DNA from: a bacterium
GTDB taxonomy: Bacteria > Oederibacteriota > CAKKQC01
DNA length: 64,000 nucleotides
Assembly: GCA_919901855.1 (NCBI GenBank)
Contig: CAKKQC010000032.1
Coordinates: 1-64,000, forward strand
Direction of reading: 5' to 3'
The notes under the pieces were generated by a model, which was not told the DNA's origin, did not search any database, and saw only the letters and a list, made by a program, of their open reading frames with translations. This document shows positions 1-64,000 of the stretch, piece by piece; positions within the stretch are counted from its first letter, which is position 1; each line of letters opens with the position of its first letter. The position numbers were made by a program, and so were the translations under genes.

Positions 1-51
1 ATGTTCTGCATCGAAAGTACCCTCAGACGGGCACCAACTGCGGAACTTGGG

Positions 52-1257
52 CTAGAGGGTTCTCGCCACCCGGTCGACGGTCTCGACGACCCGGTCCACC
101 TTCGCGTTGGTCCAGCGGGGGTTGATCGACACCGCCACCGTGCGCGCGAGCAGGTCCAGGCACCGCGGCGCCATGTCGCGCGAGTACTTGATCCGGCGCC
201 CGGCCTCCGTGGTCTTGTACGGGTTCTGGCGCGGGTCGATGTGCCCCTGCTTGGTCAGGATCGGCCACCAGTTCTGGTAGATGTGCCGGTCCGAGTTCAG
301 GTCGCGGAACCAGCTCTGCGTCGACACGCCCGCGGCCCCGAGCCGGTCGGCGAACGTCGTCGAGAGGCCCGATTCCGGAAGCCGCAGGAACAGGGCCTTT
401 CCGCAGTCGCCGGCGAGGTCGTGCACGGGTGCGCACGGGCAGAGGGGATGGTGCGCGAGCGCCTTGTACATCCTCCGCTTGTGCGCGTTCATGACTTTGA
501 GCAGGCCGGGAAGCCGCTTCATCTGCGCGTTGAGCATGGCGCCGAGGAGCTCGCTCATCCGGAAGTTGCCGCCCGCGAAGTAAGGGACGTGGAGCTTGCG
601 CATCCGGGGATCGAAGAAGTACGCGCCCGCATCCTGGTAGAGCATCGCGCGCTCGAAGTGCTTCCGGTCCTTGAGCGTGACCGTGCCGCCCTCGCCGGCC
701 GAGATCGTCTTGTAGTGGTTGTGCGAGAACGCGCCCGCGGCGCCCCACGATCCGCAACGGCGTCCGCGCCAGCTCCCGCCCGTGGCCTGCGCGCAGTCCT
801 CGATCACGAGGATGTTCTTCTTTCGCGCGATCTCCAGGATCGGCCCGAGGTTCGCGATCAGCCCCATCATGTGGACGGGTATGATCGCGCGCGTGCGCGA
901 CGTGATCTTCCGCGTCACCTCCTCGGGGTCCAGGCCCATCCCCTCGTCGATGTCGGCGATGACCGGGATCGCGCCGACGGCGACGACCGAGAGGGGGGTC
1001 GCCATGAAGGTGTAGGCGGGCACGATGACCTCGTCGCCCAGCCCGACGCCGGTCGAGGCCAGCGCGGTCATGAGCGACGCCGTGCCGGACGTGGTCGCGA
1101 CCGCGTACTTCGTCCCGATGAACCTGGCGAAGCTCTTCTCGAGGGTCTCGACCTGCCGGGTCCAGCCGGAACCCGGCCAGCCGTAGCGGAAGAGGAACTT
1201 GCCGCGGATGACTTTCGTCACCGCCGCGATCTCGGGATCGCCCATTTCGTATGCCAT
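52..1257 (-). CDS. DegT/DnrJ/EryC1/StrS-family PLP aminotransferase
   Basis: A 401-residue protein of the size and layout of the DegT/StrS sugar-aminotransferase family. These enzymes transfer an amino group to keto-sugars used in surface polysaccharide or antibiotic sugars. The N-terminal half has the PLP-pocket pattern TSGTASLMTAL, then DEVIVPAYTFMATP, and the Asp motif VIEDCAQATGG. The Schiff-base lysine is in HYKTISAGEGG at about residue 187. The C-terminal substrate domain is complete. The ATG is preceded on the minus strand by the stop of the deacetylase gene only 8 bp away, so the two are probably co-transcribed. With the polysaccharide deacetylase upstream it suggests cell-surface glycan modification. 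The exact sugar substrate cannot be read from the sequence. Confidence 0.9.
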   Translation of the reverse strand: MAYEMGDPEIAAVTKVIRGKFLFRYGWPGSGWTRQVETLEKSFARFIGTKYAVATTSGTASLMTALASTGVGLGDEVIVPAYTFMATPLSVVAVGAIPVIADIDEGMGLDPEEVTRKITSRTRAIIPVHMMGLIANLGPILEIARKKNILVIEDCAQATGGSWRGRRCGSWGAAGAFSHNHYKTISAGEGGTVTLKDRKHFERAMLYQDAGAYFFDPRMRKLHVPYFAGGNFRMSELLGAMLNAQMKRLPGLLKVMNAHKRRMYKALAHHPLCPCAPVHDLAGDCGKALFLRLPESGLSTTFADRLGAAGVSTQSWFRDLNSDRHIYQNWWPILTKQGHIDPRQNPYKTTEAGRRIKYSRDMAPRCLDLLARTVAVSINPRWTNAKVDRVVETVDRVARTL

Positions 1258-1265
1258 GACAGAAA

Positions 1266-2015
1266 TTATACTCCCGGGCGGCGGGCCTTGAGCCAGGTCG
1301 CGACCTCGGCCACGGGCGCGGTCCAGACGTCGTGCCGCTTCGCCAGGTGGCGGCAGAAGGCGTCCAGCACGGGGGTGCGGGTGGTCTGGTAACCGTGGTC
1401 GTTCCGGATGTCATGGCCGCAGAAGATGACCCAGCCGCCGTCCGCGAGCGCGGCGTCGAGCCGGGCCATGTACTGGGGGAGCGTGTAGCCGTCCCCATTG
1501 ATCCCGGCCAGGTGGCCGAGCTCGCAGTAGGCGGGGTGGTTGTGGATCTCGAAGAGGAACCCGCGGCCGGCCGCGAAGAGGCGGCTGATGAGGGGGACGT
1601 AGCTCCGGTACGCGCCCCCCATCCCCACGAAGGTCTGGCCGCAAGGGTACGCGAAGGACCTCGGCGTGACCCCCGTGGTCCGATGGAGGAACGCGTTCGC
1701 GCTCCTCAGCTCCCGCTCCATCTTTGCGAGCGTGTACGCTTCCAGCGCCCTCGGGCCCCGCGACCACGTGAAGTTGCCCGAGCAGGGGTGGACGAGCGTG
1801 TGGTTCCCGATCTCGTGACCGGACCGGGCCACCCGCCGCCACGCGGCCGTGCGGCCCTTCATGTTCGCCGGGCTGGCGTAGAACGTCGCCCGGATGCCGT
1901 GCTCGTCGAGGACGGGGATGCCGTGCTCGAGCTGGGACGGCCGCGTGTCGTCGAACGTCAGGGACACGGCCGCCCGCGCCCCGCCGTGCCAGACGAACGG
2001 AACAGAGGTCTTCAT
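1266..2015 (-). CDS. polysaccharide deacetylase (NodB-like) family protein
   Basis: A 249-residue protein with the NodB homology fold of carbohydrate esterase family 4. Motif 1 (SLTFDDTRPSQ) gives the Asp-Asp pair near residues 21-22. Motif 2 (GHEIGNHTLVHP) gives the metal-binding His residues near 68-72. A later HNHPAYC and GHDIRNDHGYQT segment could supply further catalytic positions. The family removes N- or O-acetyl groups from glycans. No signal peptide is evident, so it may act on a cytoplasmic or lipid-linked intermediate. It lies 4 bp from the end of the EEP gene upstream and 8 bp before the aminotransferase, in one minus-strand operon. Confidence 0.85.
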   Translation of the reverse strand: MKTSVPFVWHGGARAAVSLTFDDTRPSQLEHGIPVLDEHGIRATFYASPANMKGRTAAWRRVARSGHEIGNHTLVHPCSGNFTWSRGPRALEAYTLAKMERELRSANAFLHRTTGVTPRSFAYPCGQTFVGMGGAYRSYVPLISRLFAAGRGFLFEIHNHPAYCELGHLAGINGDGYTLPQYMARLDAALADGGWVIFCGHDIRNDHGYQTTRTPVLDAFCRHLAKRHDVWTAPVAEVATWLKARRPGV

Positions 2016-2019
2016 GCGG

Positions 2020-2916
2020 CTATGGTACCTCCCACTCCAGCGAGGCGATGAGGGGGTAGTGGTCGGAGGGCAGGAGGCCCCCGACGGTTCGGTAATCGAC
2101 CTCGACTCCGAGGCTCCTCACCCCCCCGTGCAGGAGAATCCAGTCGATACGGTAGTTTCCGTGGGCGAGGATGTGGCCGGTGTAGTGCGCGAACTGGGGG
2201 ACGGAGCCGTGCATCCGGTCGAGCCAGGCCTTCGTCGTCGCGGGGTCGTCCAGCGGGATGGCGCGGTCGGGCTGGAACGCGTTGTACGTGAGCACGCCCG
2301 CGTCCGCGAGTCCCGCCTCGGTCCACGCGTCGCGGAACCCGGCCTCGCGGGTCAGGTGCGTCCATGCCGGGCTCCCGGCCGCGCAGTTGAAGTCGCCGAC
2401 GACGACGATCGGGGCCCCCGCGGCGTGGCGCACGAGCTCGGTCCCGAGAACCTTCGCGCTTGGCAGCCACGAGTCCTCGTGGGTGTCGAAGTGCGTGACC
2501 GCGAAGACGAGCTCGCGGCCGACGAGGCGGTCCTTGAGCCGCATCCAGCCGCACGTCCGGGCGCCCCAGTGGAGCGGGAAGCTCACGGAGCCGGGGACGT
2601 CGGGGGTGTCCGAGTACCAGAAGCAGCCGTCCTCGACGACCTCGTATCGGGCGCGACGGACGAATCCGCCCTGGAGGTGCGGCTCCTTGCCGTGCTCGTC
2701 CTGGCGGTTGTGCGAGACGCCCTGCCGCGTCGGGGCCAGCGCCCCCTCGACGTCGCTCCACTGGAGGACCGTGGGCTCCTGGATCCCGAGAAGGTCGGGG
2801 TCGTGGTCCAGGATCGTGCGCGCGACGAGGTCCTTGCGGTGCGCCCAGTTGTGCCGGCCGTCGTTCGCCAGCGACGTGCGGATATTGAAGGTCATGACGG
2901 AGAAGGGGGCGGACAT
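2020..2916 (-). CDS. endonuclease/exonuclease/phosphatase (EEP) family hydrolase
   Basis: A 298-residue single-domain protein of the EEP (DNase I-like) superfamily, which uses a divalent metal to cleave phosphodiester or phosphate esters. The landmarks are in the right order. FSVMTFNIR near the N-terminus holds the metal Asn. LGIQEPTVLQW holds the metal Glu. VVVGDFNCAAGSPAW holds the Asp-Asn pair, and SDHYPLIASLEW at the C-terminus holds the catalytic Asp-His. There is no signal peptide. It follows purE by 27 bp and precedes the deacetylase by 4 bp. Substrate cannot be inferred: members include nucleases, phospholipases and sugar-phosphate hydrolases. Confidence 0.87.
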   Translation of the reverse strand: MSAPFSVMTFNIRTSLANDGRHNWAHRKDLVARTILDHDPDLLGIQEPTVLQWSDVEGALAPTRQGVSHNRQDEHGKEPHLQGGFVRRARYEVVEDGCFWYSDTPDVPGSVSFPLHWGARTCGWMRLKDRLVGRELVFAVTHFDTHEDSWLPSAKVLGTELVRHAAGAPIVVVGDFNCAAGSPAWTHLTREAGFRDAWTEAGLADAGVLTYNAFQPDRAIPLDDPATTKAWLDRMHGSVPQFAHYTGHILAHGNYRIDWILLHGGVRSLGVEVDYRTVGGLLPSDHYPLIASLEWEVP

Positions 2917-2943
2917 CGGAGTGGGCGGGTCCGTCGGCTGAGG

Positions 2944-3444
2944 CTATCCCAGCCGACGGACCCGAGCGTCCTTCTTCCCGATCTCGCGTTCCTGCGCGGC
3001 CTTGAAGGCCGAGAGCTTCCCGGCGAGCGGCCGGTTCGAGAGCGCCAGGATCTGGATCGCGAGCAGGGCTGCGTTCTTCGCGCCCGCGACCCCGATGGCG
3101 AGGGCGGCCGCGGGCGTGCCCGCGGGCATCTGGGCGATCGCGAGCAGGGCGTCGAGCCCCTGGAGGTGCGACGAGGGGAGCGGCACGCCGAGCACGGGCC
3201 GGGTCGTGAGCGCGGCGACGGACCCCGGCAGGGCGGCCGCGGCGCCGGCGCCGGCGATGAAGACCATGACCCCGCCGCGCTCGGCCGCGCGCACGTAGCG
3301 GGCGAGCAGGTTCGGGGACCGGTGCGCGGAGAACACCCGGAGTTCGCAGGGGACTGCGAACTTCGCGAGGATGGCGGCCGACTCCTTCATCGTCTCGAGA
3401 TCCGAGTCCGAGCCCATGACGATCGAGACCACCGGCTTGCTCAC
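2944..3444 (-). CDS. purE: N5-carboxyaminoimidazole ribonucleotide mutase PurE
   Basis: A 166-residue protein matching class I PurE, which converts N5-CAIR to CAIR in de novo purine synthesis. The phosphate-binding start VSIVMGSDSDLETM, the VFSAHRSPNLL segment with the catalytic His, and the IAGAGAAAALPGSVA loop are all present. VLGVPLPSSHLQGLDALL and the C-terminal helix complete the usual length. Its start codon overlaps the stop of purD by 4 bp, so the two are translationally coupled. No purK partner is seen in the window. The class I features would normally imply one elsewhere. Confidence 0.95.
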   Translation of the reverse strand: MSKPVVSIVMGSDSDLETMKESAAILAKFAVPCELRVFSAHRSPNLLARYVRAAERGGVMVFIAGAGAAAALPGSVAALTTRPVLGVPLPSSHLQGLDALLAIAQMPAGTPAAALAIGVAGAKNAALLAIQILALSNRPLAGKLSAFKAAQEREIGKKDARVRRLG

Positions 3445-4724
3445 GTCGATCCCCCTTCCCGGTTCAGCGCCCGGGACGCGATGTCCCGGCGGTAGTGCAT
3501 GCCCTCAAATGATAGCTTGTCCAGCGCGGCGTACGCTTGGCCCGCCGCCCCCGCGAGGTCCTTACCCCGCCCGATAACGTTCAGGACGCGGCCGCCCGCG
3601 GTGAGCACGGTCCCATCCGAGGCCTTCGTTCCCGCGTGGAACACCAGGGCGCCGCCCTTCTCGGCCTCGTCGAGCCCCGTGATCGGGTATCCGTTCTTGT
3701 ACGGACCCGGGTAGCCGCCGGAGGAGGCCACGACGCAGACCGCGGCGTCGTCGGTGAAGGCCAGCCGGTCGCTCCGGAGCCCCGTGCCGATGCACTCGAG
3801 CATGAGCAGGAGGAGGTCCTCCTGGAGCCGGGGGAGCACGACCTGGGTCTCGGGATCGCCGAACCGGCAGTTGAACTCGATGACCTTGATGCCTTCGGTC
3901 GTCATGACCAGCCCCGCGTAGAGGACGCCCTTGTACGGCGTGCCCTGCTCGGCCATGCCTTCGACGACGGGGCACATGACGCGGCGGACGGTCTCCTCGA
4001 TGATGCCCGCGGGGGCCTGGGGCACGGGCGAGTAGGCGCCCATCCCGCCCGTGTTCGGCCCCTGGTCGCGGTCGAAGATGCGCTTGTGGTCCTGGGCGGG
4101 CACCATGGGCAGGACCTTGCGGCCGTCCGAGAGCCCGAAGATCGACAGCTCCTCGCCGTCGAGGAACTCCTCGAGCAGGACGAGGCTTCCGGCCTCGCCG
4201 AAGACGCGGTCCACCATCGCCTCGCGGATCGCCTGCTCGGCCTCCTGCCGCGTCGGCGCGATCGTGACGCCCTTGCCCGCGGCCAGCCCGTCGGCCTTGA
4301 TCACGTACGGGGGCTTGAACTCGGCGAGGGCGGCGATCGCGGACTCGGCGTCGTGGACCCGCTTCGCCTGCGCCGTGGGCACGTTCTTCTTGCGCATGAT
4401 CGTCTTGGCGAACGACTTGCTCGCCTCGAGCTGGGCCGCCGCCCGCGTCGGGCCGAACACGGGGAGCGCCTCCTGCTGGAACCGGTCCACGATCCCGGCC
4501 GCGAGCGGGGCCTCGGGTCCGACGACCGTGAGCTCGACACGCATGTCGTGGGCGAACTTCACGAGCTCCTCGATGTCGTCGGCCTTGATGGGCACGCAGG
4601 TCGCGAGTTTCGAAATCCCGGCGTTGCCGGGCGCGCAGAAGAGGTGGGTGCAGTGCCGGCTCTGTTTGATCTTCCACGCGAGCGCGTGCTCGCGGCCGCC
4701 GGAACCGACGAGCAGGACCTTCAC
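3441..4724 (-). CDS. purD: phosphoribosylamine-glycine ligase PurD
   Basis: A 427-residue ATP-grasp enzyme that joins phosphoribosylamine and glycine to make GAR, the second step of purine synthesis. It begins with the family hallmark MKVLLVGSGGREHALAWK. VVGPEAPLAAGIVD follows, then the ATP-grasp core KADGLAAGKGV near residue 150. QGPNTGGMGAYSPVP lies near 225, and EFNCRFGDPETQ supplies the metal ligands. Length is normal for bacterial PurD. It overlaps the upstream small proline-rich gene and the downstream purE by 4 bp each. Confidence 0.96.
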   Translation of the reverse strand: MKVLLVGSGGREHALAWKIKQSRHCTHLFCAPGNAGISKLATCVPIKADDIEELVKFAHDMRVELTVVGPEAPLAAGIVDRFQQEALPVFGPTRAAAQLEASKSFAKTIMRKKNVPTAQAKRVHDAESAIAALAEFKPPYVIKADGLAAGKGVTIAPTRQEAEQAIREAMVDRVFGEAGSLVLLEEFLDGEELSIFGLSDGRKVLPMVPAQDHKRIFDRDQGPNTGGMGAYSPVPQAPAGIIEETVRRVMCPVVEGMAEQGTPYKGVLYAGLVMTTEGIKVIEFNCRFGDPETQVVLPRLQEDLLLLMLECIGTGLRSDRLAFTDDAAVCVVASSGGYPGPYKNGYPITGLDEAEKGGALVFHAGTKASDGTVLTAGGRVLNVIGRGKDLAGAAGQAYAALDKLSFEGMHYRRDIASRALNREGGST

Positions 4725-4960
4725 GACTTCTTTGGCTTGGGGGCCGCGGGCTTCTCCTTGGGTGTTTCCACGGCGTCCGTCGGCTTCACGGGTTCCGCCG
4801 GTTCAGCCGGGAGGAGTGCCTTCCATCCGGGCGGGCGGCTCTTCTCCCTGCTCGGCCGGAAGCCCGCCTGCGTCGGCTGCGGCGGCGGTGGCGGTCCGGG
4901 CGGGATCCGCCGCCCCGGCATGCGCTGATTGAGATTGGTGTTGCGGAATCCCTTGGGCAT
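4721..4960 (-). CDS. small proline- and lysine-rich protein of unknown function
   Basis: A 79-residue protein I do not recognise. It is rich in Pro, Lys and Arg and has a polyproline run near residues 21-27, so it is probably disordered. No membrane segment or signal peptide is seen. I regard it as real because its stop overlaps the purD start in the ATGA pattern used throughout this genome, and because a plausible promoter lies just upstream. It would be the first gene of the purD-purE transcription unit. It may matter mainly for translational coupling. Confidence 0.6.
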   Translation of the reverse strand: MPKGFRNTNLNQRMPGRRIPPGPPPPPQPTQAGFRPSREKSRPPGWKALLPAEPAEPVKPTDAVETPKEKPAAPKPKKS

Positions 4961-4969
4961 TGGAGCCCT

Positions 4970-4998
4970 ATTATCCTCTACCGGCTCCCGGATGAGAA
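4970..4998 (-). promoter_or_regulatory. candidate sigma-70-type promoter for the purD-purE operon
   Basis: Read on the minus strand there is TTCTCA, a 17-bp spacer, and GATAAT ending about 9 bp before the ATG of the small proline-rich gene. The -35 matches TTGACA at four of six positions and the -10 matches TATAAT at five. The short distance implies a very short leader. Confidence 0.45.
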
Positions 4999-5026
4999 GG
5001 GCCCCCGCCTCCCGTTGGAGGTCCGG

Positions 5027-5389
5027 TCATGCGCGGCGCAGGCGTACCCGGTCAGGCTCGATGATGGCGAGCGTTCCCGCGAGGTCCTCCGAGCCAAGGC
5101 CGAGGAGCGCCTGGACGATCCTCCGGTTGGTCGAAGCGACGGAGAGCTCCTGCGGCAGCCTCGCGACGACGATGCCGTGGTGGGTTCCCAAGGGGTAAGC
5201 CAGGATACTTGCGAAATCGAGATCCGCGGTCACGATCACGAGATTCCGGCGCAGGGCGTGGTCGAAGACCGCCGAATCCGGTCTCCCCCGCAGGCCGGCG
5301 TCCCGGACGTCCACCGCCTCGAAGCCCCCTGCGCGAAGGGCGGCGGCGAGGTTACGGGGCAGGTCTTCGTCGACGAGGAACGCGACCAC
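5027..5389 (-). CDS. DUF5615 PIN-like toxin
   Basis: A 120-residue PIN-like (Mut7-C type) protein, the usual toxin partner of DUF433 antitoxins. The N-terminal FLVDEDLPRNLAAAL gives an acidic Asp-Glu-Asp cluster. VTADLDFASI near residue 58 gives the second acidic cluster. These fit the metal-binding acids of PIN nucleases. The gene starts one base after the stop of the DUF433 gene, the standard antitoxin-first order. By family analogy it is a ribonuclease held in check by its partner. That activity is inferred, not seen. Confidence 0.85.
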   Translation of the reverse strand: MVAFLVDEDLPRNLAAALRAGGFEAVDVRDAGLRGRPDSAVFDHALRRNLVIVTADLDFASILAYPLGTHHGIVVARLPQELSVASTNRRIVQALLGLGSEDLAGTLAIIEPDRVRLRRA

Positions 5390-5614
5390 TCAGGCCGCGA
5401 GGATGTGCTCGCGCGAGATGGACTCGGCGGCATACGCGAGGGCGGCCAGGACATCCTCCCGGGCGACGCCGTAGGCTTCGGCGACCTCGTCGCAGGTCAT
5501 GCCCCCGGCCATCTTGCCGACCAGGACTTCCACGGGCACCCGCGTGCCCTTGATGACCGGCTTGCCGACCCGCACGCCCGGGTCCACGGTGATGCGCGGC
5601 GCGAGTTCCTTCAT
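5390..5614 (-). CDS. DUF433 antitoxin
   Basis: A 74-residue protein with the DUF433 winged-helix signature. ITVDPGVRVGKPVIKGTRVP is near the start and is followed by VEVLVGKMAGGMTCDEVAEAYGV, a helix-turn-helix-like region. DUF433 proteins pair with DUF5615 PIN-like toxins and are thought to repress the operon as well as neutralise the toxin. The downstream toxin gene is directly adjacent. The pair sits between the purD operon and an ORF6N gene, in a small accessory patch of an otherwise housekeeping region. Confidence 0.85.
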   Translation of the reverse strand: MKELAPRITVDPGVRVGKPVIKGTRVPVEVLVGKMAGGMTCDEVAEAYGVAREDVLAALAYAAESISREHILAA

Positions 5615-5707
5615 GCCTTCATCCTAGCGCCCGGGTCCCCGTGGCGGCAATGGCTCCCCAAGGTTGCAGTATGCGACCCTGAGGCCCGCCCTGCGTCCAC
5701 CCCCGGG

Positions 5708-6232
5708 TCACCCCTGTCCCGGTGGCCGGAACCCGATCTGGCGACGCTTGGAGTCCGGCGGGGCCATGAGCTGTCGGATGGCCTCGAACACCGCCCGGAA
5801 CTGGGAGTCGTACTTGCCCTCCAGCTCGTCGAGTCGCCGGGCGAGGTCCTTGTTCGTGCTGAGTATCTGGCGCAGACGGACAAACGCCCGCATGATCTCG
5901 ATATTGACGGCCACCGCCCGGGGACTGCGCAGGACGCTCGAAAGCATGGCGACGCCTTGTTCGGTGAAGGCGTAGGGGGTGGCTCGCCGGAGACCTCCCC
6001 AACTTGAAGTCACAAATTGTGACTTCAAGTTGGCGAACTCGGCCCGGGTGAGCTGGAACATGAAGTCCAAGGGAAACCGGTCGCCGTTTCGCTTGACCGC
6101 CTGGATCAGGACTTTCGGTTCGACTTCGTACAGGCCGGCGAGGTCCGAGCTCAGCATGACCTTGTGACCACGGATCAGGAGGATCCGGTTCTCGACCCGG
6201 CTTGCGAGTTTGACCAGTTCGGGGTTGTTCAT
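5708..6232 (-). CDS. ORF6N-domain protein
   Basis: A 174-residue protein with an N-terminal ORF6N domain, a DNA-binding module shared by phage antirepressor-like proteins and chromosomal genes near mobile DNA. Visible landmarks are [45 protein letters not shown] and [19 protein letters not shown] coiled-coil-like tail follows ([19 protein letters not shown]). I choose the internal ATG at 6232 over an earlier in-frame one because a GGAGGAGG ribosome-binding site lies just upstream and the domain starts there. Codons near residue 70 lie inside a 35-bp perfect palindrome. Confidence 0.85.
5999..6033. repeat. 35-bp perfect palindrome inside the ORF6N gene
   Basis: Two 17-bp arms that are exact reverse complements flank a single central base. 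Each arm begins CCAACTTGAAGTCACAA. The element lies in frame inside the ORF6N coding sequence and encodes the [11 protein letters not shown] stretch. A diverged copy lies 300 bp away at 6335-6365. The arrangement resembles palindromic elements that insert in frame into genes, although it could also be conserved coding sequence. Confidence 0.8.
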
Positions 6233-6334
6233 GTCCCTCCTCCTCAATCCCACTGTGGCACCTGCATTGGAAGCCTGGAAGATGCCACTGAGCGTCTTTG
6301 CCACACGGTGGGCAGAGGGAGATGAGGGTCTCCG

Positions 6335-6365
6335 AACTTGAAATCACAATCTGTGATTTCAAGTT
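6335..6365. repeat. second, diverged copy of the ORF6N palindrome
   Basis: Fourteen-base arms (AACTTGAAATCACA and its reverse complement) flank a 3-base centre. It shares the arm sequence and the following TTGGCG with the copy at 5999-6033. It lies in the 216-bp gap between the ORF6N gene and purH, outside any gene I can support. A short downstream reading on the minus strand still resembles the ORF6N segment, so this may be a remnant of a duplicated gene end. Confidence 0.7.
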
Positions 6366-6395
6366 GGCGGCCCTGTCGAGGGGGCGTCAGCCCTT

Positions 6396-6452
6396 CGACT
6401 CGCGGACTCGCTCAGGGTTAACCCCTCGACGCGAGGACTTGCTCGGGGTTAA
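6396..6452. repeat. two 26-bp imperfect tandem repeats at the 3' end of purH
   Basis: Units 6396-6421 and 6427-6452 match at about 22 of 26 positions and both end in GGGTTAA. The second unit includes the purH stop codon. The CGACTCGC...CGCTCAGGG type of sequence is a common intergenic dyad in GC-rich bacteria. It may work as part of the purH terminator. Confidence 0.6.
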
Positions 6453-8104
6453 TGCTTGAAGTGGCGGAAGCCGGTGAAGACCATGGCCATGCCGAACTTG
6501 TCGGCCATCGCGATGGCCTCGGCGTCGCGCATAGACCCTCCGGGCTGGGCGATGCACGCGATCCCGGCCTTGCCCGCCTCCTCGATCCCGTCGGGGTAGG
6601 GGAAGAAGGCGTCCGAGCCGAGCGCCGCCCCCTTCGCCTGGGCCCCGGCCTGCCGCGCGGCGATGATCACGGACCCGACGCGGTTGACCTGGCCGGCGCC
6701 GACGCCGACGGTCACGTATCCCATCTTCGCCTCGACGCGGGGCCGGGCCACCGTCGTGGCCAGGCCGCTCACCGCGCCGGCCGACACCCACTCCCGCGCG
6801 AACACGATCGCGTTCGAGACCGTGTGCTTGGCCACCGTCCACGCGAAGAGCAGCTCCTCGATCTCGGATTCCGTTGGCGCGCGCTTGGTCACGACCTTGA
6901 AGTCCGCGGGCGTCACGCGCTTGACATCGGCGTCCTGGATGAGGAGGCCGCCGTCGACGGACCGCATCGTGAACGGGGCGCGCAGCGCGCCCGGCTTGGC
7001 CTCGAGCGAGAGCAGGATCATGTTCTTGCCCGGGAACGGCGAGGGCTTGGCGGCCAGCATCTTCACCGCCTCCGCCGTGAACGACGGGGCGACGATACCG
7101 TCGAACTTGCCCGCGGATTCCAGGGCCTTGAGGATGTCCTTCGCCGCCGGCTCGTCGACCTCCCGGTTCAGGGCGACCATGCCGCCGAAGGCCGAGAGCG
7201 AGTCCGCGGCGACCGCCCGGAGAACCGCCTCTCCGAGCGAGCCGGCCACCGCGCACCCGCAGGGGTTGCGGTGCTTGATGACCGCGCACGCGGGTTCCGC
7301 GAACTCGGACGCCAGGGCGAGGGCGCTGTCGAAGTCGATGAGGTTGTTGTGCGAGAGCTCCTTGCCGTTCAGGAGTTTCGCGGACGCCAACGACCCCGGC
7401 CGCTCCGGCTGGTCGAGGTACAGGGCTGCGCGCTGGTGCGGGTTCTCCCCGTAACGCAGGGTCTGCTTGCGGCGCAGGGCGAGCCGCACGGACTCCGGGA
7501 AGGCGCCGCCGCCGAACCGGGCGCCGAGCCAGCCCGAGATCGCGGTGTCGTAGCCCGCGGTGGCGAGGAAGGCCTTGACCGCTAGGCCCTGGCGGGTCGC
7601 CTCCGCGAGTTCGCGCTCCTTTCCCTTGAGCTCCTCGAGCACCGCGGGGTAGTCGGCGGGGTCCGCGATGACGGCCACGGAGGCGTGGTTCTTCGCCGCG
7701 CTGCGGAGGAGCGCGACGCCCCCGATGTCGATCTGCTCGATGGCCTCCTCGAGCGAGACCGCGTGCTTCGCGACGGTCTTCTCGAAGGGGTAGAGGTTCA
7801 CGACGACGAGGTCGATGGGGCCGTACCCGGCCGCCTGGAGCTGGTCGAGGTGGGCGGGCGTGTCGCGGCGCGCGAGGATGCCCCCGTGGATCGCGGGGTG
7901 GAGGGTCTTGACCCGGCCGTCGAGGAGCTCGGCGAATCCGGTCAGCGACTCGGTGCGCACGACCCGGCAGCCGGCCTTCTCGAGGGCGTCGGCGGTGCCC
8001 CCGGTGGCGAGTAGCTCGATCCCGAGCCCCGCGAGGCCCTTCCCGAACTCGACGAGACCGCTCTTGTCGGACACGGACAACAACGCCCTGGCGACTGCGC
8101 TCAT
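6449..8104 (-). CDS. purH: bifunctional AICAR transformylase / IMP cyclohydrolase PurH
   Basis: A 551-residue enzyme for the last two steps of IMP synthesis. The N-terminal MGS-like cyclohydrolase domain shows ALLSVSDKSGLVEF, LLATGGTA and GRVKTLHPAIHGGIL. The AICAR transformylase half shows the catalytic KHRNPCGCAV near residue 280, followed by SAFGGMVALN and ends GMAMVFTGFRHF. The reading frame stays open far upstream, but I start at the ATG at 8104. The MSAVARALL start aligns with the family, and the ATG overlaps the purN stop by 4 bp. It is the last gene of the long minus-strand operon. Confidence 0.95.
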   Translation of the reverse strand: MSAVARALLSVSDKSGLVEFGKGLAGLGIELLATGGTADALEKAGCRVVRTESLTGFAELLDGRVKTLHPAIHGGILARRDTPAHLDQLQAAGYGPIDLVVVNLYPFEKTVAKHAVSLEEAIEQIDIGGVALLRSAAKNHASVAVIADPADYPAVLEELKGKERELAEATRQGLAVKAFLATAGYDTAISGWLGARFGGGAFPESVRLALRRKQTLRYGENPHQRAALYLDQPERPGSLASAKLLNGKELSHNNLIDFDSALALASEFAEPACAVIKHRNPCGCAVAGSLGEAVLRAVAADSLSAFGGMVALNREVDEPAAKDILKALESAGKFDGIVAPSFTAEAVKMLAAKPSPFPGKNMILLSLEAKPGALRAPFTMRSVDGGLLIQDADVKRVTPADFKVVTKRAPTESEIEELLFAWTVAKHTVSNAIVFAREWVSAGAVSGLATTVARPRVEAKMGYVTVGVGAGQVNRVGSVIIAARQAGAQAKGAALGSDAFFPYPDGIEEAGKAGIACIAQPGGSMRDAEAIAMADKFGMAMVFTGFRHFKH

Positions 8105-8727
8105 GCTGGGGTTTCCTCCCGTTCCAGAATGTGAACCCGGCGTCCGTCGATCTTGAGCCTTCCGGCGCAGAAGAGACGGACCGCTTCGGGATAAATCCGG
8201 TGTTCTTCCTCGAGAATCCTGGCGGAGAGCGATTCCTCGGTGTCCCCGTCCTCGACGGCCACCGCGGCCTGGAGGATGACCGGGCCGGTGTCGCATCCCT
8301 CGTCCACGAAGTGCACGGTCGCGCCCGTGATCCGGGCGCCGTATTCGAGCGCTTGGCGCTGGCCGTGCAGCCCCGGGAACGACGGGAGCAGGGCGGGATG
8401 GACGTTGAGCACGCGGCGGGGGAACCGCAAGAGGAACCCCGCCGTCAGGAGGCGCATGTAGCCCGCGAGGCAGACGAGGTCCACCCGCCGCGCCGCCAGG
8501 GCGTCCGCCACGGCGCTCTCGTGCGCCTCGCGGGAGGGAAACGTCCTGGGGAGGATCGCGAGGGCCTCGACGCCGAACTCGCGGGCCGTCGCGAGGGCCC
8601 CGGCGTCGGCCCGGTCCGAGACCAGGACCGCGAAGGTGCCGCTGCCCAGCACGCCGTGGCGCCCGGCCTCGCACAAGGCGCGGAAGTTAGACCCCCGGCC
8701 CGAGGCGAGCACGCCGATGCGGGTCAC
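8101..8727 (-). CDS. purN: phosphoribosylglycinamide formyltransferase PurN
   Basis: A 208-residue folate-dependent GAR transformylase, third step of purine synthesis. The start MTRIGVLASGRGSNFRAL holds the phosphate-binding loop. LAGYMRLLTAGFL and NVHPALLPSFPGLHG hold the catalytic Asn and His. VHFVDEGCDTGPVI holds the catalytic Asp. Length is standard. It overlaps both neighbours by 4 bp, between the O-antigen-ligase-like gene and purH. A purine gene is therefore translationally coupled to an envelope-glycan gene. Confidence 0.95.
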   Translation of the reverse strand: MTRIGVLASGRGSNFRALCEAGRHGVLGSGTFAVLVSDRADAGALATAREFGVEALAILPRTFPSREAHESAVADALAARRVDLVCLAGYMRLLTAGFLLRFPRRVLNVHPALLPSFPGLHGQRQALEYGARITGATVHFVDEGCDTGPVILQAAVAVEDGDTEESLSARILEEEHRIYPEAVRLFCAGRLKIDGRRVHILEREETPA

Positions 8728-10667
8728 CGGGTCTTGGCCAGGATCACGCGGGCGGCGCCGTGGCCGGGGTTCCGGCGCAGGACGGCCTCGGCGTGGGCGC
8801 GGGCGAGCCGGCGATCACCCAGCTTGTACGCGGCGACGGCGGCGTTGTAGTGGAGCTCCTCGGAGTCCGGATGGGCCGCCAGCCCCCGGTCGTAGACGGC
8901 GAGGGCCTCGCGGAGGCGGCCGCGGACGACGAGAAAGTTGCCCAGGAACTGGAATCCGGACGGGTTTTCCGGCTCCACGCGGATGGCGGTCTCGAAGTCC
9001 CGTTCGGCGTCATTCCAGCGGCGTTCCTCCATGGCCAGTCGGCCCCGGTCGAGATAGAACACGGACGCGAGCGGGTCCAGCGAGATCTGCCGCGCCAGCG
9101 CGGCTTCCGCTTCGCGCCGCAAACCGAGCCTATTATACAGAAGCCATTCCTTGTAGCCGACGAGGACGTAGTCGGGAGCTTCGCTCTTGACCGAGTCGAG
9201 GAGCCGCTTCGCCTCGGGGAGATCCTCGGCGCGCCCGCGGTCGAGGAGCGCGGATGCCCCGAAGTACCGGGCCATGACATTCGCCGGGCTGAGCTCGATC
9301 GCCCGCGCGTATGCGGGAACCGCGACGTCCCACCGGCCCGCGGTCGAGGCCGCCATCGCGCGCGCGAGCGCGGCGTCGGAAGCGTAGAAGCGGACCCAGA
9401 GCAGGGTCAGGACCACGGCCGCGAACACGGAGCCCCACCGGACGGCGAAAGGATCCGGCCGGGGAGCGGACCGGCGCGAGCCGAACATGGCTCCCAGGAT
9501 GCAGGCCGCCAGCGCCGCGGTCGAGCCGTAGTGGATGTCCACGCCGAAGCTGTTGGTCACGAGGAGGCCGGCGAGACAGCCGAGCCCGGCGACGCCGAGC
9601 CAGCGCTCGTCCGGATCGGGGTCGGAGAGGCGGCGCAAGGCGGCAACCGCGGCGGCCCCGAGGAGCCAGAGCCAGAGGAGGAGTCCCGCGAGTCCGAGCT
9701 CGGCCAGGATCTCGAGGGTCAGATTCTCGGGGTGGTCGGTCATGTAGGAATGCTGGCCGAACATGCGGATGATCTCGGGGAGCCGGTAGCGCGGGTACAC
9801 GACCTGGTAGCGCCCGATCCCGCGTCCGAGGAGGGGCGTGGCGCGGGCCATCTTCGCGGTCTGGGTCCAGGTCAGGAGCCGGAACCGGACGGACTCGTTG
9901 CGCGCGAGATCACCGGGCGCGAACAGCCGGCTCCGGGTCCCCGCGGGCATCGCGGCGAGCAGGAGGGCGAACCCGGCCGCGGGGACGGCCCAGCGGCGCG
10001 CTTTCGCGCCCGGCGTCGTCGCGGGCGGCAGGAGGCCGGCGCGGCGCAGGGCGACGAGGGTCGCGGCGGCGGCGGCGAGGAGGCCGAGGAGGCCGCCCTT
10101 CGAGCCCGTGAGCAGCAGGACGGCCGCGGCGAGGGCGGCGAGCACGAGCCGAAGCGGCTTCCAGCCCCAGACGAGGAACGGCAGGATTCCCACGACCCAC
10201 GCGGCGAGGAAGTTCGGGTTGCCGAGCGTCGAGCAGATCCGCCCGTGGAAATGCTCGCGGACGAGCGGGCCCCACGGCGTGGGGTCGAGGCCGGCGATCT
10301 GGAGCAGTCCGATCCCGACGGGGAGGACGGCCGAGGCCGTGACCGCGCGGCGCCAGAACACGGGGCCGGCGGGGACGGCGCTCGCGGCCGCCACGAGCCA
10401 GAGTGTCACGGCCAGCCCGGCCGCGGGCCAGGCAAACGAGGGCGACGGCGAGATCGCGGCGCTGCCGAGCGCCAGAGCTACGAGCCCATGGACAGGCCAC
10501 GCGCCCGCGAACGCCCGGCGCAGGCGACCGAACCCCAGGGTCGCGAGCAGGGCGGCGGCGGCGACGCCGATCGCCAGGGATTTCACCAGCGCCGTGTTCT
10601 CGTTCGACATGGTCCAGACCAGCGGCGTCAGGACGAGGAGCGCGGCGAGGATCGTCCGGGTCAGCAC
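8724..10667 (-). CDS. O-antigen ligase/polymerase-like membrane protein with C-terminal TPRs
   Basis: A 647-residue polytopic membrane protein with about ten hydrophobic segments in the first 420 residues, then a soluble C-terminal part. A Wzy_C-type periplasmic loop is visible: TPLLGRGIGRYQVVYPRYR, then HPENLTLEILAELGLAGLLL. The C-terminal 220 residues contain TPR-like helices such as AVPAYARAIELSPANV and REALAVYDRGLAAHPDSEEL. The family polymerises or ligates O-antigen-type glycans at the inner membrane. I use the GTG at 10667, where the hydrophobic N-terminus begins, because upstream codons of this frame lie inside the kinase-like gene. It overlaps that gene by 7 bp and purN by 4 bp. Confidence 0.82.
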   Translation of the reverse strand: MLTRTILAALLVLTPLVWTMSNENTALVKSLAIGVAAAALLATLGFGRLRRAFAGAWPVHGLVALALGSAAISPSPSFAWPAAGLAVTLWLVAAASAVPAGPVFWRRAVTASAVLPVGIGLLQIAGLDPTPWGPLVREHFHGRICSTLGNPNFLAAWVVGILPFLVWGWKPLRLVLAALAAAVLLLTGSKGGLLGLLAAAAATLVALRRAGLLPPATTPGAKARRWAVPAAGFALLLAAMPAGTRSRLFAPGDLARNESVRFRLLTWTQTAKMARATPLLGRGIGRYQVVYPRYRLPEIIRMFGQHSYMTDHPENLTLEILAELGLAGLLLWLWLLGAAAVAALRRLSDPDPDERWLGVAGLGCLAGLLVTNSFGVDIHYGSTAALAACILGAMFGSRRSAPRPDPFAVRWGSVFAAVVLTLLWVRFYASDAALARAMAASTAGRWDVAVPAYARAIELSPANVMARYFGASALLDRGRAEDLPEAKRLLDSVKSEAPDYVLVGYKEWLLYNRLGLRREAEAALARQISLDPLASVFYLDRGRLAMEERRWNDAERDFETAIRVEPENPSGFQFLGNFLVVRGRLREALAVYDRGLAAHPDSEELHYNAAVAAYKLGDRRLARAHAEAVLRRNPGHGAARVILAKTR

Positions 10668-11188
10668 GGGGGTATTGTAGGCGTCGAGAGGCTTCGGAGG
10701 TACCCGCGTACCTCCTTCGGGTTCCGGAGGGTGACGATCGTCTTGCCGCCTCCCAGCCGGGCCAGCCGGTCGAGGATTGCGAGCCGGCCCCTCGCGGGGA
10801 ATCCCCAGATCCACTTCGGCATGTCGGGGTCGAACCGCTCGACGCACCCCGGCCCCATGTCCGGCCGGGTCCGGCCCCACCAGCGGGCTACCCGCTTGAG
10901 CCAGTTCCAGAGGCATCGCCAGCGGGAGAAGTCCAGGAAGACGACGGTATCGGCAGCCGCGATGCGCAGATCCATCGTGCCGCCGTAGTTGCCGTCGAGA
11001 ATCCACCGGTCCCGCTTGACGAGATCCTCGACTATCGCCCGCCATTCGTCCGGAGGAGTCGGGACCCAGCCGGGCTTCCAGTTGAGGGCGTCAAGGCAGT
11101 AGACGGGCAGGCCGGTGCGGTCGCCCAGTTGCCGGGCGAGCGTGGACTTCCCCGCGCCGCCCGAACCGATGACGGCGACCCGGTTCAC
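10661..11188 (-). CDS. P-loop NTPase, adenylate-kinase/DNA-topology-modulation (FlaR-like) family
   Basis: A 175-residue P-loop kinase-like protein. The Walker A GSGGAGKSTLARQL is at residues 8-21, followed by LDALNWKPGWVPTPPDEW, DRWILDGNYGG and TVVFLDFSRWRCLWN. This series is typical of the small bacterial proteins annotated as topology modulation or adenylate kinase-like. C-terminal KTIVTLRNPKEVRGYLRSL is also typical. Start is GTG at 11188, overlapping the upstream stop in a GTGA. Its substrate is not established, and nothing in the neighbourhood fixes one. Confidence 0.8.
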   Translation of the reverse strand: MNRVAVIGSGGAGKSTLARQLGDRTGLPVYCLDALNWKPGWVPTPPDEWRAIVEDLVKRDRWILDGNYGGTMDLRIAAADTVVFLDFSRWRCLWNWLKRVARWWGRTRPDMGPGCVERFDPDMPKWIWGFPARGRLAILDRLARLGGGKTIVTLRNPKEVRGYLRSLSTPTIPPC

Positions 11189-12069
11189 TCGAGGGAGAGG
11201 GTGCTGAGCCGGCCGGCGTCGTCCAGGAGCCGGTGCCGGGCGTCCCGCGTCCGGCGGCCCGCGGCGTTGGCGCCGCCGAAGACGTTCGCGGGGTAGAAGA
11301 TCGCGAGGCCGGCGGCGCCCGCGGCCTGAAGCGCGGAGTTGTCCCGGTGGACCCCGGCCGCCAGCAGGGCGGCGCTCCCGCCCGTGAGAAGGAGAGCCGA
11401 GAGCCCGTCCCAGACGTAGCCGGACACGATCTGGCCCAGCCCGGGGACGACGGCCGAAAGTCCCGCGGTCACCCACGGACTGGGATGGGGCAGCCGGGCT
11501 CCGCGGTCGGCCAGCCCGGCGAGCGCCCCGGCGGAACCGGCGAGTCCGCTGGCCGGCGGGACCGCCCCGAACGCCGCCCGCGCGTCCGGCCACCGGCCGA
11601 GCTGGAGGTCGCTGAGCCCCTCGATATAGGCGGCGCGATCCGATATTGCGCTGCTTCCGGCGCGGGCCCGGCCGGCGAGAATGCGGGCATCGTCCCAGTC
11701 TCCGGCCCGGTAGCTCGCCGCCGCGGCGAGGTACCGGCTCCGGCCGGCGAGTTCCGGGGCCGAGACCTCGCCCAGCTCGAGCAGGCGGCGGCGGGCCTCG
11801 GTCCACTGCCCGGCGCGGTACGCGGCGAGCGCGGCCCGGAAGGTCAGCTCGCCGGCGTCGGGGGCCGCCGGGTCGTACGAGGCGGCGCGCAGGTACTCGG
11901 TCGCGGCGCGGAACCAGTCGCCCCGGGCGAATAGCTCGTCCGCGAATCGCCTCACCGCCGCCGGGCCGGCCGGCATGCCCGCCGGCGACGCGGGTCGCGG
12001 GGCCTCGGCCTCCGCCGAAATCCCGGCGCCCGGCCCGGCGAGCGCGAGGGCGAGGAGGAGGGCGATCAC
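11185..12069 (-). CDS. secreted or membrane TPR-like protein with C-terminal PGLGQ membrane segment
   Basis: A 294-residue protein of unknown exact role. It has an N-terminal signal or anchor (VIALLLALALAGPGAG) and a helical repeat region rich in Ala-Arg pairs with TPR spacing, such as ADELFARGDWFRAATEYLRAA. The C-terminal part has SAVVPGLGQIVSGYVWDGL followed by two more hydrophobic helices. The P-G-x-G-Q motif occurs in small membrane domains of the TM2/DUF5683 type. Start is GTG at 12069, coupled (GTGA) to the yidD-like gene before it. The pairing of a PGLGQ protein with a YidD protein suggests a shared membrane-biogenesis role, but that is inference. Confidence 0.7.
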   Translation of the reverse strand: MIALLLALALAGPGAGISAEAEAPRPASPAGMPAGPAAVRRFADELFARGDWFRAATEYLRAASYDPAAPDAGELTFRAALAAYRAGQWTEARRRLLELGEVSAPELAGRSRYLAAAASYRAGDWDDARILAGRARAGSSAISDRAAYIEGLSDLQLGRWPDARAAFGAVPPASGLAGSAGALAGLADRGARLPHPSPWVTAGLSAVVPGLGQIVSGYVWDGLSALLLTGGSAALLAAGVHRDNSALQAAGAAGLAIFYPANVFGGANAAGRRTRDARHRLLDDAGRLSTLSLE

Positions 12070-12506
12070 AGTCCGAGCCCCGCGAGCACGGGGAGCAGGG
12101 GCGCAACGCCTTCGGGCGGATCGATCAGGGCGCCCGACCGGCTCACCGGGTAGCCGCCCAGGACCGCGAAGCCGTGGCAACGCGAGATCCGGTCGGCGCC
12201 CATCCAGACGCCGTTGAGGAGTCCGTGGGACACGACGCACCGGAGCGTGTAGGCCGAGCACGACGGCTCGAACTGGCAGGCGCCCGGAAGCAGGCCGCTG
12301 AGCGTGTGCTGGTAGACGCGGATGGCGACGGTTCCGACGATCCGGGCGGCGCTCGTCTCGCCGTGGAGACCGATCGGGGTGGATGGGACTGCGGCCGCCG
12401 GTTGCCACGGATCCCACGCTGGGGAAGCTGCGGCCGCGGCGGTTCCGGCGCAGACGAAGGCCCACAGTTGGACGGAACCCGCCGTCGCGACGGCACGCAC
12501 GGTCAT
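12066..12506 (-). CDS. yidD: YidD (membrane insertion efficiency factor) domain protein, extended
   Basis: A 146-residue protein whose residues 58-125 carry the YidD domain: AIRVYQHTLSGLLPGACQFE, PSCSAYTLRCVVSHG and the ending RISRCHGF. The three conserved Cys are present. YidD is thought to assist YidC/Sec insertion of membrane proteins. Normal YidD is 70-90 residues. Here about 55 residues precede it, starting with a signal-like hydrophobic stretch (QLWAFVCAGTAAAAA), and about 20 follow. The protein may therefore be exported or anchored, unlike classic YidD. It is not next to yidC, rnpA or rpmH. It overlaps both neighbours by 4 bp. Confidence 0.82.
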   Translation of the reverse strand: MTVRAVATAGSVQLWAFVCAGTAAAAASPAWDPWQPAAAVPSTPIGLHGETSAARIVGTVAIRVYQHTLSGLLPGACQFEPSCSAYTLRCVVSHGLLNGVWMGADRISRCHGFAVLGGYPVSRSGALIDPPEGVAPLLPVLAGLGL

Positions 12507-14095
12507 CGGCGGGGCTCCAGCCGGAGCAGCACGAGCCCGGGCTCGAGGTCGGCGGCGGGGCGCAGCCGGAACGGGGCGAAGAGGGCGCGGCGCAGGTCCG
12601 GCGTCACGCCGAGCGCCTCCGCGAAGTGCTCGTCCAGCGACGGCGCCAGCGCCTCCGAGAGCACGTAGACGGGCCGCTCGCGGCTGGCGAGCACGAGGTA
12701 AGTGCGCAGGCGGACCACCGCCGCAGCGGGCGGGACCGTGCGGTCGGAAAACCGCCAGTCGAGGACCATGAGATAGCGGCGGGCGACGTAGCTGACATAG
12801 GCCTTGAGCGCATTGTACTCGCCGACCCCCGAGATGATTACAAGGCTGTCGGGCGTCGTGGCCGTCATCAGCCGGTCCGCGATCGGGAGGAACCGGTTGC
12901 ACGAGGGGCTGATCTCGCGCCGGGCGGGCCCGGCCGCGACGGCGAGCGCGACGGCGCCCGCGACGCTCCAGGCGAGCATGGCCGCCCGGCGCGGGCCCTG
13001 GCGACCCGGAAGGCCGGTCAACCCGAGCTCGAACAGCAGGATCCAGCCCGGGAGCACGGAGGTCCAGTAGCGCGTGTGGCCGACCGACCACCAGGTGAAG
13101 AAGACGGCGTGGGCGGCGAGCGCGATCCCGAGCCCCTGGAGAAACGCGCGCCGCGCCGGCGGGAGCGCCGCCCAGCGGGCGTGCAGGCCGCGGAGGGCGA
13201 CAGCCCCGAGGACGGCGATAGCGAGGCCGGCGACGACGAGGCGTCCCGGCCGTCCGTCCGCCGCCGGTCCTACGAAGGCCTCGCAGAGCGCGCGGGCCGA
13301 GATCGGGAAGCTCTCGAGCGCCCACCGGCTGTAGTGCTGGGCGTACCCCGTGAGGGGGTCCACGCCGACGTATCCGTGCAGCCAGGCGAGCATCTCCGCG
13401 GGATGGCGCATCCCGAGACCCCAGACGCCCGCCGCGAGGTAGCCGCCGGCGACCCCCGCGCCGGCCGCACCCAGGCAGAGGATCGCCCCGCGCAGGCGGG
13501 CCCTCGCCTCGCCTGTGCGCAGCAGGACCCAGACCGCCGCGGGGACGAAGACGGCCGCCGACTGGTGGACGAGGAATCCGGCGGCGAGCAGGAGGCCGAG
13601 GGCCGCAGCGGCCCCCGGCCTGGGCCGGTCAGCGTACGCGGCGAGCCGTTCCATGATGAGAATCTGCAGGAGGGTCGAGGGCATCGTCGTGTCGCCCTGC
13701 GAGGCGAAGTGCCAGAAGATGTAGCAGACGCCGAGCAGGACCGTGCCCGCGAGTCCGAGGGGGGCCGGGATGCCCGTCCGCCGGGCGAGCCGCGAGAAGA
13801 GGGCGAGCGTGGCCACGGCGCAGACGACCGAGAGCATCTGCTGGACGAACCACGCCCGCACGACGAGGCCGGCGGCCAGAGTGGCGCGGTACGCGACCCA
13901 CGCGATCGGGCAATAGAACAGGTGGTGCGGGTGGAAGAGCATCCCGAAGCCGTGCCCCGGGCCTACCCCTTCAACGGCGCCGGCGAAGACGAGCCCGTCG
14001 AAGTACCAGTCCCAGCTCGGCCAGGCCGCGTACAGGAGCGCGAACGCGGCCAGGAGCGCGGTCAGCCAGATGGGGCGAACGCCGGAGCGGTTCAC
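12503..14095 (-). CDS. polytopic membrane protein, glycosyltransferase-C-like (paralog 1)
   Basis: A 530-residue integral membrane protein with about ten hydrophobic helices and a soluble C-terminal tail. Shared with the next gene are YFDGLVFAGAVEGVG, MLFHPHHLFYCPIAWVAYRA, a luminal-type SQGDTTMPSTLLQ, the HTRYWTSVLPGWILL segment and the CNRFLPIADRLM tail. The overall plan (acidic residue in the first loop, many helices, extracytoplasmic C-terminus) resembles GT-C glycosyltransferases such as ArnT/PMT relatives. I cannot confirm catalysis. Start is GTG at 14095, forming a GTGA overlap with its paralog. Confidence 0.65.
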   Translation of the reverse strand: MNRSGVRPIWLTALLAAFALLYAAWPSWDWYFDGLVFAGAVEGVGPGHGFGMLFHPHHLFYCPIAWVAYRATLAAGLVVRAWFVQQMLSVVCAVATLALFSRLARRTGIPAPLGLAGTVLLGVCYIFWHFASQGDTTMPSTLLQILIMERLAAYADRPRPGAAAALGLLLAAGFLVHQSAAVFVPAAVWVLLRTGEARARLRGAILCLGAAGAGVAGGYLAAGVWGLGMRHPAEMLAWLHGYVGVDPLTGYAQHYSRWALESFPISARALCEAFVGPAADGRPGRLVVAGLAIAVLGAVALRGLHARWAALPPARRAFLQGLGIALAAHAVFFTWWSVGHTRYWTSVLPGWILLFELGLTGLPGRQGPRRAAMLAWSVAGAVALAVAAGPARREISPSCNRFLPIADRLMTATTPDSLVIISGVGEYNALKAYVSYVARRYLMVLDWRFSDRTVPPAAAVVRLRTYLVLASRERPVYVLSEALAPSLDEHFAEALGVTPDLRRALFAPFRLRPAADLEPGLVLLRLEPRR

Positions 14096-15717
14096 GGGCG
14101 CCACAGCCGGAGATCCGGCGCGGGACTCGCAATGAGCCTCGGATGCCGCGCGGCGAGCCACGCGCGCAATGCAGCGCCCGCGATACCGTGCCGGGCCCGG
14201 TAGTGGGCGTCGAGGCCGGGGTCGGCGGCCTCCGAGAGCCAGTAGAGCGTGCCCGGGCCCGCCAGGTCCCGGAGGCGTCCCCGGAGCGCGGCGAGAGCCC
14301 GGTCAGGCGGCACGCGCTTGTCCGCGAACTGCCAGTCGAGGATGAGCATGCGCCGGCGGGCGACGTAGGGGAGGTACGCTTTGAGCGCGTTCCAGTCGCC
14401 GATCCCCGAGATCACGATCGTGGCGCCGGCCGGGGTTGCGGCCGCGATCGCGTCGGCCACGGGCAGGAACCGGTTGCAGGCGGGACTCGTCTCGTGCCGG
14501 AATGGTCCGAGCCCGACGACGAGCACCAGGCTGCTGGCCACGATCCAGGAGATCGTGGCCGCAGCCTTCGGAGTTTCGGCGGACGCCGAAACTCCGCGGC
14601 CCGCGGCCGGGCGACGTCGCCCGGCCTTCGTCGCTCCCGCGCCGAGCGCCGCGAGAAGGACCCAGCCGGGCAGCGCGAGCACCCAGAACCGCGTATGCCC
14701 GGGCTTCCACCAGGTGAAGAAGGCCGCGTGGGCGCCGAGCCAGACGAGCAGGACTTCCACGGCCGCCCTGAGGTCGCGCGGCGCGCGGCGGTCGAATCCC
14801 CGGAGGATGCCCAGGACGGCGAGCGCGAGGATCGAGACAGCCGCCGCCGCGGCGGCCGCGTGCCAGCACCACGACGCGATCCCGCCGGGTCCCGGCCAGG
14901 TGCCCGTGAACGCTTCCGTCCACGCGCGCGCGCTGGCGGCCAGGTTGGCGGGCGCCCAGCCGGCGTAGTCGACGGCGTAACCGGTCCTCGCGTCGGCGCC
15001 GAAGTACCCGGAGAGCCAGGTTAGGAACCCGCGCGGGTCGGCGATGCCGAGGACGAGGCCGGCGACGGCGAGGTACGCGGCCGCGGTCGTTCCGAAGGCC
15101 ACGCCGAGGAAGACGGCCAATGCGCGCGCGCGGCCGCCGCGATCACGGCCGCCGTGTCCGCGTCCGGCGGGAGCCCGCGTGGCCCACAGCGCCCAGCCGG
15201 CTGCGGGGAGGAAGACGACGGCGGACTCGTGAACGAGGATCGCGGCGGCCTGGAGGAGGCCGACCACGGCCGGATGGGCCCCGGGTCGCAGGGCCGCGCC
15301 GAGGAGCGCGAGCAGCAGAAACGCCTCGGGCAGGGTCGTGTCGCCCTGCGTCGCATAGCGCCACCAGCCGAAACTGGTTGCGAGGAGCAGGAGGGCGGCA
15401 AGGCGCGGGTACGGCGGCACCGCGAGCCGGACGAGGAGCCGGTGGAAGAGCCAGAGCCCGCCGACCGCGAACGCCGTCGAGAGCCATTGCATGACCAGCC
15501 AGGCGCGCACGTCGAGCCCGAGCACCCCGGTGGCCCGGTAGGCGGCGAAGGCCAGCGGGGTGTAGAGCAGGTGGTGGGGGTGGAAGAGCCATGCGGGGTT
15601 CCCGCCGGCCGCCACGCCCTCGGCGGCCATCGCGAAGGTCAGCCCGTCGAAGTACCAGTCATAAGACGGAAAGCCGAGGCACACGAGGGCGAAGGCGGCG
15701 AGGAGGGCGGGCGCCAT
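14092..15717 (-). CDS. polytopic membrane protein, glycosyltransferase-C-like (paralog 2)
   Basis: A 541-residue paralog of the gene downstream, clearly a tandem duplication. The same landmarks occur in the same order: YFDGLTFAMAAEGVA, LFHPHHLLYTPLAFAAYRA, TQGDTTLPEAFLL, HTRFWVLALPGWVLL and CNRFLPVADAIA. It has about ten hydrophobic helices and a C-terminal soluble part containing VISGIGDWNALKAYLPYVAR. The conserved HPHHLLY loop and the DTT motif are good candidates for a functional site. It follows the sigma-factor gene by 38 bp. Function is inferred only as envelope glycan or lipid glycosylation, from its neighbours. Confidence 0.65.
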   Translation of the reverse strand: MAPALLAAFALVCLGFPSYDWYFDGLTFAMAAEGVAAGGNPAWLFHPHHLLYTPLAFAAYRATGVLGLDVRAWLVMQWLSTAFAVGGLWLFHRLLVRLAVPPYPRLAALLLLATSFGWWRYATQGDTTLPEAFLLLALLGAALRPGAHPAVVGLLQAAAILVHESAVVFLPAAGWALWATRAPAGRGHGGRDRGGRARALAVFLGVAFGTTAAAYLAVAGLVLGIADPRGFLTWLSGYFGADARTGYAVDYAGWAPANLAASARAWTEAFTGTWPGPGGIASWCWHAAAAAAAVSILALAVLGILRGFDRRAPRDLRAAVEVLLVWLGAHAAFFTWWKPGHTRFWVLALPGWVLLAALGAGATKAGRRRPAAGRGVSASAETPKAAATISWIVASSLVLVVGLGPFRHETSPACNRFLPVADAIAAATPAGATIVISGIGDWNALKAYLPYVARRRMLILDWQFADKRVPPDRALAALRGRLRDLAGPGTLYWLSEAADPGLDAHYRARHGIAGAALRAWLAARHPRLIASPAPDLRLWRP

Positions 15718-15755
15718 GACTCAATCATAGCGGGGCTAAGCACCCGCCCGACGGA

Positions 15756-16343
15756 TCAGGCCGAGGCGACCTGGAGGTCCGAGAGGTTCCGGCGCAGGTG
15801 GTTCACCGCGTCGTACATCCTGCCCAGCGCGGTGTTGATCGAGCAATCCTGCGTCTTCGCGATCTCCTTGAAGGAGAGCCCCGCCTGCCGCATGAGAAAG
15901 ACGTCGCGCTGAACCGGGGCCAGCCGGTTCACGGCGGCCCGGGCGGCGGCCGCCAGCTCGCGGCGTTCGACCTGGGGCTCCGGCTCCCAGCGCGCGGGCG
16001 CGGGCAGGAGGTCCCCGAGGGTGGCGCCGTCGGGTTCGGCGGCCGAGAGCGGAGCGTCCAGGGGCACGAGCCGGCCGCTGCGCCGCCTCTCCTGGTCGAT
16101 CACGAGATTCCTGGCGATCCGCATTAGCCAGGCCCGGAGCCGGTCGCGGTGCCGGTAGGAGCGCAGGGCCTGGAGGGCCCTCAGGAAGGTCTCCTGGAGG
16201 AGGTCCTCGGCCAGGATGGGGTCCCGGGTCCTCCACCGGAGGAACCCGAGGAGCGCGGGCCCGTGCCGGTGCACGAGAATCTCGAATGCGTCCCGGTCGC
16301 CGTCCAGATGCCGGTCGATTAGTGTTCCGTCGTCTTCGTCCAT
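15756..16343 (-). CDS. ECF-type RNA polymerase sigma factor
   Basis: A 195-residue two-domain sigma factor. Region 2 is at about residues 10-90: LIDRHLDGDRDAFEILVHRH, then LAEDLLQETFLRALQAL and LRAWLMRIARNLVIDQERR. A variable linker follows. Region 4 is near 130-185: VQRDVFLMRQAGLSFKEIAK, then the DCSINTALGRMYDAV helix-turn-helix. No anti-sigma gene is adjacent. It is the first gene of the long minus-strand operon and could drive that operon itself. The divergent upstream region has dyad symmetry that could be a control site. Confidence 0.92.
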   Translation of the reverse strand: MDEDDGTLIDRHLDGDRDAFEILVHRHGPALLGFLRWRTRDPILAEDLLQETFLRALQALRSYRHRDRLRAWLMRIARNLVIDQERRRSGRLVPLDAPLSAAEPDGATLGDLLPAPARWEPEPQVERRELAAAARAAVNRLAPVQRDVFLMRQAGLSFKEIAKTQDCSINTALGRMYDAVNHLRRNLSDLQVASA

Positions 16344-16388
16344 GCACCCACTCTAGAAAGCCCACCCCCTCAATGGGTATTGCAGGGG

Positions 16389-16411
16389 TGTAAGGGTTAC
16401 ATTGTGGTAAC
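16389..16411. promoter_or_regulatory. overlapping inverted repeats in the sigma/JAMM divergent region
   Basis: TGTAA-GGG-TTACA (16389-16401) overlaps GTTAC-ATTGTG-GTAAC (16396-16411). The 79-bp divergent gap thus holds three alternating GTAA/TTAC half-sites at short spacing. This looks like an operator for a dimeric regulator controlling one or both directions. No -10/-35 pair is convincing on either strand. Confidence 0.45.
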
Positions 16412-16422
16412 GTGATGGCGGC

Positions 16423-16836
16423 ATGATGATCGAGGTCACCCGCGTGCTCCTGCAAGACATTCTGCGCCAGGGCCGGGCCCGGTATCCCGCCGGGGCCTGC
16501 GGGGTCCTGCTGGGCGTCCCCGGAGACCCCGCGGTCGTCGAGGCGTCCCGGCCGGGCCGGCCGGCCTCGGAGGCCTGCGCGGGGCCGTCGGCGGAGGACA
16601 TCGAGGCCGCGGGGCGGGAGGGCGCCACCCGGGGGCTCGCCGTAATCGGGACCTGGCACACGCACCCGGACGTCCCGGCGGAGCCCTCGCCTGGCGATCC
16701 GGCGGGAGTCGAGACCGGCCGGGTGACGCTGATCGTGTCGGTGCGGAAGGGCCAGGCCGCGGAGTGGGCCTGCTGGACGGCGGAGACCGGTCTTTCCGGT
16801 CTCCAGCCCGTGATAGTAAGGTTGACCGGCGGCTGA
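16423..16836 (+). CDS. JAMM/MPN (Mov34/PAD-1) metalloprotease-like protein
   Basis: A 137-residue single JAMM-fold protein. The zinc motif is clear: GTWHTHPDVPAEPSPGD near residues 75-91 gives His-x-His, Ser and Asp. Bacterial JAMM proteases cleave isopeptide-like or thiocarboxylate-linked small modifiers and some siderophore or cysteine-pathway carriers. The upstream catalytic Glu, normally just before the CG(L/V)LLG strand, is not seen: the segment reads YPAGACGVLLG. The protein may be inactive or use a shifted acid. No ubiquitin-like or ThiS/MoaD-like partner is next to it. It is divergent from the sigma operon and followed 5 bp later by a gene of unknown function. Confidence 0.75.
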   Translation: MMIEVTRVLLQDILRQGRARYPAGACGVLLGVPGDPAVVEASRPGRPASEACAGPSAEDIEAAGREGATRGLAVIGTWHTHPDVPAEPSPGDPAGVETGRVTLIVSVRKGQAAEWACWTAETGLSGLQPVIVRLTGG

Positions 16837-16841
16837 TCCGC

Positions 16842-22211
<5,370 letters not shown>

Positions 22212-22214
22212 CAG

Positions 22215-23246
22215 TTACTCCGCCAGCGTGAAGCGCTTCCCGGTCACGACATTCCCCACGACCTGCGCCCGCTCGCCCGCGTCCAGCAGGCATTGAAGCG
22301 CCGCCTCGGCGTCGGCTTTCCGGACGACGACCGTGAGTCCGAGCCCCATGTTGAAGGTCCGGAACATCTCCCGCCGCTCAATGCGGCCCAGCCGCTCGAT
22401 CAGGCTGAAGATCGGCAGGACCGGCCAGGTCCCGGTCTCGATCCGCATCCCCAGCCCGCGCGGGAGCTGGCGCGGCGCCTTGACCGGGAGCGCCCCGCCC
22501 GTGATGTGGCCCAGCGCCCGGATGCGGACCGTCCGCATCAGCTTCCGGATCGTGCGGACGTAGATCCGGGTCGGCCGCAGGAGCTCCTCGGCGAGGGAGC
22601 AGCCCAGCTCGGGGACCGTCCGGCGGAGCGGCAGGCCCGGCCGGTCGAGCAGGAGCCGGTTCACGAGCGAGTAGCCGTTGCTGTGGAGGCCCGAGGAGCC
22701 CACGCCGATGACGACATCGCCGGGCCGCGCGGTCGAGCCGTCGATGGCCTCGGCCTCCTCGACCGCCCCGACGCAGAACCCGACGAGGTCGTATTCGCCG
22801 GTCCGGTAGAGCCCCGGCAGCTCCGCGGTCTCGCCCCCGATGAGCGAGCAGCCCGCGTCCGCGCACCCGGCCTCGACCCCGCGCAGGAGGGCCTTGCCGA
22901 CCGGGACCGTGAGCTTCGCGATCCCGATGTAGTCGAGGAAGAAGAGCGGTTGGGCGCCCTGGCACGCGACGTCGTTCGCGCACATGGCGACGCAGTCGAT
23001 GCCGACCGTGTCGTGTACCCCCAGCCGGAACGCGAGCTTGAGCTTCGTGCCCACGGAATCCGTCCCCGAGACGAGGAGCGGCGGCCGCTTGCCCGTCATG
23101 GGCACGCGGTAGAGGGCGCCGAACCCGCCCACGCCCGCGACGACCTGGGGGTCGCGCCGGGCCCGGGCGAGCCGCTTCGCGTATTCGGCCACGGCGTCGC
23201 CCGCGGCGATGTCCACCCCCGCCGATCTGTACGTGAGCCGTTTCAT
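22215..23246 (-). CDS. purM: phosphoribosylformylglycinamidine cyclo-ligase PurM
   Basis: A 343-residue AIR synthetase of the PurM/SelD/HypE fold, fifth step of purine synthesis. Landmarks are MKRLTYRSAGVDIAAGDAVA, LLVSGTDSVGTKLKLAF, GIDCVAMCANDVACQGAQPL, LIGGETAELPGLY and HITGGALPVKAPRQLP. The C-terminal half is somewhat degenerate near VVRKADAEAALQCLLDAGE but complete. Its start overlaps the gatB stop by 4 bp. Linking purM to gatCAB is unusual, and it is the third separate locus in this window with purine genes. Confidence 0.95.
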   Translation of the reverse strand: MKRLTYRSAGVDIAAGDAVAEYAKRLARARRDPQVVAGVGGFGALYRVPMTGKRPPLLVSGTDSVGTKLKLAFRLGVHDTVGIDCVAMCANDVACQGAQPLFFLDYIGIAKLTVPVGKALLRGVEAGCADAGCSLIGGETAELPGLYRTGEYDLVGFCVGAVEEAEAIDGSTARPGDVVIGVGSSGLHSNGYSLVNRLLLDRPGLPLRRTVPELGCSLAEELLRPTRIYVRTIRKLMRTVRIRALGHITGGALPVKAPRQLPRGLGMRIETGTWPVLPIFSLIERLGRIERREMFRTFNMGLGLTVVVRKADAEAALQCLLDAGERAQVVGNVVTGKRFTLAE

Positions 23247-24685
23247 CGGGTGAGCTCCTCCTTAAGGATCTTGTTGACGGCCTGCGGGTTGGCCTTGCCG
23301 CCCGTGGCCTTCATGACCTGGCCGACCAGGAAGCCGATCGTCTGCGACTTCCCGGCCTTGAAGTCGGCGACGGACTGCGGGTTCGCCGCGAGCACGTCGC
23401 GGACGGAAGTCACGAGGGCGTCCTCGTCCGTGATCTGGACGAGCCCCTTCGCCTTCACCACGGCGTCGGGGTCGGCGCCGGAGACGAGCATCTCGGCGAA
23501 GACGGTCTTCGCGATCTTGCCGCTGATCGTGGCCTTGTCGATCAGGGCGATGAGCGCGGCAAGCTGGCGCGGCGCGACCCGGGAGTCCCCGATCCCGAGC
23601 TTGCGTCCGTGCAGGGCGCCGAGCAGCTCGGTGGAGACCCAGTTGCAGGCCGTCTTCGGGGGCGCGCCCGCGGCGATGGTCGCCTCGAAGTATTCGGCCA
23701 CCGTCCGGTCGGAGGTCAGGACCCCGGCGTCGTAGTCCGTAAGGCCCAGGGTCTGCACGTAGCGAAGCCGCTTGGTCCATGGCAGTTCGGGGAGGCGCCC
23801 CCGGATTACCGCCAGCCGGGCGTCGTCCATGGTGAACACGAGCAGGTCGGGCTCGGGGAAGTAGCGGTAGTCGTGTGCCGCCTCCTTGCTCCGCATGGAC
23901 CGCGTTTCCCCCGCCGTGTCGTCCCAGAGGCGGGTCTCCTGGGCGAGGGTCTCGCCGCGGGCCAGCGCGTCCCGCTGGCGCCTGGCCTCGAACGTGAGCG
24001 CGTGTTCGATGCTCTTGAACGAGTTCATGTTCTTGATCTCGATCTTGGCGCCGAGCTCGTCGGCGCCCTTCGGGCGCACGGAGATGTTGGCGTCGCAGCG
24101 CAGGCTCCCTTCCTCCATGTTCCCGTCGGACACGTGCAGGTACCGGACGAGGGTCTGCAGGGACTTGACGTACGCGACGGCTTCGGCCGGCTCCCGGAGG
24201 TCCGGCTCGCTCACGATTTCCAGGAGAGGCATCCCGGACCGGTTGTAGTCTACGAGGGCCGCGGTGCCCGTCGCAATCTGCTGGCCGGCCCCCTCGTGCA
24301 CGAGCTTGCCCGCGTCCTCCTCGAGGTGGACGCGCTTGACCCGGACGGGGTGGGCCCCCGCGAGGTCGACGCGGCCGTCGTGCGCGAGCGGCAGGTCGTA
24401 CTGCGAGATCTGGAAGTTCTTGGGCAGGTCCGGGTAGTAGTAGTGCTTGCGGTCGAATTTGAACCGGCGGCGGATCGTGCACCCGACCGCGAGCCCGACG
24501 AGGATCGCGCGCTCGAGCGCCTCGGCGTTCATGACCGGCAGCGTGCCCGGCAGGCCGAGGCAGACCGGGCAGACCTGAGAGTTCGGCGCAGCGCCGAACT
24601 TCGTTGAGCACCCGCAGAAGATCTTGGTCTTCGTCGAGAGCTCGCAGTGCACCTCGAGGCCGATGACGGTCTCGAACTCAGTCAT
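23243..24685 (-). CDS. gatB: Asp-tRNA(Asn)/Glu-tRNA(Gln) amidotransferase subunit GatB
   Basis: A 480-residue tRNA-binding and kinase subunit of the amidotransferase that converts Glu-tRNA(Gln) or Asp-tRNA(Asn) to the amide form. The start TEFETVIGLEVHCELSTKTK, the zinc-type Cys pairs in FCGCSTKF and CPVCLGLPG, and HYYYPDLPKNFQISQYDLPL are family hallmarks. The YqeY-like C-terminal tail ends GKANPQAVNKILKEEL. The frame is open upstream, but the ATG at 24685 matches the family start. A REP-like palindrome and the end of gatA lie just before it. Confidence 0.96.
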   Translation of the reverse strand: MTEFETVIGLEVHCELSTKTKIFCGCSTKFGAAPNSQVCPVCLGLPGTLPVMNAEALERAILVGLAVGCTIRRRFKFDRKHYYYPDLPKNFQISQYDLPLAHDGRVDLAGAHPVRVKRVHLEEDAGKLVHEGAGQQIATGTAALVDYNRSGMPLLEIVSEPDLREPAEAVAYVKSLQTLVRYLHVSDGNMEEGSLRCDANISVRPKGADELGAKIEIKNMNSFKSIEHALTFEARRQRDALARGETLAQETRLWDDTAGETRSMRSKEAAHDYRYFPEPDLLVFTMDDARLAVIRGRLPELPWTKRLRYVQTLGLTDYDAGVLTSDRTVAEYFEATIAAGAPPKTACNWVSTELLGALHGRKLGIGDSRVAPRQLAALIALIDKATISGKIAKTVFAEMLVSGADPDAVVKAKGLVQITDEDALVTSVRDVLAANPQSVADFKAGKSQTIGFLVGQVMKATGGKANPQAVNKILKEELTR

Positions 24686-24690
24686 CGCCC

Positions 24691-26178
24691 TCACACCCCA
24701 CCCTCTCCCGAATCCGGGAGAGGGGGTTTGCGGCGGTGCCAGTCCGTCACGTTCTGGTACCTGGCGCCGACGCGCAGGAGCGTGGCGTCGTCGAAGGCGC
24801 GCCCGATGAGCTGCATGCCGATCGGCAGGCCGGCCGCCGAGAACCCGCACGGAACCACGAGGGCCGGGAGCCCGACGAGGTTCACGGACACCGTGTAGAT
24901 GTCGGAGAGGTACATCTGGAGGGGGTCGTCGGCCTTCTCCCCGATCCGGAACGCGGGCGTCGGCGTGGCGGGGGAGAGCAGGGCGTCGCACTCCTTGAGG
25001 GCGTCGAGGTAGTCCTGGCGAAGGCGCGTGCGGGCCTTGAGCGCCTTGAGGTAGTAGGCGTCGTAGTAGCCGGCCGAGAGCACGTAGGTCCCGAGGATGA
25101 TCCGGCGCTTGGTCTCGGGGCCGAACCCCGCGCTCCGCGACTTCTTGTACATCTCGACGATGTTCGCCCCGTCCTCGCGCCGGCCGTACTTGACGCCGTC
25201 GAACCGGGCGAGGTTCGACGAGGCCTCCGCGGGGGCGACCAGGTAGTAGATGGGTAGGGCGTAGTCCTGGAGCGGGAGCGAGATCTCGCGGAAGGTGCAA
25301 CCCAGCTTCTCCAGCGGTACCCGGGCCCCGTCGACGGCGGCCCGGACCTCGGGGTCGAGCCCGGTGCCCAGCCACTCCTTCGCGATCCCGATCCTTAAGC
25401 CCTGGATGTCGCCCGCACTGGCCTGCGTTACCGAAGGGCCCTCGAGCCTCACCGAGGTCGAGTCCGCGGCGTCCCAGCCCTCGATCGCCTCCTCCAGGAT
25501 CGCGCAATCCTCGACGTCCTTCGCCAGCGGCCCGATCTGGTCGAGCGAGCTCGCGAACGCGATGAGCCCGTACCGCGAGACCCGGCCGTAGGTGGGTTTC
25601 AGCCCCGCGAGCCCGCAGAGGGCCGCCGGCTGGCGAATCGAGCCCCCCGTGTCGGAACCCAGCGCCGCGATCGCCTCGTCCGCGGCCACGGCGGCCGCGG
25701 ACCCGCCCGAGGAGCCCCCCGGCACCCGGTCGAGGTCCCACGGGTTCCGGGACGGCCCGAAGGCCGAGTTCTCGGTCGACGAGCCGAACGCGAATTCGTC
25801 GAGGTTAGTCTTCCCCGTGATCACGGCGCCCGCGGCCCGCAGCCGGGTCACGACGGTGGCGTCGTAGGGCGGGACGAACCGCTCGAGGATCTTCGAGGCG
25901 CACGTCGTGGGCACCCCCCGGGTGCACAGGTTGTCCTTGAGCGCGATGGGCACCCCGTCGAGGGGCCCCCGGGATTCCTCGGCGGCCCGGCGCCGGTCCG
26001 AGGCGGCGGCCTGCGCCAGCGCATCCTCCTCGGTCAGGTGCAGATACGCGTGGACTTGTGGCTCGACCGCCCTGATCCGCTCGAAGACGGCCTTCGTGAG
26101 TTCGACCGACGAGAGCGTCTTCGCGCGGAGAGCCGCGGCGGCTTCGTGGATGGTGAGGGAGGCGGGGCTCTTCATCAT
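24691..26178 (-). CDS. gatA: amidotransferase subunit GatA
   Basis: A 495-residue amidase-signature enzyme that releases ammonia from glutamine for the GatCAB complex. The Ser-cisSer-Lys triad is visible: Lys in PIALKDNLCT near residue 78, and the two Ser in PGGSSGGSAAAVA and ALGSDTGGSIRQPA. The C-terminal CGFSAAGLPIGMQLIGRAFD is normal. The final residues (PLPDSGEGGV) are encoded by the REP-like palindrome, so the natural C-terminus has been extended slightly by that repeat. The start codon ATGATG overlaps the gatC stop (TAATG). Confidence 0.96.
   Translation of the reverse strand: MMKSPASLTIHEAAAALRAKTLSSVELTKAVFERIRAVEPQVHAYLHLTEEDALAQAAASDRRRAAEESRGPLDGVPIALKDNLCTRGVPTTCASKILERFVPPYDATVVTRLRAAGAVITGKTNLDEFAFGSSTENSAFGPSRNPWDLDRVPGGSSGGSAAAVAADEAIAALGSDTGGSIRQPAALCGLAGLKPTYGRVSRYGLIAFASSLDQIGPLAKDVEDCAILEEAIEGWDAADSTSVRLEGPSVTQASAGDIQGLRIGIAKEWLGTGLDPEVRAAVDGARVPLEKLGCTFREISLPLQDYALPIYYLVAPAEASSNLARFDGVKYGRREDGANIVEMYKKSRSAGFGPETKRRIILGTYVLSAGYYDAYYLKALKARTRLRQDYLDALKECDALLSPATPTPAFRIGEKADDPLQMYLSDIYTVSVNLVGLPALVVPCGFSAAGLPIGMQLIGRAFDDATLLRVGARYQNVTDWHRRKPPLPDSGEGGV
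24701..24724. repeat. REP-like palindrome CCCTCTCCCG...CGGGAGAGGG, copy 2
   Basis: Ten-bp perfect arms with a 4-base centre (AATC), lying over the last codons of gatA just before gatB. It is related to the copy at 19835-19857. It adds a PLPDSGEG-type tail to GatA, showing an intergenic dyad captured as coding sequence. Confidence 0.7.
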
Positions 26179-26468
26179 TACTCTTCGAGGATCTTCGGCA
26201 CGCGGACCGACCCGGCGCGGAACTCCGGGGCCAGCGCCTCGACCTCGGCCTGGGTGAGCCCCGGGGCCGGCCGGTCGGGGCGGGCGCGGTCGGTCGCGGG
26301 CGAGAGGTGAGTCGTCGGCTCGACCCCCTCGAGCGGGAGCCGGTTCAGGGACTCGACGTAGCCGAGGATGGCCTCGAGCTGCGCGCCGTAGCGCTCGAGC
26401 TCGGCCTCCGTCAGCGACAGGCGCGCGAGATGCGCAACCGCCTCCACGTCCCTGCGGGTAAGTGCCAT
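26178..26468 (-). CDS. gatC: amidotransferase subunit GatC
   Basis: A 96-residue GatC, the small scaffold subunit that links GatA and GatB. The N-terminal TRRDVEAVAHLARLSLTEAE, then LEAILGYVESLNRLPLEGVE and the C-terminal FRAGSVRVPKILEE are all typical. It is first in the gatC-gatA-gatB-purM-propeller-ligA unit. The upstream region is shared with the divergent beta-barrel gene. I could not find a confident promoter on this strand, though TAGAAT lies 17 bp before the ATG. Confidence 0.95.
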   Translation of the reverse strand: MALTRRDVEAVAHLARLSLTEAELERYGAQLEAILGYVESLNRLPLEGVEPTTHLSPATDRARPDRPAPGLTQAEVEALAPEFRAGSVRVPKILEE

Positions 26469-26516
26469 GGCCGCAATATTCTAACAGTGTCAACGTTGGA
26501 GGGGGGGCGGGCGTCA

Positions 26517-26545
26517 TTGCGGCCGCCGTAGTGCAGGCGTAGCAT
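26517..26545 (+). promoter_or_regulatory. candidate sigma-70-type promoter for the beta-barrel gene
   Basis: TTGCGG, a 17-bp spacer and TAGCAT, with the ATG 49 bp after the -10. A good ribosome-binding site (AAGGAGGTC) is placed 6 bp before the ATG at 26594. The hexamers each match consensus at four of six positions. Confidence 0.45.
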
Positions 26546-26593
26546 GATTGGAACCGGCGACGGCGTGTCGCCAACGGATCAAGGAGGTCCTCA

Positions 26594-27232
26594 ATGGGCA
26601 GGAAAATGGGTGTGATGGTGGGGTTGCTCCTCGCCGCGGCGATGGTGGCACCAGGTCTGGCGAACGCGGAAGCGGGCTTCACCAAGGGTGTGAAGGTGGG
26701 GTTGAACCTGGCGACTGCAACCGGGTCGGATGCCGCCCCTGCGGCGGGTGAGACCAAGGGGATGCGGATCGGGCTGGCGGCCGGTCTGTTCGGCGCATTC
26801 GGCCTGCCGGCCGCGCCGATCGCGATCCAGGTCGAGGCGCTCTACTCGATGAAGGGCGTAAAGTACTCGGCAGGCAGCGATTCGTTTACGCTCCAGCTCG
26901 ACTACCTGGATATTCCGGTGCTCGTGAAGTACGACGTGGCACCGGCGCCGACGAAGATTTCGATCTTCGCCGGGCCGTCTCTGGGTATCCTGCTGGGCGC
27001 CAAGTCCGCCTACGACTTCGGGGGCACGACCGGCTCCGTGGACATCAAGGATCAGGTCGCCTCGACCGACCTCGGGCTCGTGTTCGGGGTCGCGGTAGGC
27101 CTGCCGGGCGGGATCAGCATCGATGTCCGGTACGATATGGGGCTCTCGTCGCTCGACAAGCCGGTGGCCGGCGCGACGGCGGCGAAGATTTACAACGGGG
27201 TCATTGCGGCCGCGGTTGGGTACGCCTTCTGA
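26594..27232 (+). CDS. outer-membrane beta-barrel protein (PorT/OmpW-like small porin)
   Basis: A 212-residue exported protein. Residues 1-26 form a signal peptide (MGVMVGLLLAAAMVAPGLANA). The rest alternates in short amphipathic beta-strands of the outer-membrane beta-barrel class, such as GVKVGLNLATATG, IAIQVEALYSMKGVKYS, YLDIPVLVKYDVAP and ISIFAGPSLGILLGAKSAYD, and ends in the aromatic YNGVIAAAVGYAF. A C-terminal Phe is the classic assembly signal. It stands alone between its own promoter and a strong terminator hairpin. Confidence 0.85.
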   Translation: MGRKMGVMVGLLLAAAMVAPGLANAEAGFTKGVKVGLNLATATGSDAAPAAGETKGMRIGLAAGLFGAFGLPAAPIAIQVEALYSMKGVKYSAGSDSFTLQLDYLDIPVLVKYDVAPAPTKISIFAGPSLGILLGAKSAYDFGGTTGSVDIKDQVASTDLGLVFGVAVGLPGGISIDVRYDMGLSSLDKPVAGATAAKIYNGVIAAAVGYAF

Positions 27233-27257
27233 GCCAGACCTCTCTTTAGGTAGTGCG

Positions 27258-27285
27258 CGCGGGGGCCGGGTGACCGGCCCCCGCG
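27258..27285 (+). terminator. strong hairpin after the beta-barrel gene
   Basis: A perfect 12-bp GC stem (CGCGGGGGCCGG and its complement) closed by a GTGA tetraloop begins 25 bp after the stop codon. It is followed by GCGCGTTTC. The U-run is weak, but the position and stability fit a terminator. Confidence 0.7.
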
Positions 27286-27354
27286 GCGCGTTTCGGGGGC
27301 TTGCGGTGTCCGCGGGCCGCGATAGGGTGTGAATGGGGAGGCAGGAGGCACGAC

Positions 27355-27528
27355 ATGGATCTCATCACAGCCCTGGTTCTCGGACGGTTGAAAGTTCCGT
27401 CCCTGCTGCTGCTGGCGGCCGGCGTCGCCACGGCGTGCGCGTTCGCCGAGGATCTCCGGGACGAATCGCCGTGGCAGAAACTCGTGAACGCCGTCGCCCG
27501 GTCGTATCGCGCGTCCGCGTTGGATTGA
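27355..27528 (+). CDS. 57-residue small membrane-type peptide of unknown function
   Basis: A short gene encoding one hydrophobic segment (VPSLLLLAAGVATACAFA) followed by a polar tail (DLRDESPWQKLVNAVARSY). It could be a signal-anchored peptide or a lipoprotein-like peptide, although the Cys context (ATACAF) is not a good lipobox. I count it as real because GGAGG lies 8 bp before the ATG. It sits alone between the barrel terminator and the promoter of the giant gene. No homologue is recognised. Confidence 0.5.
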   Translation: MDLITALVLGRLKVPSLLLLAAGVATACAFAEDLRDESPWQKLVNAVARSYRASALD

Positions 27529-27553
27529 CGACGCCCTAGTCCTCCCCCGCCGG

Positions 27554-27582
27554 TTGGCTCCGCCGTCCAAATCTGGCACAAT
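27554..27582 (+). promoter_or_regulatory. candidate promoter of the giant surface-protein gene
   Basis: TTGGCT, a 17-bp spacer, and CACAAT. It closely resembles the promoter at 44093-44121: both start TTGGC, contain CCGCC in the spacer, and end CTGGCA-x-AAT. The ATG lies 14 bp after the -10, so the leader is very short. Confidence 0.55.
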
Positions 27583-27596
27583 ACCTGCCTGGGAGC

Positions 27597-30500
27597 ATGA
27601 AGGTGTCCGGGTTCCATCTTCGAGGGGCGAACCGCGTCTTCAGGGGCCGTCTGGCCGCTGTGCTGGCGGTCTTTGCCTGCCTGACGCCCGTAGTGGGATT
27701 CTCCGCGGTCGCGACCGTGGGACTCCCGACCAACGCGACCAGCGGGAACTCGAAGACGCTGTCGATCAACCCGGCCGGGCTGGTCGGCGGGAACATCCTG
27801 GTGGCCCGGATACTGATCAGCGGAGTCGCGACCGCTCCCGTCGGCCCGAACGCGAGCTGGACCCTGCGCACCACCTCGTCCAGCGTAGCCGGAAACTGCG
27901 TTCTGACGACCTGGACCCACACGGTGACCGCGGGCGAGGTCGGGCCCTACGTATGGACGATCGCCACGAACCAGGACTGGGCGGGAGGGATCACGCAGTA
28001 CAGCGGGGTCGACCTCTTCTGCCCGGTCGGCGCTACCGGCACCTCGAACGGGACTTCGGTGACGACCGGCAAGCGCTCGACGTTCGCCCTGCCCGAGATC
28101 ACGACCCAGGTCCCGAACGCGGTCGTGGACGGGAGCTACGGAGTGGCCGTCAAGAACAAGACCTTCACCCAGCCCGCGGGGTGGACGCGGCTCGTGGCGG
28201 CGAGGACCGGGGCGCGCCCCCCGAGCGCGGGGAGCGCCAACCGGGCCCAGGCCGCGGTCGGGCTCACTGGCGCCGCGAATACGGTCTCGGTCAACGTGAC
28301 CGCCAACCCCTACGTCGCGGACCTGATCGAACTGGATCCGCCGGACACGACCGGTGTGACCCTTGCGCCCGCGGCACTGTCGTTCGCCACGGTGAAGGGC
28401 TCGAGCCCCGCCAGCCAGACATTCACGATCACGAATACCCACCTCAAGAACGTCTGTCCGAACCAGACCTACGCTGCCGCGGTGACCTACAGCGCGGGGT
28501 GGGATGCCACGAACATGCCGGCGCCCAACGTGAGCGCCGTGAGCCTCGCGCAGGGCGCGACTTCCGCCGCGATCACGATCTCGATCGCGTCGAGCTTGCT
28601 CGACACCGGGACCTATACCGCGGTCATCGCGATCACGGACGCCAGCGGGAACACCGCGGCGATCAACGTCACGCTCTCCGTCGCCTGTTCGATCCAGCGC
28701 GAGGCGAACGTCGCGACGGCGGCCGCCGGAGCCGCGACGGCGCTGGCCCTGACCGACCCCGGGGGATGGAGCGACGGCGACGGGCTGGTCGCCACGCTCG
28801 TCGCGGACACGACGACCGCGCCGGCCACCCCGGCGGGGTGGACGCTCGTGGCGTCGAATACCACGGGCGCGCTGGGGATGTGGATGTACCGGGCGGCGAG
28901 GAGCGGGGACGCGACGACCACGTGGACCGGGTTCGCGTCGGGCAGGCTGGCCGGCGTCATGGCCGCCTACCTGAACGTCAACAACTTCACGCCCCTGGAT
29001 GCTCCGGCGTTTCCGTTCGCGCCCGCGACGACGTTGAGCGGCGACGGCAACGTGGACACGAACGCGTGCACGACGGGCACGGCGAACGTGGACGTGGTGG
29101 CCGCCTACGCGATCAACATGACGAACGCGGGCACGGCGCTTACGGTGGGGGCCGGGCTGACCTCGATCTCGGGGAACGTGAGCACCGGCGCCGCCGTCGG
29201 GGACATCGTCCTGAACGTGGGCTCGGACCGGATCGTGGCCGGGGCCGGAACGCCTCTGGCGGAGACCGGCACGGTCCTTCCCAGCCAGGCGGCGAGCAAG
29301 CTAGGGGGCCTGTGCACCCTACGCCCGGCCAACGTGCCGCCGGCCGTCTCGGTGACCAGGTTACCTGCCGCCCCGTCCCAGGGGGACACCGTGACCTACA
29401 TCATCGCGGTTACCAACCCGGCCGGCAACGGGCCGTTCACGGACCTCATGCTGAGCGACACCCTTCCGGCGGGCGTCACGTTCGTGTCGCTGGGCGTGGA
29501 CGCGGCCGGCGCGGGGCTCACGCTCTCGAGCAATCCCGGGGCGGGGGCCGTGGAGGGCGCGTACGGCACGCTCACGACCCCGCTCGCGGCCGGGAGCGCC
29601 GTCACGTTCACCCTCCAGGGCGTGCTGGACTGTGGGGTCGTCGCGGCGCAGAGCAGTACCGCTTTCGCCCGGACGGGCGGCACCTGCGGGACGCCCGGAA
29701 CCGTGCTGAACGCGTTCACGCCGGGTGTGGTGGCCGCGCCGGCGGTGACGGTCTCGCGCGACCTGATCGCTCCGACGCAGGGCGACCTGGTCACCTACTC
29801 GGTCGTGGTCACGAACGCCAGCGCGACGGCGCCGCTGAACGCCCTGGTCTTCAGCGACAGCCTGCCGGCGGGGCTCTCGGTCGTGTCGTTCGCCGCGGAC
29901 GGGGCGGGCGCGGGGCTGGCGCTGGCGACCGCGGGACAGGTCGTGGGGGCGTCCGGGGATTTCGCGACCCCCGTCGGTCCCGGGAACTCCGTGACGTTCA
30001 CCGTGGTCGCCCGGGTCGGTTGCGGACCCGGGGTGCTCGTCCCCCAGAGTAACCAGGCCTATGCCCAGACCGCGTCCAACTGCCTGCGGACGCTTTCGGC
30101 CGCCGACACGTTCACGCCCGGCCCCGTGGCCGCGCCCGACGTGACCCTCGGCCACGTCCCCGCGGCTCCCGCCGAGGGCGGACCGGTGACCTACATGATC
30201 GTGGTGCGGAACATGGGGACGATGTCCCTGAACAGCCTCGTCGTGAGCGACACCCTCCCGGCGGGCGTTTCGTTCGTGTCGCTGGAGGCGGGATCGGACG
30301 GTTCCGGCGACGGGCTGGTCCTGTCGGCCAACGCCGGCGCCGGCGCGGTCGAGGGAGCCTCGGGGGTGTTCACGCCGGGCCTCGAGCTGGCGGCGGGGGC
30401 GAGCTTCACGCTTACGCTCACGGGCACCGTGGTCTGCGGCGCGTCGGGGGCGCAGAGCCACCAGGCCTACGCGGAGACGCCGGGCGGGTGCCAGAAGACG

Positions 30501-33500
30501 CTCTCGGCGACGGACGCCTTCAACCTGGCGACGGTCGGGGTGTCGGTCGTGAAGACCCAGGTCGTCCCGGCCGCCGGCGCCACGATCGCCGCCGGGGACC
30601 TCGTAAGGTACCGGATCGTGGTGACGAACACGGGGGCCGTGACCGTGACCAGCGTCCTGCTCGTCGACACGCTGGCTCCGCAGGTCGTGAACGTGACGAC
30701 GACGGCGACGGGGTTCGCCCTGCCCGCGGTCGTCTCCGGTGCCGGCGGGACCGTGTACGCCTGGACGGGGGCCGGACTGACCATGGGGCCGAACCTGAGT
30801 TACACGTTCACGGTCACGGGCCAGGCGGGCGTGACCTGCGCGGCGACCGTGATCGGGAACACGGCCTACGTGAGCGCGGGCACCGCGTGCGCCGCGGGGA
30901 TCCTGTCGTCGAGCGCGGCGTCCGGCACATTCACGCTCTCGCCGCCGGCGCTGGCGGTGCAGGTGCAGAAGACGATGGCGGGGGGGACGTGGCCGGGGCA
31001 AGCGGTGAGCTACAGCGTCATCGTTACGAACGCGGGGTCGGCCACGATCACCAACCTGGTCATCGTGGACACGGTCTCGCCCGTGGTGGTGGGCGCGGTG
31101 GCGGGGACGCCGGCGGGCTGGGCGTCACCGGTGGTCACGAGCGTGGCCTCGGGGACGCTGTTTGCTTGGACCGGCTCCGGCCTGACCTTCTACCCGGGTA
31201 CCACGACGACGTTCACGATCAGCGGGAGCATCGGGGTCGTGTGCGCGGCGACGCAGGTCTCGAACACGGGGTTCGCGATCGCGGCGAGCGCGTGCTCGAC
31301 GACCGTCCTAGTGACGAACGCGGTGGGGGTGCTGGTGCCGGCGCCGACGATCGGGATGTCGGTCGCCAAGGTGCTCCTGACCTCGCCCGCGCAGCGGGGC
31401 GATCCCGTCGGGTACCGGATCGTGGTGACGAATACGGGGACCTCGACCGTCGTGAGCCTGACGGTCGTGGACACGCTCGCGCCGCAGGTGGTGGCGGTGA
31501 CGACGACGGCGACGGGTTTCGCCCTGCCGGCGGTCGCGGACTCCACGTCAGGCGCGGGGACCGTGTACGCGTGGAGCGGGACCGGGCTCGCGATGGGGCC
31601 GGGCGCGTCCTTCACCTTCACGATCACCGGCCAGCTCGGGTTCAGCATTGCGCCCGTGACCGTCGGCAACACGGTATTTGTCGGCGTGGCGGACGCGTGC
31701 GGAGCCGCCGCGGGCACGGCGGCGTCGGGCACGTTCACGACGGCGACGGCGGCCGTGCTGGCGGCCTCGGTGGCCGCGTACACGTCGCCGCTCTGTGCCG
31801 GGGACCCTACGCTCGTGACGGTCACGGTCACGAACACGGGCGGCGCGACCGCGTTGTCCGTCGGCGCCCCGGACTTCACGCTCGGCGGGACGGGGAGCGC
31901 GATCAAGGCCGCCGGCCCCAACCCCGCGGGCCCCGTGACCTTGGCGGGCGGGGCGTCGGCGACCTTCACCTGGACCTACACCGGCGGCACGTCGGGGTCT
32001 TCGGAGTTCACGACGACCGTCGCGGGGCAGGACCAGAACAGCGGGCTCGCGCTGACCACGGGGCCGGTGACGTCGAACGCGATTCTGGTGCGGACGCCGG
32101 GGGCTCTCGCGGTGGCGGCGGCCGCGCCGGCCTTCGTTTCCGTGGGGCAGTGGTTCGCGGTGACGCTGACGGTGACGAATACCGGGGAGACGGTGGTGAG
32201 CGCTCTCACGCCCGCGATCGCGATCGGGCCGGGCGCGGCGCTGGTGACGGCGGAGCCGCCGGCGCCGGGGGGCACGTCCCTCGCGGGCGGCGCCTCGACG
32301 ACGTTCGTCTGGACGTATTCGGCGGCGGGGTCGGGGCTGGTGGCCTTCACGGCTTCGGCGGCGGGAACGACCTGTGCGGCGACAAACCTGGTCGCGGCGG
32401 TGACCGTGTCCACGACCCTCCAGACGCCGGCGGCACTGGTCGCGGCGGCGGCCGCCCTCCCCACGACCGTCGGCGTCGGCCAGACGTTCCTCCTGACCGT
32501 GACGGTGACGAACACTGGCGCCGCGCCGGCGACGGGGGTCGCGCCGGCGCCCCCTGTCGTGGCGGGCGCGGGGGTCGCGTCCTTCCTCGCCGGCCCGTCG
32601 CCGGCGGGGCCCGTGAGCCTGGCCGGCGGCGCCTCCATCGTCTTCACGTGGACGTACAGCGGGTCCTCGTCGGGGGTGGTTGACCTCACCACCACGGTGA
32701 CCGGGACGGATGTGAACACGGTGGTGGCGCTCTCGACGGGGGCGGTCGTCGCCGGCCCGGTCACGATCGTGCCGTCCGGGACCCTGGTCTCGCGGGAGAC
32801 GGTGTCGGCGCTGCCGGTCTCGGTGGGGCAGTGGATCCGGGTGACTTTCACGGTCACGAACGAGGGCGGGGTCGCCGCGTCCGCGGTGACCCCGGGGCTC
32901 GTGAACGCGTCGACGGCGGTGCTTGCGCTGATCTCGGGTCCCGTGCCGGCGGGTCCGTTGACGCTGGCCGCCGGCGGGGCGACGACGTTCGTGTGGACGT
33001 TCTCGGCGTCTGGTGCGGGGTCGCTGGCCCTGAGCCTGACGGCGACGGGGACGGACGGGGGGACGGGGGACCCGCTCTACACGTTCCAGTCCCAGTTCGT
33101 GCCGGTGGCGGTGCAGACGCCGGCGGCGCTCGCCGCGGCGGTGGCGATGTTGCCGGCGCAGGTGAGTGTCGGCCAGTCGTTCCTGGTGACGGTGACGGTG
33201 ACCAATACAGGACAGGCCGGGGCGACCGGCGTGACTCCGGCCGGGCCGGCGGTGGGCGGCGCGGGGACCGCGACCGTCGCGGCCGGCCCAACCCCGGGGG
33301 CTCCCGTGCCGGTCGCGGGCGGAGCATCGGTCACGTTCACGTGGACGATGACGGCGTCGGCGGCGGGAAGCGTCGGGTTCACGACGACCGTGACCGGCGC
33401 GGACGCCAACGCGGGGTGGGCGCTCACGACGGGACCTAGGACGGCGGCTGGGCTCATCCAGACCGCCGCGGCGCTGACGGCGTCGCTCCACGCCTTCCCC

Positions 33501-36500
33501 AGCCCCCGGGATACGGGGCAGGCTTTCCTCGTGACGCTTACGGTGACGAACTCGGGGGCCGCGGCGGCGACCGGGGTCGACGCGTCGGCCATACTTCTTG
33601 AGGGGACCGGCGGGGCGACGGCGGTCGGCGGGCCGACACCGGCCATGCCGGTGACGATTCCGGGCGGCACCTCCATGGTCTTCACGTGGACGTACAGTGG
33701 GACGGCGGCCGGGACGGTGCGGTTCACGACGACGGTGACGGCGGCCGACGGCAATGCGGGGTGGGCGGTGACGACGGGCCCGGTGATGTCGGGGGCGGTC
33801 GTGATCGAGACCCCGGCGGCGCTCGCCGCGGCGGTGGCGATGCTGCCGGCGCAGGTGAGTGTGGGCCAGGGCTTCCTCGTGACGGTGACGGTCACCAATT
33901 CCGGCATGGCCGGGGCGACCTCCGTCGCCCCGGCCATGCTTGCCGCAAGTGGAACGGGGGCAGTCGTGCTGGTGGATGGTCCATTCCCCTCAATCCCCGT
34001 TCCACTTGCGGGGGGCGGGGCGGTCACGTTCACGTGGACGATGACGGCCTCCTCCGCGGGGAGCATGGTCCTGACCTCGACGGTGACGGGGACCGACGCG
34101 AACACGGCCGCGGCACTCACGACGGGGCCGAAGACGGCGTCGGGCGTGATCCAGACCGTGGCGGCGCTGACGGCTTCGCTCGAGGCATTCCCCAGTCCGC
34201 GGAACACGGGGCAGGGGTTCCTGCTGACGCTGACGGTGACGAACTCGGGCCAGGCGGCGGCGACGGGCGTGGACTCTTCGGCCTTCCTTCTCGAGGGGAC
34301 CGGCGGGGCCGCGGTCGTCGGTGGGCCGACGCCGGCCATGCCGGTGACGATTCCGGGCGGCACCTCCATGGTCTTCACGTGGACGTACGCGGGATCGGCG
34401 GACGGAACCGTGCGGTTCACGACGACGGTGACCGCGGTGGACGGCAACGCGGGGTGGGCGGTGACGACGGGTCCGGTGATGTCGGGCGTGGTCGTGATCG
34501 AGACCCCGGCGGCGCTGGCCGCCGCGGTCGCCATGCTGCCGGCGCAGGTGAGTGTCGGCCAGTCGTTCCTCGTGACGGTGACGGTCACCAATTCGGGTGG
34601 GGCGATGGCGACCGGCGTGACGGCGGCACCCCTGCTCGAGACCGGGGCGGGAGTGACGGTCTCCGGCGGGCCGTGGCCGGCAGGACCGGCGAGCCTCGGG
34701 GCGGGAGTGGCGGTGACGTTCACCTGGACGTTCACGGCGGCGTCGGCTGGCACCGCGCTCTTCACGGCGACGGCGACGGGGACGGACGCTAATACGGCGG
34801 CCGCGCTGTCCTCGGGCCCGGCATCGGTGTCCGGGGTGATCCAGACGGCGGCCTCGCTGTCCGCGGCGCTGGCCGCGTTCCCGAGCCCGCGGAACACCGG
34901 CCAGGGCTTCCTCGTGACGCTGACGATCACGAATACGGGCCAGGCGTCCGCGCTTGGGGTCGACGCATCCGGGTTCCTGCTTGAAGGGACGGGCGGGGCG
35001 ACGGTCGTCGGCGGACCGACGCCGGTTCTGCCGGCCACGATTCCGGGCGGCGCCTCCATGGTCTTTACATGGACGTACAGCGGGGCGACGGCGGGGACGG
35101 TGCGGTTCACGACAACGGTGGCGGGGACGGATGCGAACAGCGCAGCGGCAGTGACGACGGGCCCGGTGATGTCGGGGGCGGTCGTGATCGAGACCCCGGC
35201 GGCGCTCGCCGCGGCGGTGGCGATGCTGCCGGCGCAGGTGAGTGTGGGCCAGGGCTTCCTCGTGACGGTGACGGTGACCAATTCGGGGGGGGCGACGGCG
35301 GCCGGGGTGGCGGCGGCGCCCTTGCTGGAGACCGGCGCAGGTGTGACGCCCGTGGGCGGCCCGTGGCCCGCGGGCCCGGTCAGCCTTGGCACTGGGACCG
35401 CCGTCACGTTCACCTGGACGTTCACGGCGGCGTCGGCTGGCACCGCGCTCTTCACGGCGACGGCGACGGGGACGGACGCTAATACGGCGGCCGCGCTGTC
35501 CTCGGGCCCGGCATCGGTGTCCGGGGTGATCCAGACGGCGGCCTCGCTGTCCGCGGCGCTGGCCGCGTTCCCGAGCCCGCGGAACACCGGCCAGGGCTTC
35601 CTCGTGACGCTGACGATCACGAATACGGGCCAGGCGTCCGCGCTTGGGGTCGACGCATCCGGGTTCCTGCTTGAAGGGACGGGCGGGGCGACGGTCGTCG
35701 GCGGACCGACGCCGGTTCTGCCGGCCACGATTCCGGGCGGCGCCTCCATGGTCTTTACATGGACGTACAGCGGGGCGACGGCGGGGACGGTGCGGTTCAC
35801 GACAACGGTGGCGGGGACGGATGCGAACAGCGCGGCGGCGCTGACGACAGGATCGGTCATGTCGGGCGTGGTCGTGGTGCAGACTCCGGCGGCGGTTCAG
35901 GCCGCGCTGGCCGCTCTTCCCTCGACCGTCGGCGTCGGGCAGGACTTCCTGGTGACGCTGACGGTGACGAATACGGGCGGGACGACGGCGACCGGCGTGA
36001 GCGCGCCGGAGCCGGTCGTGGCGGGCACGGGGGTCGCGTCCTTCCTCGCGGGACCGTTGCCGGCGATGCCGGTCACGCTCGTGGGCGGGGCCAGCGTCAC
36101 GTTCACCTGGACGTTCAGCGGCGCGTCTTCCGGCCTGGTCGATCTCACCACGACGGTTACGGGGACCGATGCGAACACGGCGGCGGCGGTCTCGACGGGG
36201 CCGGTGGTCGTCGGTCCGGTCACGATCGTGCCGTCCGGTACCCTGGTGTCGCGGGTGACGGTGACGGTATTGCCGGTGTCGGTGGGTCAGTGGATAACGG
36301 TGGCGCTGACGGTCACGAACGACGGAGGGGTGCCGGCGAACGCCGTGATCCCCGGAGTCGTGAACGCGTCGACGGCGGCGCTCGCGCTGGTCTCGGGTCC
36401 GGTGCCGGCGGGGCCGGTGACGCTGGGGCCGGGCGCGGCGCAGGTCTTCGTGTGGACGTTCTCGGCGTCGGGGGCGGGATCCTTGGCTCTCAGTCTGACG

Positions 36501-39500
36501 ACGACGGGGACGGACGGGGGGACGGGGGATCCGCTCTACACGTTCCAGTCCGTGTTCGTGCCGGTGGCGGTGCAGACGCCGGCGACGCTCGCCGCCTCGG
36601 TCGCCATGCTGCCGCCGCAGTTGAGCGTTGGCCAGCCGTTCCTGGTGACGGTGACGGTGACCAATACGGGGCAGGCCGGCGCGACCGGCGTGGCCCCGGC
36701 GGGCCCGGAGGTCGCGGGGCCGGGTGCCGCGACGGTCGTGGCGGGACCAACCCCGGCGTCCCCGATGCCGCTCGCCGGGGGGGCATCGGTCACGTTCACG
36801 TGGACGATGACGGCGTCGGCCGCGGGGATCGTCGGGTTCACGGCGACGGTGACCGGCGCGGACGGCAATGCGGGATGGGCGCTGACGACCGGGCCGGTGA
36901 CGGCGGCGGGCACGATCCAGACGGCGGCCGCACTAACCGCGTCGCTCGACGCGTTCCCGACGCCACGGAACGTGGCCCAGGGCTTCCTCGTGACGCTGAC
37001 GGTCGCGAACTCGGGCGGGGCGGCGGCGACGGGCGTGAACGCGTCCGCCTTCCTGCTCGAGGGGACGGGGGCGGCGTCGGTGAGCGCCGGACCGAACCCG
37101 GCCCTGCCGGTGACGATCTCCGGCGGCGCGACCCGGGTCTTCACGTGGACGCTGACGGGGTCGACGGCGGGGACGGTCTGGGCGACGACGACGGTGAGCG
37201 GAGCCGACGCCAACAGCGGCGTCGTGCTGACCGCGGGGCCCGCGTGGTCCGGCGTCGTGGTCGTGCAGGCGCCGGCTGCACTCGCGGCCTCGGCGGCGGC
37301 CCTGCCCGCGACCGTCGGGGTCGGGCAGGCCATGTTCCTGACCGTGACGGTGACCAATACGGGACAGGCGACGGCGACCGGGGTGGCGCCGGCCGCGCCG
37401 GTGGCGGGCGGGACGGGCGCGCTCTCGGCCGTGGCCGGGCCTTTCCCGGCTGGTTCCGTGACCATCGCGGGCGGGGCGATGGTGGTCTTCACGTGGACTT
37501 ACGACGGGGCATCGGTAGGGTCCGTCGGGCTGACCACGACGGTGACCGGGACGGACGCGAACACGGCGGCGGCGCTGACGACGGGGCCGGTGACGGTCGC
37601 GCCGATCACGGTCGTGCCGGCGGGCAGTCTCCTGCCCGCGGTCTCGGTCTCGCCCATGCCGGTCTCGGTCGGCCAGCAGATCCGGGTCGCGCTGACGGTC
37701 ACGAACACGGGCGGCACGGCGGCGAACAACGTGACGCCGGCGCTGGTCGACGGTTCGGCCGCGGCGCTGACGCTCCTGTCGGGGCCCGTCCCGCCGGGGC
37801 CGGTGACGCTCGCCTCGGGGGCGGGTACGACCTTCGTCTGGACCTTCTCGGCCGCGGGGGCGGGCGCTGTGGCGTTGAGCCTGACCGCGACGGGGACCGA
37901 CGGGGGGTCGGGCGATCCGCTCTACACGGCCATGGACGTGGCCGGCCTCGTGCAGACGCCGGCGGCGCTCGCCGCGTCGGCGGCAGCATACGCGGGGAGT
38001 GTCTGCGGTCCGTTTCTCGTCACGCTCACGGTGACCAACACCGGGCAGGCAACTGCGGTGGGGGTCAACGCGTTGGGGCCGGTTGACTACTTCGACGCCG
38101 GGAGTCCTCTCCCGATCGGTCCCTCGACGCCGGCGATGCCGGTGGCACTCGCGGGGGGAGCGGCGGTGACCTTCACCTGGACGCACGTGGGCGGAGTGCC
38201 TGGCACCTACATTCTGACCTCGACGGCCTTCGGGACCGACCAGAATGACGGGAGCGCGCGGTCCTCGGGTCCGGCGGTGGCGGGGACGGTGACGGTGCAG
38301 AATTCGGGCGCGCTGGTGGCTTCATCCTCCGCGCCGGTGACTGTGTCGTTTGGTCAGGAGATCGCGGTGCGGCTGACGGTCACGAACGCGGGTGGATCCA
38401 ACGTGACCGGAATTTCGGCGACGGTGTACGTGAACCCGGGGTCGGCGAGCATCGCCGCCGTGAGTTGGCCGCTGAACAGCCTGATGCTTCCTGCCGGGTC
38501 GGCCACGACGTTCGAGTGGCGGTACGCGGCGATCTCCTCCGGCACGGTCAGCTTCACGATGACGGCGGCGGGGCTCACGTGCGGGGCCGTGCCGATGGTC
38601 GTGAGCCGGACGGTGACGGCCACGGTGCAGATCCCGGCGGCACTTGGGGCCGCAGTCGCCATGCTCCCGGCGCAGGTGAGCGTGGGGCAGGCGTTCCTCG
38701 TGACGGTCACCGTGACCAATACGGGCGGGGCGACGGCGACGGGCGTGACGGCGGCGCCCCTGCTCGAGACCGGCGCGGGCGTGACGCCGGTGGGTGGGCC
38801 GTGGCCGGCGGGGCCGGTGACGCTCGGCGGGGCGGCGTCGGTGACCTTCACGTGGACCTTCTCGGCGGCGTCGGCGGGGACCGCGATCTTCACGGCGACG
38901 GCGACGGGCACGGACGCGAACACGGCGGCGGCGCTGACGTCGGGGCCGGTGTCGGTCTCGGGCCTCGTGCAGATGCCGGCGGCGCTCGACATAGCTGCCG
39001 TCCTGTTCCCGGCCAGCGTCGGACAGGGGCAGGCCCTCTGGCTCACGGTGACCGTGACCAATATCGGGCAGGCCGCGGCCACGGTGGTGGTGCCGGCGAC
39101 GCCGGCGGTGTGGGGATCCGGCTCGGTTGTGGCCGGCGCGGGCCCGTGGCCGGCGGCGCCGGTGACCGTGGCCGGCGGAAGCGCGGTCACTTTCACGTGG
39201 ACGTACGTCGGCGGCGCGGTGGGCAGCGCGGGCCTCACGACGACGGTCACGGGGTTGGATGGGAACGCGGACTGGGTTCTCGCGTCCGGGCCGATCTCCG
39301 CGGGCCCCGTCACGGTCACGCCGGCGGCCGACCTCGTTTCCGCCACGGCGACGTCGCCGCTCCCGGTGTCGGTGGGGCAGTGGATCACGGTGGCCTTCAC
39401 GGTGACGAACGAGGGCGGAACCGCGGCGAACGGCGTGACGCCCGGGCTGGCCAACGCCTCGACCGCGGTCCTGACTCTCGTTACGGGCCCCGTTCCCGCG

Positions 39501-41669
39501 GGGCCCCTGGCGCTGGCGCCCGGCGCGGTCGCGACCTTCGTGTGGACGTACTCGTCCGCGGGAGCCGGGACGGTGGCCCTGAGTCTGACCGCGACGGGGA
39601 CCGACGCCGGGACGGGCGTGCCGGTCTGGACGACGAAGTCCGTGGTCGGCGTGGTGCAGACGCCGGCCTCGATCGCTGCCGCGGTGGCCGTGCTGCCCGC
39701 CTCCGTGGGCGAGGGCCAGGCCTTCCTCGTCACGGTGACCGTGACCAACTCGGGTCAGGCCCCCGCGATCGGCGTCGCGCCGTCACCCCCGGGTGCCTCG
39801 GGCTCGGGAACGGCATCCCTCGCGGGAGGCCCGTGGCCGGCCGCGCCCGTGTCGGTCCCCGGCGGGACGTCGGTCGTCTTCACGTGGACCTGCACAGCGG
39901 GGACGGCGGGGACCCTTGGGTTCACGGCGACTGTCGCGGGGTCGGACGCGAACTCCGGGGCCGTCTTGACCACGGGGCCGGCCGTCTCGGCGCCCGTGAC
40001 CGTGAACCCGGCGGCGACGCTGGTCTCCGCGGGCTCGGTCTCGCCGGCCGCCGTCAGCGCCGGCCAGTGGATCACGGTCACGCTGACGGTCACGAACGTG
40101 GGCGGAGTCGCCGCGTCCGCGGTGACCCCCGGGCTCGTGAACTCCTCGACGGCGCCGATGACCGCGGTTTCGGGGCCCGTGCCCGCCGGACCGCTCGGCC
40201 TGGCCGCGGGCGCGGCGGCCACCTTCGTCTGGACCTTCTCCACGAACGGGGCGGGGTCGGTGGCGTTCGGACTGACGGCCACCGGCACGGACAGCGGTAG
40301 CGGCGCGCCGCTCTTCACGGCCGCGGCGCTGTCCTTCCCCGGCGCCGTCACGGCGCCGGCCGCGCTCGCGGCGCGGGCGGCCGTGATCCCGCCGCAGGTG
40401 AGCGTGGGGCAGGCCTTCCTGCTGACGGTGACCGTCACCAATACGGGCTCTACGTCGGCGACCGGCGTGGTCCCGGCCGGGCCATCGGCATCGGGCCCCG
40501 GCGGCGCGACGGTCGCCGGCGGGCCGCTTCCGGCCGGCCCGGTCACGATCGCCGGCGGTGCCGCGATCACGTTCACTTGGACGATGACGGCCTCGTCGGC
40601 TGGGACGCTCGCGCTCACGGCGACGGCGGCTGGGGCAGACGCGAGTTCGGGGCTCCCAGTGACGGGCGGGCCCGCGGCGGCGTCGGTTCTGGTCCAGACT
40701 CCGGCGGCGCTCTCGGCCGGGCTCTCGGCCTCGGCGACCACGGTTCGTTTCGGCGAGCCCCTGGTGCTCACGCTGACAATCTCGAACTCGGGCTCGGCAG
40801 CCGCAACGGGCGTGCCTCTGCCCGACGCCCGGGCGTGGGGAACCGCCGGGGGTATGGTCACTGGCTGGCCGTTCGGGGGGTTCCCGGCGACGGTGACGGG
40901 CGGGGGAACGCTGTCGTTCACTTGGACGGTGACGATGGCCTTCCCCGCGACCGTCGGCTGGTGTCTGACCGTGACCGGGGTTGACGCCAACACCTGGGGG
41001 CCGCTCTCCGTGGTCGCGGCCACCTCTGTCCCCATCACGGTCTTCGGCAACCCCGATGCGTATGTGGCCGCGGTGACGGCCTCGCCAGCGTCCGTCAACA
41101 TCGGGGACACGATTACGGTCGTCGTGACCGTGGTGAATCCCGGGCTCTTCGTGGCGACGCTGGTTAATGCCTACGTGGCCGTTGGCGGGCCAGGACAGGC
41201 GGAGCTGATCGCGTCGCTCTCGCCGTCGGCCGATATCACGGGTGCAGGTGGGTCCGCGACCTTCACGTTCACCTACCGGGCTACGGCACCAGGAAGCGTG
41301 ACCTTCACGGGTGGCGCCACGTACATCGGCGCGTCGGGGCCGATCGCGACGATGCCCTCCTCGGCGGTCACGATCCTGGCCGGGGTGACGGCGGGCGAGA
41401 ACCCCAAGGACGTCGTCGTGGGCCCGCACCCGTTCACGCCGGCGCGGGGCGGGACGATGACCTTCAGCCGGATTCCCGCGGGATCGACGGTCCGGGTCTT
41501 CACGATCGCGGGTGAGCCTGTCGCGACGGTCCGTTCCGACGGGCTCGGCACGGCGGCCTGGAACGGGCGCAACGACGCCGGGTCCGTGGTCCTGCCGGCC
41601 GTGTACCTGTTCGTCGTGGAGTCGCCGGACGGCCGCCGTCACACGGGCAAGCTCCAGGTGGACCGCTGA
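27597..41669 (+). CDS. 4690-residue secreted repeat protein (DUF11 and CARDB-like repeats, FlgD-like C-terminus)
   Basis: A single uninterrupted 14-kb gene. Residues 1-36 form a signal peptide. Residues about 37-580 hold two or more lectin/Ig-like sandwich domains (AGWTRLVAARTG and AGWTLVASNTTG-type repeats). Residues about 580-1390 are DUF11-type repeats (QGDTVTYIIAVTNPAGNG, LSDTLPAGV). From about 1390 to 4560 some two dozen roughly 115-residue CARDB-like repeats follow, each with a core like VSVGQSFLVTVTVTNTG and VTFTWT. The last 90 residues are a FlgD-like domain (VGPHPFTPARGGTMTFS, WNGRNDAGSVVLPAVYLFVV) that probably attaches or exports the protein. It should be a very long extracellular fibre or adhesin. 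The composition is almost free of charge and rich in Ala, Gly, Thr and Val. It overlaps the next gene by 4 bp or less. Confidence 0.88.
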   Translation: MKVSGFHLRGANRVFRGRLAAVLAVFACLTPVVGFSAVATVGLPTNATSGNSKTLSINPAGLVGGNILVARILISGVATAPVGPNASWTLRTTSSSVAGNCVLTTWTHTVTAGEVGPYVWTIATNQDWAGGITQYSGVDLFCPVGATGTSNGTSVTTGKRSTFALPEITTQVPNAVVDGSYGVAVKNKTFTQPAGWTRLVAARTGARPPSAGSANRAQAAVGLTGAANTVSVNVTANPYVADLIELDPPDTTGVTLAPAALSFATVKGSSPASQTFTITNTHLKNVCPNQTYAAAVTYSAGWDATNMPAPNVSAVSLAQGATSAAITISIASSLLDTGTYTAVIAITDASGNTAAINVTLSVACSIQREANVATAAAGAATALALTDPGGWSDGDGLVATLVADTTTAPATPAGWTLVASNTTGALGMWMYRAARSGDATTTWTGFASGRLAGVMAAYLNVNNFTPLDAPAFPFAPATTLSGDGNVDTNACTTGTANVDVVAAYAINMTNAGTALTVGAGLTSISGNVSTGAAVGDIVLNVGSDRIVAGAGTPLAETGTVLPSQAASKLGGLCTLRPANVPPAVSVTRLPAAPSQGDTVTYIIAVTNPAGNGPFTDLMLSDTLPAGVTFVSLGVDAAGAGLTLSSNPGAGAVEGAYGTLTTPLAAGSAVTFTLQGVLDCGVVAAQSSTAFARTGGTCGTPGTVLNAFTPGVVAAPAVTVSRDLIAPTQGDLVTYSVVVTNASATAPLNALVFSDSLPAGLSVVSFAADGAGAGLALATAGQVVGASGDFATPVGPGNSVTFTVVARVGCGPGVLVPQSNQAYAQTASNCLRTLSAADTFTPGPVAAPDVTLGHVPAAPAEGGPVTYMIVVRNMGTMSLNSLVVSDTLPAGVSFVSLEAGSDGSGDGLVLSANAGAGAVEGASGVFTPGLELAAGASFTLTLTGTVVCGASGAQSHQAYAETPGGCQKTLSATDAFNLATVGVSVVKTQVVPAAGATIAAGDLVRYRIVVTNTGAVTVTSVLLVDTLAPQVVNVTTTATGFALPAVVSGAGGTVYAWTGAGLTMGPNLSYTFTVTGQAGVTCAATVIGNTAYVSAGTACAAGILSSSAASGTFTLSPPALAVQVQKTMAGGTWPGQAVSYSVIVTNAGSATITNLVIVDTVSPVVVGAVAGTPAGWASPVVTSVASGTLFAWTGSGLTFYPGTTTTFTISGSIGVVCAATQVSNTGFAIAASACSTTVLVTNAVGVLVPAPTIGMSVAKVLLTSPAQRGDPVGYRIVVTNTGTSTVVSLTVVDTLAPQVVAVTTTATGFALPAVADSTSGAGTVYAWSGTGLAMGPGASFTFTITGQLGFSIAPVTVGNTVFVGVADACGAAAGTAASGTFTTATAAVLAASVAAYTSPLCAGDPTLVTVTVTNTGGATALSVGAPDFTLGGTGSAIKAAGPNPAGPVTLAGGASATFTWTYTGGTSGSSEFTTTVAGQDQNSGLALTTGPVTSNAILVRTPGALAVAAAAPAFVSVGQWFAVTLTVTNTGETVVSALTPAIAIGPGAALVTAEPPAPGGTSLAGGASTTFVWTYSAAGSGLVAFTASAAGTTCAATNLVAAVTVSTTLQTPAALVAAAAALPTTVGVGQTFLLTVTVTNTGAAPATGVAPAPPVVAGAGVASFLAGPSPAGPVSLAGGASIVFTWTYSGSSSGVVDLTTTVTGTDVNTVVALSTGAVVAGPVTIVPSGTLVSRETVSALPVSVGQWIRVTFTVTNEGGVAASAVTPGLVNASTAVLALISGPVPAGPLTLAAGGATTFVWTFSASGAGSLALSLTATGTDGGTGDPLYTFQSQFVPVAVQTPAALAAAVAMLPAQVSVGQSFLVTVTVTNTGQAGATGVTPAGPAVGGAGTATVAAGPTPGAPVPVAGGASVTFTWTMTASAAGSVGFTTTVTGADANAGWALTTGPRTAAGLIQTAAALTASLHAFPSPRDTGQAFLVTLTVTNSGAAAATGVDASAILLEGTGGATAVGGPTPAMPVTIPGGTSMVFTWTYSGTAAGTVRFTTTVTAADGNAGWAVTTGPVMSGAVVIETPAALAAAVAMLPAQVSVGQGFLVTVTVTNSGMAGATSVAPAMLAASGTGAVVLVDGPFPSIPVPLAGGGAVTFTWTMTASSAGSMVLTSTVTGTDANTAAALTTGPKTASGVIQTVAALTASLEAFPSPRNTGQGFLLTLTVTNSGQAAATGVDSSAFLLEGTGGAAVVGGPTPAMPVTIPGGTSMVFTWTYAGSADGTVRFTTTVTAVDGNAGWAVTTGPVMSGVVVIETPAALAAAVAMLPAQVSVGQSFLVTVTVTNSGGAMATGVTAAPLLETGAGVTVSGGPWPAGPASLGAGVAVTFTWTFTAASAGTALFTATATGTDANTAAALSSGPASVSGVIQTAASLSAALAAFPSPRNTGQGFLVTLTITNTGQASALGVDASGFLLEGTGGATVVGGPTPVLPATIPGGASMVFTWTYSGATAGTVRFTTTVAGTDANSAAAVTTGPVMSGAVVIETPAALAAAVAMLPAQVSVGQGFLVTVTVTNSGGATAAGVAAAPLLETGAGVTPVGGPWPAGPVSLGTGTAVTFTWTFTAASAGTALFTATATGTDANTAAALSSGPASVSGVIQTAASLSAALAAFPSPRNTGQGFLVTLTITNTGQASALGVDASGFLLEGTGGATVVGGPTPVLPATIPGGASMVFTWTYSGATAGTVRFTTTVAGTDANSAAALTTGSVMSGVVVVQTPAAVQAALAALPSTVGVGQDFLVTLTVTNTGGTTATGVSAPEPVVAGTGVASFLAGPLPAMPVTLVGGASVTFTWTFSGASSGLVDLTTTVTGTDANTAAAVSTGPVVVGPVTIVPSGTLVSRVTVTVLPVSVGQWITVALTVTNDGGVPANAVIPGVVNASTAALALVSGPVPAGPVTLGPGAAQVFVWTFSASGAGSLALSLTTTGTDGGTGDPLYTFQSVFVPVAVQTPATLAASVAMLPPQLSVGQPFLVTVTVTNTGQAGATGVAPAGPEVAGPGAATVVAGPTPASPMPLAGGASVTFTWTMTASAAGIVGFTATVTGADGNAGWALTTGPVTAAGTIQTAAALTASLDAFPTPRNVAQGFLVTLTVANSGGAAATGVNASAFLLEGTGAASVSAGPNPALPVTISGGATRVFTWTLTGSTAGTVWATTTVSGADANSGVVLTAGPAWSGVVVVQAPAALAASAAALPATVGVGQAMFLTVTVTNTGQATATGVAPAAPVAGGTGALSAVAGPFPAGSVTIAGGAMVVFTWTYDGASVGSVGLTTTVTGTDANTAAALTTGPVTVAPITVVPAGSLLPAVSVSPMPVSVGQQIRVALTVTNTGGTAANNVTPALVDGSAAALTLLSGPVPPGPVTLASGAGTTFVWTFSAAGAGAVALSLTATGTDGGSGDPLYTAMDVAGLVQTPAALAASAAAYAGSVCGPFLVTLTVTNTGQATAVGVNALGPVDYFDAGSPLPIGPSTPAMPVALAGGAAVTFTWTHVGGVPGTYILTSTAFGTDQNDGSARSSGPAVAGTVTVQNSGALVASSSAPVTVSFGQEIAVRLTVTNAGGSNVTGISATVYVNPGSASIAAVSWPLNSLMLPAGSATTFEWRYAAISSGTVSFTMTAAGLTCGAVPMVVSRTVTATVQIPAALGAAVAMLPAQVSVGQAFLVTVTVTNTGGATATGVTAAPLLETGAGVTPVGGPWPAGPVTLGGAASVTFTWTFSAASAGTAIFTATATGTDANTAAALTSGPVSVSGLVQMPAALDIAAVLFPASVGQGQALWLTVTVTNIGQAAATVVVPATPAVWGSGSVVAGAGPWPAAPVTVAGGSAVTFTWTYVGGAVGSAGLTTTVTGLDGNADWVLASGPISAGPVTVTPAADLVSATATSPLPVSVGQWITVAFTVTNEGGTAANGVTPGLANASTAVLTLVTGPVPAGPLALAPGAVATFVWTYSSAGAGTVALSLTATGTDAGTGVPVWTTKSVVGVVQTPASIAAAVAVLPASVGEGQAFLVTVTVTNSGQAPAIGVAPSPPGASGSGTASLAGGPWPAAPVSVPGGTSVVFTWTCTAGTAGTLGFTATVAGSDANSGAVLTTGPAVSAPVTVNPAATLVSAGSVSPAAVSAGQWITVTLTVTNVGGVAASAVTPGLVNSSTAPMTAVSGPVPAGPLGLAAGAAATFVWTFSTNGAGSVAFGLTATGTDSGSGAPLFTAAALSFPGAVTAPAALAARAAVIPPQVSVGQAFLLTVTVTNTGSTSATGVVPAGPSASGPGGATVAGGPLPAGPVTIAGGAAITFTWTMTASSAGTLALTATAAGADASSGLPVTGGPAAASVLVQTPAALSAGLSASATTVRFGEPLVLTLTISNSGSAAATGVPLPDARAWGTAGGMVTGWPFGGFPATVTGGGTLSFTWTVTMAFPATVGWCLTVTGVDANTWGPLSVVAATSVPITVFGNPDAYVAAVTASPASVNIGDTITVVVTVVNPGLFVATLVNAYVAVGGPGQAELIASLSPSADITGAGGSATFTFTYRATAPGSVTFTGGATYIGASGPIATMPSSAVTILAGVTAGENPKDVVVGPHPFTPARGGTMTFSRIPAGSTVRVFTIAGEPVATVRSDGLGTAAWNGRNDAGSVVLPAVYLFVVESPDGRRHTGKLQVDR
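34716..35143 (+). repeat. 428-bp perfect direct repeat inside the giant gene, copy 1
   Basis: Identical base for base to 35406-35833, with an offset of exactly 690 bp (230 codons, two protein repeats). Neighbouring repeat units differ at many third positions, so this pair is a recent in-frame duplication or a gene-conversion event. Confidence 0.9.
35406..35833 (+). repeat. 428-bp perfect direct repeat inside the giant gene, copy 2
   Basis: The downstream member of the pair described at 34716. Sequence diverges at once on both sides of the identical block. Confidence 0.9.
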
Positions 41670-44047
41670 TGCGGGCCCTGCTTTGCGCTTTCATGGTGAC
41701 TCTGGCCCCGTCGGTGTGGGCATCCGGGGCCGGGACGACGGGCGCCAACGGGGTCAAGCTGTCGTCGGGCGCCCGGCCCGAGAGCCTGGGCGGAGCCTAC
41801 GTCGGGCTCGCGGACGATCTCTCCGCGCTCTTCTGGAACCCCGCGGGCCTCGCGCTTCTTCAATCCCCCGAGGCGAGCTTCCTGCACACGGCCTACGTCG
41901 CGGAAACCTCCTACGACGTCCTCGCCTACGCCCAGCCGCTGGGTGCCGCCGGCACGGTGGCAGGCGCCTTGAACCTGCTCTCCTACGGGTCGTTCGGCCA
42001 GGCTTCCGCGCGCGGCGGCGGGCTCATGGACTCGCTCTCGCCCGCGGACGTCTTCGTCACGGGCGCGTGGGGGACCGCGGTGCCGCCGTTCCTCGGCCTC
42101 GACAAGCTCCGGCTCGGCGGGTCGGTCAAGATGACCTTCCAGAGCCTGACGAACTCGACCGAGAGCGGCCTCGCGCTGACCGGCGGCCTGCTGTGGGACA
42201 CGCCGGTCGAGGGTCTCCGGGCCGGCACGACCGTGGACAACGCGGGGGCCGTGATCACGGGGAGCGGCCTGATGCCGCTCGCGTGGCGGCTGGGGGCGAG
42301 CTACGCGCGCGACCTCGCGGCGCGGTTCCGCGGCGTGGCGGTGGCCGACACCCTCGTCCAGCTCGACGCCGGGTTCCACGGCGGCCTCGGCGTCGAGGTC
42401 ACGGGCTACGACCTCGTGGCCCTGCGCCTTGGCTGGCGCGGGGGCGGGGCGGAGGGCGGCCCCACCGCCGGCCTCGGCGCCCGGTACCCGGCGCGGATCA
42501 TGAACCGCGCCCTGCTCTTCAAGCTCGACTACGCGCTCGCGACCCACGGCGTCCTCGGGACCGCGCACCGGGTCCAGCTCGGGGTCGCCCTCGCCGGTCC
42601 CCTGCTCGGGCGGATCCGCGACCTGCGCGTCGAGGGCGACGCCCAGCATCCGCGGCTCGCGTGGTCCGGTTCCGGACCCGCGTATCTCGTCTTTGTCCGG
42701 AAGGCCGGCGACTCGTCGGTCCCGTTCCGCCGGCTCATGGAGCGGCCGCTGATCGAGGCGGCGTACGAGCCCCGGGAGCTCGAGCCCGGGGCGTACCGCA
42801 TCCGCGTCGCGGCCGTCGATCCCGAGCGGCCGAACGACCTCGGGGCCCCGAAGGAGACGGACCTCACCGTCGCGGCCCCGCCGCCCCCGCCTGCCCCGGT
42901 CGCGCCGCCGCTCACGCTCTCGCTCGCGCGCGAGGGGCTGGTCGCGCGGCTGGTCTGGGCTAACGGGACCGGTCCCGCGTACGACGCGTTCGTCCTCCTG
43001 CCGGGGAACCCCGTTCCCGTCAAGCTGACGCACACGGCGACGGCCGAGTCTTCGTGCGTGGTGAAGGACCTCGCGCCGGGCGCCTACGCGTTCCGGGTCG
43101 TGACCGTGGACCCGGCGCGGCCCGGGTGGCAGGGCTCCGCCGCCGAGGCGACGCTGACGCTCGACCCGCCTCCGGCCCAGATGGGGATCGACGCGATCCG
43201 GACGGTCCAGGACCGGCTGGGCAAGATCGTCTTCGTCATCGGCAAGACCGACCTCGCGCCTTCCTCGGCCGCACCCCTGCTCGAGGTCGTGGAGCTGATG
43301 GCGAAGTTCCCGCAGTTGGTGGTCGAGGTCGAGGGCCACACGGACAGCACCGGTGGCGCGGCCCAGAACCTCAAGGTCTCGCAACTGCGCGCCGAGGCGG
43401 TCGTCAAGTTCCTCGTGGCGAAGGGCGTGGCCCCCGCCCGGCTCACGGCGAAGGGCTATGGCGGGACGAGACCGGTTGAGGATAATAAGACAAGCGCGGG
43501 TCAGGCCGCCAACCGCCGGGTCGAGTTCGCTGTCTCGGCGGCAGTTCCTGCGGCAGTTCCATCGGCAGCTCCTGTGCAGCCGACGATCGAGCGCCGGTCG
43601 GAGCCTGCCGTCGCGACCGCCACGGAACCTGCCGTCTCAACCGCGACGGAACCTGCCGTCGCAACTGCTACGGCCGCGGATGAGCTGAAGACCGTCCAGG
43701 GGCGGCTCGGCAAGATCGTGTTCCAACTCGGGAAGACGGTGCTGGACCCGAAGTCCGAGCCGGCGCTGGCGGGCGTCGCCGAGATCCTGGCCCGGTACCC
43801 CGGAGTCCGCGTCGAGGTAGAGGGCCACACGGACAGCACCGGGAGTGCCGGGTTCAACGTCAAGGTCTCGCAGGCGCGCGCAGAGGCGGTCGTCAGGTAC
43901 CTCGTCGACCGCAAGGGCGTCGCGGCGGACCGCCTCACGGCGAAGGGCTACGGCGGGGCGAAGCCGATCGCGGATAACCAGACCGACGCGGGCCAGGCTG
44001 CCAACCGCCGCGTCGAGTTCCGCGTCATCGAGCCCGGAAACCAATAG
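41669..44047 (+). CDS. PorV-like outer-membrane barrel fused to two OmpA peptidoglycan-binding domains
   Basis: A 792-residue protein. After a signal peptide (RALLCAFMVTLAPSVWA) the first 310 residues are PorV/PorQ (UPF0164)-like: LSSGARPESLGGAYVGLADD, then LSALFWNPAGLALLQSPEAS. Two Ig/fibronectin-like segments follow. Two OmpA domains lie at about 510-625 and 680-790, each with VEVEGHTDSTG and the NRRVEF ending that fits meso-diaminopimelate binding. An EPAVATAT-type micro-repeat links them. Tandem OmpA domains on a PorV barrel would tether an outer-membrane export or anchoring component to the cell wall. Coupled directly to the giant repeat gene, it is the natural candidate for its anchor. 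Confidence 0.86.
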   Translation: MRALLCAFMVTLAPSVWASGAGTTGANGVKLSSGARPESLGGAYVGLADDLSALFWNPAGLALLQSPEASFLHTAYVAETSYDVLAYAQPLGAAGTVAGALNLLSYGSFGQASARGGGLMDSLSPADVFVTGAWGTAVPPFLGLDKLRLGGSVKMTFQSLTNSTESGLALTGGLLWDTPVEGLRAGTTVDNAGAVITGSGLMPLAWRLGASYARDLAARFRGVAVADTLVQLDAGFHGGLGVEVTGYDLVALRLGWRGGGAEGGPTAGLGARYPARIMNRALLFKLDYALATHGVLGTAHRVQLGVALAGPLLGRIRDLRVEGDAQHPRLAWSGSGPAYLVFVRKAGDSSVPFRRLMERPLIEAAYEPRELEPGAYRIRVAAVDPERPNDLGAPKETDLTVAAPPPPPAPVAPPLTLSLAREGLVARLVWANGTGPAYDAFVLLPGNPVPVKLTHTATAESSCVVKDLAPGAYAFRVVTVDPARPGWQGSAAEATLTLDPPPAQMGIDAIRTVQDRLGKIVFVIGKTDLAPSSAAPLLEVVELMAKFPQLVVEVEGHTDSTGGAAQNLKVSQLRAEAVVKFLVAKGVAPARLTAKGYGGTRPVEDNKTSAGQAANRRVEFAVSAAVPAAVPSAAPVQPTIERRSEPAVATATEPAVSTATEPAVATATAADELKTVQGRLGKIVFQLGKTVLDPKSEPALAGVAEILARYPGVRVEVEGHTDSTGSAGFNVKVSQARAEAVVRYLVDRKGVAADRLTAKGYGGAKPIADNQTDAGQAANRRVEFRVIEPGNQ

Positions 44048-44056
44048 CCAGCCGTC

Positions 44057-44077
44057 CCGGGGACTAATGACCCCCGG
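44057..44077 (+). terminator. weak hairpin after the PorV-OmpA gene
   Basis: A six-bp stem (CCGGGG / CCCCGG) with a 9-base loop region, 10 bp after the stop codon and just upstream of the next promoter. There is no clear U-run, so it may only attenuate. Confidence 0.35.
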
Positions 44078-44092
44078 ATGCCGCCGGGCGGA

Positions 44093-44121
44093 TTGGCGTT
44101 CCGCCGGAAGACTGGCAGAAT
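44093..44121 (+). promoter_or_regulatory. candidate promoter of the second PorV-like gene
   Basis: TTGGCG, a 17-bp spacer, and CAGAAT, closely similar to the promoter at 27554-27582. The shared CTGGCA-x-AAT end and TTGGC start suggest one sigma factor controls both envelope genes. The ATG follows 18 bp after the -10. Confidence 0.55.
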
Positions 44122-44139
44122 GGGGGAGAGATAAAGAAG

Positions 44140-45399
44140 ATGTACCGCCCGCACGTCCCCCTCGCCCTCGTTCTGGCCGCCGCGATCCTGCCGGTCGCCG
44201 CGCTCTGTGGCGGCCCCGGCTCGACCGGCGGCGTGGGGCTCAAGCTGCCCTCCGCGGCGCGCCCCGCCGCGATGGGCGGCGCCTTCGTCGGGCTCGCGGA
44301 CGACCTTTCGGCCCTCGCGTGGAATCCCGCCGGGCTGGCGAACGTCACCGCGCCCGAGCTCTCGCTCATGCACACCCAGTACCTGGCCGACACCAACTAC
44401 GAGGTCCTGGGTTACGCCCAGCCGGTCTCCGTGCTCGGGACGGTCGCGGGGTCGGTCCACCTCCTCGACTACGGGAACATGCCGCGCACGCTCGAGCGCA
44501 CTGACGGCATGTACGGCGGACTCTTCGGGAGTGCGACGCCCCAGGACCTCTTCGTGACGGCCGGGTGGGGCACGGCCCTGCCGCCGGTCTTCGGGCTCAA
44601 CCGGCTCAAGGGCGGCGTCGCGCTCAAGGGCACGTTCCAGCAGTTGTCGGGAGGCACGCTGCTCGGGATCGGGCTGTCCGCCGGGGCGCTGCTGGACACG
44701 CCCGTCCAGGGCCTGCGGCTGGGCACGCTCGTGGACAACCTGGGCGCGCTCACGGGGCAGGGCCGGCTCCTGCCGCTCGCCTGGGCCGCGGGACTGAGCT
44801 ACGGCGTCGATATCAGCGGGGACTTCCGCGCGGTCTACGCCGTCGACACCCGCCTCCAGGTGGACACGACCCCGCAGGCCAGCATGGGGCTCGAGTTCGC
44901 CGCGTTCGACATGCTGCTCGCGCGCGTGGGCTTCCGCGGCGGCGGGTCGCTCGGCGGCGTCACGCTCGGGGGGGGCGTCAGGTACCCGATGACGTGGTTC
45001 GGGAAGACCATGCTCTTCAAGCTCGACTACGCGAACGTGGCCTCGGGCGAGCTCGGGGCCTCCCAGCGATTCCAGCTCTCGGTCCAGTTCGGCGGGTTCT
45101 CGACCAACGTCCGGCTCGGGTCGGCGCGGATCGGGTACGAGGGCAACGAGCCGGTCCTGAGCTGGAAGGGGCACGGCCCGGCCTACACGATCCTGATGAA
45201 GCGGGAAGGGGAGACGACATTCTCGCAGCTCACCGACCGGCCGATCGAGGAGACGTCGTACGGGCTCATCGGGCTTCCGCCCGGGCGCTACGTCTTCCGG
45301 ATCCTGACCGTGGACCCGTACAACCCGGCGTGGAAGGGCCCGGTCTCGAGGGACCTCGAACTCACGATCGAGACCCCGGCGGAGTCCCCGGCGCCCTGA
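44140..45399 (+). CDS. PorV/PorQ (UPF0164)-like outer-membrane barrel protein
   Basis: A 419-residue exported protein paralogous to the first half of the preceding gene. It has a signal peptide (LALVLAAAILPVAALCGG), then LPSAARPAAMGGAFVGLADD, LSALAWNPAGLANVTAPELS, strand-rich barrel sequence and a C-terminal fibronectin-like segment (GNEPVLSWKGHGPAYTILMK, PPGRYVFRILTVDP). It lacks the OmpA domains. In other diderms PorV-type barrels act in protein export and attachment. Its own promoter and its position beside the giant fibre gene suggest the same role here. Confidence 0.84.
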   Translation: MYRPHVPLALVLAAAILPVAALCGGPGSTGGVGLKLPSAARPAAMGGAFVGLADDLSALAWNPAGLANVTAPELSLMHTQYLADTNYEVLGYAQPVSVLGTVAGSVHLLDYGNMPRTLERTDGMYGGLFGSATPQDLFVTAGWGTALPPVFGLNRLKGGVALKGTFQQLSGGTLLGIGLSAGALLDTPVQGLRLGTLVDNLGALTGQGRLLPLAWAAGLSYGVDISGDFRAVYAVDTRLQVDTTPQASMGLEFAAFDMLLARVGFRGGGSLGGVTLGGGVRYPMTWFGKTMLFKLDYANVASGELGASQRFQLSVQFGGFSTNVRLGSARIGYEGNEPVLSWKGHGPAYTILMKREGETTFSQLTDRPIEETSYGLIGLPPGRYVFRILTVDPYNPAWKGPVSRDLELTIETPAESPAP

Positions 45400-45444
45400 C
45401 GTTCCAGGAGGAACGTCTTCGGGTTGTCGCGGACGCGACAACCC
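45400..45444. terminator. two hairpins between convergent genes (bidirectional terminator)
   Basis: CGTTCC-AGGA-GGAACG at 45400-45415, then a 10-bp perfect stem GGGTTGTCGC / GCGACAACCC at 45421-45444. Both lie in the 70-bp gap between the converging PorV-like and TPR-like genes. The position suits a two-way terminator although T-runs are short. Confidence 0.6.
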
Positions 45445-45469
45445 GCGACGCTCGCGGACGGGATGGCGG

Positions 45470-46561
45470 CTAGGGCTTGAGGCGGAGGTTCTTGAACTCG
45501 GGGGTGCGGCCGGCCTTGATGAGCGCCGCCCAATCGGCGAGACGCTTCTCGCCCGTCTTCCAGAACCGGCCGACTTCCTCGAGGTAGTCGAGGACGGCGT
45601 CGCGCTCGCCCGCCTCGAGCAGGGCCTTGGCCAGCTCCATCCGCGGCCCGAAGGAGTTGAGTTGGGGCGAGCCCTTGACGTCGCCCGACTGGATCAGGCA
45701 GGCGACGGCCTCCTTGGGCTTCTTTTCCCGCAGCGCGACCAGCCCGAGGACGGTGTTGCCGTCGTGCGCGGCGTTGCTCCAGTTCCAGTCCGTGGCGGGT
45801 GTCTTGGCGATGAGCGCGGAGGCGTACTCTCCGGCCTTGTCGTCGCGGGCCATGAGATACGCGGCGTCGGCCAGGTCGGCGTACAGGAGCAGCTTCACGT
45901 CGAGCTCGGGGATCAGGGCCGTCGCCTGCTCGAGGTTCCGGAACGCGAGGGATGCTTCCGCGAACCGCTTGTCCTTGGCGTCGGCGAGGCGGGCGGTACC
46001 CAGGTGCGCGCGGCCGATCCGCTCCGGCCACTCCGGGCTCCTCGGCTCGAGTTTGCGCGCCCGCTCCAGGTACCCGAGCGCGAGGTCCCGCTCCTGGTGG
46101 AGCAGGAAGGAGGCGGCGTTGCCCAGGATGGTGACGTCGTCCGGACGCGCGTCCACGTTCGCGAGCCACCGGGTCTTCGCCAGCGCGTAGCCTTCGGCGC
46201 CGTCGATCGGGACGAGGATCTCGAGTTCCGGCCCGACGGCCATCCCGGGGCGGTGCTCGATGATCCAGAGGATGTGGGTGATGCGCGCCGCCTTCGCCTG
46301 CGGGTCCTGGAACCGCGCGACGAGGTAGTAGCCGAGCAGGACCGCCCGGTTCGCGTAGTCGTCCGGCTGGGCCGCGATCCGGGCCTCGAGCTCGGCGGCC
46401 GAGGTGGCGGACAGGTTGTACCCCTCCGCCGCGAGCCCGCTCAGGGTCGCGCGCTCGTCCCCCGTCCGGGTGGACGAGTAGGAGACGTCGGCGCGGCCGG
46501 CGGCTGGCAGGACGAGGGCGCACGCCAGCAGGGCGATGGGGAGCAGGCGAATCTTCATCAT
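45470..46561 (-). CDS. secreted TPR-like helical-repeat protein
   Basis: A 363-residue protein with a signal peptide (MMKIRLLPIALLACALVLPA, then AGRADV) and an all-helical body with TPR spacing. Examples are LLHQERDLALGYLERARKLE and RFAEASLAFRNLEQATALIP. The ending LKNLRLKP-like segment is basic. It is likely periplasmic. No enzymatic motif is seen. It is divergent from the pilus operon, with 93 bp between the starts, so it could be a pilus accessory, but that link rests on position only. Confidence 0.7.
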   Translation of the reverse strand: MMKIRLLPIALLACALVLPAAGRADVSYSSTRTGDERATLSGLAAEGYNLSATSAAELEARIAAQPDDYANRAVLLGYYLVARFQDPQAKAARITHILWIIEHRPGMAVGPELEILVPIDGAEGYALAKTRWLANVDARPDDVTILGNAASFLLHQERDLALGYLERARKLEPRSPEWPERIGRAHLGTARLADAKDKRFAEASLAFRNLEQATALIPELDVKLLLYADLADAAYLMARDDKAGEYASALIAKTPATDWNWSNAAHDGNTVLGLVALREKKPKEAVACLIQSGDVKGSPQLNSFGPRMELAKALLEAGERDAVLDYLEEVGRFWKTGEKRLADWAALIKAGRTPEFKNLRLKP

Positions 46562-46605
46562 GCAGGCCTATTGTAACAGCCGCGTCTTGGCGTCCCATCC
46601 GGCGC

Positions 46606-46634
46606 TTGACGAACGTGGCATGGTCGCCTACCAT
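46606..46634 (+). promoter_or_regulatory. candidate sigma-70 promoter of the Tad-type pilus operon
   Basis: TTGACG, a 17-bp spacer, and TACCAT. The -35 matches at five of six positions. The first start codon (46655) is 20 bp after the -10. Confidence 0.55.
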
Positions 46635-46654
46635 GACGGCTCGGACGAATAGGT

Positions 46655-47191
46655 ATGAGAAGTCACTGTCGAAACAGGCACGGACGATCACCCGAAGCGG
46701 GCGCGGCGCTCGTCGAGTTCGCGCTCGTCATTCCCCTATTTCTCGCCATGCTTTGGGGCCTCGTGACCCTCGTCGTGCTCGCGCGCTCCCGGCTCCAGGT
46801 CGCAATTGTCGCGCACGCGGTCGCGCGCGAGGCCCAGGCGGGCCAGCTCCCGCCGGAATCCCTGACCGCGCTCGCGAAGGCCTACGGCCGCGGCTGCGGG
46901 ATGGGCCGCGCCGCGGTGGACAGCCTCCGGGTCGAGGTCGGGAGCGGCGCCGGGGGCCTGGGCCTGGGGGGCGCGGGGCTGTTCGGCAGCGTGATCGGGA
47001 TGGCGTCCGGGTGGAACCGGCTCACGGTGCGGGCGCGGGTCCCGGTGCCGGACGCGCTGCGCCTGCTCACCGGACCCGCGGAGTTCCGGTCCGAGACGAC
47101 CTACGTGGCCGGAACCTGGAAGGCCCCGTGGACCCTGCTGAACGGACTGCTCAAGATGCCCGATCCCCGGGCCGAGAAGGGGAACCGGTGA
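46655..47191 (+). CDS. TadE-like pseudopilin
   Basis: A 178-residue protein with the TadE/TadG signature. A short basic start is followed by GAALVEFALVIPLFLAMLWG, where the Glu after the Ala/Gly stretch fits the prepilin-like processing site, and then one hydrophobic helix. The rest is a soluble periplasmic part. TadE-like pseudopilins assist Flp pilus assembly. It is first in an operon in which each stop overlaps the next start, giving tight translational coupling through to the secretin. Confidence 0.8.
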   Translation: MRSHCRNRHGRSPEAGAALVEFALVIPLFLAMLWGLVTLVVLARSRLQVAIVAHAVAREAQAGQLPPESLTALAKAYGRGCGMGRAAVDSLRVEVGSGAGGLGLGGAGLFGSVIGMASGWNRLTVRARVPVPDALRLLTGPAEFRSETTYVAGTWKAPWTLLNGLLKMPDPRAEKGNR

Positions 47192-47880
47192 TCCGGACGA
47201 TCGTCGTCCTCTCGTGCCTCGCGGGACGCGCCGCCGCCGGCGGCTGGCTCTCCACGCCGGACCTGCCCCGGGTGGAGGGGATGACCCGCGTCCTCGAAGG
47301 CACGGTGCGGATCAACCTCACGTCCGCCCGGTACGCGGTCTCGGCCGGCCCGTTGGCTGCGGTGGCACCAGCCTTCGAGGCGGCCGCGCGGGCGGCGGGG
47401 TGGGTGCCGGAGCAGGCGGGACGCCGCGTGTTCCCGGTGCCCGGAGGGGCGCTCGACCTGCGCGCGTACCGCGCGGGGACGCGATGGCTTCTCCAGGGCG
47501 TCACCGACGGCCGGCCGGGCGAGCCGGACTCGTGCTTCGCCGTGCAGGCGCTCTTCGACGGCGTGCCGCCCTGGGCGGACGGGGCGGGGGAGGCGCCGGG
47601 CCGCGACCCCGCCGGGTGGCCGCGGATTTCGTCCGCGCGCCGGCTCCTGCACCTCGGGGGCCGGGGATTCGAGGCCGCGTGCTACGCGACCTCCGCGCCC
47701 CCGAGCGGGGTGCTCGCCGAGGCCGCCCGGCGGCTGCCGGCCGCGGGTTGGCGGACGGAGCCGTTGGGGGCGGGCGGGCTGGCGGCCACCCGTGCCGGCC
47801 GGCCCGATACCGCGCTGTGGACCCGGCCCGACGGGACGGGGACCGTCTTCATTGTGATCGCGACGGAGGAGGTTCGATGA
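47188..47880 (+). CDS. exported protein of unknown function in the pilus operon
   Basis: A 230-residue protein starting at GTG in a GTGA overlap with the TadE-like gene. The start VIRTIVVLSCLAGRAAAGG looks like a signal peptide. Two similar halves are suggested by paired phrases: AAARAAGWVPEQAGRRVFPV near residue 65 and AARRLPAAGWRTEPLGAGGL near 190, each followed by a strand-rich piece. That would be an internal duplication. No known Tad component matches by eye. Its place between TadE and CpaB implies a periplasmic pilus role. Confidence 0.65.
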   Translation: MIRTIVVLSCLAGRAAAGGWLSTPDLPRVEGMTRVLEGTVRINLTSARYAVSAGPLAAVAPAFEAAARAAGWVPEQAGRRVFPVPGGALDLRAYRAGTRWLLQGVTDGRPGEPDSCFAVQALFDGVPPWADGAGEAPGRDPAGWPRISSARRLLHLGGRGFEAACYATSAPPSGVLAEAARRLPAAGWRTEPLGAGGLAATRAGRPDTALWTRPDGTGTVFIVIATEEVR

Positions 47881-48620
47881 ACAGCCGCATGACTCTGCTC
47901 GTCTCCGCGATCGCGGGCGTGCTGGCCGCGGTCTTCGCGTACGCCTGGTTCTCTTCGGCCGAGCGGTCGTTGCGCGAGATGTCGTCGCCCGCCCCGGTCC
48001 TGGTCGCCTCCCGGTACATCGCCAGCGGCGCCCGCGTGGACGCGTCCGCGGTCGAGGTGAAGGCCTTCCCGCGGGCGTTCATCCAGCCCGGAGCGCTGGC
48101 GGCCGTGAAGGACGCCGAAGGCCAGCTCGCGCTGGCGCCGATCGCGGCGAGAGAACAACTCCTGGCGAACAAGCTCACGAAGGGCGGCGTCGCCCTCGCC
48201 CTCGCCGTGCCGCCCGGCAGGCGCGCGGTTACGGTGGCCGTGGATGCCGCGTCCGGGGTCGCGGGCCTGCTCAAGCCGGGCGACCTCGTGGACGTGGTGG
48301 TCACCGCCGACGAGGGCGGAGCCCCCAGGACGTCCGTCCTCATGCAGGCGGCGCCCGTCCTCGCGGTCGGGAAGACGTTCTCGGTCGAGCCGTCGCGGAA
48401 GGAGGAGGAGGGGTCGCTCCTCGGCGCGCAAGCGGACACGGTGACGCTCGCGGCCTCGCCGTTCGAAGCGACCCAGCTGGTGCATTTCGAGCTCGCGGGG
48501 CGCATCAAGCTGCTACTGCGCTCTCCGGGCGACGTCCAGCGGATTCCGCTGGCGCCCATATCGGGCCGGTCGGTCCGGGCCGCCCCGGCGGGAGACGACG
48601 AGGAGGTGAGGAAGCGATGA
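47877..48620 (+). CDS. cpaB: Flp pilus assembly protein CpaB/RcpC
   Basis: A 247-residue protein with an N-terminal membrane anchor (MTLLVSAIAGVLAAVFAYAW). A SAF domain follows (LVASRYIASGARVDASAVEV), then the RcpC/CpaB core (AVTVAVDAASGVAGLLKPGD, LVDVVVTADEGG). CpaB is a periplasmic protein thought to stabilise the outer-membrane secretin of the Tad pilus. It overlaps the secretin start by 4 bp, the canonical cpaB-cpaC order. Confidence 0.9.
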   Translation: MNSRMTLLVSAIAGVLAAVFAYAWFSSAERSLREMSSPAPVLVASRYIASGARVDASAVEVKAFPRAFIQPGALAAVKDAEGQLALAPIAAREQLLANKLTKGGVALALAVPPGRRAVTVAVDAASGVAGLLKPGDLVDVVVTADEGGAPRTSVLMQAAPVLAVGKTFSVEPSRKEEEGSLLGAQADTVTLAASPFEATQLVHFELAGRIKLLLRSPGDVQRIPLAPISGRSVRAAPAGDDEEVRKR

Positions 48621-49069
48621 GCATGTTCACGGTCGGACTCGCGGTGGTGTTGGCGGCGCTCCGGGGGCTTCCGGCCGCCGCGGAATCGCCGCCCGGCGGC
48701 GACCTGATCCAGGTGGATGTCCAGGTCCTGGAGATCAACAAGTCGAAACTCTACAAGGTCGGGCTCGACTGGGCGCGCCTGCTCGAGGGCGGGGCGGCGG
48801 GGGCCGCGTCCGCGGCCGCGGGAGGTCCGGTGAGTCCCGCCGAACTGGTCGAGGACGCTCCGCCGCCGCTCCGCAAGCTGGGGACGTTCTCGCGCGGGCA
48901 GGTCGACGCGTTCATGCGCCTGCTCGAGGGTAACAACTACGGGAGGCTGCTCGCCAAGCCCAAGCTGCTGACTGTGAGCGGCTCGCCCGCGACCTTCCTC
49001 GTCGGCGGCGAGATTCCCGTCGTCTCGCAGGACACGCAGGGCCATGGATGCGTGTCCTATCTGTCATGA
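48617..49069 (+). pseudogene. cpaC: secretin gene cpaC/rcpA, interrupted after its first part
   Basis: The reading frame starts with a signal peptide and secretin N-domain-like sequence (LIQVDVQVLEINKSKLYKVG). It reaches the secretin core hallmark LLAKPKLLTVSGSPATFLVG and GGEIPVVSQDTQGH, then ends 8 codons later at a stop. A normal secretin of this type would run for several hundred more residues through the membrane-gate region. The break coincides with the sharp GC drop and a serine recombinase gene. The gene has been split by integration. The missing 3' part should lie at the far end of the element. Confidence 0.88.
49029..49058. other. candidate attachment-site junction (attL or attR half)
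   Basis: AGGACACGCA (49029-49038) and its perfect reverse complement TGCGTGTCCT (49049-49058) flank a 10-base centre. The left arm is secretin coding sequence and the right arm is element sequence, so the dyad centre (49043/49044) marks the likely crossover. Serine-integrase sites are imperfect inverted repeats around a central dinucleotide, so this fits. In frame, VSY follows the junction, as secretins often have there, so the true boundary could lie up to about 49060. Confidence 0.65.
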
Positions 49070-49078
49070 TCTTTCTCC

Positions 49079-50530
49079 TTATGTGACAGTCTTCCCTGGC
49101 AGGTAGTTCAACTCAAACGTGATTCCGTCCTTCTCAACAACTATCTGTTCAACGATGGCCTCTGCAATCTGTCGCTTTTCCTCCGAGGTCAGTTCCGGCC
49201 ACCGACCATAGAGGTCCCGGGCTTCGTTGAGAATCTGGTCGCTGGACTGGAACCTGACACGGAGAAAGTCAATCTCACCTTGCAGACTGGGCATTTCGTT
49301 CCTGATCTGCCGATACCGCTCATCCATCGGCTTGTACCTTTCCCCGAATCCTTCCTTTGGGAGCTGCCCATCCATGTAGAGGCTGACCAACTTGTCCATA
49401 CCAGCCTTAACCTTTGCGCTCTCACTCTCAAGGTTATCCAGCAGCTCTTCCTTCTCTTTCAGTTGCTGGTCGGCCTGGGTCAGATGCTCAGCGACTTCCT
49501 CCTTGCAGAGAACGAAATCCCGTATCTTGGTGTGAAAGACACTATCCAAGTCTTGAATGGTGATCTTGTTCCGACAACCAGACCGGAAGCAGACATACTT
49601 CGGTGTGTTCGAAGGAACATACATCTTGCTTCCGCAATGGCACACTACCAGCCCAGTGAATACATGCACAGGCTTCCGGCCAGGCCTTCTACCGCTCTCT
49701 CGTCGCCCACTCAGAAGCGCGTTGCACTGGCTCCAAACATCGACGCTGACAATCGGATCCACTTCCGTCAGAATCCATTCCTCGGGGGGCTTGTCTTCCC
49801 AGCCATCAGGCTTGGAGTAGTTGGCGCGGCGGAGTCCTTTCGCCGAAGGATCCTTGATAAGCCGCTCAACCGTGGTCGAGCTCCAGGCGGCTCGGTTCCT
49901 CGTGCGGTGCCCTTGCTCATTGAGCAGTCTGGCAACGGTCTTGAGACGACCGTGCTGCAGGAAGAGCTCGTAGATGAGTCTTCGAACCGGAGCTTCTGCA
50001 GGATTGACTACTAGCTTCTTGTCCTTCCACATGTACCCATAGGGCCCCTTGCCACCAAGGGGTTTTCCCATCTTGGCCCTGACCACAACGGAAGCTGCGA
50101 CCCGTGAAGCGATCTCTTCCCGTTCCCATTGAGCCAGGGCCGCAATCATGGTGTAGAAGAGGCGTCCGGCAGGCGTCGATGTGTCGATGGATTCCTGAAG
50201 AGAGACGAGATCGGCACCGTACTTCTTGAAGAGGTCCGCGAAATCAAGGAGTTCCCGAGTGTTTCGAGCAAGGCGAGCGAGTTTGGAGAAGATCAGTCCG
50301 GTGATGTGGCCACGTTCAATATCCTTGATCATCCGCTGAGCTTCCGGATGCGCCATCACGGACTTCCCACTCACGGCCTCAAGGTGATAGACCTCTTGCA
50401 CCTTCCACTGCTTGAACTCCGCATAGTACCGAGCTCGTTTCTCGTGGTGCTCGGGACTATCCCCTCGGGCCTGGTCTTCGGTAGAGACCCGAATCCAGAT
50501 GCCTACTGCCTTCGGAACCTCTGTACCAAT
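49079..50530 (-). CDS. large serine recombinase (integrase)
   Basis: A resolvase/invertase-type large serine recombinase. The catalytic Ser is in IWIRVSTEDQ. The conserved ISKLARLARNTRELLDFADL and QWEREEIASRVAASV follow, then the recombinase domain (PYGYMWKDKKLVVNPAEAPV), a Cys4 zinc ribbon (VCHCGSKMY...CFRSGC) and a long coiled coil before the C-terminus. The first in-frame ATG (50401) lies after the catalytic Ser and cannot be the real start. Upstream the frame is open back to 50536 with no ATG, GTG or TTG. An ATT at 50530 has AAGGAG 7 bases before it and gives 483 residues with Ser16. Otherwise a one-base frameshift near the start must be assumed. Next to the junction, it is the likely integrase. 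Confidence 0.88.
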   Translation of the reverse strand: MGTEVPKAVGIWIRVSTEDQARGDSPEHHEKRARYYAEFKQWKVQEVYHLEAVSGKSVMAHPEAQRMIKDIERGHITGLIFSKLARLARNTRELLDFADLFKKYGADLVSLQESIDTSTPAGRLFYTMIAALAQWEREEIASRVAASVVVRAKMGKPLGGKGPYGYMWKDKKLVVNPAEAPVRRLIYELFLQHGRLKTVARLLNEQGHRTRNRAAWSSTTVERLIKDPSAKGLRRANYSKPDGWEDKPPEEWILTEVDPIVSVDVWSQCNALLSGRRESGRRPGRKPVHVFTGLVVCHCGSKMYVPSNTPKYVCFRSGCRNKITIQDLDSVFHTKIRDFVLCKEEVAEHLTQADQQLKEKEELLDNLESESAKVKAGMDKLVSLYMDGQLPKEGFGERYKPMDERYRQIRNEMPSLQGEIDFLRVRFQSSDQILNEARDLYGRWPELTSEEKRQIAEAIVEQIVVEKDGITFELNYLPGKTVT

Positions 50531-50549
50531 GGCATTTCTCCTTAGTCAT

Positions 50550-50578
50550 ACGATACGTGAGCGCTCACGTATTGTCAA
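50550..50578 (-). promoter_or_regulatory. serine-recombinase promoter with embedded 20-bp palindromic operator
   Basis: On the minus strand TTGACA (50573-50578), 17 bp, then TATCGT (50550-50555). The 20-bp perfect palindrome ATACGTGAGCGCTCACGTAT (50553-50572) fills the whole spacer and touches both hexamers. A dimeric repressor bound there would block polymerase directly. The SD AAGGAG follows within 14 bases, so the leader is very short. Confidence 0.72.
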
Positions 50579-50742
50579 GCTGTCTCGCACTTCTTTGCCT
50601 TTCTCCACCGGACCATCACGGCATGCCGAGCGCTATCCTCTCTCTGCTGTGGAGTAAGCTTCTTCGCCCTGGCCTTCCCCCCCTTGAGTCCTCCAAGACG
50701 GCCGAGGGCCACTGCGGCTGGGTTCTTCTCACGTTTGGGCAT
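50575..50742 (-). CDS. 55-residue basic protein of the KGGKARA type
   Basis: A small gene on the minus strand. The protein starts MPKREKNPAAVALGRLGG, continues with LKGGKARAKKLTPQQRED, and ends with a second basic helix (HAVMVRWRKAKK). Very similar short basic proteins of unknown function (NPAAVALGRLGG...KGGKARA) occur widely in bacterial genomes and on mobile DNA. It lies directly upstream of the recombinase, and its TGA stop overlaps the recombinase -35 hexamer. A promoter (TTGAAT-17-TAAGAT) ends 6 bp before its ATG, which predicts an almost leaderless mRNA. It could be DNA-binding and a regulator of the palindrome, but that is inference. Confidence 0.72.
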   Translation of the reverse strand: MPKREKNPAAVALGRLGGLKGGKARAKKLTPQQREDSARHAVMVRWRKAKKCETA

Positions 50743-50748
50743 TCTGAA

Positions 50749-50777
50749 ATCTTAAGTCTCTATAGCGGGACATTCAA
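50749..50777 (-). promoter_or_regulatory. promoter of the 55-residue protein gene
   Basis: TTGAAT (50772-50777), a 17-bp spacer, and TAAGAT (50749-50754) on the minus strand. Transcription would start at or next to the ATG at 50742, so the mRNA would be leaderless or nearly so. No ribosome-binding site is visible. Confidence 0.5.
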
Positions 50778-50800
50778 GATCACGTTCTCTTGAAGGTGGA

Positions 50801-50880
50801 GCGGAGGCCCTCCGCAACGCCCGTCGCCCGAGAATGGACTGTCACCTTTGCCCCACTCGAACTGCCTGGGCCACGCCCAG
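50801..50880 (-). terminator. pair of hairpins downstream of the 50931-52724 unit
   Basis: GCGGAGG-C-CCTCCGC (50801-50815) and CTGGGC-CAC-GCCCAG (50866-50880) are perfect inverted repeats in the gap after the 180-residue gene. They lie where transcription of that minus-strand unit should end. They have no marked U-run. Confidence 0.4.
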
Positions 50881-50930
50881 CCGGAGACAACCCCCATCTC
50901 AAGCTCAGGTCCTAAGCCGAGCTTCTCTTG

Positions 50931-51473
50931 CTAGAACTCAACCTCGAGACTCGCATAGCCGTGGGGTCCGAAGTCATGAACGATGAACTGACCGAAACGT
51001 AACATGAGTGCGTTGCCAAGGATGATCGGCAGCAACTTCGTCTCTTCCTGAATCAGTTGAACGATGCAATCCACAGACGGAGTTTCGGGAGCCCGCTCTT
51101 CATTAAGCTTCGGCACGCCGATGATGGCAATGCGCTGCTCAGCAAGCTGGCAAGTCAGACTTCTGTTGCCCATAGGCACTTTCGTTAGGTGCTCGTAGTC
51201 ATCCACGGAGTGCGCCTTGATCCTTGCCTCCAACTTCTCGCTGCGTACAATGGCGTGGTTACCGCCATTCCGAAACCAGATGTGTCTCGGCACAAGAACA
51301 TGATCAAAGTGCAATGTCACCAGTCCAATCTCAGGTTCAAGATCTCCGATCTTAACATCTGCGTATACGCGGGTGGCCCGCCGTCGCGTGGTACTTTTCA
51401 AGGCGTCCTGGATGGGTTGGGAGAAGTATTCTCCAGCAGGCGGCATCAATCGGAGCACGCGATCGGTGGGCAT
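50931..51473 (-). CDS. protein of unknown function (possible degenerate retropepsin-like fold)
   Basis: A 180-residue protein with no recognised family. It starts immediately after the stop of the 416-residue gene, so the two are certainly coupled. The ending LPIILGNALMLRFGQFIVHDFG resembles the C-terminal strand-helix of clan AA (retropepsin-like) aspartic proteases. TRVYADVKIGDLEPEIGLVT could be their first strands. The catalytic Asp-Thr/Ser-Gly is absent: the expected place reads LHFDHVLVP. At most this is a non-catalytic relative, and the resemblance is weak. Confidence 0.55.
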   Translation of the reverse strand: MPTDRVLRLMPPAGEYFSQPIQDALKSTTRRRATRVYADVKIGDLEPEIGLVTLHFDHVLVPRHIWFRNGGNHAIVRSEKLEARIKAHSVDDYEHLTKVPMGNRSLTCQLAEQRIAIIGVPKLNEERAPETPSVDCIVQLIQEETKLLPIILGNALMLRFGQFIVHDFGPHGYASLEVEF

Positions 51474-52724
51474 TCAGTCAGAAGCAGGGAGGATGCCAGG
51501 AAGAAACTTGATGTAAAGATCCTCCGTGCGGAGACCAGCGATCGACAATGTTTCCCGCGTCTTGCTGTGTGCGATTAAGCCGCTGCCATTGACAGCAACC
51601 CACTTGCCACGAAACTCCTCACTAAGCCTGGGATAGTGATTCATCAAGTACGAGCGGCCCCTAAGAAAAGAACTGCTCTTCTTCGCACACCACGTTGCTT
51701 CTGCATCTTTAGGTGGAGTGGATTCCGCGGTCTTTCCCTCAAGAGAACTCTCTGTGCCCCTCCTCCGAATCAGATCCAGAGTCGATTCTGCATCATTGAA
51801 TCTGCTATCTAGCACATTCATGACTCTCATTCCGTTCTCTCGTTCCTCGGCAGTTTCCCTTCGTGGACGTCCATAGTCGAATAGAACCAACGATGCAATG
51901 TCAGCATCTGGAAACAGCATCTTCAAGTGCTGTTGAACGAATGAAATCACTCGACGCGACCCAAGCAGATCATAGAGCAAGAGCAGTCGCCTTGGTGGCC
52001 TCCCGGGGGGCTGCTCAATTGTGTTGTTCCTGCTCTCATCTACGAAGAAGTGATCCACGTTCCAAGACTTAAGAAGGTCCTCCCTGATTTGGATTGGTCC
52101 CACGCTTCCCGAATGCTTCCTGAAGAAACAGAGCGCATCCGGCCCGTAGGCTGAAATCTTATGAGCGAAGCTATCAACAAGCCACTTTCGAGAATCGTGA
52201 TCAACGAACCAATGGTTCCACGTCAGGAGCATCGGGTGCTCGAGGGAATCTGCAACAACAAACGCATTACCCTCCTCTGCAATCGCACAGTGGCATATCG
52301 TTGAACGACCATTGTTCTCTCGAAACACCCAGTGCTTTTTGTCAGCGTGAACGAGGTCTTGCGCCGTGAGCCGATATCTCAAGAAGATTCCACTAATGTC
52401 GAAAAGACTCGCGTAATCCCGTCGATGAAGGTAGGTGTTCAGTACCGACGTGATCTCATCAAGACACGCGCGGAGTTGCTTGATTGGGACCTCATACTTC
52501 TCCTGGAGTGTCCTTCTTGCTCGATCCACTTCCGACCAGAGCACAGAGCAGAACTTCGTATCAAGGTCTGGGCCCGACCTCTCTTGTTCATAGGACGATC
52601 TTGGGTTCCACTCATTCGTGAACTGCCAAAGGTACTCTCTCCGGCGTGACCGCTCGCGCCTAAGATCTACACAAAGGCTCTCAAGCACTTTTCCCGGAGG
52701 CTGCGTTCCCTCTTCTGATGCCAT
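51474..52724 (-). CDS. unknown protein with DUF5678-like C-terminus
   Basis: A 416-residue soluble protein. The last 50 residues (FRGKWVAVNGSGLIAHSKT, then IAGLRTEDLYIKFLP) match the pattern of DUF5678, a short strand-rich domain of unknown function. The middle (WLVDSFAHKISAYGPDALCF, then RRLLLLYDLLGSRRVISFV) vaguely follows the order of a phosphoribosyltransferase fold, but the PRPP-binding acidic pair and TG are not conserved. The N-terminal 130 residues are helical. A possible extended -10 (TGGTATACT) lies about 65 bp upstream. I cannot assign a function. It forms a two-gene unit with the 180-residue protein. Confidence 0.6.
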   Translation of the reverse strand: MASEEGTQPPGKVLESLCVDLRRERSRRREYLWQFTNEWNPRSSYEQERSGPDLDTKFCSVLWSEVDRARRTLQEKYEVPIKQLRACLDEITSVLNTYLHRRDYASLFDISGIFLRYRLTAQDLVHADKKHWVFRENNGRSTICHCAIAEEGNAFVVADSLEHPMLLTWNHWFVDHDSRKWLVDSFAHKISAYGPDALCFFRKHSGSVGPIQIREDLLKSWNVDHFFVDESRNNTIEQPPGRPPRRLLLLYDLLGSRRVISFVQQHLKMLFPDADIASLVLFDYGRPRRETAEERENGMRVMNVLDSRFNDAESTLDLIRRRGTESSLEGKTAESTPPKDAEATWCAKKSSSFLRGRSYLMNHYPRLSEEFRGKWVAVNGSGLIAHSKTRETLSIAGLRTEDLYIKFLPGILPASD

Positions 52725-52849
52725 AGCTCATAGCCCTCTGAGCAAGTGAGTCTCGACTGGGTGGCCTAGATTCCGCATGACAAGTCGAGAGTATACCAGA
52801 ACCGCCCGGTTCACCTCGTCGGGGAGCCACCTATGCGCATAGCATCCAG

Positions 52850-53068
52850 TCACGATTGCACCACCCTATTGCGCTTTTTTGATCGGACGAACCGTTTGAT
52901 CTCCTTCCCCTTGATTCGAACCTGAGACCGCATCGGCGAAACCTTGACCCATCTTGAACGAAGATGGCCCCTCGGAAGTTCAAGGTATCTGAGAACCTGT
53001 CGGTAGCTTACTCCCAAAAGACCCGCAGTTTCGGAAATCGTGTAGTCCCTTGTGTCTTTGATAGTCAT
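52850..53068 (-). CDS. small helix-turn-helix (excisionase/MerR-like) protein
   Basis: A 72-residue DNA-binding protein. DYTISETAGLLGVSYRQVLR is a typical MerR/excisionase winged-helix start. The wing (RWVKVSPMRSQVRIKGKEIK) and a basic tail (RFVRSKKRNR) follow. The frame is open further upstream, but I start at the ATG at 53068, which has AAGGA 8 bp before it and begins at the domain. Two tandem 10-bp repeats lie 36-55 bp upstream as a likely autoregulatory site. In an element with two recombinases, a recombination directionality factor or element repressor is the best guess. Confidence 0.75.
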   Translation of the reverse strand: MTIKDTRDYTISETAGLLGVSYRQVLRYLELPRGHLRSRWVKVSPMRSQVRIKGKEIKRFVRSKKRNRVVQS

Positions 53069-53103
53069 AGGTATGATCCTTGCTAGCCGAGCATATTGTC
53101 GTA

Positions 53104-53123
53104 TGGCGTCATGTGACGTCATG
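53104..53123. promoter_or_regulatory. tandem 10-bp repeats upstream of the HTH gene
   Basis: TGGCGTCATG directly followed by TGACGTCATG, nine of ten positions identical. The TGACGTCA core is itself palindromic. Position 36-55 bp before the start codon suits an operator for the small HTH protein or a binding site in recombination. Confidence 0.5.
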
Positions 53124-53352
53124 TTACAGCACTTAGCGCCACTTGTCAAATATCGTGAAGGCTTATTAGATTTTCTGACTCCGGTGTAGTGATGAAGCGC
53201 TGTCGACCGCACTGTAGCATCTCAGGGGCAGTATGCTGCCCTCCATACACGGTCAGACTATGAATGGCTCAGACTCATCTCAACTCCGAAAGAATTAAGA
53301 GGACCACATCTGGACTACAATCCTTAAGAACTCATGGGGGTTGATAGATAAC

Positions 53353-53664
53353 ATGATGCACGAAGTTCAGAGAGTTGACACGAGATATACAGGCGCGATC
53401 AAAGGGGTTCAAACGAGATCCCGCCATCTTCGCCTAACCATCGCCGAAGACGAAACAATCAAGAGGAATGCACACGACCAGAACTTCCAGAATGTATCAG
53501 GTTACATGCGATACTCCGCGCTGGAGAAGTCGCCCACGCTCCTCGAAAAGGTTGCCGAACTGACCACTCTGGTTCACCGGTCGTACGACCTGCTGCTAAT
53601 CATCTCGCAGAATGTACCAATCCAAGATGTCCAGTTGGGAAGGAATTCTAAACAGCCTCATTGA
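53353..53664 (+). CDS. MobC/NikA-like ribbon-helix-helix protein
   Basis: About 103 residues (an in-frame TTG at 53341 would add four). SRHLRLTIAEDETIKRNAHD followed by QNFQNVSGYMRYSALEKSP is the strand-helix-helix pattern of relaxosome accessory proteins (MobC/NikA type, xRLTxxExxxI...SxYxRxxAL). The C-terminal half is helical (LLEKVAELTTLVHRSYDLLL), as in MobC proteins. These bind the transfer origin beside a relaxase. No relaxase gene is in the window, so it may be supplied from outside, or the protein may only regulate. Confidence 0.65.
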   Translation: MMHEVQRVDTRYTGAIKGVQTRSRHLRLTIAEDETIKRNAHDQNFQNVSGYMRYSALEKSPTLLEKVAELTTLVHRSYDLLLIISQNVPIQDVQLGRNSKQPH

Positions 53665-53913
53665 GCAAGCAATCGCCATGAAGGATGCACCCCAAGAAAG
53701 CGCAAACCGAAAGGCATAAATAGGGGCACCTTACTTCTAAAAACTATATGGTGGCACTTCAGTCAGCTATAGCTTGGGAGGGAAGTTCTCATCAAGGCCG
53801 GTCTTCACTGCGTAGTGGCGAATACTCTACGATTTGTGGCCCCTCCGGCCAGGGCGTTCAGCTTCTCGTAGAGTGTCTAGCAATACGCCCAGGTCCACAT
53901 CCGACCTACAAGC

Positions 53914-53920
53914 TATATAT
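53914..53920 (+). promoter_or_regulatory. TATA-like box upstream of the tyrosine recombinase
   Basis: TATATAT, exactly 23 bases before the ATG at 53944, with no -35-like hexamer 16-18 bp further upstream. A GGAG lies 9 bp before the ATG. The geometry matches an archaeal leaderless promoter. Confidence 0.45.
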
Positions 53921-53943
53921 GGCTGGCCACCGGAGAGAACTAC

Positions 53944-55212
53944 ATGGCCAATGATATACATGCGTATGATCACCAACTGGAAATGCTGGTGAGTCGAATC
54001 AAGACTTCTGAGCTGTCCGAGGAGAACAAGAAACTGCTCCTCGACTATGACCGATCGATGCTCCTTGTGGAAGGGCTCGGAAAGCCGAGGCGTCTCCGTC
54101 TCTTGAGCCTCATCTTCCTGACAACGACGACCTACTTCCGAAAAGAGCTTCGGACCGTAACTGTTGACGACATCAAGGACTGCCTGAGAGCCATCGAGGA
54201 TCGAAAGGTCTCTCCATGGACAGTCTCGCTCTACAAGGTTTCCATCAAGAAGTTCTTCAGGTGGCTCACCTATGGAGACATGGTCAGCCAAACCACAGAG
54301 GTTCCTCCGCTCGTCAGCTGGATCAAGATTCATGTCAAGAAGAAGAACCAGCCGAGAGTGCAAGCCTCAGCAATCCTTACCGAGGACGAGGTCCACAGGC
54401 TCATCGCTGCTGCCCAGCTTCCTCGTGACCGCGCCTTCGTCTCGATGCTGTATGAACTGGGAGCGAGAATCGGAGAGATAGGTGGCCTTAGGATAGGGGA
54501 CATCTCGCGGGACGACTACACGTTTCTCATCGACATATCAGGAAAGACAGGACACCGCACTCCCCGTATCGTCATGTCAGATCCCTATCTTGCAGAGTGG
54601 CTGAACCATCACCCTCTCAAGAATGACCCATCAGCCCCCCTCTGGCCTTGCGTGGATCGCAGGGGCGGGTTCAAGCCCATGGACTATGGCGCGTTCCATG
54701 CCCTCGTCTTGCGTCTCAAGCAGAAAGCCGACATCACGAAGCGCCTCTATCCCCATCTCTTTAGGCACACCAGAGTCACTCATGTCCTGGCGAAGCGCCT
54801 CATGAACGAGGCCCAGGCCAAGGTCTATTTCGGATGGACCCCTGACAGCAAGATGCTATCGGACTACGCGCATCTTGTTTCCCAGGATGTCAACGAGGCG
54901 ATCCTCGAGATGCATGGCATCAAGATGGCGAAGAACAGCGAGAAGGAGATCGCAAGAACTTGCCCTCGGTGCCACCGCATAAACACTCCCGAAGCGAAGT
55001 TCTGCGTCCAGTGCAGTTTCATTCTTGATCCGACCGTAGCGTTTCAGCAGGGCCTACAGCGTTCGAGAACCGACCAGCTCCTCACGACGCTTCTTGAGGA
55101 CAAACGCATCCAGCAGCTCGTATTGGAGAAGCTCATGGAGCTGGACCGAGCCAAACTCCAGGAACTCCTCGGAGATGCCAAGGGGGACACAAGTGGGCTA
55201 CAAGGGATATAA
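53944..55212 (+). CDS. tyrosine recombinase (integrase) with C-terminal zinc ribbon
   Basis: A 422-residue phage-integrase/XerD-like enzyme. The N-terminal SAM-like DNA-binding domain spans about residues 15-120. The catalytic core has Arg175 (YELGARIGEIGGLR), Lys201 (ISGKTGHRTPR), His271-x-x-Arg274 (HLFRHTRVTH), Trp298 in the second His position (YFGWTPDS) and the nucleophile Tyr308 (LSDYAHL). All are present, so it should be active. A Cys4 zinc ribbon follows (Cys340, 343, 354, 357), then a coiled coil. Integrases with this CPxCxxxN...FCxxC tail are, to my knowledge, mainly archaeal. It is inside the element, not at the visible end. Confidence 0.9.
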   Translation: MANDIHAYDHQLEMLVSRIKTSELSEENKKLLLDYDRSMLLVEGLGKPRRLRLLSLIFLTTTTYFRKELRTVTVDDIKDCLRAIEDRKVSPWTVSLYKVSIKKFFRWLTYGDMVSQTTEVPPLVSWIKIHVKKKNQPRVQASAILTEDEVHRLIAAAQLPRDRAFVSMLYELGARIGEIGGLRIGDISRDDYTFLIDISGKTGHRTPRIVMSDPYLAEWLNHHPLKNDPSAPLWPCVDRRGGFKPMDYGAFHALVLRLKQKADITKRLYPHLFRHTRVTHVLAKRLMNEAQAKVYFGWTPDSKMLSDYAHLVSQDVNEAILEMHGIKMAKNSEKEIARTCPRCHRINTPEAKFCVQCSFILDPTVAFQQGLQRSRTDQLLTTLLEDKRIQQLVLEKLMELDRAKLQELLGDAKGDTSGLQGI

Positions 55213-55213
55213 A
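55207..55213 (+). promoter_or_regulatory. TATA-like box upstream of the membrane/coiled-coil gene
   Basis: ATATAAA, 22 bases before the ATG at 55236 and overlapping the last codons of the integrase. No Shine-Dalgarno sequence precedes that ATG, and no -35 is visible. This is consistent with leaderless transcription. Confidence 0.45.
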
Positions 55214-55235
55214 CCCAGTCATCTGCAGTAACTGC

Positions 55236-56360
55236 ATGGTGTTTCAGACATTCCTGTCCTACAACGCGTTCGACTCGCTCAAGTATCTCGACCTTTCCGG
55301 CATCTACGCGCAGTACTCCTCGCTCATCGACCTTACGCTCTACTTCATTATCTTTCTCGGGCTCTCCAAGTTCGTGTTCGATAAGAGGTTCCCAGGCAGG
55401 GGAGGGAAGGCCATCACAATCGGAGTCGGCGCAGTGCTGGCAGTTAGCCTTGCTGTCGCTGAGGGCCGCCTTGGGTTCAACCTCCAATCTTTCAGTCCCA
55501 TCGCCGGGCTCATCGTGATTCTCGCTGTTGGCTTCGTTCTCTATGCGCTCTGGCGCGGAATGGGTACGCCGGTCTGGATCTCAATCCTCATCTCCCTCGT
55601 AGTCATGTATTTCGGAGTGGGCTCTGTAACTCCTGCTTTCCTCGTCTGGGTTGGCGCCCACATCCCGCTGCTATATGTCGCCGTCGTTCTCGCTATCGTC
55701 GTCCTTGTCATTGCAGGACTCTTCTCCCTCATGGACCACATTGAGGGGAGCAAGCTCAGTCACTATTTGGACCCCGCCCCTGGATGGGAGAGAGACCCCC
55801 GAGCGAAGCAAGACGTCCTCAGGGAGGAGGAATCTATGCTTGCCCTCGAACAACGGGTAGGCGGAGAAGTAGCCCACGGCCTCAAGGAATCCTATTTGCA
55901 GCTCGCAAGGCATGGAGCAAAGCCCGTTCTTGCAGAGAGGATCCAATCAGCAGTAATAGATGCCCAAGACAAAGAGCACCTGCTCATGCAGAAGCTGGAC
56001 TATTTAGACACGGTCAACAAGAAACTGAAGGCGTTTGACCTAGGCCTCTTCCACAATCTCACGCGGGAGTACACCCGCCTTACAGCAGCACAACAACCGA
56101 AGATGCGCAAATTCATCGAGCGGGAACGGTCAAGGTTCTTCGAAGAAGCAGACATCGAAGATCTTGCTTCCAAGGCGAAGGCGGCTCTTGCCGAATATCA
56201 AGCCACGCTCCAGAGAGCAGCTGACGAGCTTCACAAGAACAATGCCCCCAAGGCCACCGAATGGCTCAAGAGAGCTGTCGATCTTGAGGAAGTCGTCAAC
56301 CGCATGCTCCGAAAGCTCCAGGGCAGGGAGCACCAGCTCCGCAAGCTCATCAAGGCATAA
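55236..56360 (+). CDS. polytopic membrane protein with C-terminal coiled coil, unknown function
   Basis: A 374-residue protein I do not recognise. The first 170 residues contain five or six hydrophobic helices, for example LTLYFIIFLGLSKFVF, AITIGVGAVLAVSLAVA, AGLIVILAVGFVLYALW, VWISILISLVVMYFGVG and VAVVLAIVVLVIAGLFSL. After about residue 185 it is charged and helical, with coiled-coil stretches (ESYLQLARHGAKPVLAERIQ, MRKFIERERSRFFEEADIE). It resembles membrane-anchored scaffold proteins of mobile elements. It is followed 28 bp later by a small gene with a very strong ribosome-binding site. Confidence 0.7.
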   Translation: MVFQTFLSYNAFDSLKYLDLSGIYAQYSSLIDLTLYFIIFLGLSKFVFDKRFPGRGGKAITIGVGAVLAVSLAVAEGRLGFNLQSFSPIAGLIVILAVGFVLYALWRGMGTPVWISILISLVVMYFGVGSVTPAFLVWVGAHIPLLYVAVVLAIVVLVIAGLFSLMDHIEGSKLSHYLDPAPGWERDPRAKQDVLREEESMLALEQRVGGEVAHGLKESYLQLARHGAKPVLAERIQSAVIDAQDKEHLLMQKLDYLDTVNKKLKAFDLGLFHNLTREYTRLTAAQQPKMRKFIERERSRFFEEADIEDLASKAKAALAEYQATLQRAADELHKNNAPKATEWLKRAVDLEEVVNRMLRKLQGREHQLRKLIKA

Positions 56361-56388
56361 TCACAACAACCAAAGGAGGTGAATAACA

Positions 56389-56664
56389 ATGGACAAACCA
56401 GTAGCATCTTTCAGAGCCGGCCTCATGCAGGCGGCAGTCTTCGTAAACACACGAAAGACCAAGAATGGGGAAGTTAAGATCCCCTCAGCGAGTTTCTCGA
56501 AGAGGTATCTCGAAGACGGGGAGTGGAAATCTACAACCACCCTCGACAAGAACGACATTCCGAAGGCAATACTCGTTTTGACGAAGGCCTACGACTACAT
56601 CACGACTACCTACCACGCTGACCGCAGCGAGGAGCCAGAGGAGTCAGACGCCGAGGCAGCCTAG
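56389..56664 (+). CDS. small strand-rich protein of a family common on mobile elements
   Basis: A 91-residue protein. The pattern FRAGLMQAAVFVNTRKTKNG, FSKRYLEDGEWKSTTTLDKN and DIPKAILVLTKAYDYI is one I have seen in many short proteins from plasmids and uncultivated genomes: a beta-rich N-terminus then one helix. The shape suggests single-strand nucleic-acid binding, but no function is established. The tail is acidic (EEPEESDAEAA). The AAAGGAGGTGA ribosome-binding site 9 bp before the ATG is a perfect anti-SD match, implying high expression. Confidence 0.65.
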   Translation: MDKPVASFRAGLMQAAVFVNTRKTKNGEVKIPSASFSKRYLEDGEWKSTTTLDKNDIPKAILVLTKAYDYITTTYHADRSEEPEESDAEAA

Positions 56665-56752
56665 GAACTGAACCATTCGCCCAACTTGTGACACAGCCAT
56701 CACGGCTGGCGATACCGTTCGGCCACAGCTTAGCCCAGGCCCCAACGACTCT

Positions 56753-56777
56753 GTGCCCCCTGACCTAACAGGGGCAC
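56753..56777 (+). terminator. hairpin downstream of the 91-residue gene
   Basis: GTGCCCC(C)TG - ACCTAA - CAGGGGCAC, a nine-bp stem with one bulged C and a six-base loop, 88 bp after the stop at 56664. There is no U-run. It may terminate the plus-strand unit or be part of the structured region that follows. Confidence 0.4.
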
Positions 56778-57013
56778 GAGGAGTGGCGGCCGGTTCTCAC
56801 AGACCTAAGGATTATGAGTTGTGAATTCGCTCGAAATCCTTACACCACCGCCCATCAAAACCCTTTCTCCGTGATCTTTCCCCAAGGATTGTGACGCTCA
56901 CGTCCACCGTAGGAACTCACAAACCACAATCCACACCTAGCATTGCTACACCACTTACACCTAATCAAACCTACCCCTCTGCTGCCGCACCCCGCGCGCG
57001 CACTTAACTCGTC

Positions 57014-57077
57014 GGGGGGCCCGCAGGCCCCCCTGGGGTTAAATACTCAGTCCGCAGACTGACCAGACAACCGTCTG
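57014..57077. repeat. three tandem tetraloop hairpins
   Basis: GGGGGGCC-CGCA-GGCCCCCC (57014-57033, with TTAAC/GTTAA outer arms), CAGTC-CGCA-GACTG (57048-57061) and CAGAC-AACC-GTCTG (57064-57077). All have perfect stems and four-base loops, and two share the loop CGCA. Such clustering in 64 bp is unlikely by chance. It fits a nick site or origin, a recombination site, or a structured RNA. Confidence 0.65.
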
Positions 57078-57467
57078 TCCGCTCTTCACTGCCATCATTC
57101 ATCTCGCAGTTTCCAGAAATCATCCTTTTCTGCTCTTCTCGGTCTTCTCTTCTCGATACGTCCACTACCCGTCGCCCACAAGTCGCCAGAGGCCCCAGAG
57201 CGCCATTGCTCAATCTGTAGAAGAACCGCCAGCTGCACTCGCTGCTCACCTGGCACATCCTCAGAACCCTCTGAGAACCTTCGACCCCTCGACCCGGCCA
57301 CCAGCCACTGACTGCCATTCAACCAGCCGGAGCGAAAGCCTTACTGAGACCCGCCTGCTGTGCCTACGGCACCTTTTCACGGGCGGGGATAGCTATGGGT
57401 TTCGCTCATCGAATGATCTGGACCATCAAGCTAAGCGTGGCCTCACGAAATGGGATTCCAGAAAGTG

Positions 57468-59633
57468 CTAACTCAGTTGCTTGACGTCCCGGTACAGCTT
57501 CCGCAGGTGTTCATCAGACATGTCTAGAATCGGCTCGTACATGAAGGCGTTCAAGTGAATGTTCTCCGGCGTCATCAGCATTACCCGCTCTATCACGTCG
57601 ATGGCTTCCTGTTTGGAGGCGGTCCTTTCCCTGAACAACTTGAACAACTCGTATGTCTGCTTGCTTGAAATAGCCTCGACTGCCGCAGGATCCGCGATCT
57701 TGCCGATCATGTATCTCTCCGCCGTCAGCCTGATGGCGATCGACAGAACGACCTTGTTCTCTAGATTCGGGGTATCGGCAGCCTGCAAGCAGGCATCGGC
57801 TTCACCGAAGATTACTTCGACCATCGGCTTTGTGCCATCGAGACAACTGCCGGCTTGGCCGAACACCGTCCGAAAAACATTCGCCAAGTCATCCTGTGTT
57901 ATCGTTCCGGAGTCCCCCTTCCAGTGCAAGAGCGATGTCAGCTTCTTGTACTCGGGGTCGTTCTCGCCCTTTGTGTACTCCACGATGTTCCGAATGAACG
58001 GAATCGACGCCACTCTCTTTCTCGCATCAGTGAAGAAGTGCGGCTTCCAACCCTCAACGAAGATGTTCCGTATGCCCTCGGCTCTGTTAATGCTGAGTCC
58101 ACTATCCGTCTTTGACGCCATCAAGCACTGCGAGTACTTAACGAACCGGCTTTGGATGGTTCGGAAGAAGTCGAAGTTGTGTGTGAGAATCACCTGGTAG
58201 AAGTGCGGGTCTTCAGCCATTTCCTTGAGATACTCCACAATGGCGTACTTGTTCTTGTAGTCGAAAGAATCCGCGATGTCATCAACAATGAACAGCGTTT
58301 CCTGGTTCGCCTGTCTTCTTGCCTCGACCTCGAAGATGATGTTCAGAATATAGAGAGCCTTCTTCTCGCCCGTGCTCAGCACCCGCATGAGCTCGTCCCT
58401 CTCAAGCGTGGCGGATTCTGACCCATCTTCAAACCTGAACCCCAAGCTGAGAAGGGGCTCCTGCGCCAGGATCACAGCTACACGATTCTGCGGAACGAGC
58501 CTGAACGGAACATGGAATCGGCCATTGAACAGCTCAATGACTCTCTCCCACTGTGTCCGTTCCTTTGCCGCCTCGGCTTCGATTTCCACCTTCCGCTTCT
58601 CGGCCGCGTGTAACTTCGCGACGAGGTCGTTGTACAAATCAATCTTCAGGAAGAAATAGGACCTCCAGAGTTCCTCTCGAAACGCCTCGACATTGGCAAG
58701 GGCAGGGATTATCTTCTCGTTCTCAGACAGATAGTTGCTGAAATCACGAACGGTCGCATTCTTGGTGATCTGCTTGTCAATCGCCGCAAATCTCTTCCTC
58801 AACTCTGCGCTCTTGAGAATCTGGTTCTTCTCGTCCTCAATCACTTTCTCCAGCTCAACCTGGCTTGAGATCTCCTTCTTAGTCGGGGCATTCAGTGTCA
58901 CGGAATGCTTCGCTTCAAAGAAGCCGTTGTCGGCGAGCTGTTTGGCAATAGTGGCCGCGTTGTAGAAGTTGAAGACACCCTTCTTGAAGTATGTGGATGC
59001 GGCGAGAAGTTCGTTGTATTTCTCGATGTATTCCTTTATGGCCGTCCTAACGTCGCCGGTCTTAAGGAAGGCCTGGATCCTGTCATCGAAGATCTCGTCA
59101 TATCCGATGCCCGAGTAGGGCGCAGACTTCTGATCTCTCATCTCCTTCTCAACCCTGAAGATGGCTTTGTCGAATTCCCTATCGCTTTTGGTGAAGGCTG
59201 AAGATATCTCCTTCTCGATGTCCCTCTTCGAACCAGACACTTCCTTCATGGCGTTCAGGAAAACCTTCTTGGCTGCTTCGATTCCTGCGTGCAACTCTTC
59301 GTATTCTTTTCTCAATGGGGCGTTCACAAGCAGAGTCGACGTCTTCTCCGTGTGACCGAGCACCTCGTCATAAGGTCTGACAACGAAGACCCGCTCCTTG
59401 GGGAGCTCAGTTCCGGATTCGTCAGTAATCACTCTGGTGCAGGTTCGTCCTGGAAAGACTCGATCTTTCGACGGCACCGCTTGCGTCAGGTCAAAGAAGG
59501 TGTTTGCCAGCGAGCTCTTCATCGAACCGTTCGCGGCGTAGATCGCAACGACGTTGTGAGTGGAGAAGTCGAACTCGTATTTCAGTTTCCTGATGCCGTA
59601 GCAGTTCTGCAGATCAATCTTCAAGGTCTTCAT
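57468..59633 (-). CDS. ABC/SMC-type AAA ATPase, probable defence protein
   Basis: A 721-residue ATPase of the AAA_13/RloC-PrrC-like type. Walker A is a variant, YAANGSMKSSLANTF (Lys39), in which Met replaces the usual Gly before Lys. A central coiled-coil region spans about residues 105-360. The ABC signature is LSTGEKKALYIL (419-430), Walker B LFIVDDIADSFD (Asp451-Asp452) and the switch His THNFDFF (485). The C-terminal 230 residues are helical and unassigned. No HEPN or anticodon-nuclease motif is obvious. Related ATPases occur in phage-defence islands. It is the last gene of a minus-strand cluster, after a 160-bp gap. Confidence 0.78.
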   Translation of the reverse strand: MKTLKIDLQNCYGIRKLKYEFDFSTHNVVAIYAANGSMKSSLANTFFDLTQAVPSKDRVFPGRTCTRVITDESGTELPKERVFVVRPYDEVLGHTEKTSTLLVNAPLRKEYEELHAGIEAAKKVFLNAMKEVSGSKRDIEKEISSAFTKSDREFDKAIFRVEKEMRDQKSAPYSGIGYDEIFDDRIQAFLKTGDVRTAIKEYIEKYNELLAASTYFKKGVFNFYNAATIAKQLADNGFFEAKHSVTLNAPTKKEISSQVELEKVIEDEKNQILKSAELRKRFAAIDKQITKNATVRDFSNYLSENEKIIPALANVEAFREELWRSYFFLKIDLYNDLVAKLHAAEKRKVEIEAEAAKERTQWERVIELFNGRFHVPFRLVPQNRVAVILAQEPLLSLGFRFEDGSESATLERDELMRVLSTGEKKALYILNIIFEVEARRQANQETLFIVDDIADSFDYKNKYAIVEYLKEMAEDPHFYQVILTHNFDFFRTIQSRFVKYSQCLMASKTDSGLSINRAEGIRNIFVEGWKPHFFTDARKRVASIPFIRNIVEYTKGENDPEYKKLTSLLHWKGDSGTITQDDLANVFRTVFGQAGSCLDGTKPMVEVIFGEADACLQAADTPNLENKVVLSIAIRLTAERYMIGKIADPAAVEAISSKQTYELFKLFRERTASKQEAIDVIERVMLMTPENIHLNAFMYEPILDMSDEHLRKLYRDVKQLS

Positions 59634-59793
59634 TTAGTCATCCCCGTGCGTGAGAAGTGTTGTGTAGTCCTTCTTATTAAACCTAGCGCCGATGCTCGCT
59701 CATTACTTCTTCGGCTTCGGCATTATACCCCGGCGAGTCGAGAGCTTGACTCGCAGTCGTCCGTCCCTCCGGTCTCTTCTGGCGAGTGGCTTC

Positions 59794-60447
59794 TCAGACG
59801 GATTTCCCGACCTTCCCGCGAAGTGGGGAAGACACGGCACTCGCCTTCATGAGGCGCTCTTCCTCCTTGCTGATAACTCTGACTTCGGTCTTCAGCTTTC
59901 CGTTGGTGTTCTGCCAGCCAAGATACACGCCTTTTCGATCAACGTACGAGTACCAGATTTCCACACGTTCCGGCCCGGATCCGATCTTCTTCTTGCAGAT
60001 ATCTCTCTGAAGCTTCCTGACCGCCCGTTTCATCTTGTCGAGAAAGATCTCGATCGACCGAGGATCTCTCCAGAAGCAGACTCCTCCCAGCTTCACCTTC
60101 CCCTCGGTACAAGAAATCCAAATACTTCCGCCGTCGCCCTTCTTGTATCTGCCAGAAAGCTTTGCACGAGCAACAGGAGCGGCGAAAAAGGCCAGCAACT
60201 TCTTCTTGGCCCACCTGTAAGCATCATCACCAATCCCTTCGAGGAAGCCGGAGAGGATGAGTAGGGTAGCGAACTGCAATCCAGTCTGAAGATCGATTCC
60301 TCGAAGACCTGAGCTCGTGCTGCCGACGGTCTTCCCGAACCGATTCAGGAGCTTCGCAACTCCTTCCGCGTCTTTCTTGGTGTATGCCCCAGTAGGCCAA
60401 AGATCGAAGCGTATCTCCGGGGGTGATGCGGCTCCCTGGGCCGTCAC
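59794..60447 (-). CDS. unknown protein upstream of the ATPase
   Basis: A 217-residue protein I do not recognise. It starts at GTG in a GTGA overlap with the preceding 78-residue gene. Residues 10-45 look like a strand-helix unit (IRFDLWPTGAYTKKDAEGVA, KLLNRFG). An amphipathic or membrane-associating helix follows near 55-85 (LQFATLLILSGFLEGIGDDA). The basic C-terminal half is strand-rich (RVEIWYSYVDRKGVYLGWQN). Small proteins with this strand-helix-hydrophobic-helix layout are found in conflict systems as adaptors or effectors. That is only an analogy. Confidence 0.6.
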   Translation of the reverse strand: MTAQGAASPPEIRFDLWPTGAYTKKDAEGVAKLLNRFGKTVGSTSSGLRGIDLQTGLQFATLLILSGFLEGIGDDAYRWAKKKLLAFFAAPVARAKLSGRYKKGDGGSIWISCTEGKVKLGGVCFWRDPRSIEIFLDKMKRAVRKLQRDICKKKIGSGPERVEIWYSYVDRKGVYLGWQNTNGKLKTEVRVISKEEERLMKASAVSSPLRGKVGKSV

Positions 60448-60680
60448 GCCTCAACTCCAGCACCAGAGTCTCGCTCCAGATTGTCAGCAACGTTCCTGAG
60501 CATCTTGGCCATCACGCTCCCGACAACAGTCAGCCCACCTCGCGATTCATCAACGACAACATGGACCCCATTACCTTCCGGGCCATCCAGCACGACCAAG
60601 ATCAACCCAGATGCCCGAAGCTCCCTGAGTAGCTTCTTCGCCTCTTCTTCATACCGCCCACCCGGCATTCCGGTAGCCAT
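60444..60680 (-). CDS. 78-residue unknown protein of the cluster
   Basis: A short alpha/beta protein. GGRYEEEAKKLLRELRASGL forms a helix. LILVVLDGPEGNGVHVVVDE forms two strands. VGSVMAKMLRNVADNLERD forms a final helix. I start at the ATG at 60680, preceded by AAGGGGG, rather than an earlier in-frame ATG at 60716. Its stop overlaps the GTG of the next gene, so the pair must be translated together. I recall similar small proteins in bacterial genomes but know no function. Confidence 0.6.
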   Translation of the reverse strand: MATGMPGGRYEEEAKKLLRELRASGLILVVLDGPEGNGVHVVVDESRGGLTVVGSVMAKMLRNVADNLERDSGAGVEA

Positions 60681-60732
60681 CAGAACCCCCTTAGCATCGG
60701 ACTTCGCGCATCGCATCGGCCTACGAAATAGT

Positions 60733-61218
60733 CTACTTCTTGGCCTGATTCTCCCCGGTCGTTGCTTTCCGGAACTCAGCCTTCACCCGATTCCCAGTGA
60801 CATGAAAGACACCGCCTACTGCCCGCAGATTGAAAGAGTGCGCGAACATGTCCGCACCCTTGGCATTGACTCTCTCTTCGAGGGTCCGGTCGCCCTCGAC
60901 GGTTCTCTCGAACAGGGCTACTGCATCCACCAATCCATCGAGTAGATCCTCTATCACAAAGCAGTAAGCTGTCTCCCTATCCATCTTCCATGGAATCCAG
61001 CTTTCCTTCCTATCCCGCGTCTCGTAGTAGATCGGCACCGCCTTGTTGCGCCGAGTCTTGTCGGACCTCGATGAATGCTCGTGCAGCACTCCGCACCTAG
61101 CCGACCAGAGGTCCTCCTTCGTTAGCTTCGCAGGAGCCGAGGGTTTGTCCTTCAGGACGGGCAGAAGATACCGGTCAACCCAGTTCTCGAATATCGTGTG
61201 GTTCGCTCCCTCACTCAT
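60733..61218 (-). CDS. unknown protein of the cluster, true N-terminus uncertain
   Basis: A protein of 161 residues from the first ATG. The frame stays open 20 more codons upstream (to a CTG at 61278), and those codons read like a real helix (GIALIYVAIDTLAHLE) fitting a conserved start. No ATG, GTG or TTG is available there. An out-of-frame ATG lies at 61297, so either a rare start codon or a one-base frameshift must be assumed. Features are FENWVDRYLLPVL, LWSARCGVLHEHSSRSDKTR and FVIEDLLDGLVDAVALFER. The ARCGVLHE-type segment looks like a conserved functional site. Function unknown. Confidence 0.58.
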   Translation of the reverse strand: MSEGANHTIFENWVDRYLLPVLKDKPSAPAKLTKEDLWSARCGVLHEHSSRSDKTRRNKAVPIYYETRDRKESWIPWKMDRETAYCFVIEDLLDGLVDAVALFERTVEGDRTLEERVNAKGADMFAHSFNLRAVGGVFHVTGNRVKAEFRKATTGENQAKK

Positions 61219-61375
61219 CTCAAGATGGGCAAGCGTATCAATCGCAACGTAGATCAGCGCAATGCCTGGAACAATCAGCGGCTCTGGTCCTTTTCATGCA
61301 TCGTGTGATTGCGGCCAGCAGTTGGCCGATACCACCTTTCACCTGCGGGATTAGCATGCAGTCTCCATCTTCTTC

Positions 61376-61738
61376 CTACTCGTCCTCCTCTATTGCTTCC
61401 TCAACCACGTTGTCCAGAACAGAGAAGACCTCGATATCGAACCATTCCTTGAACATCTGGACTGAACGATTCTGAGGCCATAGTTTCACGTCGGTCCAGT
61501 ACTGAGCGAGCTGACTCTTGAAGAAGTAGTCGAAGTTCTCGAAGACCCAATCCATCGTCGGCCCCGGCCATTCCATGTCCGGAATCAGGTACACAACCGG
61601 GTCCTCGCGGACCTCTTCGAGGGTTTGGTGCTCACGGGGATCTTTCTCAGGGCCATTCGCCCATCCCACGAACGGCTCTTTCGGCCGAAGGATAAGAGCG
61701 TATCTGTTGATAAGGCCCATGGGGACAGGATAGCTCAT
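61376..61738 (-). CDS. conserved small protein of unknown function
   Basis: A 120-residue acidic protein. INRYALILRPKEPFVGWANG, DPVVYLIPDMEW, LWPQNRSVQMFKEWFDIEVF and the ending VEEAIEEDE follow a pattern I know from many bacterial hypothetical proteins (RYALxxRPKxPFxxWxN ... WPxxRxxxxFxxWFDxE). No function is known for the family. An internal ATG at 61720 is an equally good start. It follows the 167-residue gene by 9 bp. Confidence 0.7.
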   Translation of the reverse strand: MSYPVPMGLINRYALILRPKEPFVGWANGPEKDPREHQTLEEVREDPVVYLIPDMEWPGPTMDWVFENFDYFFKSQLAQYWTDVKLWPQNRSVQMFKEWFDIEVFSVLDNVVEEAIEEDE

Positions 61739-61747
61739 TCAGAAACA

Positions 61748-62251
61748 CTATATTGGGGGATGCTTTGGATTCCTGCGCACGGCTCGCTCCACTTCGATAC
61801 TGCCTTTCAAGGAAAGACTCGGAGGCGCAAGATCAAGTCTGGGAGCGTATCCGAAAGGTTTTCCACGTCCGTCATGGATGACGGGCCAGTAGACATCCAG
61901 GGCAACGATGGCTCCTCTCATGCAACCTGCCTTCAGTGGTTTCGAACTCCTATGAACTTCATAGAGACCACCATCAGCAAGCTCTATCTCGAAGGCATTG
62001 CTACTCGGAGAGTAGCATATCCGTATGATTGCGCCAGATGAGACGCGGTCCGCATTGTAGTCAAGCCGCAACTCCTCGCCGTCCACTAATGGAGCGATCA
62101 TGCAAAGCTTCGCCGGTGTCAGGCCGACCAATAAGGAAAAGTAGGTTGCAGGCGTGGATAGAGCTACGCCGTCAAGAAACAGTTTCTCGAGAAGACTAAC
62201 CGACCAATGGCTAGTTCCTCCTGTTCGTTCTTCTAGTGACGTCGATTCCAT
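61748..62251 (-). CDS. unknown 167-residue protein
   Basis: A protein with no recognised family. It has no signal peptide. A central strand-rich part contains GAIIRICYSPSSNAFEIELA and DGGLYEVHRSSKPL, and the tail is basic (VERAVRRNPKHPPI). It begins 22 bases after a TATA-like box and without a Shine-Dalgarno sequence, so it should be the first gene of the minus-strand cluster. Function unknown. Confidence 0.55.
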   Translation of the reverse strand: MESTSLEERTGGTSHWSVSLLEKLFLDGVALSTPATYFSLLVGLTPAKLCMIAPLVDGEELRLDYNADRVSSGAIIRICYSPSSNAFEIELADGGLYEVHRSSKPLKAGCMRGAIVALDVYWPVIHDGRGKPFGYAPRLDLAPPSLSLKGSIEVERAVRRNPKHPPI

Positions 62252-62273
62252 CTCTTCAAAGAAAGCCCACCCC

Positions 62274-62281
62274 TATATATA
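62274..62281 (-). promoter_or_regulatory. TATA-like box upstream of the minus-strand cluster
   Basis: TATATATA 22 bases before the ATG at 62251, preceded on that strand by CCGAAGGG (a possible BRE-like element). No bacterial -35 is found at the right distance. Same geometry as the boxes at 53914 and 55207. Confidence 0.5.
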
Positions 62282-62375
62282 CCCTTCGGCTCCATATAGC
62301 CCCCCCAGGCCATGAGAGTTTGTCAAACCCTTCTGCAGGCTTGAATCTGTTAGTTGATGGTAGCATCATCTGAGA

Positions 62376-63788
62376 ATGCAGACGACGAGAAAGATCGCGT
62401 TCCTGGGACCTCAGGGAAGTTTCTCTCATGAGGCAGCGATCAGCGCATTTCCTCAGGACGGATTGCACATGAAAGATTCGCTCGAGGAGGTCTTCGATAC
62501 TGTTTACAACGGCAAAGCGGATTATGGCGTTATGCCTGTTGAGAACTCGGCCGAGGGGATCATCGGCGTCACATACCACCTTCTGGTAGGCCAAGGCGAG
62601 CGTCCCGAAGTCAAGATCTGTGGTGAACTCTATCATCCAGTCGTACTGAACCTCGCCACAATTGCCGAAACGAGCCTTGACAAGATTGCGTTCGTCCATA
62701 CCAAGCAAGAACCGTGGGGACAGTGTCGGGATTGGGTCTCGAGGAATCTCCCGCGGAACGTTCAGTTCATCGCTGAAGCTTCAACATCGAAGGCTGCGGA
62801 GCTAGTGAAGGAGAAGGGCGAGTTGACCAGGGCAGCAATCGTCAGCCCTCTTGCGGTGAAGCTATATGGCTTGCACCTGCTCGCCAAGGGGATACAAGAT
62901 GTCAGAGGGAATGCCACTCGTTTCCTCATCATCGGGAGAAAACTGCTTCGTAGGAGAAGGGCAATTCACAAAGTGACCTTTGGCATGGTCCTCATGGACA
63001 GAGTGGGCGCCATAACCGACGCATTCGGAATCTTGAAAGCCCAGCGCGCGAATGTGCGCGCGGTTAAGATCTTTCCGGTCCGGGCGCCGAGCATTGCAAC
63101 TTGGAAGGACTGGTTCTTCGTTGATATTGACTCGGCGCCTGACTTCACGGCAGTTAACATTGCGATGAGCAAGATGCGTGAAGAAAAGGATCTGATTCTC
63201 GTGCTCCGCGAATTAGGAAGGTATCCCAAGGCAGCAAGTGATGGAGATGCCATTCCTGAAAGATCGTCCCCTCCCAGTCTTCCTGAGGTGGGCGTAGATG
63301 GAGGATTAGCGATCGAGGACCTAGTCGCGGCCGGTGAGGGAAACTCTATTGAATTCAAGGCAACGCTTCGTTGGAATCGAAGAGAGAACAAGAAGGATGC
63401 GGAACTGGAGTTCTCAGTCGTCAAGACTATCGCTGGTTTCATGAATGCGAGAGGAGGTGTTCTGCTCATCGGTATTGACGACAAAGGGGCCCCTCTGGGC
63501 CTCGACGAAGATGTTAAGACATTGCACAAACAATCTAAGGACGGATTCGAGCTTCACGTGAGAGACCTGCTCCATTCGAGATTCGGTGGGGCAGTCAGTC
63601 ATCTCATCAATGTGAGATTCGAAAAGGTCCAAGACAAAGATGTGTGCTTGATCAAGGTCAACCCCAGTCCCATTCCGGCCTGGGTCGAACGAGAAGGAAG
63701 GAATGAATTCTTTGTTCGAAGCGGCAATCAGACGAGGCTCCTCGATAGCAAGGACGCAGCAGAGTACGTAAGGTTCAGATGGGGCTAG
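62376..63788 (+). CDS. prephenate dehydratase-ACT protein fused to a Schlafen AlbA_2 domain
   Basis: A 470-residue three-part protein. Residues 4-186 are a prephenate dehydratase domain (KIAFLGPQGSFSHEAAI, DYGVMPVENSAEGIIG, and the catalytic Thr181-Arg182-Phe183 in RGNATRFLIIG). Residues about 200-285 are an ACT-like domain. The phenylalanine-binding motifs are altered: GAI replaces GAL at 211, and FPVRAP stands where ESRP is expected. Residues about 317-465 are an AlbA_2/Schlafen-type domain (EGNSIEFKATLRWNRRENKK, FMNARGGVLLIGIDDKG), a putative nucleic-acid-binding fold of conflict systems. I do not know this fusion. It could be an enzyme, a ligand-sensing regulator or a defence sensor. Confidence 0.88.
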   Translation: MQTTRKIAFLGPQGSFSHEAAISAFPQDGLHMKDSLEEVFDTVYNGKADYGVMPVENSAEGIIGVTYHLLVGQGERPEVKICGELYHPVVLNLATIAETSLDKIAFVHTKQEPWGQCRDWVSRNLPRNVQFIAEASTSKAAELVKEKGELTRAAIVSPLAVKLYGLHLLAKGIQDVRGNATRFLIIGRKLLRRRRAIHKVTFGMVLMDRVGAITDAFGILKAQRANVRAVKIFPVRAPSIATWKDWFFVDIDSAPDFTAVNIAMSKMREEKDLILVLRELGRYPKAASDGDAIPERSSPPSLPEVGVDGGLAIEDLVAAGEGNSIEFKATLRWNRRENKKDAELEFSVVKTIAGFMNARGGVLLIGIDDKGAPLGLDEDVKTLHKQSKDGFELHVRDLLHSRFGGAVSHLINVRFEKVQDKDVCLIKVNPSPIPAWVEREGRNEFFVRSGNQTRLLDSKDAAEYVRFRWG

Positions 63789-64000
63789 TACCGAATGCGT
63801 CACTATCGGGTATCCGTTCCCCTTCCTTCATCGGCATCCGTTTGACGGAGATCTTCCGGTACCCCTTTTCCTCCAGCTCGGAGCGAACTTCGGCGATAGC
63901 CTCATCGATGTTCCCCATTCCAACCGCGACGATCGCGTTGTCTGAATGAACGAGGAAGTCATGTAGACGCTCGACCTCGCCCTTGTAGTTCTTTCTCTCA
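63775..64000 (-). CDS. partial gene running off the right edge, unknown
   Basis: The last 74 codons of a minus-strand gene whose stop overlaps the convergent dehydratase fusion by 14 bp. The visible protein includes NYKGEVERLHDFLVHSDNAI, VAVGMGNIDEAIAEVRSELE and GYRKISVKRMPMKEGE, an alpha/beta pattern that could be a small nucleic-acid-binding fold. The start lies outside the window, so no family is assigned. Confidence 0.5.
   Translation of the reverse strand, partial: ERKNYKGEVERLHDFLVHSDNAIVAVGMGNIDEAIAEVRSELEEKGYRKISVKRMPMKEGERIPDSDAFGTSPI

Follow-up and report, generated by a model that had tools for sequence, protein, structure and literature searches.

A Tad secretin gene split by an integrative element whose large serine recombinase groups with comM-inserted relatives

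Is a Tad-pilus secretin gene that is interrupted by an integrative element held in reserve as a switch, or is it broken? The question is raised by a locus in the window, i.e. the whole stretch of DNA analyzed here (bases 1-64,000 of the 74,587-bp contig C32), which belongs to a 4.68-Mb, metagenome-style draft genome with 91 contigs and a completeness of 93.46%. A first-pass annotation held that an integrative element had split the secretin gene next to a serine recombinase, and that precise excision could restore the gene and so switch pilus assembly on. The precedent was the comK prophages of Listeria (A118-type, with a serine integrase). In these, a serine recombinase element likewise splits a gene for a surface or uptake apparatus or its regulator, and precise excision restores the gene. 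The host side of the locus was delineated as follows.

46655..47191, plus strand: TadE-like gene of the host Tad locus (Pfam TadE, 1.2e-6).
47877..48620, plus strand: cpaB/rcpC of the host Tad locus (TIGR03177, 3.6e-44; Pfam RcpC, 8.8e-25).
48617..49044, plus strand: 5' fragment of the Tad secretin gene (rcpA/cpaC-like), native through the His codon of QDTQGH and 67% identical to the intact orthologue in the same-family genome G001 (contig C405).

The cpaB and TadE-like genes thus lie upstream of the secretin fragment. The open reading frame (ORF) that contains the fragment (48617-49069, plus strand, 150 aa) comprises secretin residues 1-143, ending in GGEIPVVSQDTQGH, plus seven residues that the element supplies before the stop codon. 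This early stop had been remarked upon in the first-pass annotation, as had a fall in GC content at the same place; both were confirmed. The GC fraction changes from 0.725 (48-49 kb) to 0.55 (49-50 kb) across the junction and lies between 0.49 and 0.63 from there to the end of C32 at 74,587. The fragment covers only positions 2-40 of the Pfam Secretin profile (E-value of 5e-5, a match below the curated cut-off). Because the gene is cut before most of the secretin domain, the 143-residue product would not be expected to form a functional outer-membrane pore, and, judging from what is known of the family, Tad pilus assembly would be expected to be lost.

The Pfam Secretin profile was also run against the whole genome. 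Matches were located at five places: two in C42, one in C6, the window fragment, and C79:62-337, which corresponds to profile positions 76-166. The secretin 3' half accordingly resides on another contig of the same genome, at C79:56-373, next to the contig start. C79 opens with 55 foreign bases; the secretin follows, starting at (R)THVRAEAS and running to its end, and after it comes a CpaE-CpaF fusion (370-2382), in which a MinD-like CpaE and a CpaF/TadA ATPase are encoded by a single ORF. In G001, the secretin gene is intact and uninterrupted, and the genes that flank the two halves on C32 and C79 sit on either side of it in identical order. Given this collinearity, the halves were taken to be parts of one gene. 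Between them, 72 bp of the G001 secretin have no counterpart (69 bp if the first codon on C79 is native). A pattern search of the genome for this middle piece did not find it; a single one-mismatch match lay elsewhere, on C40.

The annotated serine recombinase is indeed present at the junction. It does not begin there, as had been stated; the gene is on the minus strand and ends there, with its 3' end facing the junction and its stop codon (49079-49081) 22 bp away.

49079..50530, minus strand: large serine recombinase (LSR) of 483-484 aa (phrog_95 integrase, 9.9e-110, and the Pfam domains given below).

As is characteristic of LSRs, an N-terminal Resolvase catalytic domain (residues 11-156, 1.3e-32) is followed by a Recombinase domain (residues 177-276, 1e-18), and the length falls within about 400-650 aa. 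There is no in-frame ATG at the start; initiation would be at ATT or further upstream, and use of the GTG at 50401 would drop the N-terminal catalytic part. The closest curated NCBIfam models were CcrB (2.4e-38) and CcrC (5.7e-35) of the SCCmec Ccr recombinases and XisF (4e-34) of the cyanobacterial fdxN element. The respective scores of 132, 121, and 118 bits are far below the curated cut-offs of 900, 900, and 375 bits, which places the protein outside these families.

A scan of GTDB species genomes yielded 274 relatives of the recombinase, the best 80 of which were analyzed (52-64% identity; many bacterial phyla and two archaeal bins). The 58 genomes examined as relatives of the source genome yielded no close relative of the element, the closest recombinase in them being at most about 37% identical. 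Among viral contigs, 13 stretches matched the search pattern and none encodes a relative. Most of the best 80 of 274 share one target: 55 are inserted in comM (also yifB, a DNA-uptake gene that encodes a Mg-chelatase-like ATPase) at one codon position, seven carry an intact attP, 17 are elsewhere, and one is cut off by a contig end. The comM tally combines a motif search with tblastn; strict tblastn alone gave 48/80. The comM junction falls directly after the codons for A-M-N-P and before those for C-P-C-G, and it is the 3' end of the recombinase gene that adjoins it, as in the window. At 53 loci the recombinase is joined to the comM 5' half; at the other two (L077 and L122) it is joined to the 3' half, a reversed orientation that matches that of the window. 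The comM gene of the source genome itself is an uninterrupted ORF with an AAMNPCPCG site.

A quick tree was calculated from 80 rows (79 relatives and the window protein; L107 was too short and was left out). The window recombinase groups among comM-inserted relatives, although the window copy itself is in the secretin gene and not in comM. The nearest rows by path are L060, L058, L062, L057, and L064, four of which are in comM, with L058 having an intact attP. These neighbors, comM-inserted or attP-bearing, come from Elusimicrobia and one Patescibacteria bin. The branch of the window protein is long (0.42), and no strongly supported set in the tree holds it. Nearly identical recombinases can occupy different sites: in Spartobacteria bins, L119 is outside comM and L124 and L126 are in it. 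Judged by eye, the genes hit by relatives inserted elsewhere resemble those for endonuclease III (L118), a monofunctional transglycosylase (L116), and glycosyltransferases (L120 and L136).

Several loci had features of their own. L113 (Planctomycetota), which is near the window protein in the tree at an open fork, has a TG-type core and is apparently inside a radical-SAM-like gene (by eye). L073 has a full-length comM copy (4400-5917) beside the recombinase in addition to an interrupted comM half; this element possibly brings its own comM replacement. In L058, L089, L094, L096, and L098, an intact attP-like site is followed by an XRE-type helix-turn-helix (HTH) gene of the GDHI/GEHI..KKRLE type.

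The seven intact attP sites provided a description of the attachment site: 28 bp, consisting of 13 bp, a 2-bp core, and 13 bp, with 8-9 of 13 positions symmetric. The junction in the window has the same geometry.

49030..49057, no strand assigned: attL-like left junction, with a 13-bp host half (49030-49042), a proposed CA core (49043-49044), and a 13-bp element half (49045-49057).

The position of the core was inferred from the symmetry. Here, 9 of 13 positions are symmetric, and the outer 9 bp form a perfect inverted repeat, a level of identity reached at 18 of 502,743 background positions of the source genome (3.6e-5 per position). A short, imperfect inverted-repeat site with a 2-bp core thus adjoins the recombinase gene, as is usual for LSRs. 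The element half scored 8.4 bits against the family profile, where random sequence has its 95% point at 7.95 bits and its 99% point at 10.8 bits; the geometry is therefore given greater weight. The host half is native secretin, as comparison with the relative shows (GGACACGCAGGGGCAT in the relative; GGACACGCAGGGCCAT in the window). For the same reason, we discarded the notion of an intact attP, belonging to the element itself, at this junction.

With this site in hand, the claim that an integrative element splits the secretin was supported: the halves are at two contig ends, they are collinear with the intact relative, and the junction has attachment-site geometry. It is improbable that C32 is instead a chimera, made in assembly or binning, of a secretin 5' half and an unrelated element. 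The draft, metagenome-style nature of the genome and the abruptness of the GC step would fit such an artefact. However, homology to the relative breaks off precisely at the base where the join shows the junction anatomy of the recombinase family, and a separate interruption of the secretin 3' half is seen at another contig end.

The host half also resembles the comM 3' half-site. Thirty intact comM sites were used for this comparison (of 31 loci; one was unrecognized by the pattern and was omitted). The tests were designed after the resemblance had been seen, and the fractions that follow are thus nominal: in 0.50 Mb of the source genome, 188 of 45,868 positions with a CA core score as well (0.41%); once the right half from the relative is added, the fraction comes to 0.24% for the site of the relative itself and to 0.75% for the hybrid; 9 of 13 bases are shared with the host half of L077, a level reached at 0.12% of TG positions. 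For the right half of the presumed attB in the secretin, for which the sequence of the relative was used, the match to comM was poor (-19.75). Read in the direction of the recombinase, the proposed core is TG, whereas 48 of 49 comM junctions have CA. A change of core dinucleotide was considered as the cause of retargeting and rejected, as the relatives with TG-type cores, L077 and L122, are still in comM, in reversed orientation.

Taken together, the comM-type family of the recombinase, the attP-like geometry of the junction, the comM-like half-site, and the intact comM of the genome suggest that the insertion was probably a secondary-site event by an LSR that normally targets comM. The element's own LSR would have carried out the integration into the Tad secretin gene, using a site there that resembles a comM half-site, and 49030-49057 would be the attL-type hybrid left by that reaction. 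We regard it as likely, on the whole of the evidence, that an element of more than 25.5 kb entered the secretin gene in this manner; a switch restorable by excision is not supported. Besides the modest score of the element half, the poor fit of the right half to comM, the unlike core, and the nominal nature of the comM fractions, two observations weigh against this account: the right end of the element and the right attachment site (attR) were not found in the assembly, so that only the left junction is seen, and the element also encodes a tyrosine recombinase. The right end was sought by means of the half-site and of the HTH gene that adjoins the attP of relatives, and nothing convincing was found.

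The features of the element are listed below.

49045..64000, no strand assigned: low-GC interior of the integrative element, which continues to at least 74,587 of C32; the right end is unassembled.
52850..53212, minus strand: small HTH protein, a possible directionality factor (Pfam HTH_17, 1.3e-4, and Exc, 3.1e-4, both below cut-off; phrog_629 excisionase, 2.3e-4).
53341..53664, plus strand: weakly matched NikA-like mobilization protein (Pfam NikA-like, 3e-4, below cut-off).
53944..55212, plus strand: tyrosine recombinase with a C-terminal zinc ribbon (Pfam Phage_integrase, 7.3e-17; NF040815, 2e-24, below cut-off).
57468..59633, minus strand: candidate anti-phage defense ATPase PDC-S46 (PADLOC PDC-S46, 4.9e-275, match over the whole length).
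62376..63788, plus strand: fusion of prephenate dehydratase and Schlafen AlbA_2 (Pfam PDT, 2e-52; SLFN_AlbA_2, 1.4e-17).

Ten of the element proteins were scanned against PHROGs for virion structural genes such as a prophage would carry. The matches among these ten were to integration functions and metabolism-type families, together with a weak match of the HTH protein to a terminase small subunit (1.4e-4). The prephenate dehydratase-AlbA_2 fusion has a long match to viral family phrog_10727 (7.3e-24). When 22 element ORFs were compared to the 80 loci of the relatives, one ORF was matched, in one locus (L113). There is thus no shared backbone, and the recombinase travels on differing cargo. 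Contig C31 (8,100 bp, low-GC, same genome) has two stretches in common with the element, at 78% and 83% identity.

The presence of the tyrosine recombinase allows for a scheme in which it, or some other enzyme, moved the element and the serine recombinase was a passenger. A tRNA gene is a typical target of tyrosine recombinases, and in L082 and L130 a tRNA-like sequence (judged by eye) was observed just past the 3' end of the recombinase gene. At the window junction, in contrast, there is no tRNA target; the junction is also as close as 22 bp to the serine recombinase stop codon, and the 28-bp serine-recombinase geometry is kept. We consider it very unlikely that the serine recombinase was such a passenger.

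The far side of the split gene bears a second lesion. C79 begins at an insertion-sequence end: its first 55 bases are also the end of contig C66, and 53 of them have an 81% identical copy at C7:3108-3160, beside two genes for rve-domain transposases, so that this terminal sequence is present at three places in the genome. (Together with imperfect repeats at its termini, these two genes make up an insertion-sequence-like unit, C7:106-3160.) The secretin 3' half is thus joined to an insertion-sequence end and not to the serine-recombinase element. At the other end of the element-bearing contig, the last 55 bases of C32 are common to contig C69. Both contig pairs overlap by exactly 55 bases, which suggests that the assembler worked with a word length of 55 and broke off at repeats.

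A precise insertion between C32 and C79 was examined and rejected. A 7-bp ACACGCA at both edges looked like a core, but it is out of frame and would leave 23-24 codons missing, and the edge of C79 is an insertion-sequence end, not an element end. When the right end of C32 and the left end of C79 were aligned as terminal repeats, the score was 21 (200 shuffles gave a 95% point of 19 and a maximum of 22); the nine extra bases shared at the C32/C69 end argue against these two being the ends of one insertion sequence.

Because of the shared 55-bp ends (C79 with C66, and C32 with C69), several contig pairings are possible. An insertion-sequence-mediated rearrangement could thus be envisioned that set the 3' half beside some other region, the serine-recombinase element never having been directly between the halves. 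The gene order in the relative nonetheless puts both halves together ancestrally, and the left junction fits insertion by the serine recombinase with no need of a rearrangement; such a rearrangement was accorded little probability. Under the favored account of insertion by the LSR, the insertion sequence may have landed independently just to the right of attR. Alternatively, a deletion linked to the insertion sequence may have removed the right end of the element, attR, and the 69-72 bp.

These data bear directly on the proposed switch. In its favor are the serine recombinase at the junction, the excisionase-like small protein in the element, and the weak similarity of the recombinase to XisF. 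A switch, however, requires halves that can rejoin, and here 69-72 bp of secretin and attR are absent from the assembly and the 3' half abuts the insertion-sequence end. In contrast to comK in Listeria, then, the secretin halves as assembled do not join up again, and a second lesion is present. The left junction, moreover, was assembled without a break and with no sign of an empty-site branch. This reading of the contig structure argues against a large fraction of empty sites, not against rare excision. A reversible switch of the comK kind accordingly appears quite improbable, and neither the restoration of the gene nor the control of the pilus by the element, as advanced in the first-pass annotation, was borne out. 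A hybrid account would have a comM-type LSR that evolved a new address in the Tad secretin, with rare precise excision still switching the pilus on in cells free of the insertion sequence and with the missing 69-72 bp being an assembly gap; to this, too, we give only a slim chance. The secretin gene therefore looks broken rather than switchable.

The targeting of comM by LSRs is already known. The survey by Durrant et al. (2022; PMC10083194) includes LSR elements that target a magnesium-chelatase-like gene (comM/yifB), and 55 of the 80 relatives studied here likewise lie in comM, at one site. The likeness is one of target gene, and the window copy differs in residing in the Tad secretin, with comM intact. 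No paper that treats a Tad pilus secretin and a serine recombinase together was found in the open-licence literature, and, to the extent of that search, the Tad secretin appears to be a new target.

A gene split next to a recombinase does not in itself amount to a switch, and the present locus corrects the tempting reading that it does. The family of this recombinase keeps to a fixed codon position of comM across many phyla, yet here it is found in a gene for another cell-surface apparatus even though comM is free. The attP sites, the dozens of comM junctions, and the relatives inserted elsewhere constitute concrete sequences with which to ask how a serine integrase changes its target.

What the first reader, a model, noticed from the sequence alone, without database searches (positions are those of the whole stretch)
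62376..63788. Prephenate dehydratase-ACT fused to a Schlafen AlbA_2 domain
A phenylalanine biosynthesis enzyme joined to a nucleic-acid-binding domain of conflict systems, on a mobile element and away from other aromatic genes. It could couple aromatic amino-acid status, or a phage-induced change in it, to DNA or RNA binding.
Basis: partly seen in the sequence, partly recalled or inferred. Interest (0 to 1): 0.85.

Follow-up and report, generated by a model that had tools for sequence, protein, structure and literature searches.

The report
Phenylalanine-enzyme fold fused to Schlafen nuclease
A gene on a mobile island joins a degenerate copy of a phenylalanine-making enzyme to a nuclease-like domain of the Schlafen family, most likely a one-off small-molecule sensor wired to an RNA-cutting defence domain; no second example was found.

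Summary
In detail: 62376-63788(+) is one open 470-aa frame with a prephenate dehydratase (PDT) domain (Pfam 2e-52), an ACT fold, a 26-residue linker and a SLFN_AlbA_2 domain (1.4e-17). It lies in a ~53% G+C island in a ~70% G+C genome, behind a large serine recombinase that abuts a cut-off secretin gene. The host keeps a separate, normal chorismate mutase-PDT. The dehydratase TRF motif is kept, but the phenylalanine-binding ESRP of the ACT domain is KIFP, SHPQ is TKQE, and its branch is the longest in the PDT tree. The AlbA_2 domain keeps the Glu-Glu-Asp triad of Schlafen RNases (E321, E326, D369 = rat SLFN13 E205, E210, D248), nearly invariant in 72 relatives. This AlbA_2 subfamily is nearly always the C-terminal module behind varied N-termini: GmrSD nucleases, receiver domains, restriction enzymes, and solute-binding domains of PDT's own fold class. 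Best reading: a repurposed PDT-ACT ligand sensor controlling a Schlafen-type RNase, probably for phage defence (inferred). No second PDT-AlbA_2 fusion turned up in ~310 sampled genomes, a capped scan of 85,000 species, plasmids, phages or viral contigs. New variant of a known kind; activity untested.

The parts
62376..63788 (+). fusion gene, 470 aa, PDT-ACT-linker-AlbA_2
   Evidence: single open frame, ATG start; Pfam domains
62394..62942 (+). PDT domain, residues 7-189; keeps P54/E56/N57/S58, E84, Q116-C117-R118, N179 and T181-R182-F183; has TKQE where SHPQ is usual (109-112)
   Evidence: Pfam PF00800 2e-52; column counts against 44 PDTs
62985..63230 (+). ACT-type domain, about residues 204-285; GALV is GAIT, ESRP is KIFP (231-234)
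   Evidence: weak Pfam match; structure match to PDT-ACT crystals; column counts
63231..63308 (+). linker, residues 286-311, Pro/Ser/Asp-rich, low model confidence
63309..63785 (+). Schlafen AlbA_2 domain, residues 312-470; triad E321, E326, D369, basic K328
   Evidence: Pfam PF04326; invariance in 72 relatives; profile match to SLFN11/13/14; fold match to SAMD9 tRNase and SLFN13
48617..49069 (+). secretin fragment cut off where the low-G+C island begins
   Evidence: Pfam Secretin matched only at 2-40 of 169; sequence
49079..50401 (-). large serine recombinase at the left edge of the island
   Evidence: Pfam Resolvase 2.4e-25 and Recombinase 1.1e-18; PHROG integrase 1e-96
53944..55212 (+). tyrosine recombinase with C-terminal zinc ribbon
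   Evidence: Pfam Phage_integrase 7e-17
57468..59633 (-). SMC-like ATPase, phage-defence candidate PDC-S46
   Evidence: PADLOC PDC-S46 4.9e-275, residues 1-720 of 721

Best explanation
The protein is a single-chain sensor-effector. The N-terminal PDT-ACT unit, derived from a phenylalanine-biosynthesis enzyme but released from its old constraints, serves as a small-molecule sensor with a venus-flytrap fold; it probably binds prephenate, arogenate or a related carboxylate in the kept cleft, and no longer binds phenylalanine in the usual ACT site. The C-terminal AlbA_2 domain is the output: a Schlafen-type metal-dependent ribonuclease with tRNA as likeliest substrate. A ligand change, for instance during phage infection, would alter the PDT cleft or oligomer and free the nuclease to stop translation. 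Shown by sequence and model: both folds, the intact triad, the kept TRF, the lost ESRP, the island. Inferred: ligand sensing, RNase activity, the switch, and phage defence.
For: Domains and folds. Triad: E321 and E326 identical in 72/72 and D369 in 71/72 relatives, aligned with SLFN11/13/14; rat SLFN13 E205A and E210A abolish tRNA cleavage and D248 is the third residue (PMC5862951). SAMD9, whose AlbA_2 domain matches the model at Z 12.2 (rabbit) to 12.9 (human), is a tRNase (PMC12331169). The subfamily is a C-terminal module behind changing N-termini (GmrSD_N 10, receiver 7, restriction methylases, DUF499, solute-binding SBP_bac_3 2); PDT belongs to the same flytrap fold class (ModA, EvgS and LysR-effector-domain matches). 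Repurposing: longest branch of 42 PDTs (2.83 against a median of 0.12), ESRP and SHPQ lost, below the NCBIfam cut-off for PDT (152 of 219 bits), separate pheA in the host. Defence setting: PDC-S46 and recombinases on the same island. Prokaryotic Schlafen RNases are described as phage-sensing, tRNA-cleaving defence effectors (PMC12839542, citing a 2025 preprint not read here).
Against: Only one example, so no covariation or conserved context can be used. The PDT catalytic core (TRF, PVENS.EG, E84, QCR) is largely kept, so an active enzyme is not excluded; two of the six distant PDTs depart from as many consensus columns as the fusion (16 against 15), though at other sites. AlbA_2 domains are also known as plain nucleic-acid binders, and I know of no tested nuclease activity for this exact bacterial subfamily. 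No phage or infection link was shown for this gene, and it has no PADLOC match itself.
Confidence: 0.45

Rival explanations
1. Bifunctional metabolic protein: the PDT part is still an active, feedback-insensitive prephenate dehydratase carried as cargo, and AlbA_2 tethers it to nucleic acid or tunes it.
For: TRF, PVENS.EG, E84 and QCR kept; PDT-fold proteins with unusual roles exist (GqqA, 7alz/7am0, is titled a quorum-quenching acylase and is among the best fold matches).
Against: Host already has CM-PDT; SHPQ and ESRP lost; very long branch; no metabolic neighbours; the AlbA_2 subfamily keeps a nuclease triad.
Confidence: 0.2
2. Ligand-responsive nucleic-acid-binding regulator without nuclease activity.
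For: AlbA_2 domains are classed as DNA/RNA-binding; the SAMD9 domain was crystallised with DNA (7ksp).
Against: Triad complete and nearly invariant in the subfamily; attachment to restriction and GmrSD modules fits an effector.
Confidence: 0.2
3. Chance, recent or decaying gene fusion, or an assembly join, with no selected joint function.
For: No second fusion in any search; the linker has odd codon-position G+C, though only 26 codons.
Against: Intact frame, both folds intact, similar G+C on both sides, and the same C-terminal placement of AlbA_2 as in nearly all relatives.
Confidence: 0.15

Closest known systems
Prephenate dehydratase PheA (PF00800 with ACT)
   Same: whole PDT-ACT fold (Z 26-28 to 3mwb, 6vh5, 2qmx, 2qmw), TRF catalytic motif
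   Different: ESRP lost, SHPQ lost, no chorismate mutase part, extra C-terminal AlbA_2, scores under the NCBIfam PDT cut-offs
Animal Schlafen (SLFN11/13/14) and SAMD9/9L tRNase domains
   Same: AlbA_2 fold and Glu-Glu-Asp triad
   Different: sensor here is PDT-ACT; SLFN proteins carry two AlbA-like lobes (PMC5862951); activity not tested here
Bacterial C-terminal AlbA_2 proteins of the GmrSD-, receiver-, restriction- and SBP_bac_3-linked kinds (found here, e.g. L072, L104, L135)
   Same: same AlbA_2 subfamily (about 37-47% identity), same C-terminal placement; the SBP_bac_3 partner has the same fold class as PDT
   Different: N-terminal partner; the SBP_bac_3 forms look membrane-anchored whereas PDT-ACT is cytosolic (inference)

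Membership tests
Prephenate dehydratase (PF00800) | match over the curated family cut-off | tested here: met
   178 bits against 25.2
Prephenate dehydratase (PF00800) | TRF catalytic motif | tested here: met
   T181-R182-F183, identical in 44/44 PDTs; role of TRF from PMC10845154
Prephenate dehydratase, NCBIfam equivalogs | score over the naming cut-off | tested here: not met
   152 of 219 bits for NF008865, 141 of 359 and 109 of 577 for the others
Phe-feedback PDT (ACT regulatory site) | ESRP Phe-binding motif | tested here: not met
   KIFP at 231-234; E, S and R are each kept in 42 of 44 compared PDTs
Schlafen AlbA_2 (PF04326) | match over the curated cut-off and AlbA_2 fold | tested here: met
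   64.7 bits against 25.3; Z 14.2 to 3lmm, 12.2 to the SAMD9 tRNase domain 9o0d
Schlafen-type RNase | acidic triad E-E-D at the SLFN13 positions | tested here: met
   E321, E326, D369 align with rat SLFN13 E205, E210, D248
Schlafen-type RNase | RNA or tRNA cleavage | not testable with these tools
   needs purified protein
Phage-defence system | protection against phage | not testable with these tools
   only context: PDC-S46 about 2.7 kb away and recombinases; the fusion itself has no PADLOC match

The most novel reading that the evidence does not exclude
An aromatic-pathway metabolite sensor directly gates a tRNA nuclease, perhaps one specific for phenylalanine tRNA as the SAMD9 AlbA_2 domain is (PMC12331169), so that a disturbed aromatic amino-acid pool during infection shuts down Phe decoding.
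Probability: 0.06. Interest if true: 0.85.

Novelty: new variant of a known kind. Interest (0 to 1): 0.5.

Why it matters
It would be a case of a biosynthetic enzyme turned into the sensor of a Schlafen-type effector, linking amino-acid metabolism to RNA cleavage in one chain. It also shows that one bacterial AlbA_2 subfamily carries the full Schlafen nuclease triad behind many interchangeable N-termini, including flytrap ligand-binding domains, which makes it directly testable what those sensors detect.

Tried and rejected
Two genes or frameshift: rejected, one clean frame. Fusion as the host's only PheA: rejected, a CM-PDT is on contig C22. Second fusions: relatives, whole held phylum, plasmids, phages, viral contigs with the fusion and with the AlbA_2 alignment, genome contigs, other phyla: none. 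Longer matches in L081, L076 and L108 looked as if they might reach into an ACT domain: L081 and L108 begin with a receiver-like domain (L081 by profile, L108 by reading) and L076 has an N-terminus without an ACT-like sequence that I could see. Combined PDT+AlbA_2 alignments A1, A7, A8 and A11 were misaligned and not used for modelling; the two halves were modelled from A9 and A10, so relative domain orientation is unknown. Rfam and tRNA scans of the window: nothing. Literature holding both 'prephenate dehydratase' and 'Schlafen': none in the held library.

Full report
Observation. The frame 62376-63788(+) is a single 470-residue ORF. Pfam finds PDT at 7-189 (2e-52) and SLFN_AlbA_2 at 321-456 (1.4e-17); ACT is weak by sequence. 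Two AlphaFold2 models, one driven by 27 PDT relatives and one by 30 AlbA_2 relatives, give confident folds for most of 1-288 and for 312-470 respectively. The first matches PDT-ACT crystal structures over their whole length (3mwb Z 28.3, 6vh5 Z 28.1, 7am0 Z 27.6), so the ACT domain is present although degenerate. The second matches 3lmm (Z 14.2), human SAMD9 7ksp (12.9), rabbit SAMD9 tRNase 9o0d (12.2) and SLFN proteins (mostly about 9-10).

Setting. The window's first 48 kb have about 70% G+C, as has the stretch around the host's pheA; from 49 kb to the contig end at 74.6 kb it is mostly 50-60%. The change falls where a secretin gene is broken off (48617-49069, matching only the first 40 of 169 profile positions) next to a large serine recombinase (49079-50401). 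Contig C79 of the same genome starts inside the C-terminal half of a secretin, a plausible but unproven other half; the right end of the island is not seen. A tyrosine recombinase (53944-55212) and a 721-aa ATPase that matches the phage-defence candidate PDC-S46 end to end lie on the same stretch. Several small ORFs of unknown function lie between PDC-S46 and the fusion, on the other strand. No aromatic genes were seen near it.

The PDT part. Compared with 38 PDTs of relatives and 6 of distant bacteria, the fusion keeps the catalytic TRF motif, PVENS.EG, E84 and QCR, but replaces SHPQ by TKQE and the Phe-binding ESRP of ACT by KIFP. TRF is described as critical for substrate binding and catalysis, ESRP and GALV as ligand-binding motifs (PMC10845154). 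In a maximum-likelihood tree of 42 PDTs the fusion has the longest end branch, 2.83 against a median of 0.12, so its exact origin is unresolved. It fails the NCBIfam cut-offs for PDT. The host has a normal CM-PDT on contig C22 (the chorismate mutase part is my reading of its sequence). This fits a copy that left its biosynthetic job; it does not exclude residual enzyme activity.

The AlbA_2 part. E321, E326 and K328 are identical in 72 of 72 aligned sequences and D369 in 71 of 72. Aligned with SLFN13 they are E205, E210 and D248, of which E205A and E210A are fully inactive in tRNA cleavage (counting along the aligned SLFN13 sequence puts D248 at the second Asp of VDD, which is D369). The SAMD9/9L AlbA_2 domain has the same triad, and SAMD9's tRNase depletes tRNA-Phe (PMC11221667, PMC12331169). 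The subfamily members fetched from genomes carry it as a C-terminal module in nearly every case (one starts with it: L128), behind N-termini of very different length; Pfam names GmrSD_N (10 of 72), receiver domains (7), restriction methylases and type I/III subunits, DUF499, PH-like domains, and SBP_bac_3 (2). PDT and SBP_bac_3 share the flytrap fold class: the PDT model also matches ModA, the EvgS sensor domain and LysR effector domains, more weakly. Hence the simplest reading is that PDT-ACT is one more sensor in front of a standard output module.

Function. A 2026 survey says prokaryotic Schlafen-linked systems can sense phage signals and cleave tRNAs, citing a 2025 preprint (PMC12839542; the preprint itself was not available). 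By analogy the fusion would be a one-gene abortive-infection effector triggered by a small-molecule change. Sensing, cleavage, the switch and defence are all inferred here.

Rarity. No second PDT-AlbA_2 fusion was found in 98 relatives, which include many genomes outside the phylum, the 45 held genomes of the phylum (mostly the same ones), 195, 17, 3 and 2 genomes of four other phyla, plasmids, phages, viral contigs or genome contigs of 84,980 species. The architecture is therefore very rare or unique, which is the main reason for moderate rather than high interest.

Noticed in passing
window 57468-59633 (-): SMC-like ATPase matching phage-defence candidate PDC-S46 end to end (912.7 bits).
   Followed up: partly
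window 48617-50401; contig C79 (L140/L151): Large serine recombinase sits where a secretin gene is broken; another contig of the genome starts inside the C-terminal half of a secretin followed by an ATPase reading like CpaE (own reading), possibly the other side of the insertion.
   Followed up: partly
contig C24 (L150), compare window 53944-56662: A second, related element in the same genome: tyrosine recombinase 57% identical, followed by relatives of the 374-aa and ~90-aa genes in the same order.
   Followed up: partly
L092:362-1705, L135:338-1747: SBP_bac_3 solute-binding domain joined to AlbA_2, a probable membrane sensor with a Schlafen-type output.
   Followed up: partly
L104, L117; window 51474-52724 (-): Receiver-DUF5678-AlbA_2 proteins elsewhere; the island's own 416-aa protein has a DUF5678-like C-terminus just under the cut-off.
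   Followed up: no
L003:4716-5615 (beyond the window's right end, same contig): Pentapeptide repeats followed by a stretch that reads like a TIR-like nucleotide-binding domain (own reading, not tested).
   Followed up: no
window 27597-41669 (+): Very large ORF of 4690 aa in the high-G+C part.
   Followed up: no
L142 (Burkholderia arboris): A PDT with a degenerate ESRP region (DVRP) and a long branch, another candidate for a changed role.
   Followed up: no
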